From: a virus
Reading direction: 5' to 3' (one strand)
DNA: 34,109 nucleotides
Virus record (IMG/VR): IMGVR_UViG_3300042325_000122
Location: 1-34,109 of that record
The translations under genes were made by a program, and so were the position numbers. This document shows, piece after piece, positions 1 to 34,109 of the stretch. The notes below the pieces were generated by a model. It had not been told where the DNA came from and did no database searches. It saw only the letters and a list, made by a program, of their open reading frames with translations. How positions within the stretch are numbered: position 1 is the first letter of the stretch; every line of letters begins with the position of its first letter.

Positions 1-1340
1 ATGTTCACGTTCATAAATATTTAGGACCTAAAAATCCGTTAGAAGGAACTGCTGATCAACCAATATATGATGTAATAAAAGAAACAAATATTCAAGATTT
101 ATTATTCTTAGAAAACCGTGATCGTAAGTACGAGCAAGAAATTTATCGTATTCGTGGTCATTATCAACTTCAAAATCTTAATTTTAACCTAAGTCAGTTT
201 GGTCTATTTATTGATAACGATACAGTGTTTATGACTGTACACATTAATGACATAATCACTACAATTGGTCGTAAACCACTTGCCGGCGATGTTATGGAAT
301 TGCCACATCTAAAAGATGATTTTGCATTAAACGACTTAGATTTAAGCATGCCTAGGTTCTTTGTTATTGAAGAGGTTGATCGTCCTAGTGAAGGCTACAG
401 TGCCACGTGGTATCCTCATTTATATAGATTAAAACTTAAAAAACTTACAGATAGTCAACAATATGCCGATATCCTTGATCAACCTGCGGGCGAAGATGCT
501 AATTATGCATTGCGTGAATTGTTAAGTACCCGAACTAAAGAACTTGAAATTAGCGATGCAATTGTAAAACAAGCAGAACTTGATTCTCCAATGAGCGGAT
601 TTCAAGTTAGACATTTCTATACATTAGCAATTGATCCCGATACAGGTCATACACTGTTGACTACAGTAGATTCAGACGAAATTACTGCAAGTCATTCTGG
701 TCAAGTAATTGACGGTTTAACAAATTTAAACGCATCTAGTCGTAATGCAATGCCATTGCGCACCGGGTATACTGGTTATTTGTTCGGTGACGGATTTCCA
801 CCAAATGGCTATGTATTTGGACAAGGGATTCGTTTTCCGCAAGAAGTTGCAAAAGATGATTACTTTTTAAGACTTGACTTTTTACCAAACAGATTATTTA
901 AGTTTAATGGCCAACGATGGTTAAAGGTTGAAGATAATGTACGCATGACTATGACTAATACCAATACTAGACAAACATTAAAAACTAGTTTTGTTAACAA
1001 TACTAAATTTATGTACACAGACGAAGTTGGTACTGATTATGTACGATTAACTAACGATGCAGCGGTAATTAATACAAATATTGATTTTAGTATTCCTGCA
1101 ATTTATGTTGTATTAAAATTAGAAACTGTTAGATTAGACTTTGCGGTTGCAGAATATACTAATATAGTCGAGTCGTATGATGTAGATGGCGTTGCAAAGA
1201 TTAAAATTAACTTACCTATTGTAAATGATGAGCAAGTTGTAATACCGTATAGTGGTGCATGGCGAGTTAGTTTGTATAATCATAGAGAATCAGAACGTCA
1301 AAGTTTATCAACGGCACTTAAACCAAAAGCAGATTTGTAA
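1..1340 (+). CDS. T4 gp14-like neck (head completion) protein, 5' end outside window
   Basis: The reading frame is open from base 3 and runs without a stop to TAA at 1338-1340, so the gene starts before the window; the internal ATG at 225 is not its start. At least 445 residues are visible. The stretch around 200-480 resembles T4 gp14: a beta-rich core, then a GRKPLAGDVMELP segment matching the 'EGDLIYFP' region of gp14, then FFVIEEVDRP and WYPHLYRLKLKKL. A second region (about 750-960) carries GYLFGDGFPPNGY and LPNRLFKFNGQRWLKVEDN, and the protein ends RQSLSTALKPKADL, an ending I associate with marine T4-like gp14 proteins. T4 gp14 is 256 aa, so this one has a large C-terminal extension. In T4, gp13 and gp14 form the neck that joins head to tail. 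The gp15-like gene follows 36 bases later, as in T4. Family assignment is by motif memory, not by search. Confidence 0.75.
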   Translation, partial: VHVHKYLGPKNPLEGTADQPIYDVIKETNIQDLLFLENRDRKYEQEIYRIRGHYQLQNLNFNLSQFGLFIDNDTVFMTVHINDIITTIGRKPLAGDVMELPHLKDDFALNDLDLSMPRFFVIEEVDRPSEGYSATWYPHLYRLKLKKLTDSQQYADILDQPAGEDANYALRELLSTRTKELEISDAIVKQAELDSPMSGFQVRHFYTLAIDPDTGHTLLTTVDSDEITASHSGQVIDGLTNLNASSRNAMPLRTGYTGYLFGDGFPPNGYVFGQGIRFPQEVAKDDYFLRLDFLPNRLFKFNGQRWLKVEDNVRMTMTNTNTRQTLKTSFVNNTKFMYTDEVGTDYVRLTNDAAVINTNIDFSIPAIYVVLKLETVRLDFAVAEYTNIVESYDVDGVAKIKINLPIVNDEQVVIPYSGAWRVSLYNHRESERQSLSTALKPKADL

Positions 1341-1351
1341 TTTTATACTGC

Positions 1352-1359
1352 AATAAATA
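1352..1359 (+). promoter_or_regulatory. T4-late-promoter-like octamer upstream of gp15-like gene
   Basis: AATAAATA lies in the 36-base gap before the gp15-like gene, 25 bases upstream of its ATG, and differs by one base from the T4 late promoter TATAAATA. The ribosome binding site AGGAGA (1367-1372) follows. Similar octamers precede three other late genes here. The octamer is not rare by chance in such AT-rich DNA, so this is tentative. Confidence 0.35.
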
Positions 1360-1376
1360 CTGGAACAGGAGAATGT

Positions 1377-2852
1377 ATGCAACATTTTTATGACGGTGCC
1401 ATAAGACGGTACGTCACACAGACAATTAGATTTTTTAGTGAATTTACTGTAAGATACAGTGACGGCACATTGCATCGTATACCAGTAGCGTATGGCGATG
1501 CTGATAGACAAGCTGCAACTATAATTAGACAAAATTCAGAGAATACAGTTAATTCAATACCACGAATTAGTGTTTACATCCATGGATTAGAATTAGACAA
1601 AGATCGACTATCAGATTCAACATTTGTTAGTAAAAAGAATATTAGAGAACGGGATATAGTTGGATCTGAATATAATTCCGGACCAGGTCGTAATTATACA
1701 ATTGAACGGTTAATGCCAACTCCTTTTAAATTAACTATGAAAGTTGATATATGGACTGCAAATACTGACCAAAAATTACAAATTATGGAACAGATTTTAA
1801 TGTTCTTTAATCCAAGTATAGAACTACAAACTACTGACAATTATGTAGATTGGACTAGTATAACTGTATTAAATTTAACTAGCATCAATTGGTCAAGTAA
1901 GGCAGTGCCTGTTGGTACTGATACACCAATTGACATTGGTACGCTAACAGTTGATACTCCAATATGGATTAGTCCTCCAGTAAAAGTTAAACAGCTTGGC
2001 GTTATTACAAAAATTATTACAGGTATACACGATGCAAATTCACCGTATATTTCAGGATTTGGGTCTGACTACGATGTTGCAGATAATCAGCCGTCAACAT
2101 TACTAACTGAAATAGTTACTGTGTTAGAAGATTTTACAATTGAAGCATATAACAGTCAATTAACGTTATATGATTCTAATGTATCCGATTTAAACAACAA
2201 TACGTCGTACGATATGCCAGAGCCCGCATCGCCGCCATTAAAGTGGCCGCAGTTATTAGATATGTTCCCTGATAAGTTTATTTCAGGAGTAAGTAGAGTA
2301 TTCTTAATTCAAGACAACGGAAATGAAATTAACGGTACTGTGTCTACAGACGAGTTTGATGAAACAATTTTACATGTAAATTGGGATAGAGATACGCTCA
2401 ATTCAAATACAGGAATTGACAGTGTTGGAAACTTAGATACTGATGTTGCGTATAATCCAAACAATAATAGATCAAATAGTCCAGGGTCGTTTGATGCAAT
2501 CATAAATCCGTTAACACATAATCCGCGTGATCCGTTAAACAAAGGAACTGATCAACTACCTTCAATTGGGTTAAGATATTTGTTAATAGAAGATATTGGA
2601 AGTATTGTAAACGAAGACGGTGCAGATGCATGGAAAGGTATTAACGACGCCGAGTTAGTTGCACATGCAAATGATATTATTGAATGGTCTGGAACTAGAT
2701 GGAACGTAATTTTTGATTCTCAAAATGAATTTGATACTATAATTTGGCAAACTAACACGTACACAGGTATACAATACAGGTGGAATGGAGTTGCATGGGT
2801 TAAGAGTTTTGAAGGAATTTATAAGGTGGGTAAATGGCGATTGGAACTGTAA
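1377..2852 (+). CDS. T4 gp15-like tail sheath terminator / tail completion protein
   Basis: The protein has 491 aa. The N-terminus MQHFYDGAIRRYVTQTIRFF aligns with T4 gp15 (MFGYFYNSSFRRYATLMGDLF). Later landmarks also match: RIPVAYGD (T4 RVPITYAS), IPRISVYIHGLE (T4 LPRINLHLVDF), PTPFKLTMKVDIWTANTDQ (T4 PSPIKMIYELSIFTRYEDD), QIMEQILMFFNPS (T4 QIVEQILPYFQPH) and a PPVK segment (T4 YPPVDD). gp15 caps the contractile tail sheath and tube and joins the tail to the neck. T4 gp15 is 272 aa; here about 200 extra residues follow, including ELVAHANDIIEWSGTRW and a repeated Trp/Gly-rich ending (YRWNGVAW, GKWRLEL). The ATG has AGGAGA five bases upstream. The Nudix gene begins inside its last 19 bases, which suggests translational coupling. 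Confidence 0.85.
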   Translation: MQHFYDGAIRRYVTQTIRFFSEFTVRYSDGTLHRIPVAYGDADRQAATIIRQNSENTVNSIPRISVYIHGLELDKDRLSDSTFVSKKNIRERDIVGSEYNSGPGRNYTIERLMPTPFKLTMKVDIWTANTDQKLQIMEQILMFFNPSIELQTTDNYVDWTSITVLNLTSINWSSKAVPVGTDTPIDIGTLTVDTPIWISPPVKVKQLGVITKIITGIHDANSPYISGFGSDYDVADNQPSTLLTEIVTVLEDFTIEAYNSQLTLYDSNVSDLNNNTSYDMPEPASPPLKWPQLLDMFPDKFISGVSRVFLIQDNGNEINGTVSTDEFDETILHVNWDRDTLNSNTGIDSVGNLDTDVAYNPNNNRSNSPGSFDAIINPLTHNPRDPLNKGTDQLPSIGLRYLLIEDIGSIVNEDGADAWKGINDAELVAHANDIIEWSGTRWNVIFDSQNEFDTIIWQTNTYTGIQYRWNGVAWVKSFEGIYKVGKWRLEL

Positions 2853-3283
2853 AAGATCAAATCATCTGTAGTGGTGCGTTAATGTATTCTCGTGCTACAC
2901 ACCGCTTCTTACTGATACAAAAGTCTTCAGGTAAACATCAAGGAACTTGGGGGTTAGTAGGCGGAACTAACCTTGTTAACGAAAATCCGTGGCAAGGTCT
3001 TACAAGAGAAATTGAAGAAGAAATTGGATTTCTTCCAGACATTAAAAAAACACTACCGTTAGAAAAGTTTGTATCTAACGATAGTGTCTTTAATTTTCAT
3101 ACATATTTTTGTTTAGTTGAAAATGAATTTGTACCAACTTTAAGCGATGAACATATTGCTTGGGGTTGGTTTGATATTAACGTTCTTCCTAAACCTATAC
3201 ACCGCGGCTTAAATCTTAGCTTGCGTAACAAAGTCATTCAAACTAAGATTCAAACACTCATCGATATTATCGATAGTATCTAA
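2834..3283 (+). CDS. Nudix hydrolase
   Basis: This 149-aa protein carries a complete Nudix box at residues 44-66: G44, E50, then R58-E59 and E62-E63-x-G65, fitting Gx5Ex7REUxEExGU exactly. The glutamates of the box bind the divalent metal. Upstream, KHQGTWGLVGG (34-44) is the usual lead-in, and WGWFDINVLP near residues 110-120 fits the strand and loop after the catalytic helix. Nudix enzymes hydrolyse nucleoside diphosphates linked to another moiety (dNTP, ADP-ribose, GDP-sugar, NAD, Ap4A); the substrate cannot be told from this sequence. Its start overlaps the end of the gp15-like gene by 19 bases, with AAGGTGGG (2823-2830) as ribosome binding site. Its stop overlaps the stop of the convergent 1881-aa gene by 4 bases. 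Substrate sugars or nucleotides linked to the 12-16 kb island would be pure guesswork. Confidence 0.9.
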   Translation: MAIGTVKDQIICSGALMYSRATHRFLLIQKSSGKHQGTWGLVGGTNLVNENPWQGLTREIEEEIGFLPDIKKTLPLEKFVSNDSVFNFHTYFCLVENEFVPTLSDEHIAWGWFDINVLPKPIHRGLNLSLRNKVIQTKIQTLIDIIDSI

Positions 3284-6200
3284 GCCTGCGCTTCACCCCA
3301 ACGTAATACTAAGTTAGCTGTAATTGGTGTACCAGATACCTTGTACACATTAATAGCTAACACGTCTGGGCCATTTGGATATGTTCCTCTTCCGCCCAGT
3401 GTAGTATTAGTCAACTCTTTCAAATCTCTTAAATCTAACGCTGCAGTAGCACCCGGTGCTGCAATAAATGAAAATACAGTTTCACCCGGCAATGCGTACG
3501 GCGGTTGCCCAAATGTAAACGCAATTGTTGCACCTGTAGTAACACCAGTATTTGAAGTTTGGGTAAATGTTACTTTATAATAATTTGTTACACCAAATGT
3601 TAATAGAGTTGATATGGTTTGAATCCTTGTACCAGCTGGGAACTTGGTATCAGTAGCTGATACAGATTGGCCAACAGTTGCACCTAATGCAACCCACGAT
3701 GCTTGTGTAAAATATAAGAAGTTAGTGTTTGTTAATGTGCCCCCTAGTGATATCCCAATGCTTATATTTGGATTGATATTTCCAGATGATTGCTGTGAAG
3801 TAGTAACGAAATAATATTGTCCTTGATTAGTTGCGCCAGTGATAGTCGTACCTGCAGGAAAATTAGTAGTTAAGGTTGCTCCAACAATTGCTCCAGAACT
3901 TGTCCACGATGCCGATGTAATATACATAAATGACTGGCTACCTGTACCATATAGTGTAGTTATTGTTGTAGTCATTGTTGCACTAGTAGTTGCAGTTGCA
4001 GTAGTTTGAGTAGCGCCTGTTGACCAACTTACAGAACCACCCGGTGCAATCTGAGCAAAACTCGGTTGTCCACCTTGTGCAAGACCGGCTAAACCACCCC
4101 ATGTAATGTTAGCAGGATCAGTTGGATAGTTTTGAGGATTTAATACGCCTTCAACAACAATACCACCGGTTCCTGTATCAGATGTTACTTCAAGCGTTTG
4201 TAATAATAACTGCGCACGATTTAATAATTCTCTATCACCTAAGTCGCCTATAATAGCGTTTGATACGCTCGGTGCTAATCGAATTAAAAACGCAGTTGCT
4301 TTAGTAGTAGATACGCTAATACCAGTAGATGCGTAGTTAAAAATGTACCCGCGATCAGTATCAAAGTTACCGTCGGTCATCATAGCCGACCCCCAATGAC
4401 TAATAATAGGACTAATTGACGTACTTACTAATATTACTCCAGTATTGTATTCATGTGTTGCTGCAGGTCCTGCTGTAAATGTACGTTGTGCCCCCCCAGT
4501 AAATAATACCTGAGGTGCTGCACGCGTACACCCAATTAAATTATTGTTTGATTTTCCACTAAAGTTAATTAACTCGTTATCAATATAAACTAATCCTGCT
4601 TCATTAGGAAAATTAGTTGCATCGGCTAATGGTATAGTAGTTTGGCTTGCTGTGATTGAAGAAAGCAATTTACTTTTTGCGCTTTCATTAACAACTTCAT
4701 ATCGAACTGCTTGGTTACCTGTACGCATATATGCTTCGGTATTAACGTTTGAGTTTCTAATTCTGTGGAAGAAAATAAAGTTACCGTCACTTCCTCTTAA
4801 CATATAATCAATAAAACCCACAGCGTACCATGACCATTGCATACCAATCATTTGCATTTTTGTAATATCAAGGTTAAATCCGCTTGGACCAGTCCCATCT
4901 AATTTGTCAATGTTAAATTGCGATTGAGGAGTAATATATTCCTGAACTAAACATAATTTAGCTTGTACTGCGTTTGATGCACCACGATAATCCGGATTAA
5001 CTGTCATTTGAGTCTGACTAATAACTTTTGTAACAATATGGGTCATACCTTTAATAACAATACGATCGCCTGCAATTACTTGATCTCTATATCGAGAATT
5101 TGTTCCAATAATTAAATTAGTATCACGTGCAAGGTTAGCAACCCCTGCTAATTGTAACGTACTTGTCCGTTTACCAACTGCAAAAGTTTGTCCATCATAC
5201 TGCATAAAAATGCCATTCTGATCATCAAATGTCCCTGCTCTTACTGTAGAACCGTGCCATTTTAAAATTGACATAACTGCCGCAGTAGTAATCTCAGCAG
5301 TTGCTCTTGCTAATACAGTTTGGGCTTGTACTCTAAATACACGTTCTGATATTACGTCAGTAACTGTGTATACCCCATTAAATCCCATTGTGTCAATATT
5401 TGAAATTTTAACAACACCACCAATTTGGCAACCATGATCAACATCATCCATAGTAATTGTGATAACTGAACCGATAGTAATTCCAGTCGATACTGCAGTT
5501 TGAATATTAAAACTTGGAGCAAATAATGCACCTGTACAATAGTTAATACCTTTACCTGATTGGTAACGAATATACTTCTTACTCATACGAATTGCTTGAG
5601 CACCGTGTTGCGGACCGCCTGTGCTTAACATTACGCCGCCGTCGTATGGTCTATGAATAAAATAACTATCTGATCGAGTGTATATAATGCCAGTTAATGC
5701 AGTACCGGTATCGATTGTTCCAGAAGCACGAGAAGTAAATCGTAGGCTTGTCGGTGTTGGCACAGATTCAACATAAGATGGACCTTTAGCAAACGAATGA
5801 TTTGTACCGGTACTAGTAATATCAACTGATATCGAAGCTCCTGGTACTAATCCGTGATTATATAAAAACGTAACTTCGATAACTCCGATTGCTGATGCAG
5901 AAAGAGTAACTCCGTTTGCAATAGTATTAGACGTTAACTCACTAATAGTTATTGCTGAATAGAACGGTAACGTAACACCGGTAACCGAGGTACCTAAAAT
6001 AGTAGCTGAGGTAATTGTGTTGTTAGTTACTCCTGTAACAAGTATAGTTGCATCGTTTGCAGAAGTTGCTCCGCCAATACTGGTTCCTAGTATTAGTATT
6101 TGATCTCCAACAAAGTACCCAATACCTGGATCATTAATAGTTAATGAATATGCACTATTTGATCTAGTAATATTAAATTGCGCATTTGTACCCGCAGCAG

Positions 6201-8925
6201 CAACATTTGTCCCGCTCAACGTACCAAACACTGCATTACTAGTAACAGGAACGCCAATAAGTGAATATGTAACAATCCCCCCATCTACATTAATACTATC
6301 AACAGTAATAACTAAATCATTATCCGGACTTAGTCCGTCTAAGCTTATACCTAAAATAGTTAAAGTTTCGCTAACTAAAAACCCAGTTCCTGATTGATTT
6401 ATTAGCAATCCGTAACCTGCATTTGACCGTGTTACATCAAAAGTTGCTCCTGCTCCAGACACTGAAGTAGTAGTATTTGGAGTAACATTTGTATATGATC
6501 CGTTGCCTGAGATACTAGTTCCAGATACAGAAATTGTTTGAATAACCCCTGCTAATATTGTTGATACTGTAATAGTTAAATCGTTTAAAGGAGTAGCACC
6601 TCCTACTGATGTACCTAAAATTACAATTCGATTTCCTTCAATGTAACCAGTTCCGCCGTCGATAACAGTAGCTTGATATTCACCGTCTACACGGCTTACG
6701 TTAAATGTAGCACTTGCTGTAGTAACTAGTATATTAGTGCCGGATATATTTGAGTAAGTTGCAGTATTCCCTAACCGTGCAGTAACAATTGGACCAGTAA
6801 GACTAACTGTGTTTGCGGATACATTACTAACAAAGATTGCAGTACCTGCGCCGTTATCAATTGCCATTCCTTCTAATACACCAGATGCCGACGTTAACAC
6901 AACTACCGTATCGTTTATACTAACACTTGTTTCTATGTTTGCAGTTAATGCAATGCCACCTGGACCTACAACACCTGCGACTTGAGATCCGGATGTAAGA
7001 GATGCTGACCCTGATAGTGGCGCGCCTACAGCCGGCGGAGTTCCGGTAAATGCAAGCTGATCAGATCCTACTGTAGTTATGAATTGAGTAGTTAATGTAG
7101 TAGTTGATCCGTTACTATATACAGCAAATGTCGGAGTTCCGATTGCTGAGCCTGTATAGAAACTTCCTTTTCTTAATTGTGTATATGTTGTTGCAAGAAC
7201 TTGACCATTAGTTGACCCAACTTTAGATACGGCATAATATGTAAAGCTTGTAGTTGTTGGAACTGTGTTAATTAAAAACGTGCCTTCTGCTCTCGAAAAA
7301 CCAGAAATACTATTTGCTAATGCTTTAATTGTAAATGGCATTCCTACAGTAAAACCATGAGGTGAGCTTGTTGTTACCGTAATTGTTGATTCGCCAGTTC
7401 CGCCTGTTCCTGCACTAGCGTCTGTTGTAACATTTAATACCGGAGTATCGGTGCCAGGCACTTCGTATACTGATGGATACCCTCTACTAATACCAATAGC
7501 TTGCCATTTAGTAGGTTGTAATCCGTATTCAAAGTCAGCGTCAAGCATAGATTGCGGTTGAGCAACACGTTGACGTTCAATCGCATCAGTACCATAATCA
7601 TACGGACGAGTTCGTTGTTCTTTAGCTTCTACAAAAATTTGAATGTCATCTGCAACCGATCCGGTTGATGTGTCTACGCCTAAAATTAAGGTAGTTACAT
7701 GGTCAGTAGTTTGTCTAAATGATGGAAAATCTTCTTCTGTATAAAAATCGTTACTAACATATCCATCGTCAATAAACACACTGCCGCCTATTGACGGATC
7801 ACTAAAGTTATATAAAATTTGATTAGACGTTGTATTTGTGATTAACAATATCGAATCTAATTTATACTTGCCTTGTAGTTTAATAGTAGTTACACCAGTA
7901 GTTAACGCTGGCATACTTGTTAATCCGTTAGTAAGCACACCTAAAAATTCGTTTGATAATGACGTTATTCTTGCCGAACTACCTGATTCTGCAATAGTTA
8001 ATCCGTTAGTTACTATATCAATAGTCGTTTGCAACGGTGTATACGCAGTTTGAGTAAACACAGTGTTAATTACTAAATCTCTTAAAAAGGTCTGTGCAGT
8101 AATCTCAGGTTGTCTATCGCCTACAATTTGAGGAATAACTCCATTCCAAAATTTAGACGACACGTATCTAGTTTTAAAATTGCCGCCGTATCTTAAATCA
8201 TATAGATAGGCATCTAATAACATACCAATATCACGATCGCAACGTGACTGATTGTATGCATATCCTGCAAACTTTCTTAACGAATAAGTTATTGGTGGTA
8301 ATACAGATAAGCCATTTGGAATTGAATTAGTTAACAAATCTCGTAATGAATTTATACGATTTGGAACAGCTGCTTCGCCTGCAGTACCTGTTATGTTTTG
8401 TGTAGAAGTTACTGGACTTTGTTGGCTTGTGTACGCAGTCTTTGGTAAAATAAAGTTTGTAATTATTGTAAATATTTGAGTAAACCCTGCAATCTCTTGT
8501 GTAGGAGATATTAACTGAGCTGCACCACCTTGCCACATATTTTTACAAATATCAATAGTTTGTTCATTGCCACCGTATCTAATGTCATAAATAAGCGCAT
8601 CTATGAGATAACTAGTATCACGTCTACAAGATGCCACGCTATAAGTATATCCTACAAATGGAGAAATATTATTAGTTACACGATATGCAACCCACGCAAT
8701 AATTTCATCAATAATAAATGCTTTATTATTAGTTAATAATGTAACTGCATTTGGGTATAAGTTTGATGCAGTATCTACTGCAATCTGTGCATTAATATAT
8801 GCTTTTGTTTCTGCTTTTAAAAATTCTTTATTTGTTGATAATAGAGAATACGCATTTGGATAAGCATTACTGCTACTCGAAACACCGGGTAAAAAAACGT
8901 AATTTTGTATTCTTTGTTTTGCCAT
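3280..8925 (-). CDS. Giant virion structural / tail fibre-like protein (1881 aa)
   Basis: This is a modular protein. Residues 1-250 hold two copies of a helical module, each led by a Y-P-N-A...L-x-x-N-K-x-F motif; the signatures are C100-RRDTSYLIDALIYDIRYGGN (to 120) and a second copy near 226-247. About residues 455-475 contain DADFEYGLQPTKWQAIG. About 733-983 are three tandem ATFxVTRS...ILGTSxGG...NDLTITV repeats. FCCH-like 'HGF/HGL' segments lie on both sides of the tandem repeats. About 1088-1125 contain YDGGVMLSTGGPQHGAQAIR, and about 1360-1380 WSWYAVGFIDYMLRGSDGNF. From about 1560 come NPQNYPTDPANITWGGLAGL, two similar 70-residue FPAGTxIxT segments, and an end DVLAINVYKVSGTPI...RWGEAQA. 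I recognise these segments from large structural proteins of marine T4-like phages but know no tested function; a baseplate- or tail-associated fibre is likely. CGGAGA lies eight bases before the ATG. It is the last gene of the 11984-3280 block. Confidence 0.75.
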   Translation of the reverse strand: MAKQRIQNYVFLPGVSSSSNAYPNAYSLLSTNKEFLKAETKAYINAQIAVDTASNLYPNAVTLLTNNKAFIIDEIIAWVAYRVTNNISPFVGYTYSVASCRRDTSYLIDALIYDIRYGGNEQTIDICKNMWQGGAAQLISPTQEIAGFTQIFTIITNFILPKTAYTSQQSPVTSTQNITGTAGEAAVPNRINSLRDLLTNSIPNGLSVLPPITYSLRKFAGYAYNQSRCDRDIGMLLDAYLYDLRYGGNFKTRYVSSKFWNGVIPQIVGDRQPEITAQTFLRDLVINTVFTQTAYTPLQTTIDIVTNGLTIAESGSSARITSLSNEFLGVLTNGLTSMPALTTGVTTIKLQGKYKLDSILLITNTTSNQILYNFSDPSIGGSVFIDDGYVSNDFYTEEDFPSFRQTTDHVTTLILGVDTSTGSVADDIQIFVEAKEQRTRPYDYGTDAIERQRVAQPQSMLDADFEYGLQPTKWQAIGISRGYPSVYEVPGTDTPVLNVTTDASAGTGGTGESTITVTTSSPHGFTVGMPFTIKALANSISGFSRAEGTFLINTVPTTTSFTYYAVSKVGSTNGQVLATTYTQLRKGSFYTGSAIGTPTFAVYSNGSTTTLTTQFITTVGSDQLAFTGTPPAVGAPLSGSASLTSGSQVAGVVGPGGIALTANIETSVSINDTVVVLTSASGVLEGMAIDNGAGTAIFVSNVSANTVSLTGPIVTARLGNTATYSNISGTNILVTTASATFNVSRVDGEYQATVIDGGTGYIEGNRIVILGTSVGGATPLNDLTITVSTILAGVIQTISVSGTSISGNGSYTNVTPNTTTSVSGAGATFDVTRSNAGYGLLINQSGTGFLVSETLTILGISLDGLSPDNDLVITVDSINVDGGIVTYSLIGVPVTSNAVFGTLSGTNVAAAGTNAQFNITRSNSAYSLTINDPGIGYFVGDQILILGTSIGGATSANDATILVTGVTNNTITSATILGTSVTGVTLPFYSAITISELTSNTIANGVTLSASAIGVIEVTFLYNHGLVPGASISVDITSTGTNHSFAKGPSYVESVPTPTSLRFTSRASGTIDTGTALTGIIYTRSDSYFIHRPYDGGVMLSTGGPQHGAQAIRMSKKYIRYQSGKGINYCTGALFAPSFNIQTAVSTGITIGSVITITMDDVDHGCQIGGVVKISNIDTMGFNGVYTVTDVISERVFRVQAQTVLARATAEITTAAVMSILKWHGSTVRAGTFDDQNGIFMQYDGQTFAVGKRTSTLQLAGVANLARDTNLIIGTNSRYRDQVIAGDRIVIKGMTHIVTKVISQTQMTVNPDYRGASNAVQAKLCLVQEYITPQSQFNIDKLDGTGPSGFNLDITKMQMIGMQWSWYAVGFIDYMLRGSDGNFIFFHRIRNSNVNTEAYMRTGNQAVRYEVVNESAKSKLLSSITASQTTIPLADATNFPNEAGLVYIDNELINFSGKSNNNLIGCTRAAPQVLFTGGAQRTFTAGPAATHEYNTGVILVSTSISPIISHWGSAMMTDGNFDTDRGYIFNYASTGISVSTTKATAFLIRLAPSVSNAIIGDLGDRELLNRAQLLLQTLEVTSDTGTGGIVVEGVLNPQNYPTDPANITWGGLAGLAQGGQPSFAQIAPGGSVSWSTGATQTTATATTSATMTTTITTLYGTGSQSFMYITSASWTSSGAIVGATLTTNFPAGTTITGATNQGQYYFVTTSQQSSGNINPNISIGISLGGTLTNTNFLYFTQASWVALGATVGQSVSATDTKFPAGTRIQTISTLLTFGVTNYYKVTFTQTSNTGVTTGATIAFTFGQPPYALPGETVFSFIAAPGATAALDLRDLKELTNTTLGGRGTYPNGPDVLAINVYKVSGTPITANLVLRWGEAQA
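5975..6725 (-). repeat. Three tandem ~80-aa ILGTSxGG modules inside the 1881-aa protein
   Basis: Three successive in-frame units of about 70-88 aa share the pattern A-T-F-x-V-T-R-S ... Y-x-x-x-I-x-x-x-G-x-G-Y ... I-x-I-L-G-T-S-x-G-G ... N-D-L-x-I-T-V. Two more copies lie in the 2497-aa protein (about 26251-26490 and 22035-22270). The units are related at protein level but diverged at DNA level, so the duplication is old. Confidence 0.75.
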
Positions 8926-8936
8926 TTATATCTCCG

Positions 8937-9551
8937 TTATGATCCAAGAGCAATAGCCATTGCTGAAATTCTTGTATCGACATATTGTTTTGTTGTTGCA
9001 TCTGTGTTATTAGATGGAGTTGTTGTAATTGATAAGGTGGTAAATTTTCCTGTACCAGGAGTTGTATACCCTATATTTACATGATTAATTGCACCTACAG
9101 TAGTGGGATTGATATTTAACGTTCCTGTATTTGTTAGATTAGTTGCTGATACACTCGTTGCTGATAAAGTTAATGTAGTTAACGCAGTAAAAGATGCATT
9201 GTCAGCTGCTAAATCTGTAAATGATCCAGCTGCTGCAACATTGTTACCAATTGTAATATTATTTAAGGTTCCAGTCGTGCCTGCAGTTATACTAACTGTT
9301 CCAGTCGATGATACAGATAATGTACCGCCAGATACCGATGTGTTCCCGTTAACTGTTAATTGTGTTAATGTACCTACTCTTGTTAAACTACTGTTTACAT
9401 ACATGCTTGGTAATGTACCAGATGACGATGATATAGACACACCGTTTATTTTAAATGCACCGGCAATGTTAACATTTCCGTATACATCGACTGCAAAACC
9501 AGGACTTACAAATCCTAATTCAGAGCGTAAAGGTTTTTGACTTATTGACAT
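8937..9551 (-). CDS. Short tail fibre-like protein (204 aa)
   Basis: The protein is rich in Ser, Thr, Asn, Gly and Val, with short repeating beta units of the type seen in trimeric phage fibres: VGTLTQLTVNGNTSVSGGTL, then GSFTDLAADNASFTALTTLT, then INHVNIGYTTPGTGKFTTL. It ends NNTDATTKQYVDTRISAMAI; the 'ATTKQYVD' motif is a common fibre segment that forms a short trimeric coiled coil. It lies between the glycine-rich adhesin-like gene (15 bases upstream) and the 1881-aa gene (11 bases downstream) in one minus-strand block. GGAAAA precedes the ATG. A role as a small fibre, or as the shaft for the adjacent glycine-rich protein, is inferred from composition and position. Confidence 0.65.
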   Translation of the reverse strand: MSISQKPLRSELGFVSPGFAVDVYGNVNIAGAFKINGVSISSSSGTLPSMYVNSSLTRVGTLTQLTVNGNTSVSGGTLSVSSTGTVSITAGTTGTLNNITIGNNVAAAGSFTDLAADNASFTALTTLTLSATSVSATNLTNTGTLNINPTTVGAINHVNIGYTTPGTGKFTTLSITTTPSNNTDATTKQYVDTRISAMAIALGS

Positions 9552-9566
9552 ATTTTTTCCATGTTG

Positions 9567-10373
9567 TTATAAATTACCAGTATTAGTTGAAGGGAATGAT
9601 CTGTTTGGTCCCCAAATTATTCTAACTGCGCCGCTTGCGCCTGGTCCGCCGCTGTATCCAGAACCGCCGCCTCCACCAAACAAGCCGCCTGCTTGATACG
9701 ATCCGCCTCCGCTTCCGTCGACTGTAGAACCGCCGCCTGACCCTCCGCCGCCTGTAACTGACCCCGACGGGCCTTCGCCGTAAATTCCAACCCCACCCCC
9801 ACCTGGGCCACCGCTCCCGTTTCGACCACCTGCGCCGCCTCCTCCCGGAGGGGCAACCGAGCCACCGGCACCGCCGTTACCGGAATAACCGCCTGCCCCT
9901 CCACCACCGCCGTCAACAGTTACAAGTCCATTACCGCCATTACCGCCGAATCCAACGTTACCGGAAGATGTTGAAACACCGGCTACTGCTCCACCACCGC
10001 CACCGCCAGTTGCTATTACAGATGATACGTTGAATGAACTAGTACCACCAGCTCCTCCGTTTGGGTTACCAGTAGTTAAGTAGTTAGTTCCGCCTGCGCC
10101 GACTACAACAGTATACGCATTACCTGGAACTACTGGTATATTGTTAGCATATCTTAAATTGCCGCCTGCAGACCCATTCCAATTAGCAGAATTACCGTAC
10201 CCTCCACCGCCACCGCCCCCGACACACACAACACATACAGATGTAACGCCAATTGGCGCTGTCCAAAAATACGTGCCGGCAGATGCATATGCCTGTTGGC
10301 CAACAGCAGACGGTAACGAACCAGTAGTAGAAACCCAAAACGTAGTTGATTTTAATGAACACAATAATGTCAT
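9567..10373 (-). CDS. Glycine-rich adhesin-like protein (268 aa)
   Basis: The start is non-repetitive, with SAGTYFWTAPIGVTSVCVVC at about 31-50, the 'W-T-x-P-x-G-V-T' lead-in of phage glycine-rich adhesins. Next come some 190 residues of glycine-rich sequence with many GGGGG and GxGGxG runs. The end is GASGAVRIIWGPNRSFPST. The plan matches glycine-rich phage proteins of the gp38/'polyglycine' type, in which glycine runs form packed polyglycine-II helices that carry host-binding loops. It stands directly after the 535-aa fibre gene (3-base gap) and before the 204-aa fibre gene, so it may be the tip of that fibre. The coding DNA is locally GC-rich because of GGN codons. The start has only a weak GGAT upstream, consistent with coupling to the gene before it. 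The receptor role is inferred. Confidence 0.7.
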   Translation of the reverse strand: MTLLCSLKSTTFWVSTTGSLPSAVGQQAYASAGTYFWTAPIGVTSVCVVCVGGGGGGGYGNSANWNGSAGGNLRYANNIPVVPGNAYTVVVGAGGTNYLTTGNPNGGAGGTSSFNVSSVIATGGGGGGAVAGVSTSSGNVGFGGNGGNGLVTVDGGGGGAGGYSGNGGAGGSVAPPGGGGAGGRNGSGGPGGGGVGIYGEGPSGSVTGGGGSGGGSTVDGSGGGSYQAGGLFGGGGGSGYSGGPGASGAVRIIWGPNRSFPSTNTGNL

Positions 10374-10376
10374 AGT

Positions 10377-11984
10377 TTATCCAAAATTTGCCGAACGTGA
10401 ACCAAACAATGTCCATGCATTACTTCGTCTTATAAATGTAAAAGCCCATATATCAGTTTTACTTGCAGTGCCAGCTGGCAATGAAGATCCCGACCATAAT
10501 ATTGTTTGCGATACGCCGGCTATTGTAACCGATGAAATTTTATAAGCAGTACTGCCTTGTGGCACAATAATATTAAGTGTAATCGATTTACCATTTACTG
10601 TATTAGGTAAATTTGCAAAATTTGCAATCCAATCTACAGCTGGACTAGTAGAATGATAAAATATTGATGATGCTGCATAATCGTAATTAACAGTCGATGC
10701 ACTAGTAACATCAACTACAGTTTCTCTTGTTGAAGTTACATCTAATATTCCACTAACTGATACTGTAGCTGCAGATACACTGCCGGTAAATGTTGATGTC
10801 CCATTAAATGATGCTAATCCATTTACAGTTAGTGTACTCAATGAACCTAACGCAGTAATATTAGGTTGAGCTCCGGCAGCTAATGTACCAGTTAATGTAG
10901 TAGCATATACATTCTGCCATAACATTCCAGATGTGCCTAATGTTAGCGCATTGTTTACTGATGGTGTAATGATCTTATTTGATTGCCAACTTGATGTAGA
11001 ATGATCCCAGTTCAATGATGCAAGAGCGCCTGCAATAGTAATACCTGATCCATTTGCAAGTTGAGATGTTGTTGCACCTTGTGCTAATGTAATATTGTAA
11101 TCAGCAATAGTTAATGCAGTAGAATTTACAGATGTAGTAGACCCGTTAATTATTAAATTACCATTAACTGTTAAATTTGATAATATAGTATTTCCGGAAA
11201 CAGTTAACGTATTAAGTGTACTATCACCAGACACATCTAAACTACTTAGTATACCTGTAGCTGATAATGAAATTGTATTAGTTAATGTAGATGCAGTTAT
11301 TGCAACGCCGTTACTTGCAGAAAATCTTATAGAATCATTTGGATCTGATGCGGTTATAACTGTACTACCAACAGTAACAGTTTTAAAAAGATCAACAACT
11401 GAACTAAATGTTATTGACTTTGATGTATTATTAGTAGTAATATTAATACCGTTACCAGTTAAAAATGTGATTTCATCAGATGCTGCAGCTGCTGTTACAT
11501 TTTCTTGCGAAAGTACTGCAATAGTTCCAAATGAATGAGCATTATCAATCGGATCTAACGCACTTCCGCCGGACGATGTTCCAGGAACTACAGTAGGTTT
11601 ACCAAGTTGACTAATTGTTTCGGCATAAGTTGCTGTAAAAATTACTTTTGCTCCGTCAAATGCACTACTTGCAGAAGACGCAGTTAAATATAATTTACTA
11701 GCTGTTACAGTAGCTGATAAGGTTATAAGTTCGTCTTGTATACTTGTACGACCGTAGATTGTAAAACTTGCATGTTCCGGTCGTGCTATTACTAATACCT
11801 GCATTGTTTCTTTCTGATTTGAATCAAATTCCACAGTGATGAGGTAGTTAGCACTTGAAAAATCGCCAACAAACCAACTGTCAATTAACGTATCGGCATA
11901 CACTCGCGTCCATGGTCTACCAAAAGATGGATACCGATGATTTAATCGAAATGTGTTGTTTGGACCTCTTAAAAAATCTGTCAT
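10377..11984 (-). CDS. Tail fibre protein (535 aa)
   Basis: The N-terminus MTDFLRGPNNTFRLNHRYPS leads into about 130 residues of mixed beta sequence (possible attachment domain). Then come repeating beta units typical of phage fibres: LDVSGDSTLNTLTVSGNTIL, LTVNGNLIINGSTTSVNST, and TIADYNITLAQGATTSQLAN, followed by GSGITIAGALASLNWDHSTS. The C-terminus (about 430-535) is a distinct domain with VDWIANFANLPNTVNGKSIT, IVPQGSTAYKISSV and WAFTFIRRSNAWTLFGSRS. I recognise these segments from marine T4-like phage tail fibres. It is the first gene of the 11984-3280 minus-strand block, and a late-promoter-like octamer lies 26 bases upstream of its ATG. The Shine-Dalgarno sequence is weak (ACGAGAA). Confidence 0.75.
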   Translation of the reverse strand: MTDFLRGPNNTFRLNHRYPSFGRPWTRVYADTLIDSWFVGDFSSANYLITVEFDSNQKETMQVLVIARPEHASFTIYGRTSIQDELITLSATVTASKLYLTASSASSAFDGAKVIFTATYAETISQLGKPTVVPGTSSGGSALDPIDNAHSFGTIAVLSQENVTAAAASDEITFLTGNGINITTNNTSKSITFSSVVDLFKTVTVGSTVITASDPNDSIRFSASNGVAITASTLTNTISLSATGILSSLDVSGDSTLNTLTVSGNTILSNLTVNGNLIINGSTTSVNSTALTIADYNITLAQGATTSQLANGSGITIAGALASLNWDHSTSSWQSNKIITPSVNNALTLGTSGMLWQNVYATTLTGTLAAGAQPNITALGSLSTLTVNGLASFNGTSTFTGSVSAATVSVSGILDVTSTRETVVDVTSASTVNYDYAASSIFYHSTSPAVDWIANFANLPNTVNGKSITLNIIVPQGSTAYKISSVTIAGVSQTILWSGSSLPAGTASKTDIWAFTFIRRSNAWTLFGSRSANFG

Positions 11985-12002
11985 AATAGTTCTCGTTTTG
12001 TA

Positions 12003-12010
12003 TATTTATC
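12003..12010 (-). promoter_or_regulatory. T4-late-promoter-like octamer for the 535-aa fibre block
   Basis: On the minus strand this reads GATAAATA, one base from TATAAATA, and ends about 18 bases before the fibre ATG at 11984. It lies back to back with the plus-strand sigma70-like promoter at 12024-12052, so the 97-base divergent gap seems to serve both directions. Confidence 0.35.
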
Positions 12011-12023
12011 TAACTCAAAACTA

Positions 12024-12052
12024 TTGACTTATGGTTTGTTTTCTGCTAAAAT
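12024..12052 (+). promoter_or_regulatory. sigma70-like promoter with extended -10 for the sugar-modification island
   Basis: TTGACT (12024-12029) and TAAAAT (12047-12052) are separated by exactly 17 bases. TGC just before the -10 box gives an extended -10. The start of transcription would fall near 12059, leaving a short leader with AAGGAG (12071-12076) before the ATG at 12082. This looks like a host-polymerase promoter, unlike the late-type octamers before the virion genes, so the island may be expressed early or independently. Confidence 0.65.
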
Positions 12053-12081
12053 ACTATAGTAATCAAAAATAAGGAGTACAC

Positions 12082-13089
12082 ATGACAGAAAGAGCAAAAG
12101 CGTTTTTTATCAATGGAGGAGCAGGTAGAGTAATCTGTTCTATACCAGCATTAGAAAAATACGCAGAAGAAGTTAGTAAAGATTTTATTATAGTATGCGA
12201 AGGCGGCACTGACTTTTATAAAGGCCATCCGTTATTACACGAACGTGCGTACGATCATTGGCACAAAAATTTATTTGAAGATAAACTTATTAATATGGAT
12301 TTAGTATCTCCAGAACCATATCGTATTTGGGAATATTATAATCAAAAATGTTCAATTGCGCAAGCATATGATATTGCAATTAACAATAAAGGCGTTAGAA
12401 CATTACAAAAACCAACAATGCGGTTATCAAATGACGAAATGCTTACAGGTTATTTTGCAATTAAAGAAGTTAAAGAAAAAACTAAAAAAGACAAAGTAGT
12501 TGTGTTTCAACCATTTGGTCGTGGCGTAACTAACAAGGACGGTGTTATATATGATGCATCTGGACGTAGTTTTGAAAGTACTCATTTACTGAATATTGTT
12601 AAAAAATTACAGAAAAATTTTGCAGTAGTAGTAATGGCAGAATTTGGTATTGAATTTGCTAAACATGGTTGTAAAGACGTAGTTGCAATGCCACAAAACA
12701 TTGATCTACGTAAATGGGCAGGCATTATTGCAAATGCAGACTACTTCTTAGGTTGTGATTCTGTAGGACAACATTTAGCATATTCGTTAGATAAACCAGC
12801 TACTATTGTAGTAGGATCAACATTCTCAATTAACGTTTCCTATCCGGATTATGATAAGTTTGATGTTTTAGATATGGGTGGAGATATTAGACGATACAGT
12901 CCGATTAGAATAACAATGGATGAAGTTGCTGATCGAGGTAATGACGGTATTATGATAATGAATGATAAAATTGAAGATGCAATTGTTGATTCTGTAATAA
13001 AAGGTAGTAGAAAATTTAAAAATCCAGTTAATACAACAGTAGCAATTGAATCATCTGCTGCTCCAACTTCAGCTTGCTGCCCAAAATAA
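12082..13089 (+). CDS. GT9-like (heptosyltransferase-type) glycosyltransferase
   Basis: The 335-aa protein looks like a GT-B fold enzyme of the GT9/ADP-heptosyltransferase type. The N-terminus has a glycine turn, FFINGGAGRVICSIPALEKY (8-27), as in the first Rossmann domain of that family. The second domain begins with VVVFQPFGRG (139-148), matching the strand 'P..Gaa' of GT9. It also has the family's sugar-nucleotide region NADYFLGCDSVGQHLAYSL (218-236), where GT9 enzymes usually show 'D-T/S-G-x-x-H-x-A', followed by DKPATIVVGST. The donor and acceptor are unknown. The tail SSAAPTSACCPK is an unusual low-complexity end. It is the first gene of a three-gene plus-strand island, has a strong AAGGAG site, and ends one base before the next ATG. 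Confidence 0.7.
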   Translation: MTERAKAFFINGGAGRVICSIPALEKYAEEVSKDFIIVCEGGTDFYKGHPLLHERAYDHWHKNLFEDKLINMDLVSPEPYRIWEYYNQKCSIAQAYDIAINNKGVRTLQKPTMRLSNDEMLTGYFAIKEVKEKTKKDKVVVFQPFGRGVTNKDGVIYDASGRSFESTHLLNIVKKLQKNFAVVVMAEFGIEFAKHGCKDVVAMPQNIDLRKWAGIIANADYFLGCDSVGQHLAYSLDKPATIVVGSTFSINVSYPDYDKFDVLDMGGDIRRYSPIRITMDEVADRGNDGIMIMNDKIEDAIVDSVIKGSRKFKNPVNTTVAIESSAAPTSACCPK

Positions 13090-13090
13090 T

Positions 13091-14008
13091 ATGAAAAGAA
13101 TATTTGCATTTGGATGTAGTTATACTTGCTACTCCTGGCCTACATGGGCTAATTTTTTAGACTTAGAATTTGACGAAGTGCATAATTGGGGGTTATCCGG
13201 TATTGGAAACCAAGCAATTGCTGAACGAATTTCAGAAGCAAATGCTAAATTTCAATTTACAAAAGATGATATTGTAATTGTCCAATGGTCATCTCATTTA
13301 AGAAACGATTGGTGGCATCAAGAAAGTATGCCAGAACGAGTTGACGGCTGGAAAACATACGGTAGTATCTTCAATTATCATAATGTAAAATTATATGATA
13401 AAAAATGGGTTAACACGTTTTTTTACGAACCTGCATATTTTATGCATACTTTAAACTTTATTTCAATGACTCAAGGGTTACTAAAATCAACAGGATGCCA
13501 ATGGTATATGACAAGTATTAGTGATATTCGTAATTTAGGTTCTAATATGAGAGATAAAGAAGATTATGGTGAAAAAACTGAGTTAACTAAAAACGCTCTT
13601 AAACATGCAACAGGGTACGTTGGATGGGCAATTTTACCTGATTTACAGGTATATGAAAAACCAATATGGGAAGATCACAAAGATCATTGGTTAATGCCAT
13701 TTGAAGAATTTTGTCAAACCTGCTTAGAATTAACTTATGAGTTCGTTGCATCCGATGGTTCTAAATTTCCTGACTTACACCCGTCAGCAAGGCAACATTT
13801 GTTATGGTTAAAAAGTGAATTATCAGAAAAAATATCGTTATCAGAAAACTTTTTTAATTCTGTAGGTTTATTAGTTGACTACATTGATCAGCAACACCAA
13901 AAATATAGAACTAATCGATATGCATTTGATTTTTCACTTGCAAATAAAGAAAAATTTCCACCCGAAGCTGCTAAATTAACGTGGCCCGGATCACCGCAAG
14001 GATTTTAA
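13091..14008 (+). CDS. SGNH/GDSL-type hydrolase-like protein
   Basis: The protein is 305 aa from the ATG at 13091. A longer in-frame start at 13046 lies inside the previous gene and would put a meaningless leader before the conserved MKRIFAFGCSYT start, so 13091 is preferred. Block I is F-G-C-S10-Y-T, with Ser10 the likely nucleophile. GLSGIGNQ (34-41) fits block II, VIVQWSS (62-68) is in the place of block III, and D228-L-H230-P is the block V Asp-His pair, followed by SARQHLLWL. These enzymes act as esterases or acyl transferases, often on sugar O- or N-acyl groups. Block III lacks the usual Asn, so the oxyanion hole may differ. The gene starts one base after the glycosyltransferase stop, without a clear Shine-Dalgarno sequence, so translation is probably coupled. 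Confidence 0.65.
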   Translation: MKRIFAFGCSYTCYSWPTWANFLDLEFDEVHNWGLSGIGNQAIAERISEANAKFQFTKDDIVIVQWSSHLRNDWWHQESMPERVDGWKTYGSIFNYHNVKLYDKKWVNTFFYEPAYFMHTLNFISMTQGLLKSTGCQWYMTSISDIRNLGSNMRDKEDYGEKTELTKNALKHATGYVGWAILPDLQVYEKPIWEDHKDHWLMPFEEFCQTCLELTYEFVASDGSKFPDLHPSARQHLLWLKSELSEKISLSENFFNSVGLLVDYIDQQHQKYRTNRYAFDFSLANKEKFPPEAAKLTWPGSPQGF

Positions 14009-14011
14009 AAA

Positions 14012-15814
14012 ATGAATTTAATAAACAAAGATATTTGGATTGCAGGCATCGCTAGAGGACATAATAGTAGTGTATGCTTAACTAAAAACGGTGAAATTGT
14101 TTTTAGTATTGAAGAAGAACGAGTTAGTCGTAATAAGTATGACGGCGGGCCGTTTGCTGCATTTTTAAAAATTTTAGATTATACCGATAGATTAGATTTT
14201 ATTGTAATTGCACATACTCAAAAATTATCAGATACTGCTGGAAGAGTTGATTTTACTGGTGAAGATATTTATACTGGTCTTGCAAGAAAGTTAGGATTAA
14301 TTAGTCGTACTGAGAATATGTATCAACACCCTCAAGTGATTGATCTAAGTCATTATCATCATAAATTGCATGCTGCATGTGCATTTTATAGATCTGGATT
14401 TAGAGAAGCAACTGCAGTAATTGTAGACGGTGCAGGTACGTTTATTACATTAACTTCAAACAATGGTGAACAAATGACTGGTTGGGAAACTGAATCAGTT
14501 TTTGACTGTGCATATCCTACATGGTTTAAAACTGTGTATAAACATATTGGTGTTAGAGGTCCGTTACCAGGTGCATTAGTTACAGAGTTTGATAGCGGAA
14601 TGTATGAAGAACCGGAATCTACCCATGAAGCATTAATTACTGATCGAGCAGGCATTACAAAAGTTTATGAAGCAGTAACACAATATTGCGGATGGTCATC
14701 TATTGAAGCTGGTAAAACTATGGGATTAGCTCCGTATGGTAAAGCAACTGATAAAATTCCTAAATTATTTGATGATACTTCTATTGCAGCATTAGCAAAT
14801 AGAAATATTATTGTTCCAACATATCCAAATGGCGCATCTGTAAACTATATGTTGTACGATTATCTTAATGATTTGCCAGAAACTGATGTTACATTAAATG
14901 ATAATAGAAGAGATTTAGCATGGGCATGCCAGTCTGAAACACAACAGCAAGTATTAGATTTAATTCGATCAGCTGTTAAGAAAACTGGTCAAAAGCAAGT
15001 AGTGTTAAGTGGGGGTTATGGATTAAATTGCGTAGCAAATTATTCATACTTAGACCAATTAGCAGAAGAAGGTATTAAATTATATGTTGAACCAATTAGT
15101 AATGATGCAGGAACTGCAATAGGTGCAGCATTATTAGTGTTTAACAGAAAATATCCTCACATGCATGTTGATCATACTAAAAACAGATTATATCTTGGAT
15201 TTGAATACAATTATACAGATGACGATTTGCAAAAATATGTTAACTGGTATGGAGCTGAAATATTAGATGCCGATAATAGTACAGTAGTTGATTTGCTTTT
15301 AAATAAAAATATCGTTGCAATGTTCCAAGGAAGATCTGAAAATGGACCTCGTGCATTAGGTAACAGATCATTAATGTTTAATCCAACATATGAAGATGGA
15401 AAAGACTTTGTTAATCAAATTAAAAACAGAGAATACTTTAGACCGTTTGCCGGTTCAATCTTACAAGAGCATGTTCATGAATGGTTTGATTTAAAAGGAA
15501 TGGAAGACAGTCCTTATATGATGTATGCTGTAAATTGCCAACCGGGTGTTAAAGAAAAAATTCCAAGTATTATTCATGTTGATGATACTTGCAGAATTCA
15601 AACAGTAACTTCTGAACAAAATTATCATTATTACAATTTAATTAATGACTTTTATGAAAAGACAGGAGTTCCAATATTATTTAACACTAGTTTTAATCTA
15701 GGTGGAGATCCCTTAGTAGAAACTTTAGACGATGCAGTGCATACGTTATACCATAGTAAAATTGAATATGTTTATCTTCCAGAATTACAAAAAATAATCA
15801 AAGTTGCTAACTAA
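14012..15814 (+). CDS. Carbamoyltransferase, NodU/CmcH/TobZ family
   Basis: The 600-aa protein is full length for the family. Residues 5-40 give IWIAGIARGHNSSVCL and FSIEEERVSR, the usual N-terminal start. H116-H117-K-L-H120-A-A matches the HHxxHAA metal-binding motif of the Kae1-like domain, followed by VDGAGTF (138-144). KTMGLAPYGK (235-244), VVLSGGYGLNCVAN (330-343), SNDAGTAIGAAL (363-374) and GRSENGPRALGNRS (440-453) are further family signatures. The C-terminal domain has KNREYFRPFAGSI (471-483) and PILFNTSFNLGGDPLVET (554-571). Family members move a carbamoyl group from carbamoyl phosphate, through carbamoyl-AMP, to a hydroxyl on a sugar or antibiotic. AAGGAT (13998-14003), overlapping the end of the SGNH gene, is the ribosome binding site. 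With its two neighbours it suggests decoration of a glycan. Confidence 0.93.
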   Translation: MNLINKDIWIAGIARGHNSSVCLTKNGEIVFSIEEERVSRNKYDGGPFAAFLKILDYTDRLDFIVIAHTQKLSDTAGRVDFTGEDIYTGLARKLGLISRTENMYQHPQVIDLSHYHHKLHAACAFYRSGFREATAVIVDGAGTFITLTSNNGEQMTGWETESVFDCAYPTWFKTVYKHIGVRGPLPGALVTEFDSGMYEEPESTHEALITDRAGITKVYEAVTQYCGWSSIEAGKTMGLAPYGKATDKIPKLFDDTSIAALANRNIIVPTYPNGASVNYMLYDYLNDLPETDVTLNDNRRDLAWACQSETQQQVLDLIRSAVKKTGQKQVVLSGGYGLNCVANYSYLDQLAEEGIKLYVEPISNDAGTAIGAALLVFNRKYPHMHVDHTKNRLYLGFEYNYTDDDLQKYVNWYGAEILDADNSTVVDLLLNKNIVAMFQGRSENGPRALGNRSLMFNPTYEDGKDFVNQIKNREYFRPFAGSILQEHVHEWFDLKGMEDSPYMMYAVNCQPGVKEKIPSIIHVDDTCRIQTVTSEQNYHYYNLINDFYEKTGVPILFNTSFNLGGDPLVETLDDAVHTLYHSKIEYVYLPELQKIIKVAN

Positions 15815-15815
15815 T

Positions 15816-15842
15816 AAAAAAGGAGCTATTAGCTCCTTTTTT
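15816..15842. terminator. Symmetric bidirectional rho-independent terminator
   Basis: A perfect 12-base stem (AAAAAAGGAGCT / AGCTCCTTTTTT) with a 3-base loop ATT lies two bases after the carbamoyltransferase stop and nine before the end of the minus-strand 215-aa gene. The A-run on one side and T-run on the other give a U-tract in either direction, so it can end both convergent operons. Confidence 0.9.
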
Positions 15843-15850
15843 AATGACTG

Positions 15851-16498
15851 TTAATTTGGTGGATTAATTGGTTGGATTTTCCACGGATCAACCGGTGGAA
15901 TAGTTGAACCACTTGACGCACCGTATGTTTGCGGTAAATCACGCAATCCTTGTCGATACGCTACCCAGTTAGATAACACCGCAGCTGGCATATCTGGCAA
16001 TTCATTATAATCAGAACCATCTAATAAATGATTCCGCCATTGTCTAATACCATCCCATGTTATATGTGGTTGTTTCCACGGAAGTGGAGTTACAAACGTA
16101 GAATTTTCAACATCGTACGTAATGTCTAATAATTCATATGTATGGTCAGGTGGTGGACATAATGGACGAGTATACGTATTACCACACGGCAATTCTTCGG
16201 TATATTGTTCTAAAGTTGCATAATCGGGCAGTTCATCTGCACCAACTAATGTTGCTATAATTGGATCAACTGTAGGATCAATTTCTATTCGATATTGATC
16301 TAATGGAACTGGTATTTCTCCGCCTTTATCATCTTCAGTTAAAAAATTTCCAACAATTTTATTAGTTTCTTTGTCTAAAAAAATCCAAATTTTATCTGGA
16401 CCATTATATGTCCAAGTTGCAACTTTACCGAGTATATTAGTTTGTGCTAAGTAATCATCCGGTAAGTCGTATGTAAATGTATGTGTAATTTTATTCAT
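15851..16498 (-). CDS. Phage tail assembly chaperone-like protein (215 aa)
   Basis: The C-terminal third has the pattern I-R-x-x-R-N-x-L-L-x-x-S-D-Y (151-164), then W178-VAYRQGLRDLP (to 189). I associate this 'W..YRQxLRDLP' ending with the Phage_tail_APC type of tail-fibre assembly chaperone (as in Tfa-like proteins). The N-terminal part (KITHTFTYDLPDDYLAQTN, TWTYNGPDKIWIFLD) is shared with the 224-aa gene at 18005-18679, as are TEELP, PPDHTYEL and PWKQPH. The two are clear paralogs. It follows the 243-aa cysteine-rich gene, whose stop is four bases before this ATG, so it may fold or attach that product. The end PPVDPWKIQPINPPN is proline-rich. The start has only a weak GGAT site, which fits coupling. 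It is the last gene of the long minus-strand block, ended by the hairpin at 15816-15842. Confidence 0.7.
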   Translation of the reverse strand: MNKITHTFTYDLPDDYLAQTNILGKVATWTYNGPDKIWIFLDKETNKIVGNFLTEDDKGGEIPVPLDQYRIEIDPTVDPIIATLVGADELPDYATLEQYTEELPCGNTYTRPLCPPPDHTYELLDITYDVENSTFVTPLPWKQPHITWDGIRQWRNHLLDGSDYNELPDMPAAVLSNWVAYRQGLRDLPQTYGASSGSTIPPVDPWKIQPINPPN

Positions 16499-16502
16499 AT
16501 TA

Positions 16503-17234
16503 TTATCCGTAAGTAATTGATACTAGCCCGCCTGCGCCCCATCCGCCGTAACAGCAAACGTTTCCAGAAACATTTGCGTTCCATCCGCCGCCGCCTGGAA
16601 AATACGGAGTCCATGTGCCACCACCCCCCATTGGTCCGCAACCTCCCGGTCCTGCCCACGCACCGGATCCGGTTGATGCCGCAAGAGCAGAAAATTGCTG
16701 TGATTTGAAATAACAAAATGTATTTTGTATTGCCGAACCAGTATAACCAGCAGCACACACATCTCCACCAGTTGCTATTGCACAACATCCGGATACATTA
16801 CAAATATAACAACTTCCAAATGCAAAACATTGTGTACATCCGCCGCTACCCCCTGCACCGCAGAAATTTGATAAGCCGTATCCTGTCACATACGAAGTTG
16901 ATCCAGTACAACCTGTTAGTGATTGAGAACATCCGGTACTGCTAGCAGCGCATATAGTATATTGGCAACCGGCTAACTTACCAGAAATTGTTTTTTTCGC
17001 ATACCCACCGGCGCCACCGCCTGGTCCGTATTGACAACAACATGCCATACCGCCACCGCCTCCTCCACCCCATAATTCAAATATTATATTAGTAGTACCA
17101 GCTGGTGCTGTCCATAAACAGCAGCATCCGCCATTTGCCCCTGACATTGATGTATTATACACTAATAGTTCAATTGGGTAATTTGGTACAAGGGTAGTTG
17201 TTGCAGTATATGCTAGTGATCTTAAATTTGACAT
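16503..17234 (-). CDS. Cysteine/glycine-rich adhesin-like protein A (243 aa)
   Basis: The protein has 22 cysteines in 243 residues (9%). CCC at 37-39 leads into WTAPAGTTNIIFELWGGGGG (41-60). This is the same lead-in as glycine-rich phage adhesins (compare FWTAPIGVTSV in the 9567-10373 gene), with a second CCC at 65-67. A long Gly/Cys/Ser stretch follows (CQYTIC, GCSQSLTGC, CTQC, CYIC, SGCC), then PGGGG runs. The end VCCYGGWGAGGLVSITYG is shared with its two neighbours. There is no signal peptide or membrane segment. AAGGAA precedes the ATG by a few bases. It is followed after four bases by a chaperone-like gene. A tip adhesin of a tail fibre is my inference; metal binding or disulphide stapling is possible but not shown by a known motif. 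Confidence 0.65.
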   Translation of the reverse strand: MSNLRSLAYTATTTLVPNYPIELLVYNTSMSGANGGCCCLWTAPAGTTNIIFELWGGGGGGGMACCCQYGPGGGAGGYAKKTISGKLAGCQYTICAASSTGCSQSLTGCTGSTSYVTGYGLSNFCGAGGSGGCTQCFAFGSCYICNVSGCCAIATGGDVCAAGYTGSAIQNTFCYFKSQQFSALAASTGSGAWAGPGGCGPMGGGGTWTPYFPGGGGWNANVSGNVCCYGGWGAGGLVSITYG

Positions 17235-17243
17235 ATTATTCCT

Positions 17244-18005
17244 TTATCTGTATGTTATTTTTATCATGCCACCGGCTCCCCATTGTCCCCAACAACAGGC
17301 GCCACCATGTACTGATGAAGTTGCTCCAGCGCCGGCTGGAAATAATGGAGGAGTGTCTCCCATCATCTGACATCCACTAAGCAGACCGCAGCTGTCACGT
17401 GACACTCGAACACCGCTTGATTTATAAGGAGCACCTGGAACATAATGCCAGTGCTCAAATGCACATGAACCTCCGCCGTGGTCGCTTGCAAAATGTCCAC
17501 ACATACTTAATGAGCCGCCGCACGTTGTACCAGTTACACAACTTAATGATGGATAGCATCCTCCATTAGCTATAAAGCACTGAGACTGACCACCACATCC
17601 GCCGCTTGCACACAAACATACTGGATACGTTGCAGATGCATTACATACGTACGACGGATACCCACATACGCCACAACACGTTGTTGAACAACATCCAGAT
17701 CCGGCTGCACAGATTGTATAAACCTCACCAGGATTTACTCGAGTATATTTTCTTGTATATGATCCCGATGCTCCTGCTTGAAAAGGCTGTTGACAACAAC
17801 ATGCCCCGGCGCCGCTGCCGCCGCCTCCCCATACGTCAAACAGTGCCCACGTAGCGCCTGTGGGCACTGTCCATCCGCAACAAATGCCACCGTTTGTAAC
17901 AGATGTTGTATTAGTATTGTACACATACAATACAGATAACTGTGTTACACCACCAATTGAAATAGAATACCTACTATCGGGAAATAATGTAGTTAAACTT
18001 GCCAT
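17244..18005 (-). CDS. Cysteine/glycine-rich adhesin-like protein B (253 aa)
   Basis: The protein has 25 cysteines in 253 residues. The plan matches protein A: CC at 42-43 then GWTVPTGATWALFDVWGGGG, CCC at 69-71, a Gly/Cys middle (YTICAAGSGCCSTTCCGVCG), and the end GGACCWGQWGAGGMIKITYR. The middle also shares a CCGVCGYPSYV segment with CCGTCGFPSYV of protein C, showing close descent. Its ATG overlaps the stop of the upstream chaperone-like gene by one base (TAATG on the minus strand), a sign of translational coupling. Protein A follows after nine bases. Unlike A and C, no chaperone-like gene directly follows it. The function is unknown; a host-binding virion protein is inferred from the family plan. 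Confidence 0.65.
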   Translation of the reverse strand: MASLTTLFPDSRYSISIGGVTQLSVLYVYNTNTTSVTNGGICCGWTVPTGATWALFDVWGGGGSGAGACCCQQPFQAGASGSYTRKYTRVNPGEVYTICAAGSGCCSTTCCGVCGYPSYVCNASATYPVCLCASGGCGGQSQCFIANGGCYPSLSCVTGTTCGGSLSMCGHFASDHGGGSCAFEHWHYVPGAPYKSSGVRVSRDSCGLLSGCQMMGDTPPLFPAGAGATSSVHGGACCWGQWGAGGMIKITYR

Positions 18006-18679
18006 TATGTACTCCCAGTAGTTGGTTCTCCAACTCTAAAAACAGGAGGCTCTGATCCCGGATGATGTGGAAATGGAACTTTCCATGGATCAATATCTTT
18101 AAACACTGTTGGCAAGTCTCTTAACGTTTGACGAAATTCTTCCCATTCAATTTTTTTATTTTCAGGTGCTTGTACATATTGAAGATCTGACCATGATAAG
18201 CAATTATTACGTTGATCACTAATGTCATCCCACGATACATGTGGTTGTTTCCATGGATACGGTTTAACAAATTTACTTTTTTTAGTATCATACGTAATTT
18301 CAGTTAACTCGTATGTATGATCAGGCGGAATCGGATCCGGATGACCATACACTGCACCGTTAGGTAATTCTTCGGTAGTATGCGGCAATGATCCGTAATC
18401 CCATTCGTTATGAATTAAACTTGCAATATCTGGATTTACTGTTGCATCTACTAACACTTTAATTTGTCCGTCTGGGGTAGGTACATCTGCACCCTCATCT
18501 CGTTCAGTATAATGAAATCTACTACTAATTTTATTAGTAGAACTGTCAATAAAAATCCAAAGCTTGTCAGGACCTTTATACGTCCATTCTGCTTTTCTTT
18601 TTAATTTATTTGTTTGGTATAAATATTGGTCGGCAATATCATATGTAAACGTTTTTTCTATATTTGTATTTTCTGCCAT
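18005..18679 (-). CDS. Phage tail assembly chaperone-like protein, paralog (224 aa)
   Basis: This is a paralog of the 215-aa protein at 15851-16498. Shared blocks are FTYDIADQYLYQTNKL (11-26), EWTYKGPDKLWIFIDSSTNK (31-50), TTEELPNG, IPPDHTYEL (117-125) and PYPWKQPHVSWDDI (140-153). The C-terminal chaperone pattern is R157-N-N then W179-EEFRQTLRDLP (to 190), followed by DIDPWKVPFP. Both end in a proline-rich tail, but the tails differ. It lies between cysteine-rich genes C (12 bases upstream) and B (1-base overlap downstream). AGAGGA is its ribosome binding site. Its likely role is helping the cysteine-rich fibre tips to fold or trimerise; whether it serves C, B or both cannot be told. Confidence 0.7.
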   Translation of the reverse strand: MAENTNIEKTFTYDIADQYLYQTNKLKRKAEWTYKGPDKLWIFIDSSTNKISSRFHYTERDEGADVPTPDGQIKVLVDATVNPDIASLIHNEWDYGSLPHTTEELPNGAVYGHPDPIPPDHTYELTEITYDTKKSKFVKPYPWKQPHVSWDDISDQRNNCLSWSDLQYVQAPENKKIEWEEFRQTLRDLPTVFKDIDPWKVPFPHHPGSEPPVFRVGEPTTGST

Positions 18680-18691
18680 ACTATATCCTCT

Positions 18692-19468
18692 TTATCCGTA
18701 TGTAATTAAAACCATTCCAGGTGTACCCCAACTTCCCCAACAACAAGCGCCACCACATCCGAGACCGTTTGCACCGCCGCCGCCGGGCCATGATGTTGCA
18801 TTAGACGGTGATGCACACCATTTCATACAACCTGATCCTGCATACCCAACCGAACAGTCATCTTGCCCGTGTCTAGTATTTGGTGCATATTGATAAGTAC
18901 CCGACAAAAATGGAAAATTATGGTTTGCACAATAGCTACTATGTTTGGATCCTTGAGTCATACTTGGATATTGCATATCTCCAAGACCACAACACCCGCA
19001 AACTCTACCACCACAGTTAATTCCTTGATAGCTTGCTTGTGACATCATCCAACAACCGGTAGTACCGCCTACTCCTCCACTAGCACACGCAACCATAGAA
19101 CCTGCAGTGTTTGTAACATAACTAGGAAACCCACATGTGCCGCAACAGTTTGGTGAACAACAACCTGACATACCAACACAAATATTATAAAATGCGCAGC
19201 CGCATGTTTGAATAGTTTTTACTACGTACATACCATTGCCGGATGCCATGCATGATCCCATACAACAACACCCACCAGCGCCGTCTCCGCCGGACCCGTA
19301 TACTTCAAATGTAGCCCAAGTTGTACCTGACGGCACTATCCAGCAACAGCAAGTGTTTCCGGTTGTAACACCAACCCCTTCTCTGCCGTTCATAATCATT
19401 AATTGTTTAGGCGCATACGATGCAAAAACTGGTGGAACAATTAACGATAAATCTCGTAAATTTGCCAT
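18692..19468 (-). CDS. Cysteine/glycine-rich adhesin-like protein C (258 aa)
   Basis: The protein has 28 cysteines in 258 residues (11%), the highest of the three. CCC at 40-42 runs into WIVPSGTTWATFEVYGSGG, and CCC recurs at 67-69. The middle has MSGCCSPNCCGTCGFPSYV and INCGGRVCGCCGLGD; the end is GGACCWGSWGTPGMVLITYG. It starts MANLRDLSL, like MSNLRSLAY of protein A. The central 160-210 region (SKHSSYCANHNFPFLSGTYQ) is less repetitive and differs most between the paralogs, so it could hold the binding specificity (inference). A strong AAGGAG site precedes the ATG. A small virion protein gene lies ten bases upstream and a chaperone-like gene twelve bases downstream. Confidence 0.65.
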   Translation of the reverse strand: MANLRDLSLIVPPVFASYAPKQLMIMNGREGVGVTTGNTCCCWIVPSGTTWATFEVYGSGGDGAGGCCCMGSCMASGNGMYVVKTIQTCGCAFYNICVGMSGCCSPNCCGTCGFPSYVTNTAGSMVACASGGVGGTTGCWMMSQASYQGINCGGRVCGCCGLGDMQYPSMTQGSKHSSYCANHNFPFLSGTYQYAPNTRHGQDDCSVGYAGSGCMKWCASPSNATSWPGGGGANGLGCGGACCWGSWGTPGMVLITYG

Positions 19469-19478
19469 TCACTGCTCC

Positions 19479-19805
19479 TTACTTGCCAGCAATAATCCAA
19501 CCATTTGATACTGTATAAAGTAGTGTAATGGATGCATTATTAATGTTTAATATTAAATTTTCTGCTAAATTTTGTATATTTGCAGCACCGCTTCGTGCTA
19601 CAGTAACGTTACTTGATCCAAATACTCCAGTAACATCGAGTATTTGAATTGTATCACCATCAATGCAAGTTGCACTATTTGGTAATGTAATTGTAAAACC
19701 GCCGGCTGTACAGATAATTCTATCATTTACCTGTGCAGTGTATGTAGTACTTACTGATCTATTTACTGCACCTGCGGTCCCTGTTGTTGTTATATATCTT
19801 CCCAT
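19479..19805 (-). CDS. Small virion/fibre-associated protein (108 aa)
   Basis: This is a beta-rich protein with NDRIICTAGGFTITLPNSAT, then GDTIQILDVTGVFGSSNVTV, RSGAANIQNLAENLILNINN and a final LLYTVSNGWII. The pattern F-x-I-T-L-P ... G-D-x-I-x-I-x-D ... N-V-T-V-x-R-x-G ... G-W occurs widely as a small domain at the ends of phage fibres and as a stand-alone gene in marine T4-like phages; I know no tested role. GAGGAC precedes the ATG and a late-promoter-like octamer lies at 19825-19832. It precedes the cysteine-rich cassette and may be its anchor or shaft (inference). Confidence 0.6.
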   Translation of the reverse strand: MGRYITTTGTAGAVNRSVSTTYTAQVNDRIICTAGGFTITLPNSATCIDGDTIQILDVTGVFGSSNVTVARSGAANIQNLAENLILNINNASITLLYTVSNGWIIAGK

Positions 19806-19824
19806 TTAAATGTCCTCGTTAGTG

Positions 19825-19832
19825 TATTTATG
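19825..19832 (-). promoter_or_regulatory. T4-late-promoter-like octamer before the cysteine-rich cassette
   Basis: On the minus strand it reads CATAAATA, one base from TATAAATA, with its 3' end 20 bases before the ATG at 19805. It overlaps the last codons of the gene upstream. If real, it would give the 108-aa gene and the cysteine-rich cassette their own late transcript. Confidence 0.3.
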
Positions 19833-20151
19833 ACGTTGGGGTCTCAATTCCGTATGCAACTGCATTTACGTTTGCTGTACTTGATCTAACTAAAATAGTT
19901 TTAGTTGCATCAAGTACTAACCCTGTTCGTTCAAGTACACCCTTTGGTAGCAATTCAGTGTCATACTCAATAAATTCAGAAGCACCGATTGTTGTTGTTG
20001 ATGTAGATAAACCAATTCTCACAGTAACCGAAACGTTACTTCTATTTACTATCGATACTGTTGCTACTGTGAAAGTCCCAGCAGGAACAGTATACAATAA
20101 CGTATCTGTTCCTGCTACAAGATTCACTGCGCCTAATCTTCCTGTTGCCAT
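19828..20151 (-). CDS. Small virion protein (107 aa)
   Basis: The protein runs TLLYTVPAGTFTVATVSIVN (18-37), RSNVSVTVRIGLS, EFIEYDTELLPKGVLERTGL and ends LVRSSTANVNAVAYGIETP. The order 'Y-T-V-P-A-G ... V-x-I-V-N-R ... E-x-x-x-L-x-x-G-x-x-L-x-x-x-x-I-x-V-x-S ... V-x-A-x-x-Y-G-x-E' marks a small beta-sandwich type virion protein common in phages. The protein cut off at the right edge of the window has a comparable C-terminal half. Its function has not been shown as far as I know; decoration or fibre attachment is possible. AAGGAA is the ribosome binding site, and the gene lies 15 bases after the 2497-aa gene in the same minus-strand block. Confidence 0.55.
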   Translation of the reverse strand: MATGRLGAVNLVAGTDTLLYTVPAGTFTVATVSIVNRSNVSVTVRIGLSTSTTTIGASEFIEYDTELLPKGVLERTGLVLDATKTILVRSSTANVNAVAYGIETPTS

Positions 20152-20166
20152 ATTTGTTTTTCCTTG

Positions 20167-23100
20167 TTAAGATAATAAGAAGTTCATTGCTAGCGGTGAT
20201 CCAGATACACCGCCTATGAAATTCATAGTGTTTGCTACATTGATCTGTACACCCGTTGTTGTTGAAATAGTGTTGCCTGCAATATACACAACACCTGCGG
20301 TTATTGTATTTACGTTCAGAGAACTACCACCTCCACCGATTTGGCTACTAATATATGATTTAATAGCTTTTTGTGTTGGTATTACATTATCGCTATTTGC
20401 TGTAAAATACGGATCAGTTGAAAATGAAGTAATAGTAGCACTTGTGCCGCCTAATGTTACTGAACCTAATGTTAACTGATTTAACCCTGCGATGTTAAAT
20501 GCATCTGCATTCAATGTTGCAACACCAGTTGATTGTTGTACTGAGAACAAATTACCTACCGTAAAGTTACCATCTTGGTCAGTGCTTGTATAGAATACCC
20601 GTCCGCCGCCAAATGCCACAGTTTGTTTTTCTGAATCAACTGCTAATGCAGGTGCACCAGGGAAGTTAGTGCTTGGAAAATTACCAGTTCCAATATTTAA
20701 AAAGTCGTGTCCTGTTAATCGAACTTGACTATATTGAATTCGCATAGTTACAATAACTCCGTGTGCTGGCGCATTTGCAATTGGTACTGCAGGACTTAGC
20801 TGTAGTGTGGCGTTATATGGGGATTGCCCTCCGCCAGTCCCCATATAATTCAATACTGCAACCAATTTATAATAAGTTGGATCCCCAGTAAATACAACAT
20901 TTGAACCTGGAATCGGAGCTGATGCTAAACCTGAAATATTAACATAATTTCCTGGTTGGAACATATCAGCATATCCGTTACCAATTACGCTTGCAGATGC
21001 AACTGAATACTGGGTTCCTCTATTATTAAATGTCGGGTTTGCTAATACACCTACCCCTGTTCTTACTTGCCATGTAAATGGAGAGGTTACGTTTGAGTCA
21101 GTTACAGTTACAATTGGTATTGCATTGTAACCGCTTCCAGGTTCAACAATTCTAAATTCTGATATAGAACCTGACGATACTTTAACACGACCTTGAGCCG
21201 TTGCACCAGTAACAATATTGTTAGCAGTCGTAGTTGCACTTGATAACGCTGCCCAAATTGGAGTACTATTTGGATTACCAAATGATACAGTAGGCCAAGA
21301 TGTTGATGTTAATAACGTTCTGCTAATCCATGCAATTCCATCTTCTGACGATGCAGCAATAGTTGTAGTACCGGTTGCTACTGCAAAGAATACACCTTGT
21401 CCGTATTTTACTTGTGTCCATGCTTGCGATGCTGGCAACGGCTGACTTGAGTACCATGTGATACCATTTAACGAATATGCAGCAATAGTACTTCCACTTG
21501 CAATTGCTACAAATTTACCATTACCATACGTAACACTTTTCCACGTTGCAGCAACTGGTAATGCTGCAGGTGTCCATGAAGTTCCGTCATTAATTGAATA
21601 TGCAGCAGATGTGCCACCACTTGCAATTGCTACCCATGTACCTGCTCCATATGCAACACTAGTCCACGTAGTAGGCGTAGGTAATGCACCAGTTGATGTC
21701 CATACAGTAGCATTTGATGTAATATTAGCAGTAGCTGATCCGGATAACACTGCAATGTATCTATTATTGCCGTATGCAACATCTGACCAATTACCTGTTG
21801 TTGATAACGATCCTGCACTTGACCATGTTGCGCCGCCATCTACACTTTTTGCAGTATTTAATGATCCGTTTTGTACTGCAACCCATGTACCTACTCCGCT
21901 TAATGTACCATAAGTTACTGCAGTCCATGACGAACTAACTGGAAGAGCTCCTCCTGTGACCCAATTAGTACCATCAACACTATATTGAGTTAATGTACCT
22001 GAACCTGCGATTGCAACATAATTACCGCCAGCTCCTAAACCGTTATATGTAAAGTTACTAATAACACCGTTTACAACGTTATTTACAGTAATCGTTAAGT
22101 TGTTTAATGGAGCAGCTCCGCCTAAACTCGTACCTAATATAGTTAATACATTGTCTTTAACATAATTAATACCGCCTGCATTTAAAGTAACTGCATATGA
22201 TACACCAGTTTTAACTATATTAAATGTTGCACTTGTACCAGCACCCCCAGTCGGTGATACTGCTGTATACGTAGTATTAATATCCCCGTAAATTGAATCA
22301 ATCCATGCAGCATTTTGTTGTGTTACTGACGTTGCAGAATAACCAGGACTTGCAAATTGTACTCTTGGTTCAATTATATACGATGAGGTAGTATCTAACG
22401 CTGCTAGAATTGGAGTACCTGATACCACATGATCCCATCCTGCAGCATTTAAAGTCATTGTACTTGCAGTTATTGTCGATAAAGTAACTGCTGATCCTCC
22501 AACGCTTGTGCTAACTGAAAATTGAGTTGATGTAAATCCTGTAGAAATTACATAGTACACTGTTCCAACTGCTAATCCACCAATTGCAGTTCCGGTAAAT
22601 ATAACCGGCATGTTAACATATAATGTAGCAGTACTCGGAACTGTGATTAGATTTGAAGTAACAGTCGTTCCGGTTGCAACTATTGCACTGAAACTTTCTT
22701 TTGCAACCATTGCTACTTTAGATCCTGAATTATATCTTACAATATAGCCGTATTGTCCTGTTCCTAAACCACTAGTTATTTGAATGCTCATTCCAATATA
22801 TGTTGAATTAATTGCCAAATCAACTGCAGCAATGGTTATTGATGTAGTATTGCCTGACTGTCCAGTGTTAGCAGATGTTACATAATTTTCACCATTTGAT
22901 AACAATTTTGTTTCAAACACTGCGTTATCTCTAAATTCGTTAGCAACTGATACTGCACCGTAACCTGTTCCACTAAATGAAAATGTAGCAGTATTGTACT
23001 TTGTACCAGCATTTAAGAATTCAACTCTGTAAATTCTATCAACTGCGTTAGTTATTACATTAGTAATAAGTGCTTGGTTAGCATAATTGTTAACCGTTGC

Positions 23101-26100
23101 AATCAATGGAGTTTCATAAATATCAACACCTTCAGCAACTGTGCCATACGTACCATACGAGCTGTTACCATTAGTAGCACGAATTTTACCGCCGTTCTCA
23201 GCTAAGTATCCCATATATCCGTAGTACGAAAACACAGATACTAATTCAGTTAATGATTGTGAACCAGTACACCAAACACCAATACCGTCACTTAAAATTT
23301 GAGTAAAGTCGTTTGCTACAACAGAACGGTTTCCGCCACTGTGTATAGTTCCATCAATCTTTAACCCAATACACCCTGTACCAAATGTTGTAACATTTTG
23401 AATATACGGTGACCGTGATGTAATCCAGGTACGTCTATCATTTGGTCCCCAACCTGGGTCTAAACTAACATATGCGCCAGCAGTTGGACGTTTTGTACCA
23501 TAGCTATTTACAGGTCCTAAAGTGCCAGTTAATCCCTGTACTGTTAAATTCCTAATACCTGTTGAATTTCTAACATAGAACATATCAGATAACAGAGAAC
23601 CAGATACTGCAGTTGAATAACACGCTGCACTCCATTGAGATGAATAATTTCCAATATTAATAATGTCATTAGCAACTGAAGTTACTAAAATTTTCATATC
23701 TCTTGCACACGAAATTGGATCATAAACATAAGAAACAATCATAGATCCAGTACCAGTAGTTAAGGTTTCTGCAGATCCACCTACTGTAGATGAAATTTTA
23801 AACGAAACTCCGTTAACTACTGTATGAATATAATAGTTAACACTTAAATTAATTCCACCAAATATTGATCCAGTAAATGTAATTTTGTCTCCGGCTACCA
23901 TCCAACTGGTGCTTGTACATGTGAATGTAGTAGTTGAACTTGCAGTAACAGTAGTATTAAATGTATTAATATACGCAACTGATTCAGCTGCAAGAAAATC
24001 AGCATTTGCAAGCAACTGATATGCGCCATTAATTGCGTCATTACTTGCATTTGTAAAGTTGCTGCCTGCATTTGGAACACTTGTTCCGCTCATATTTGCA
24101 ATAACATCTGTCCACAATGCATTAGCAAGTGCTGCTGATCCCGATGCTGCAATATATTTTGCAGTATATTTTAAGAACGTTATCATTCCTAAAGTTGCAG
24201 ATTTTTGTCCTGATAATACAATTTGTGCCGACGCTACTGCTCTGTAATACGACATGCCAGTTTGACATGATAAGAAATTACTTCCAAACATCATATCATA
24301 CCCAATTGCGTCAATCATATATCCAACATCTCGCGAACACGTAGTTTGATTAAACAATAATGTTGCATTATGCGCTTTAACATACGCTAGACAATCAAGT
24401 TGTATTTGTGATTTTGCTGCTTGTAATGCAGTATTTGCTGCAACTAGACCGCTAGCAACCCAACTTGTTGTTGGTGCAAGTAATGTTGGTGTAATTCCGG
24501 TGTTTATAGTATTATAAATTTCTTGAATACGATCTTGTGCAAATGTACCAGCATTCGTCGAACCTCCCGAACCACTAACATCTTGCGTAGTAGTGTTTCC
24601 GGTAGTTCTAGTAATCGCAGTGCCTTGTGCAATGCTTGCGATAATTGTTTTAATTCTATCTTGAACAGCCAATGCTGCAGGTTTTTCAGTAATTAATTCA
24701 ACAAAATTATTATTGCTATAATATGATCTTGCAACAATTGTTGTAGCTAAATTACAAGGAATAAGAGTAGTCCCGTATGTTAAATCGTAGTATACTGCAT
24801 CAACAATATAGCCAATATCACGCGTACATGATGCTTGACCTGCTGGACCTAACATAGTCCATATTGAACTGTAATTAAGTACCATAAATGCAGTAACTTC
24901 ATCTTTTAAAAATTGTTTGTTAGCATTAATTAATCGTCTAGCATTTAAAAATCCAGTATTATAACTTGTTGGGTCGGTGTATGTATAAGGAGGTGCTGAC
25001 ACTGTACCGCCATTGAGAATTGTGTACATTACATCGGCATTTTCCGATACTGCAGTTACTGCAGACGTACTACCGACAGATCCTGCTGGCAAATGCACAT
25101 CTTGAGAAACTGTAACCTGATACGGCGATGCAACTGTAGTGTTTGATATAATATCTGACGTAATTGATTGAATATATGTAACTGCTGAAATTGATTTTGC
25201 AATATCGTTACTTGCAATTAACGACGGGGACGGTCTAATATTTGTTGATCGTAATTCGTCTCCAATAATTGACGTATTATCTGGAACAATAATTGGAAGT
25301 GTTTCATAGTAAATCCCTGTTTTAACAAAAATAGAATAAGTTGTACTAACAACCGCCGGAATATTTGTACTTACACCGGCAGTAATTGCTGCTGTGATAA
25401 CACCTACTAAATTTGATAACAATGTAACTACGCCAGGTTCAACAGGTTTAAGATTATTTGAAACTCTTGTTACTGTTGCTTGATATGAAGTATTTGGTGA
25501 AGTACTTGCAATTACTGAATTAATAACAGACAACATATAGTTATATCCAGCAACATCTTGGCTTGATTGGGTACCTAATACAGTGTAACTTCCGGATACA
25601 TACGATTGAGCAACTTCTACAACTTTAGCATTGCCACCATGCGATAAGTCATAAGCTAACGCATCAACTACATAGCCAATATCACGCTCACATTTACTTT
25701 CATTATAAGTAAATGCTGATGTAAATGGTAGTGTATTATTAGTTATTTGTGAATTAATCCATCCAATAACTTCTTTTTGAATATATGCCCGGTTATTTGT
25801 TAAGAAATATTTTGCATTTGGATTTAATGGTCCGTTTGTAACTTGTTCAGCTGCATATCTAACAGTTAACCACGGACGATCTAAAGTTGCGCCATAACTT
25901 GGTGCTGGATTATTTAAGCCAGTCTGCCCAACATAATAAATTTGATCAATAACACCAAAATATCCCCACGATGGTAGTAACGTTGGTGAAACTTTTAACA
26001 CCTGACCAGGGTCACCGATTGCTAATCGTGTAGGACCACTTTGACTCATGTATGGTATATCACCAGCTGTTGTTAACACCGAGTCTTGCGCACCCGCAGC

Positions 26101-27660
26101 AATCACATTCCAGTACTGTCCTGATACATCAACATCCGGTCTGTTACCACTTGCACTTGTATGTGCTAAAATACAAATATAACTGTTTGGTCCAACACTT
26201 ATAGTATCGCCTAACACATAGTTAACACTAGTATCCCATGTTGCTGCATAGCCAGTTGCTGTAATAGTAGCAATTGCATTACCCGAAACAGTAGCAACAG
26301 TAATTAACACGTCATTAAACGGTGATAACCCGCCAACTTGTGTACCTAATATCTTAATGGTTGTATTTGCAGCATATCCAGTACCACCTGCATTTTTAGT
26401 AACAGTGTAAGAAGTACCAATTGTACTAACATCAAATGTTGCAGAGCTGCCAGCAGCTGTTATGTTTGTACCTGCTAATGCAGTATATGTCTTATTAGTA
26501 TTTGCCCATTTTACCCCTGAGTTTAATCTTGACCAATAAGTAACATTTGGTGGTTGATTGTTAGATGCAGAAGTGTGATCAGCTGTAACTACGTAAGTGT
26601 ACGCACCATTTCGTAAAACATCACCAACTAAATATGATTGCCCAGATGCCCAATCTCCAATAAACGAAAATCCGGTTGTAAATAAAGACCAATCACTTGC
26701 GTTAGCAGTAGGAGTTTTATTTGAATTATTAGTTTTACTAATATATGAATAACCACCGTACCCAACAATATCTCCAGGCTGATAAAGTGTTGCGTTATCC
26801 CATGAATCTTCATAAGTTAACCCTTCAACAAATCTTGCCCAGTTTGATTCTTCAAATAGTGTAGATGATGTATGGTATGTTGTACATATCCAAACATCGG
26901 CACCGTAGTTTACTAAGTCATTAACTGTATAACGAACAGAACTTCCACTCCATTGACCTAAATAATTAACACCTTTATGGAAATAATCCCATTTACCTTG
27001 ATCATTTTCAAGACCTAACGTAGCGGTTGCTGCAGAAGTATGACCAGCATTACACACATATGTCTGTCCTCCATACTTTACAACATCATTTACTTTATAT
27101 CTTGTTGATACTGTCCAATCAGTTAACCATGTAAAACCATCAGTAAATAAATCCCATTTACCTTGATCATTTTCAAGACCCAGCGCAGATGTTGCTGCAG
27201 AAGTATGACCAGCATTACACACATAATTTCTACCACTATATTTTACAACATCATTCTTTTTATATCTTGTTGATACTGTCCAAGTTGATTTCCAATCAAA
27301 GCTAGTTGCATATAATGTCCAATTGCTTTGATTTGCTTCAAGGCCTAATACAAGAGTTGCTGCAGAGTTGTGACTATTATTACAGATATATACAATTCCA
27401 CCATATTTTACTAAATCATTTAAATTGTAATATGTGTTAACTGTCCAGTTTGATCTCCATGTAGTACCGTCAGATACTTGATTCCATTTTGTAGGAATAC
27501 CGGTTAAATCAGTTGTAAACAAAACAGAGCTAGTATGCCCTGCTATACAAACGTATGCTTTACCACCGTTTCTAACAACATCATCTCGTAGATAAGATGT
27601 GGATGGAGTCCACTCATCTTTCCATATGAATCGTATTCTACCTAGTTTAAATTCAGCCAT
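20167..27660 (-). CDS. Giant modular adhesin / tail fibre protein (2497 aa)
   Basis: The N-terminus MAEFKLGRIRFIWKDEW is shared with the 1914-aa paralog. Residues 12-523 hold eight CBM5/12-like repeats (W...T.Y..GD.V.YGG..YVC...HTS ... W), broken between repeats 7 and 8 by an 88-aa ILGTQVGG module. A beta-helix starts near 573 (YYVGQTG, LDRPWLTVRYAAEQV). C-x-R-D helical modules lie near 655, 942, 1105 and 1315. KTGIYYETLPIIVPDNTSII (about 777) and GIRNLTVQGLTGTLGPVNSY with CIGLKIDGTIHSGGNRSVVA and YLAENGGKIRATNGNSSYGT (about 1365-1510) are beta-helix turns. About 1877-2147 are six or seven propeller-like repeats (TWTSVAYGxGTWVAIA, YSLNGITW). The C-terminus from about 2311 has VRLTGHDFLNIGTGN, STDQDGNFTVGNLFSVQQ and VIPTQKAIKSYI. 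It probably binds host polysaccharide. It is one of the longest genes to be expected in such a phage. Confidence 0.8.
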   Translation of the reverse strand: MAEFKLGRIRFIWKDEWTPSTSYLRDDVVRNGGKAYVCIAGHTSSVLFTTDLTGIPTKWNQVSDGTTWRSNWTVNTYYNLNDLVKYGGIVYICNNSHNSAATLVLGLEANQSNWTLYATSFDWKSTWTVSTRYKKNDVVKYSGRNYVCNAGHTSAATSALGLENDQGKWDLFTDGFTWLTDWTVSTRYKVNDVVKYGGQTYVCNAGHTSAATATLGLENDQGKWDYFHKGVNYLGQWSGSSVRYTVNDLVNYGADVWICTTYHTSSTLFEESNWARFVEGLTYEDSWDNATLYQPGDIVGYGGYSYISKTNNSNKTPTANASDWSLFTTGFSFIGDWASGQSYLVGDVLRNGAYTYVVTADHTSASNNQPPNVTYWSRLNSGVKWANTNKTYTALAGTNITAAGSSATFDVSTIGTSYTVTKNAGGTGYAANTTIKILGTQVGGLSPFNDVLITVATVSGNAIATITATGYAATWDTSVNYVLGDTISVGPNSYICILAHTSASGNRPDVDVSGQYWNVIAAGAQDSVLTTAGDIPYMSQSGPTRLAIGDPGQVLKVSPTLLPSWGYFGVIDQIYYVGQTGLNNPAPSYGATLDRPWLTVRYAAEQVTNGPLNPNAKYFLTNNRAYIQKEVIGWINSQITNNTLPFTSAFTYNESKCERDIGYVVDALAYDLSHGGNAKVVEVAQSYVSGSYTVLGTQSSQDVAGYNYMLSVINSVIASTSPNTSYQATVTRVSNNLKPVEPGVVTLLSNLVGVITAAITAGVSTNIPAVVSTTYSIFVKTGIYYETLPIIVPDNTSIIGDELRSTNIRPSPSLIASNDIAKSISAVTYIQSITSDIISNTTVASPYQVTVSQDVHLPAGSVGSTSAVTAVSENADVMYTILNGGTVSAPPYTYTDPTSYNTGFLNARRLINANKQFLKDEVTAFMVLNYSSIWTMLGPAGQASCTRDIGYIVDAVYYDLTYGTTLIPCNLATTIVARSYYSNNNFVELITEKPAALAVQDRIKTIIASIAQGTAITRTTGNTTTQDVSGSGGSTNAGTFAQDRIQEIYNTINTGITPTLLAPTTSWVASGLVAANTALQAAKSQIQLDCLAYVKAHNATLLFNQTTCSRDVGYMIDAIGYDMMFGSNFLSCQTGMSYYRAVASAQIVLSGQKSATLGMITFLKYTAKYIAASGSAALANALWTDVIANMSGTSVPNAGSNFTNASNDAINGAYQLLANADFLAAESVAYINTFNTTVTASSTTTFTCTSTSWMVAGDKITFTGSIFGGINLSVNYYIHTVVNGVSFKISSTVGGSAETLTTGTGSMIVSYVYDPISCARDMKILVTSVANDIINIGNYSSQWSAACYSTAVSGSLLSDMFYVRNSTGIRNLTVQGLTGTLGPVNSYGTKRPTAGAYVSLDPGWGPNDRRTWITSRSPYIQNVTTFGTGCIGLKIDGTIHSGGNRSVVANDFTQILSDGIGVWCTGSQSLTELVSVFSYYGYMGYLAENGGKIRATNGNSSYGTYGTVAEGVDIYETPLIATVNNYANQALITNVITNAVDRIYRVEFLNAGTKYNTATFSFSGTGYGAVSVANEFRDNAVFETKLLSNGENYVTSANTGQSGNTTSITIAAVDLAINSTYIGMSIQITSGLGTGQYGYIVRYNSGSKVAMVAKESFSAIVATGTTVTSNLITVPSTATLYVNMPVIFTGTAIGGLAVGTVYYVISTGFTSTQFSVSTSVGGSAVTLSTITASTMTLNAAGWDHVVSGTPILAALDTTSSYIIEPRVQFASPGYSATSVTQQNAAWIDSIYGDINTTYTAVSPTGGAGTSATFNIVKTGVSYAVTLNAGGINYVKDNVLTILGTSLGGAAPLNNLTITVNNVVNGVISNFTYNGLGAGGNYVAIAGSGTLTQYSVDGTNWVTGGALPVSSSWTAVTYGTLSGVGTWVAVQNGSLNTAKSVDGGATWSSAGSLSTTGNWSDVAYGNNRYIAVLSGSATANITSNATVWTSTGALPTPTTWTSVAYGAGTWVAIASGGTSAAYSINDGTSWTPAALPVAATWKSVTYGNGKFVAIASGSTIAAYSLNGITWYSSQPLPASQAWTQVKYGQGVFFAVATGTTTIAASSEDGIAWISRTLLTSTSWPTVSFGNPNSTPIWAALSSATTTANNIVTGATAQGRVKVSSGSISEFRIVEPGSGYNAIPIVTVTDSNVTSPFTWQVRTGVGVLANPTFNNRGTQYSVASASVIGNGYADMFQPGNYVNISGLASAPIPGSNVVFTGDPTYYKLVAVLNYMGTGGGQSPYNATLQLSPAVPIANAPAHGVIVTMRIQYSQVRLTGHDFLNIGTGNFPSTNFPGAPALAVDSEKQTVAFGGGRVFYTSTDQDGNFTVGNLFSVQQSTGVATLNADAFNIAGLNQLTLGSVTLGGTSATITSFSTDPYFTANSDNVIPTQKAIKSYISSQIGGGGSSLNVNTITAGVVYIAGNTISTTTGVQINVANTMNFIGGVSGSPLAMNFLLS
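23590..25225 (-). repeat. ~540-aa block with three C-x-R-D helical modules, absent from the paralog
   Basis: In the 1914-aa paralog the beta-helix runs from VGDELHSTIVHP straight into DMFRVRNGTGIRN. In the 2497-aa protein the same two segments (IGDELRSTNIRP and DMFYVRNSTGIRN) are separated by about 540 residues. These carry CTRDIGYIVDAVYYDL, CSRDVGYMIDAIGYDM and the degenerate CARDMKILVTSVANDI. The block is read as an in-frame insertion, or a loss in the paralog. Confidence 0.7.
26092..27627 (-). repeat. Eight CBM5/12-like repeats, N-terminus of the 2497-aa protein
   Basis: The repeats are 50-55 aa each. Repeat 3 is typical: W-T-V-S-T-R-Y-K-K-N-D-V-V-K-Y, then YVCNAGHTSAAT, then GLENDQGKWDLF. 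The aromatic residues W, Y and the final W fit the sugar-binding face of CBM5/12 modules. Repeats 5-7 are more diverged. Confidence 0.75.
26986..27225 (-). repeat. Recent DNA-level duplication: two 75-base near-identical units 165 bases apart
   Basis: 26986-27060 and 27151-27225 begin with the same 29 or so bases and share the run GTTGCTGCAGAAGTATGACC in the same position. The offset is 165 bases, exactly one 55-aa repeat. They encode the ends of CBM-like repeats 4 and 3, which differ at few residues, showing a recent repeat gain by unequal recombination. Confidence 0.85.
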
Positions 27661-27684
27661 TCAATGCTCCAAAATTCTTTATTA

Positions 27685-27692
27685 TATTTATT
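27685..27692 (-). promoter_or_regulatory. T4-late-promoter-like octamer before the 2497-aa gene
   Basis: On the minus strand it reads AATAAATA, in the 58-base gap between the two giant genes, 25 bases before the ATG at 27660. TTGGAGC follows as ribosome binding site. The sequence around it is very AT-rich, so chance occurrence is possible. Confidence 0.3.
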
Positions 27693-27718
27693 CATTTGAT
27701 ATTACTAATTTTCAATAT

Positions 27719-30700
27719 TTAGTCAGTAGATCCAGGTGATTGCATAAAATATTGCAATGCTAACATAGTACCGGCAATCCCGCCTGTGAAATTAACATTG
27801 TTATTCATTACAATAGTATCGTTTGACGATGAAAAAATGCGTTGCGGGCCGATACCGACTGTACCAGCAGTTAAAATAGACGTCATTGCATTTGCACCAC
27901 CGCTACTAATTAGTCTAGCCAAATAAGATTTAATAGCTTTTTGTGTAGGGACAATGTTATCACTATTTGCAGTAAAGTAAGAGTCGGTTGAAAATTGCGT
28001 AATTGTAACAGTGTTTTGTCCAATTTGCACGCCGCCTAATGTAATTTGATTTAATCCTGCTAGGTTAAATAAATCTGCCGAAATTGTAACAATACCAGTT
28101 GCTTGTTGTACTGCAAATTGCCCACCTACTTTAAAGTTACCGTCTTGATCAGTTGCAGTTACAAATACCCGTCCTTGATTATTTTCTTGAACTTGATATG
28201 CCTGTAATGCTAACGTAATATCAGTATTAGGAAAATTAGTCGATTCTTTATTACCGGTTCCAATTAACAAAAAGTCGTGACCAGTTAACCGAACTTGACT
28301 GTATTTTTGTCTAATTTCAACTGCAGTGGCATGAACCGGAGCAGTCATTCTAGTAAGTGCAGGTGCAATTTGAAAATAATAAGTACCTGTTGAAATTAGA
28401 GTAATGTTAACAATTTTAAATTGTGTTGAGTTTCCGGAAATTGCAATACTAGCTCCTGGACTAGGTGCTGCGTCCAACCCGCTAACATAAACATATTTAG
28501 AAATACTTGGAATATCTGCAAATCCGTTACCGCTAATTGTACAACTTGTAGTTGAAGTTTGATAATTATTTCCTCGATTTGTAAAAGAAGGATTCCCTAA
28601 GACACCGTCTGCAGTTCTACAATTTACAATTACTGTTGTTATGGCATCTGGTGCAGTAAGAGTTACTACTGCAGATCCTAATGTGTACGCAAACATATTA
28701 GCAGACGCAACCGTTTGAGTTAAACTTATAGTGTAGTTAACTGCATTAAATGTAACTGTTAGACTTGGCGAACCATTAATTTGTCCATTTTCAACTGTGT
28801 ATTTTGTTCCAGTTATCAATGTAGAAGATTGACTAACAGTTGTATTGATTAACCATGTACTATTGATCCCTGCTCCTGCTATATTTGAAACAATAAACAC
28901 TTCTGCAGGTATAGCGCCACCGGTTAACACCATGCCTGCAGAAATAACTCCAGAAGTCATTCCAGTTACAGTTAGCGTAGTTCCGGTTATTGATCCAGTA
29001 AATACTGCAGTGATTGTTCCTGTAATAGTTGTACCGGAACTTGCTGCTCCGTTATCGATTACCATGCCAAACGTAACAGTTCCTGAAACTATTGAAACAA
29101 TAGTTAAAGATGTATTTGATATAAACCCAGTAAATACTGCATTATTTACTGTAGTAATAGACGTATTAGCAGATATATTACCTCGACCGCCGCCTAAAAA
29201 CAAGCCTGCAGCAAGAGCACCTGATATTACATAAGTAACAGATAATGTTGTATTAGAGATAGAACCAACAAATTGCACTACAGTTGGAGTTAGTGAATAT
29301 CCGCTGCCAGGTTCCCAAATATTAATGCTACCAATTTTTCCGGATGCAATTACTGCTCTACCAAACGATTGAGCACCTGCTAGTATTTGTCTACCTGCAG
29401 ATGAACCGGCGGTTGCTACTGCAATGAATTGTCTTAATGATGATGGATTTCCAAATGCAACCGCTGACCATTGATTAGATGCTAAAATACTTCGAGTAAT
29501 CCATACTATTCCGTCTTGTGTTGTAGCAATTGTATTTGTTCCGGTTGCAACTGCAACAAACACACCTTGCCCGTATGCAATAGATGTCCACGCTGCTGCA
29601 GTTAACACAGCAGATGCTACCCAAGTAATACCATCTAATGAATAAACAACTGATGTTCCTGAAGTTGCAATAGCAATAAATCTACCATTACCATATGTAA
29701 TGCTTGCCCATGTTGCAGTTGTTGGTAATGTTACGCTAGTCCAAGTTGTTCCATTAGTTGAATATGCAGCTGCATTTGTACTACCACTAGCAAACGATAC
29801 ATACGTGCTAGCACCGTATGCAATTTTTCCAGATTGTATGCCAGTAGCAGCTACAGGAGCCCATGATACACCATTAGATGATACTAATAATTCAGTAGTA
29901 CTATAACTCACAACTACAAATGTAGTACCAACTGCAATTACATTTGAATACGATGCGCCTGTTGAAAAAGTACCCGAGTCCCATGTAATACCGTCATTTG
30001 AGAATGCGTATGATGTAGTAGTTGCATTTACAGAGACAAATATTCCATTTGTATATGCTACCGTTGGGGATATTAAACTTGGGAAATTTGATCCTACAGA
30101 CCATGTTGTACCGTCAGTTGAATATGCTGCATTTGAAAACGATGCAACGCTTACAAATTTGCCATTGCCATATACCACACCTGTCCAAGATGCAGCCGGT
30201 AAAGTAACTGCAGTTGATGAGTATAACGGTGTTGAAAATGTAACACGAGGTTCAATATTGTATACAGTAGTAGCATCAAGTTCTGATAAAATTACAGTAC
30301 CCGGAATCATGTGATTCCACCCAATTAATCCCGTTTGTTCGTTATATACCGTTGCAACTTTTCCAATTTCGTCATATGCCTGAATATACCCGTATTGTCC
30401 AACACCGGTTCCGCTAGTTAATACAATTCGCATGCCTATATAATTTACAGCAAGATTAGTGTCATTTGACGCAATTGTAATTGTAGTTGCATCACCGGTT
30501 TGTGCATGGTTGCTTGCTGTAGAATACCCGTCGCCACCTGCAGATATTTCTGTTCCATATATTTTATTTTCAAAGATTGCGCGATCTCTAAATTCATCAG
30601 CAACTGCAATTGCTCCAGTACCGGAACCTGCAAACGAATATGCCGCTGCTGTATAATTTTGCCCAGCTGTTAAATATTCTAATAATATAATTTTATTTTG

Positions 30701-33463
30701 AGATTCACCTGCAACTACTGACGCAACTTGTGCTTCTTGTGTTCTATTATTAATAGTTCCTAATTGAGGAGTTTCTGATAAATCGTACCCTTCCGCAACC
30801 GTACCGTAGTTACCATATGAACTATTACCATTAGTAGCACGGATTCTACCACCATTTTCTGCTAAATATCCAATATGTCCATAATATGAAAACACAGATA
30901 CTAATTCAACTAATGCGTTAGATCCGGTACACCAAACGCCAATTCCGTCACTTAATACTTGTGTAAAATCGTTTGCTACAATAGATTTATTCCCACCACC
31001 GTGTAAATTTCCATCAATTTTTAAACCAACACAACCCACACCAAAGTTTGTAACATTTTGAATATACGGCGATCTTGTAGTAATCCAAGTTGATGAATCA
31101 GCCGGTCCTGCACCACCATCTAAACTAACATAAGCACCTGCAGATGGACGTTTTGTTAAATATTGATTAGCTGGTCCTAATGTTCCAGATAATCCTTTTA
31201 ATGACATATTTCTTATACCAGTGCCATTTCGTACTCTAAACATATCAACTAATTCATTGCCAATAGCCGGATGTACAATGGTACTATGAAGTTCATCACC
31301 TACTAATGCAGTATCAGCAGGAACAATAATTGGTGTATTTTCATAATATGTACCAGTTTTAATAAAAATAGTTGCATCTAACCCGCCGGTAATTTTAGGT
31401 ATATTTGAAGTTGTTTGTGTAGTTAGTGCGTTAATTAATATGTTTGATAATGTTGTTATTAAGTTGTTAATTCCTAGTTCAGGAGGATATGATGGATTAA
31501 TAACTTGTAATGCAGGAACAGTTACTCCGTTTAACAATTGATAACTTTGCAAAGGTGCAGAGTTTGAAACTGCGTCTTGAATCAATGATATCATTTTTGT
31601 TAATGCTGCAATAATATACGGCATGTCATTTGCAACGTCTGTATTAAAGAATAAATTAGTACCTGGTTGAAAATATGCGTATGTATTAGTAACTAGTTGG
31701 CTATTACCGCCGCGAGATATATCATAAGATAATGCATTAAAGATAATACTTGCATCTCGAATTGTTTTAGATTGATCAATTACAGAACTAACAGTAAATG
31801 GACTAATATTATTAGCTTTTTGATATAACATCCATTGATACATCTCTGCAAGTACCCATGCTCTATTTGAAGTTAATAAAAAATTTGCATTTTGATTTTG
31901 TGTACCAGCTTTAACAAAATCACAAGCATATTTAATAGTCTTAAATGGTAGATCTAACGTTTTACCATAAGATGGATCATCAACTCCTGATGGTGATACG
32001 TAGTATATGTAACCAATTTCTCCAAAACCGCCAAAATATGGTAATATTTCTGATTTAAACAATTGACTTGTTTGGCCAATTCCTGTTCTTATATTTTCAT
32101 CTAAGTTATAAGAAACTGTATCGCCTGCGTATGTTAATGGATTGCGTGGATCACCATCTATTACTCGTTCCCAATAAGTGTTATCAATTGACGGTTTGAT
32201 TAAATTTAATGCAATATGCGCTAAAATGCAACGGTACAATGTAGATGCATAATCAACAATGTCACCGACTGCATAAGCTGTTGACACTACCCATACTTTA
32301 TGCCATTCGTCCCCCGGTACAACTAATGTCCACACTGAATTAGTTGTGGGTTCTTGCGAGGAAGTGTTAGCATTTGCTACATATAATCTACCGTTACGAC
32401 GAACAAGATCACCAGTTTTAAATGTAGTAACATTATCCCAATTACCAACAACTTTAAATCCAATTGTTAATAATCTCCAGTCAAGTAGATGACCGTATGG
32501 GATAACATTAAGATTGTGATTAAGACAAGTATAACTATATCCGCCGTATCTTACAATATCTCCCGGAACATATTGTGTAATATCAGTCCATTGATCAACA
32601 TATTCGTTACCTGGGATATAAATTGCCCAGTTATTTGGATCAAATGTAGAAACTGAAGTATGGCCTGCTGTACAAATCCATACATTTGCACCATATTTTA
32701 CAGTGTCGTTTAATTTATATCGAACTGCTAATGCAAAAATACCTTTATGATCAATACCAGCATGAATAACAGTCCATTTTTCTATATCAGCTTCAAGACC
32801 TAACGCATCTGTTGCAGCTGCAGCATGACCGGTAACACAAGAGTAAACAATACCGCCATATCTAACAGTACTATTAATTTCATATCGTGCTCCGGGTATC
32901 CAATTTGATTGCCAATTTTCTGAGGTTGATACAACATCCCATTTAGCAATATCTGGTGTAACACCGGTTGAAATAGTAGATGCTGACACATGCGTAGTAT
33001 TACACCGATATAAATTTCCTGATATTTTTACAATATCATTAACTTTATAGTTAGTTAATGGTAGCCACGCATTCCCCCATTTTTCAGCAATTGCGTATAT
33101 TACCCATTTGCTTAATGTGTATTCTAATCCTAATGGATCACTAGTATGTGATTCGTTACATACATAGATTAAACTTCCGTATCTAACAATGTCACCTAAA
33201 TTATACAACGTGCTTCCAGTCCAGTTATTTCTAAATTCATAACCGTCAAACCATAGTACCCATTTTGGTTTAGGAATATCTGGTTCTGATGCAGTATCTA
33301 CGTAGTTAAGGTCTGTATAAAAATTAGAACTTGAAGTGTGGCCAACTAAACAGACATATGATTTGCCGCCGTATCGGACAATATCGTCCTTTCTAAATAA
33401 AGTAGCAGCTATCCAATCTCCTACCCATGAAAATCTAATTCTTTCTAATTTAAACTCAGCCAT
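27719..33463 (-). CDS. Giant modular adhesin / tail fibre protein, paralog (1914 aa)
   Basis: This paralog has the same order as the 2497-aa protein. MAEFKLERIRFSWVGDW opens eight CBM5/12-like repeats (residues 12-437). The beta-helix begins near 484 (YYVSPSGVDDPSYGKTLDLP). One diverged helical module lies near 565-588 (IRDASIIFNALSYDISRGGN, with the Cys replaced). Then come KTGTYYENTPIIVPADTALV (about 700) and beta-helix turns at about 738-898 (GIRNMSLKGLSGTLGPANQY, CVGLKIDGNLHGGGNKSIVA). Six or seven propeller-like repeats follow at about 1088-1384 (TWASITYGNGRFIAIA, YSLDGITW), then a stretch of TTLTVT repeats (about 1398-1500) not seen in the paralog. The C-terminus from about 1725 has VRLTGHDFLLIGTGN, TATDQDGNFKVGGQFAVQQ and IVPTQKAIKSYLARL. 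GAGG precedes the ATG. Polysaccharide binding is inferred from the modules; no hydrolase active site could be assigned. Confidence 0.8.
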   Translation of the reverse strand: MAEFKLERIRFSWVGDWIAATLFRKDDIVRYGGKSYVCLVGHTSSSNFYTDLNYVDTASEPDIPKPKWVLWFDGYEFRNNWTGSTLYNLGDIVRYGSLIYVCNESHTSDPLGLEYTLSKWVIYAIAEKWGNAWLPLTNYKVNDIVKISGNLYRCNTTHVSASTISTGVTPDIAKWDVVSTSENWQSNWIPGARYEINSTVRYGGIVYSCVTGHAAAATDALGLEADIEKWTVIHAGIDHKGIFALAVRYKLNDTVKYGANVWICTAGHTSVSTFDPNNWAIYIPGNEYVDQWTDITQYVPGDIVRYGGYSYTCLNHNLNVIPYGHLLDWRLLTIGFKVVGNWDNVTTFKTGDLVRRNGRLYVANANTSSQEPTTNSVWTLVVPGDEWHKVWVVSTAYAVGDIVDYASTLYRCILAHIALNLIKPSIDNTYWERVIDGDPRNPLTYAGDTVSYNLDENIRTGIGQTSQLFKSEILPYFGGFGEIGYIYYVSPSGVDDPSYGKTLDLPFKTIKYACDFVKAGTQNQNANFLLTSNRAWVLAEMYQWMLYQKANNISPFTVSSVIDQSKTIRDASIIFNALSYDISRGGNSQLVTNTYAYFQPGTNLFFNTDVANDMPYIIAALTKMISLIQDAVSNSAPLQSYQLLNGVTVPALQVINPSYPPELGINNLITTLSNILINALTTQTTSNIPKITGGLDATIFIKTGTYYENTPIIVPADTALVGDELHSTIVHPAIGNELVDMFRVRNGTGIRNMSLKGLSGTLGPANQYLTKRPSAGAYVSLDGGAGPADSSTWITTRSPYIQNVTNFGVGCVGLKIDGNLHGGGNKSIVANDFTQVLSDGIGVWCTGSNALVELVSVFSYYGHIGYLAENGGRIRATNGNSSYGNYGTVAEGYDLSETPQLGTINNRTQEAQVASVVAGESQNKIILLEYLTAGQNYTAAAYSFAGSGTGAIAVADEFRDRAIFENKIYGTEISAGGDGYSTASNHAQTGDATTITIASNDTNLAVNYIGMRIVLTSGTGVGQYGYIQAYDEIGKVATVYNEQTGLIGWNHMIPGTVILSELDATTVYNIEPRVTFSTPLYSSTAVTLPAASWTGVVYGNGKFVSVASFSNAAYSTDGTTWSVGSNFPSLISPTVAYTNGIFVSVNATTTSYAFSNDGITWDSGTFSTGASYSNVIAVGTTFVVVSYSTTELLVSSNGVSWAPVAATGIQSGKIAYGASTYVSFASGSTNAAAYSTNGTTWTSVTLPTTATWASITYGNGRFIAIATSGTSVVYSLDGITWVASAVLTAAAWTSIAYGQGVFVAVATGTNTIATTQDGIVWITRSILASNQWSAVAFGNPSSLRQFIAVATAGSSAGRQILAGAQSFGRAVIASGKIGSINIWEPGSGYSLTPTVVQFVGSISNTTLSVTYVISGALAAGLFLGGGRGNISANTSITTVNNAVFTGFISNTSLTIVSIVSGTVTFGMVIDNGAASSGTTITGTITAVFTGSITGTTLTVTGMTSGVISAGMVLTGGAIPAEVFIVSNIAGAGINSTWLINTTVSQSSTLITGTKYTVENGQINGSPSLTVTFNAVNYTISLTQTVASANMFAYTLGSAVVTLTAPDAITTVIVNCRTADGVLGNPSFTNRGNNYQTSTTSCTISGNGFADIPSISKYVYVSGLDAAPSPGASIAISGNSTQFKIVNITLISTGTYYFQIAPALTRMTAPVHATAVEIRQKYSQVRLTGHDFLLIGTGNKESTNFPNTDITLALQAYQVQENNQGRVFVTATDQDGNFKVGGQFAVQQATGIVTISADLFNLAGLNQITLGGVQIGQNTVTITQFSTDSYFTANSDNIVPTQKAIKSYLARLISSGGANAMTSILTAGTVGIGPQRIFSSSNDTIVMNNNVNFTGGIAGTMLALQYFMQSPGSTD
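32153..33430 (-). repeat. Eight CBM5/12-like repeats, N-terminus of the 1914-aa protein
   Basis: Eight units of 49-63 aa with the pattern W...T.Y..GDIVRYGG..YVC...HTS ... W. Examples are LYNLGDIVRYGSLIYVCNES and YVPGDIVRYGGYSYTCLN. Each aligns with the repeat of the same number in the 2497-aa protein, so the eight-repeat array is older than the gene duplication. Confidence 0.75.
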
Positions 33464-33494
33464 TTTTTACCTCATAATTATGTAAATTCATTTG

Positions 33495-33854
33495 TTATAT
33501 ACCGGTTGGATACTGATATGCCGAATACATTCTTACTACTAAATTTCCAGTGTCATCAATAAAGTAAAACAAGTTGCAATCATCCCATCTGTATTGTTCA
33601 TATTGTAAATTATCAAACACTAATTCGTGATGTACATCTCGTCCTTCAAAAAAATCCACACCTTGTGCAAATTCGTTGTAGTTTTCGTCCATAGCACCTG
33701 AATAATTGATTGCTACAATTTCGTTATCTGTTAATTGATTTACACGGGTAAAATATAATTCCCCGTCGTCTGTTCTGCGTAATGCATAGAAATATCTAGA
33801 ATTAGTTCCTAATAATTCTCTTTGGTCGATGTCTCCGCCAACATAATATGCCAT
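33495..33854 (-). CDS. Conserved small virion-type protein (119 aa), unknown role
   Basis: The protein starts MAYYVGGDIDQRELLGTNSR, then YFYALRRTDDGELYFTRVNQ. It is acidic and aromatic, with NYNEFAQGVDFFEGRDVHHE and YEQYRWDDCNLFYFIDDTGN, and ends VVRMYSAYQYPTG. I recall similar proteins beside adhesin genes in marine T4-like phages but no tested function. AAGGGAA is the ribosome binding site. It follows the edge gene by 11 bases and precedes the 1914-aa gene by 31 bases, all on the minus strand, so it belongs to the late structural block. Another possibility is a small assembly factor for the giant adhesins. Confidence 0.6.
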   Translation of the reverse strand: MAYYVGGDIDQRELLGTNSRYFYALRRTDDGELYFTRVNQLTDNEIVAINYSGAMDENYNEFAQGVDFFEGRDVHHELVFDNLQYEQYRWDDCNLFYFIDDTGNLVVRMYSAYQYPTGI

Positions 33855-33865
33855 AGTTTATTCCC

Positions 33866-34109
33866 TTATGTAAGTTCAACATAGCTCATTACGAGATCTA
33901 TGCTTAATTCTGTATTTGTTTGTACGTACACGCTCATACCTTGACTTAACACTAATTTCTCACCTCCATTTACAACTCGTAAACTTTGATGAGGTGGTAT
34001 AATTACATTTTTTATGTAGTATGCAGTATCTAAAGTAGTAGTATCAAGAATACGAACAGATGCAAGAACCATAGCATCAGTAATATTTGTTAAACTTAAT
34101 CCAATTACC
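33866..34109 (-). CDS. Small virion protein, 5' end outside window
   Basis: The frame stays open to the right edge (VIGLSLTNITDA precedes the internal ATG at 34072), so that ATG is probably not the start and the N-terminus is cut off. The 80 visible residues read VIGLSLTNIT, then TAYYIKNVIIPPHQSLRVVN, GGEKLVLSQGMSVYVQTNTE and LSIDLVMSYVEL. The 'L-x-x-G-x-x-L-V-L-x-x-G-x-x-x-x-V-x-x ... D-x-x-x-S-Y-x-E' ending marks a small beta-sandwich virion protein common in phages, comparable to the 107-aa gene at 19828-20151. The function is not known to me. It is the first visible gene of the long minus-strand block. Confidence 0.55.
   Translation of the reverse strand, partial: VIGLSLTNITDAMVLASVRILDTTTLDTAYYIKNVIIPPHQSLRVVNGGEKLVLSQGMSVYVQTNTELSIDLVMSYVELT

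Follow-up and report, generated by a model that had tools for sequence, protein, structure and literature searches.

The window analyzed here, a 34,109-nucleotide stretch of viral DNA (IMGVR_UViG_3300042325_000122), carries at positions 15851-19468 a five-gene cassette that encodes three cysteine-rich relatives of phage adhesins (A, B, and C) and two chaperone-like proteins. On balance, we favor the explanation that A, B, and C are receptor-binding proteins of a fiber tip with a fold of the Pam3 gp24 type, folded by chaperones and with loops that are braced by disulfides formed after lysis. Our results suggest that the family is a previously undescribed host-recognition tip, perhaps disulfide braced; what is new is a cysteine-rich version of a known glycine-rich fiber tip that occurs as a set of three paralogs in most records. 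The cassette was counted as five genes because its two remaining open reading frames (ORFs), absent from the preliminary description, carry signatures of tail fiber assembly chaperones (Table 1). The receptor-binding role was inferred from the fold, the chaperone-like neighbors, and the position of the three genes, which follow that of a giant fiber. The product of this fiber gene is likely the carrier of the A/B/C tip; its N-terminal part and a segment near the C terminus are homologous to the S-SSM7 fiber, and in S-SSM7 the homologous fiber gene precedes cysteine-rich genes. The carbamoyltransferase gene belongs to a neighborhood that is common with S-SSM7, where it also lies near the cysteine-rich genes, and not to the adhesin.

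Table 1. Features of the cassette and its surroundings in the window
Feature	Coordinates	Strand	Details
Adhesin A	18692..19468	-	258 aa, 28 Cys; phrog_4205 E 9.5e-24
Adhesin B	17244..18005	-	253 aa, 25 Cys; phrog_4205 E 3.8e-25
Adhesin C	16503..17234	-	243 aa, 22 Cys; phrog_4205 E 6.5e-42; AlphaFold2 modeled
Chaperone-like ORF 1 (fiber assembly)	18005..18679	-	224 aa, 1 Cys; PF16778 21.7 bits
Chaperone-like ORF 2 (fiber assembly)	15851..16498	-	215 aa, 2 Cys; PF16778 44.6 bits
Small ORF between giant fiber and adhesin A	19479..19805	-	108 aa; matches phage tail/fiber profiles
Small ORF	19828..20151	-	107 aa; matches tail fiber profile phrog_11338
Giant tail-fiber-like protein	20167..27660	-	2497 aa; S-SSM7 fiber homology
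Carbamoyltransferase-like neighbor	14012..15814	+	63% identity, S-SSM7 carbamoyltransferase
Cys-poor glycine-rich relative, separate locus	9567..10373	-	268 aa, 3 Cys; PF21722 47.4 bits

Cysteine makes up 10.9% of A, 9.9% of B, and 9.1% of C compared to 0.60% in 13 other ORFs of the window (binomial p at a cysteine rate of 1%, 2.6e-20, 2.5e-17, and 1.2e-14, respectively). The ORF translations confirmed the preliminary description, which had reported three paralogs of about 250 amino acids with 22, 25, and 28 cysteines, a C-C(-C) run near residue 40, a second CCC near residues 65 to 70, a W-T/I-x-P-x-G-T/A-T lead-in, and a shared CC...GxWGxxGxxxITY end. The first run (residues 37 to 43 overall) is CCC at 40-42 in A, CC at 42-43 in B, and CCC at 37-39 in C, and the second (65 to 71 overall) is CCC at 67-69, 69-71, and 65-67, respectively. 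The lead-ins read WIVPSGTT (A), WTVPTGAT (B), and WTAPAGTT (C), and all three proteins end in CC[WY]GxWGxxGxxxITY. Across the family, 197 CCC runs were counted in 141 proteins (near-copies included), whereas about 25 were expected from shuffles. The glycine content of A, B, and C is 18 to 23%, compared to 34% in the ordinary, cysteine-poor relative at 9567-10373, which served as a control within the window.

The AlphaFold2 model of C (pLDDT 78.8, pTM 0.79) had as its best PDB match the fiber protein gp24 of cyanophage Pam3 (7YPX; Foldseek E 2.2e-6), with a Z score of 19.5 and an rmsd of 4.2 over 204 aligned residues, residues 6-243 of the model lying on 45-275 of the chain. Because of this match, the earlier reading of the three proteins as polyglycine phage adhesins holds, for A and B by homology. 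We propose a TNF-like plus glycine-rich fold for all three, a prediction that is strong for the modeled C and extends to A and B through sequence homology. The next fold matches were the Bxb1 tail tip (Z 14.3) and the TNF-like/glycine-rich part of ALK/LTK (Z 8.5 to 10.2); the latter fall in the same fold class but are animal receptors, with Foldseek E values from 0.011 upward and no functional link. Matches of the model in BFVD include an S-CAM3 protein, P-SSM2 Q58M49, and Syn9 "Gp38," and a PDB sequence search with C gave a chance-level match only. With the Gly_rich_2 profile (PF21722), C scored 21.2 bits, under the cutoff of 24.3, and A and B gave no match. Since these scores miss the cutoff, we regard A, B, and C as related in fold and did not file them as PF21722 members; they resemble that family in the WTxPxGxT lead-in and the glycine-rich body, and the control ORF exceeds its cutoff. 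A, B, and C all matched phrog_4205 of PHROGs over profile positions 42-284, 35-284, and 41-284 of 287, respectively. This cluster is unnamed and its function unassigned, and its label was not found in the openly licensed literature. In the PDB, the family profile matched RemZ (E 4.2e-4), in a glycine-rich stretch without the cysteines. In S16-type gp38 (6F45), glycine-rich motifs are layered at the fiber tip. This polyglycine tip adhesin, which has a β-helix middle domain (PMC9608196), is among the nearest described counterparts; 6F45 was not among the fold matches of C listed.

Pam3 gp24 (7YPX, 7YFW) combines a conserved glycine stem with a hypervariable distal tip, and the fiber is assembled with the phage-encoded chaperone gp25 (PMC9608196). 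In the model of C as well, a TNF-like β-sandwich runs on into a glycine-rich tip domain, and a conserved framework with a hypervariable tip and a chaperone-like partner of the fiber gene recur here. However, Pam3 gp24 is a single fiber protein that forms a homotrimer and carries, at the N terminus, a long helical domain for docking (PMC9608196), whereas the cassette encodes three paralogs with 9 to 11% cysteine, and the model of C has almost no N-terminal helix (residues 5-8 only, within a low-confidence stretch). The term "cysteine" is absent from the available text of the Pam3 paper (PMC9608196). As the model of C shows no long N-terminal docking bundle, we describe C as having the same tip domains and probably working like gp24, not as being a gp24.

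Of the two chaperone-like ORFs, ORF 2 exceeded the PF16778 cutoff of 26.6 bits and matched phrog_9740 (E 5.2e-29), and ORF 1 stayed under this cutoff and matched phrog_9740 and phrog_4912 ("tail fiber assembly"). The AlphaFold2 model of ORF 1 (pLDDT 94.6) consists of N-terminal strands and a C-terminal helix pair. It had no whole-length match in the PDB, and Pam3 gp25 was not among the matches listed; a relative, 2KZ6, was matched by the C-terminal part alone (Z 5.6). PF16778 scored above the cutoff in the counterparts from S-SSM7 and Sf-FS3. It gave no match in those from S-CAM1, S-CAM3, and P-SSM2, but an iterated profile of our own did find them. A tblastn search of the phage collection with ORF 1 returned seven records; every one of them is from S-CAM1, a phage that carries the cysteine-rich genes. 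Gene orders that recur are A-chap-B-C-chap, A-B-C-chap, and A-chap-B.

The cassette was found in the isolated phages P-SSM2, S-SSM7, S-CAM1, S-CAM3, and Sf-FS3, whose cysteine-rich genes are annotated as hypothetical proteins. These matches came from C and three other members as queries; A gave nothing among named phages at 1e-5. A search of genome contigs with a single protein also yielded nothing, but one with the family alignment returned four contigs labeled as marine metagenome-assembled genomes (MAGs) that carry the cassette (L163-L166, two of them from one MAG), which we took to be binned phage contigs. No match was obtained in plasmids with C. As a clue to the host, psbA was looked for in six records, possibly fragments, and gave no family match. 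A 2010 review speaks of "missing" tail fiber proteins in cyanomyoviruses (PMC2984593). How cyanophages bind their receptors is not well understood, and the cassette provides a concrete candidate in culturable phages.

All 280 unique homologs of at least 200 amino acids that were found contain 6.07 to 12.6% cysteine. The cysteine-poor relatives, 61 matched stretches including near-copies, contain 0 to 2.2%, in line with the earlier statement that ordinary polyglycine adhesins are poor in cysteine; the family profile itself matched five such stretches (0 to 1.05%). The sets on either side of the gap from 2.2 to 6.1% were sampled in different ways. Most loci were retrieved with cysteine-rich queries, and only members with 15 or more cysteines went into the family profile; the lack of members below 6% therefore says little about intermediates. 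The preliminary description had named unconserved cysteines in homologs as evidence against its reading; we observed the opposite. In an alignment of 94 sequences, mean column identity was 0.65 for cysteine, 0.56 for glycine, and 0.38 for tryptophan, so that, among residue types represented by more than one reference position, cysteine is the best conserved, and columns C125, C136, and C199 of C hold cysteine in 0.97, 0.98, and 0.99 of the sequences. Across 38 sister pairs, identity in the tip region, which we delimited from the secondary structure of the C model, was 0.87 for cysteine, 0.81 for glycine, 0.56 for tryptophan, proline, and tyrosine, and 0.42 for the others. Four of 145 sequences, which lack the C-terminal end motif, were left out of the cysteine counts; later tallies omit members below 200 amino acids, and alignments and tree omit rows above about 72 to 80% identity. 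Near-copies are common among the records, and some contigs in the final tally of 92 loci had been counted before.

Together, these features allow a mechanism to be proposed. The adjoining chaperone-like proteins probably fold and trimerize A, B, and C in the infected cell, by analogy to gp25 and gp24. Their cysteines form a densely placed and conserved framework that lies largely in the glycine-rich loops, where most other residues vary fast. Once lysis frees the virions into oxygenated water, the cysteines would oxidize to disulfides within and between chains, and these would brace the loops and make a hypervariable receptor-binding surface rigid and protease resistant. Less certainly, the paralogs, which travel as a set, may form one mixed trimer per fiber. 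If the cysteines are oxidized in virions, the cassette illustrates how a phage can build a dense disulfide framework after lysis although its parts are made in a reducing cytoplasm; such a framework would give hypervariable loops a rigid scaffold of natural origin.

Copy number was counted in 48 of 73 distinct records, a selection that excludes the shorter contigs and any second record. Exactly three members were present in 42 of the 48, and two more records have three with one broken. Of the 25 records outside the count, 18 have three members at the locus, 3 have two, and 4 have one (once at a contig end). Only two members were found in P-SSM2, AG-345-F15, L024, L036/L037, and L088, and a single one in L033, L071, and L080, several of both groups being fragments. 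In the gene tree, members mostly cluster by position within a lineage, and a single clade of all first-position genes was rejected (p-AU 2.9e-53) in a test that covers these genes and was run after inspection of the tree. The prevalence of three members and the misfit of the tree to one common triplication hint at a heterotrimer, the fold being trimeric in Pam3. The distances among A, B, and C correlate (Mantel r 0.89 to 0.94; 17 loci, without an unrelated-gene control) but no more closely than with the chaperone-like genes. Three homotrimers, that is, separate adhesins with different receptor specificities that are kept together to widen the host range, are a serious contender that we place somewhat below an even chance. 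Copy numbers that vary from one to three among phages, a chaperone-like ORF after every adhesin gene at locus L034, and the equally close correlation with the chaperone-like genes agree with such homotrimers. The constancy of three in most records, the clustering by position, the mutual correlation, and the single chaperone-like ORF that serves three adhesin genes in several lineages speak against them; moreover, if the genes were independent host-range modules, swaps of one at a time should occur. An obligate 1:1:1 heterotrimeric tip of disulfide-stapled paralogs, with dedicated chaperones, covalent cross-links made after lysis, and three hypervariable faces, the outcome of independent triplication events in several lineages of T4-like phages and perhaps opened by reduction at the host surface, is a tentative proposal that we consider rather doubtful as a whole. 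If the three paralogs do share one trimer, they constitute a natural asymmetric adhesin. The A+B+C cysteine total is odd in 23 of 44 triplets; therefore, not every cysteine can be paired inside a 1:1:1 trimer there.

No sign of cysteine pairing was found in sequence covariation. By parsimony, 335 same-direction and 305 opposite co-changes were counted over 1,357 column pairs, none of them significant (lowest p, 0.0023; Bonferroni threshold, 3.7e-5). Nothing significant emerged from sister-pair counts for intrachain cysteine partners or from an independent-pairs test on the tree for one column pair, with few pairs on supported branches. Single cysteines are gained or lost one at a time, variable positions change often, and an even number is not preferred (75 odd and 66 even among 141 proteins). 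An Erv/ALR thiol oxidase was not matched in 10 records, in a search without a positive control; thioredoxin was present in two of the 10 and glutaredoxin in five, namely, the five named isolates, a distribution that gives no clear link between phage-encoded thiol oxidation and the cassette. A tip organized by zinc, copper, iron, or an iron-sulfur cluster, in the manner of a metallothionein or a cluster protein, is an unlikely alternative to disulfides. The stepwise gain and loss, which a thiolate cluster may tolerate, the indifference to parity, and the dense CC and CCC runs (adjacent cysteines 2.18 times and CxC 1.28 times the block-shuffled number in 147 proteins) are in its favor. However, CxxC, the usual ligand spacing of zinc-ribbon and Fe-S proteins, was not enriched over block shuffles of the same proteins (ratio 0.99), histidine (2.9%) and aspartate (2.5%) are scarce in the tip regions, and the cysteines of A, B, and C are spread from residues 37-42 to 228-243 rather than gathered in one compact stretch.

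The closest disulfide-rich precedent that we found in a phage virion is the Agrobacterium phage Milano, whose structural proteins contain 2.1% cysteine and whose disulfides link tail components, including the attachment of the receptor-binding protein (RBP) (PMC10811340). Both cases concern phages with raised cysteine in structural proteins, which are putative here, but the enrichment in Milano is modest, whereas here 6 to 12.6% cysteine lies inside a putative receptor-binding tip and the disulfides are hypothetical. Some Milano disulfides must be reduced for contraction (PMC10811340), and the hosts named in family-bearing phage records are photosynthetic picocyanobacteria; both would fit a redox-gated tip, in which disulfides keep the adhesin locked while the virion is in oxic water and their reduction on contact with the host surface would free the loops or trigger the next step. 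We consider this gate, by analogy to Milano, improbable: the switch is hypothetical here, the Milano garland proteins are without cysteine, and the Milano disulfides connect the sheath, the baseplate, and the ends by which the RBPs attach and do not brace a tip (PMC10811340, available text). That the abundance of cysteine is incidental, has no structural role, and stems from drift, composition, or misread frames, as the frequent gain and loss at variable positions might suggest, is contradicted by the near-invariance of C125, C136, and C199, the ordinary 0.93% cysteine of the chaperone-like neighbors (123 matches), and the use of both cysteine codons, and we set it aside as highly improbable.

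The preliminary description knew of no described system of this kind, and none was found in the openly licensed literature as represented by titles and the starts of abstracts; at the same level, cysteine-rich cyanophage adhesins were not among the matches listed. PMC3037559, in whose available text "cysteine" does not occur, gives virion proteomics for S-SM1 and includes data of others on S-PM2 and Syn9; tblastn with C and three other members matched none of these three phages. Syn9 "Gp38" is nevertheless a fold match of C. A 175.9-kb contig (L004, L051, and L092) encodes identical A, C, and cysteine-poor proteins, and its major capsid protein is nearest to that of Sinorhizobium phage Phosso (70.5%).

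The three adhesin-like proteins A, B, and C contained 9.1 to 10.9% cysteine, whereas cysteine made up 0.4 to 0.9% of the two chaperone-like ORFs and 0.60% of another 13 ORFs in the window, and all motifs listed for them in the preliminary description were found on re-reading the ORFs. Sequence profiles gave no more than hints of protein identity: A, B, and C matched phrog_4205 (unknown function), and C matched Gly_rich_2 under the cutoff. The structure of C was predicted from an alignment of 41 sequences (pLDDT, 78.8; pTM, 0.79), with confidence below 50 at residues 1 to 3, 139 to 143, and 196 to 202. Its best match among solved structures was gp24, the fiber adhesin of cyanophage Pam3 (Foldseek E value, 2.2e-6; Z score, 19.5 over 204 residues). 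The Bxb1 tail tip ranked next, ahead of TNF-like/glycine-rich domains of ALK and LTK; the match to gp24 bears out the earlier assignment to polyglycine-type adhesins. The Pam3 fold is described as a trimeric fiber with a hypervariable tip, the proposed receptor binder, at the end of its glycine-rich loops; the chaperone gp25 mediates fiber assembly and forms a 3:3 complex with it (PMC9608196). In the window, the neighboring genes carry assembly-chaperone signatures; however, gp25 was not among the matches listed for the confident model of chaperone-like ORF 1 (pLDDT, 94.6) in a search of solved structures, and just the C-terminal part of this model matched a relative (2KZ6; Z score, 5.6).

The five cassette genes are closely spaced downstream of giant fiber-like ORFs. 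The start of adhesin B on the final base of chaperone-like ORF 1 (position 18005) suggests translational coupling within the cassette. One IMG/VR contig of 175,916 bases contains A, C, and the cysteine-poor glycine-rich relative in identical form and encodes a T4 gp23-type capsid protein, and the window, a virus record of 34,109 bases, is therefore taken as a piece of a T4-related tailed phage genome.

Features of the cassette and its surroundings
Feature	Positions	Strand	Remarks
ORF with presumed Nudix-like motif	2834-3283	+	ahead of fiber block
Further giant fiber-like ORF	3280-8925		near cysteine-poor protein
Cysteine-poor glycine-rich protein	9567-10373	-	PF21722, 47.4 bits; phrog_4474
Carbamoyltransferase-like gene	14012-15814	+	beside cassette
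Chaperone-like ORF 2	15851-16498	-	assembly-chaperone signature; last of cassette
C	16503-17234	-	22 Cys
B	17244-18005	-	25 Cys
Chaperone-like ORF 1	18005-18679	-	assembly-chaperone signature; between A and B
A	18692-19468	-	28 Cys; first gene of five-gene cassette
Giant fiber-like ORF	20167-27660	-	upstream of cassette, as are two small ORFs
Giant fiber-like ORF	27719-33463	-	upstream of cassette

The family profile gave 220 matches (147 unique) among 930 ORFs of the first loci, none below 6% cysteine. With added loci, the set grew to 280 unique proteins with a length of 200 amino acids or more, all at 6.1 to 12.6% cysteine, and the family is large, since one scan confirmed at least 468 relatives. 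Across 94 sequences, cysteine columns had the highest mean conservation (0.65; glycine, 0.56; tryptophan, 0.38) among residue types occupying two or more positions of the reference, and C125, C136, and C199 of protein C reached 0.97 to 0.99. Residue retention in the tip region of 38 sister pairs was 0.87 for cysteine, 0.81 for glycine, 0.56 for Trp/Pro/Tyr, and 0.42 for the remainder, a pattern of a fixed framework beneath a fast-changing surface. The cysteine richness called odd in the preliminary description indeed sets these proteins apart from ordinary relatives: 61 stretches matching the cysteine-poor protein contained 0 to 2.2% cysteine, although the two sets were drawn with different queries and intermediates may exist. 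Proteins of this kind that lack the cysteine framework are common, and with its second, cysteine-poor protein the phage seems to be equipped with two adhesin systems that share a fold class. The cysteine-rich variant of the known adhesin fold is real, conserved, and frequent and, as far as literature searches reach, undescribed.

The preliminary description had proposed a cassette of three; the three cysteine-rich genes stood, but it had overlooked the genes of chaperone type and the recurrence of exactly three members. Exactly three members were found by family-profile search in 42 of 48 whole records (out of 73 collected by that stage). Two others (contigs G012 and G022) had three members, one broken, and four had two (records G023 and G042; W05, a fragment of 19 kb; and P-SSM2, for which a third match was listed but was weak and located elsewhere). 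The third gene, intact in relatives, gives split matches in G012 (34728 to 35565) and G022 (9678 to 10311), through either sequencing error or loss. Among the 25 remaining records, the locus showed three members in 18 cases, a pair in 3, and a lone member in 4. The order A-chaperone-B-C-chaperone was seen in 87 of 92 further loci, partly from contigs already counted; the others were A-chaperone-B-C (2), A-B-C-chaperone (2), and A-chaperone-B-chaperone-C-chaperone (1).

In a quick tree of 97 rows with many open forks, genes mostly clustered by position inside a lineage, but all 18 rows of the S-SSM7 type, which come from six phages, fell into one supported clade. A topology uniting all first-position genes in one clade was rejected (p-AU, 2.9e-53). 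Together, that clade and this rejection argue that the lineages do not share one common triplication, a pattern that could also arise through gene conversion within a lineage. The distances of A, B, and C correlated over 17 loci (r, 0.89 to 0.94), about as highly as with the chaperone-like genes (0.78 to 0.90), in a comparison covering these genes only. The trimeric Pam3 fold and the co-inheritance of three paralogs suggest, by analogy, that A, B, and C form a mixed trimer, which cannot be universal given the lone and paired members.

In our judgment, putative disulfides are well ahead of metal binding as the role of the cysteines, because many cysteines lie in fast-evolving loops expected outside the cell, because a core set is strongly conserved, and because of the precedent of Agrobacterium phage Milano, whose virion is reported to hold many disulfides, with 2.1% cysteine in structural proteins (PMC10811340). 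Neither covariation among cysteine columns nor a preference for even cysteine numbers was found, and both results speak against simple intrachain pairing; we consider interchain bonds or some free thiols a likely source of the missing parity. CxxC was not enriched and the cysteines are scattered along nearly the whole protein, and both observations argue against classical metal sites.

When several member queries were pooled, the family was found in 21 of 50,697 named phage records. Of these, 19 belong to Synechococcus/Prochlorococcus phages (S-SSM7, S-SSM6a, S-CAM1, S-CAM3, Sf-FS3, P-SSM2, and P-SSM5), and the other 2 are virus contigs from marine single cells. The annotated regions of S-SSM7, S-CAM3, Sf-FS3, S-CAM1, and P-SSM2 read, in order, as a long fiber-like ORF (variously named), cysteine-rich genes, and a carbamoyltransferase; the AG-345-F15 record is without annotation. 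The carbamoyltransferase-like gene of the window showed 63% identity to that of S-SSM7, and the fibers of the two are homologous at the N terminus and close to the C terminus, yet the capsid protein encoded on the 175,916-base contig was nearest (70.5%) to that of Sinorhizobium phage Phosso, not a cyanophage. From this discordance we infer that the tip module probably moved between T4-like lineages. A carbamoyltransferase is listed for 5 of 16 cyanophages in Table 3 of Sullivan 2010 (PMC3037559), including the cassette carriers P-SSM2 and S-SSM7.

In S-SSM7 (locus L038, 8448 to 9107) and Sf-FS3 (L040, 9345 to 9977), the cysteine-rich and chaperone-like genes are followed by an ORF over the DUF6445 cutoff, with a 2OG-Fe(II)-oxygenase match under the cutoff; its product might hydroxylate a fiber component or act on glycans. 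The cassette was also seen on four metagenome-assembled genome (MAG) contigs (L163 to L166) labeled Neomarinimicrobiota (two, from one MAG), Actinomycetota, and Rhodobacteraceae, which are probably phage contigs binned into MAGs.
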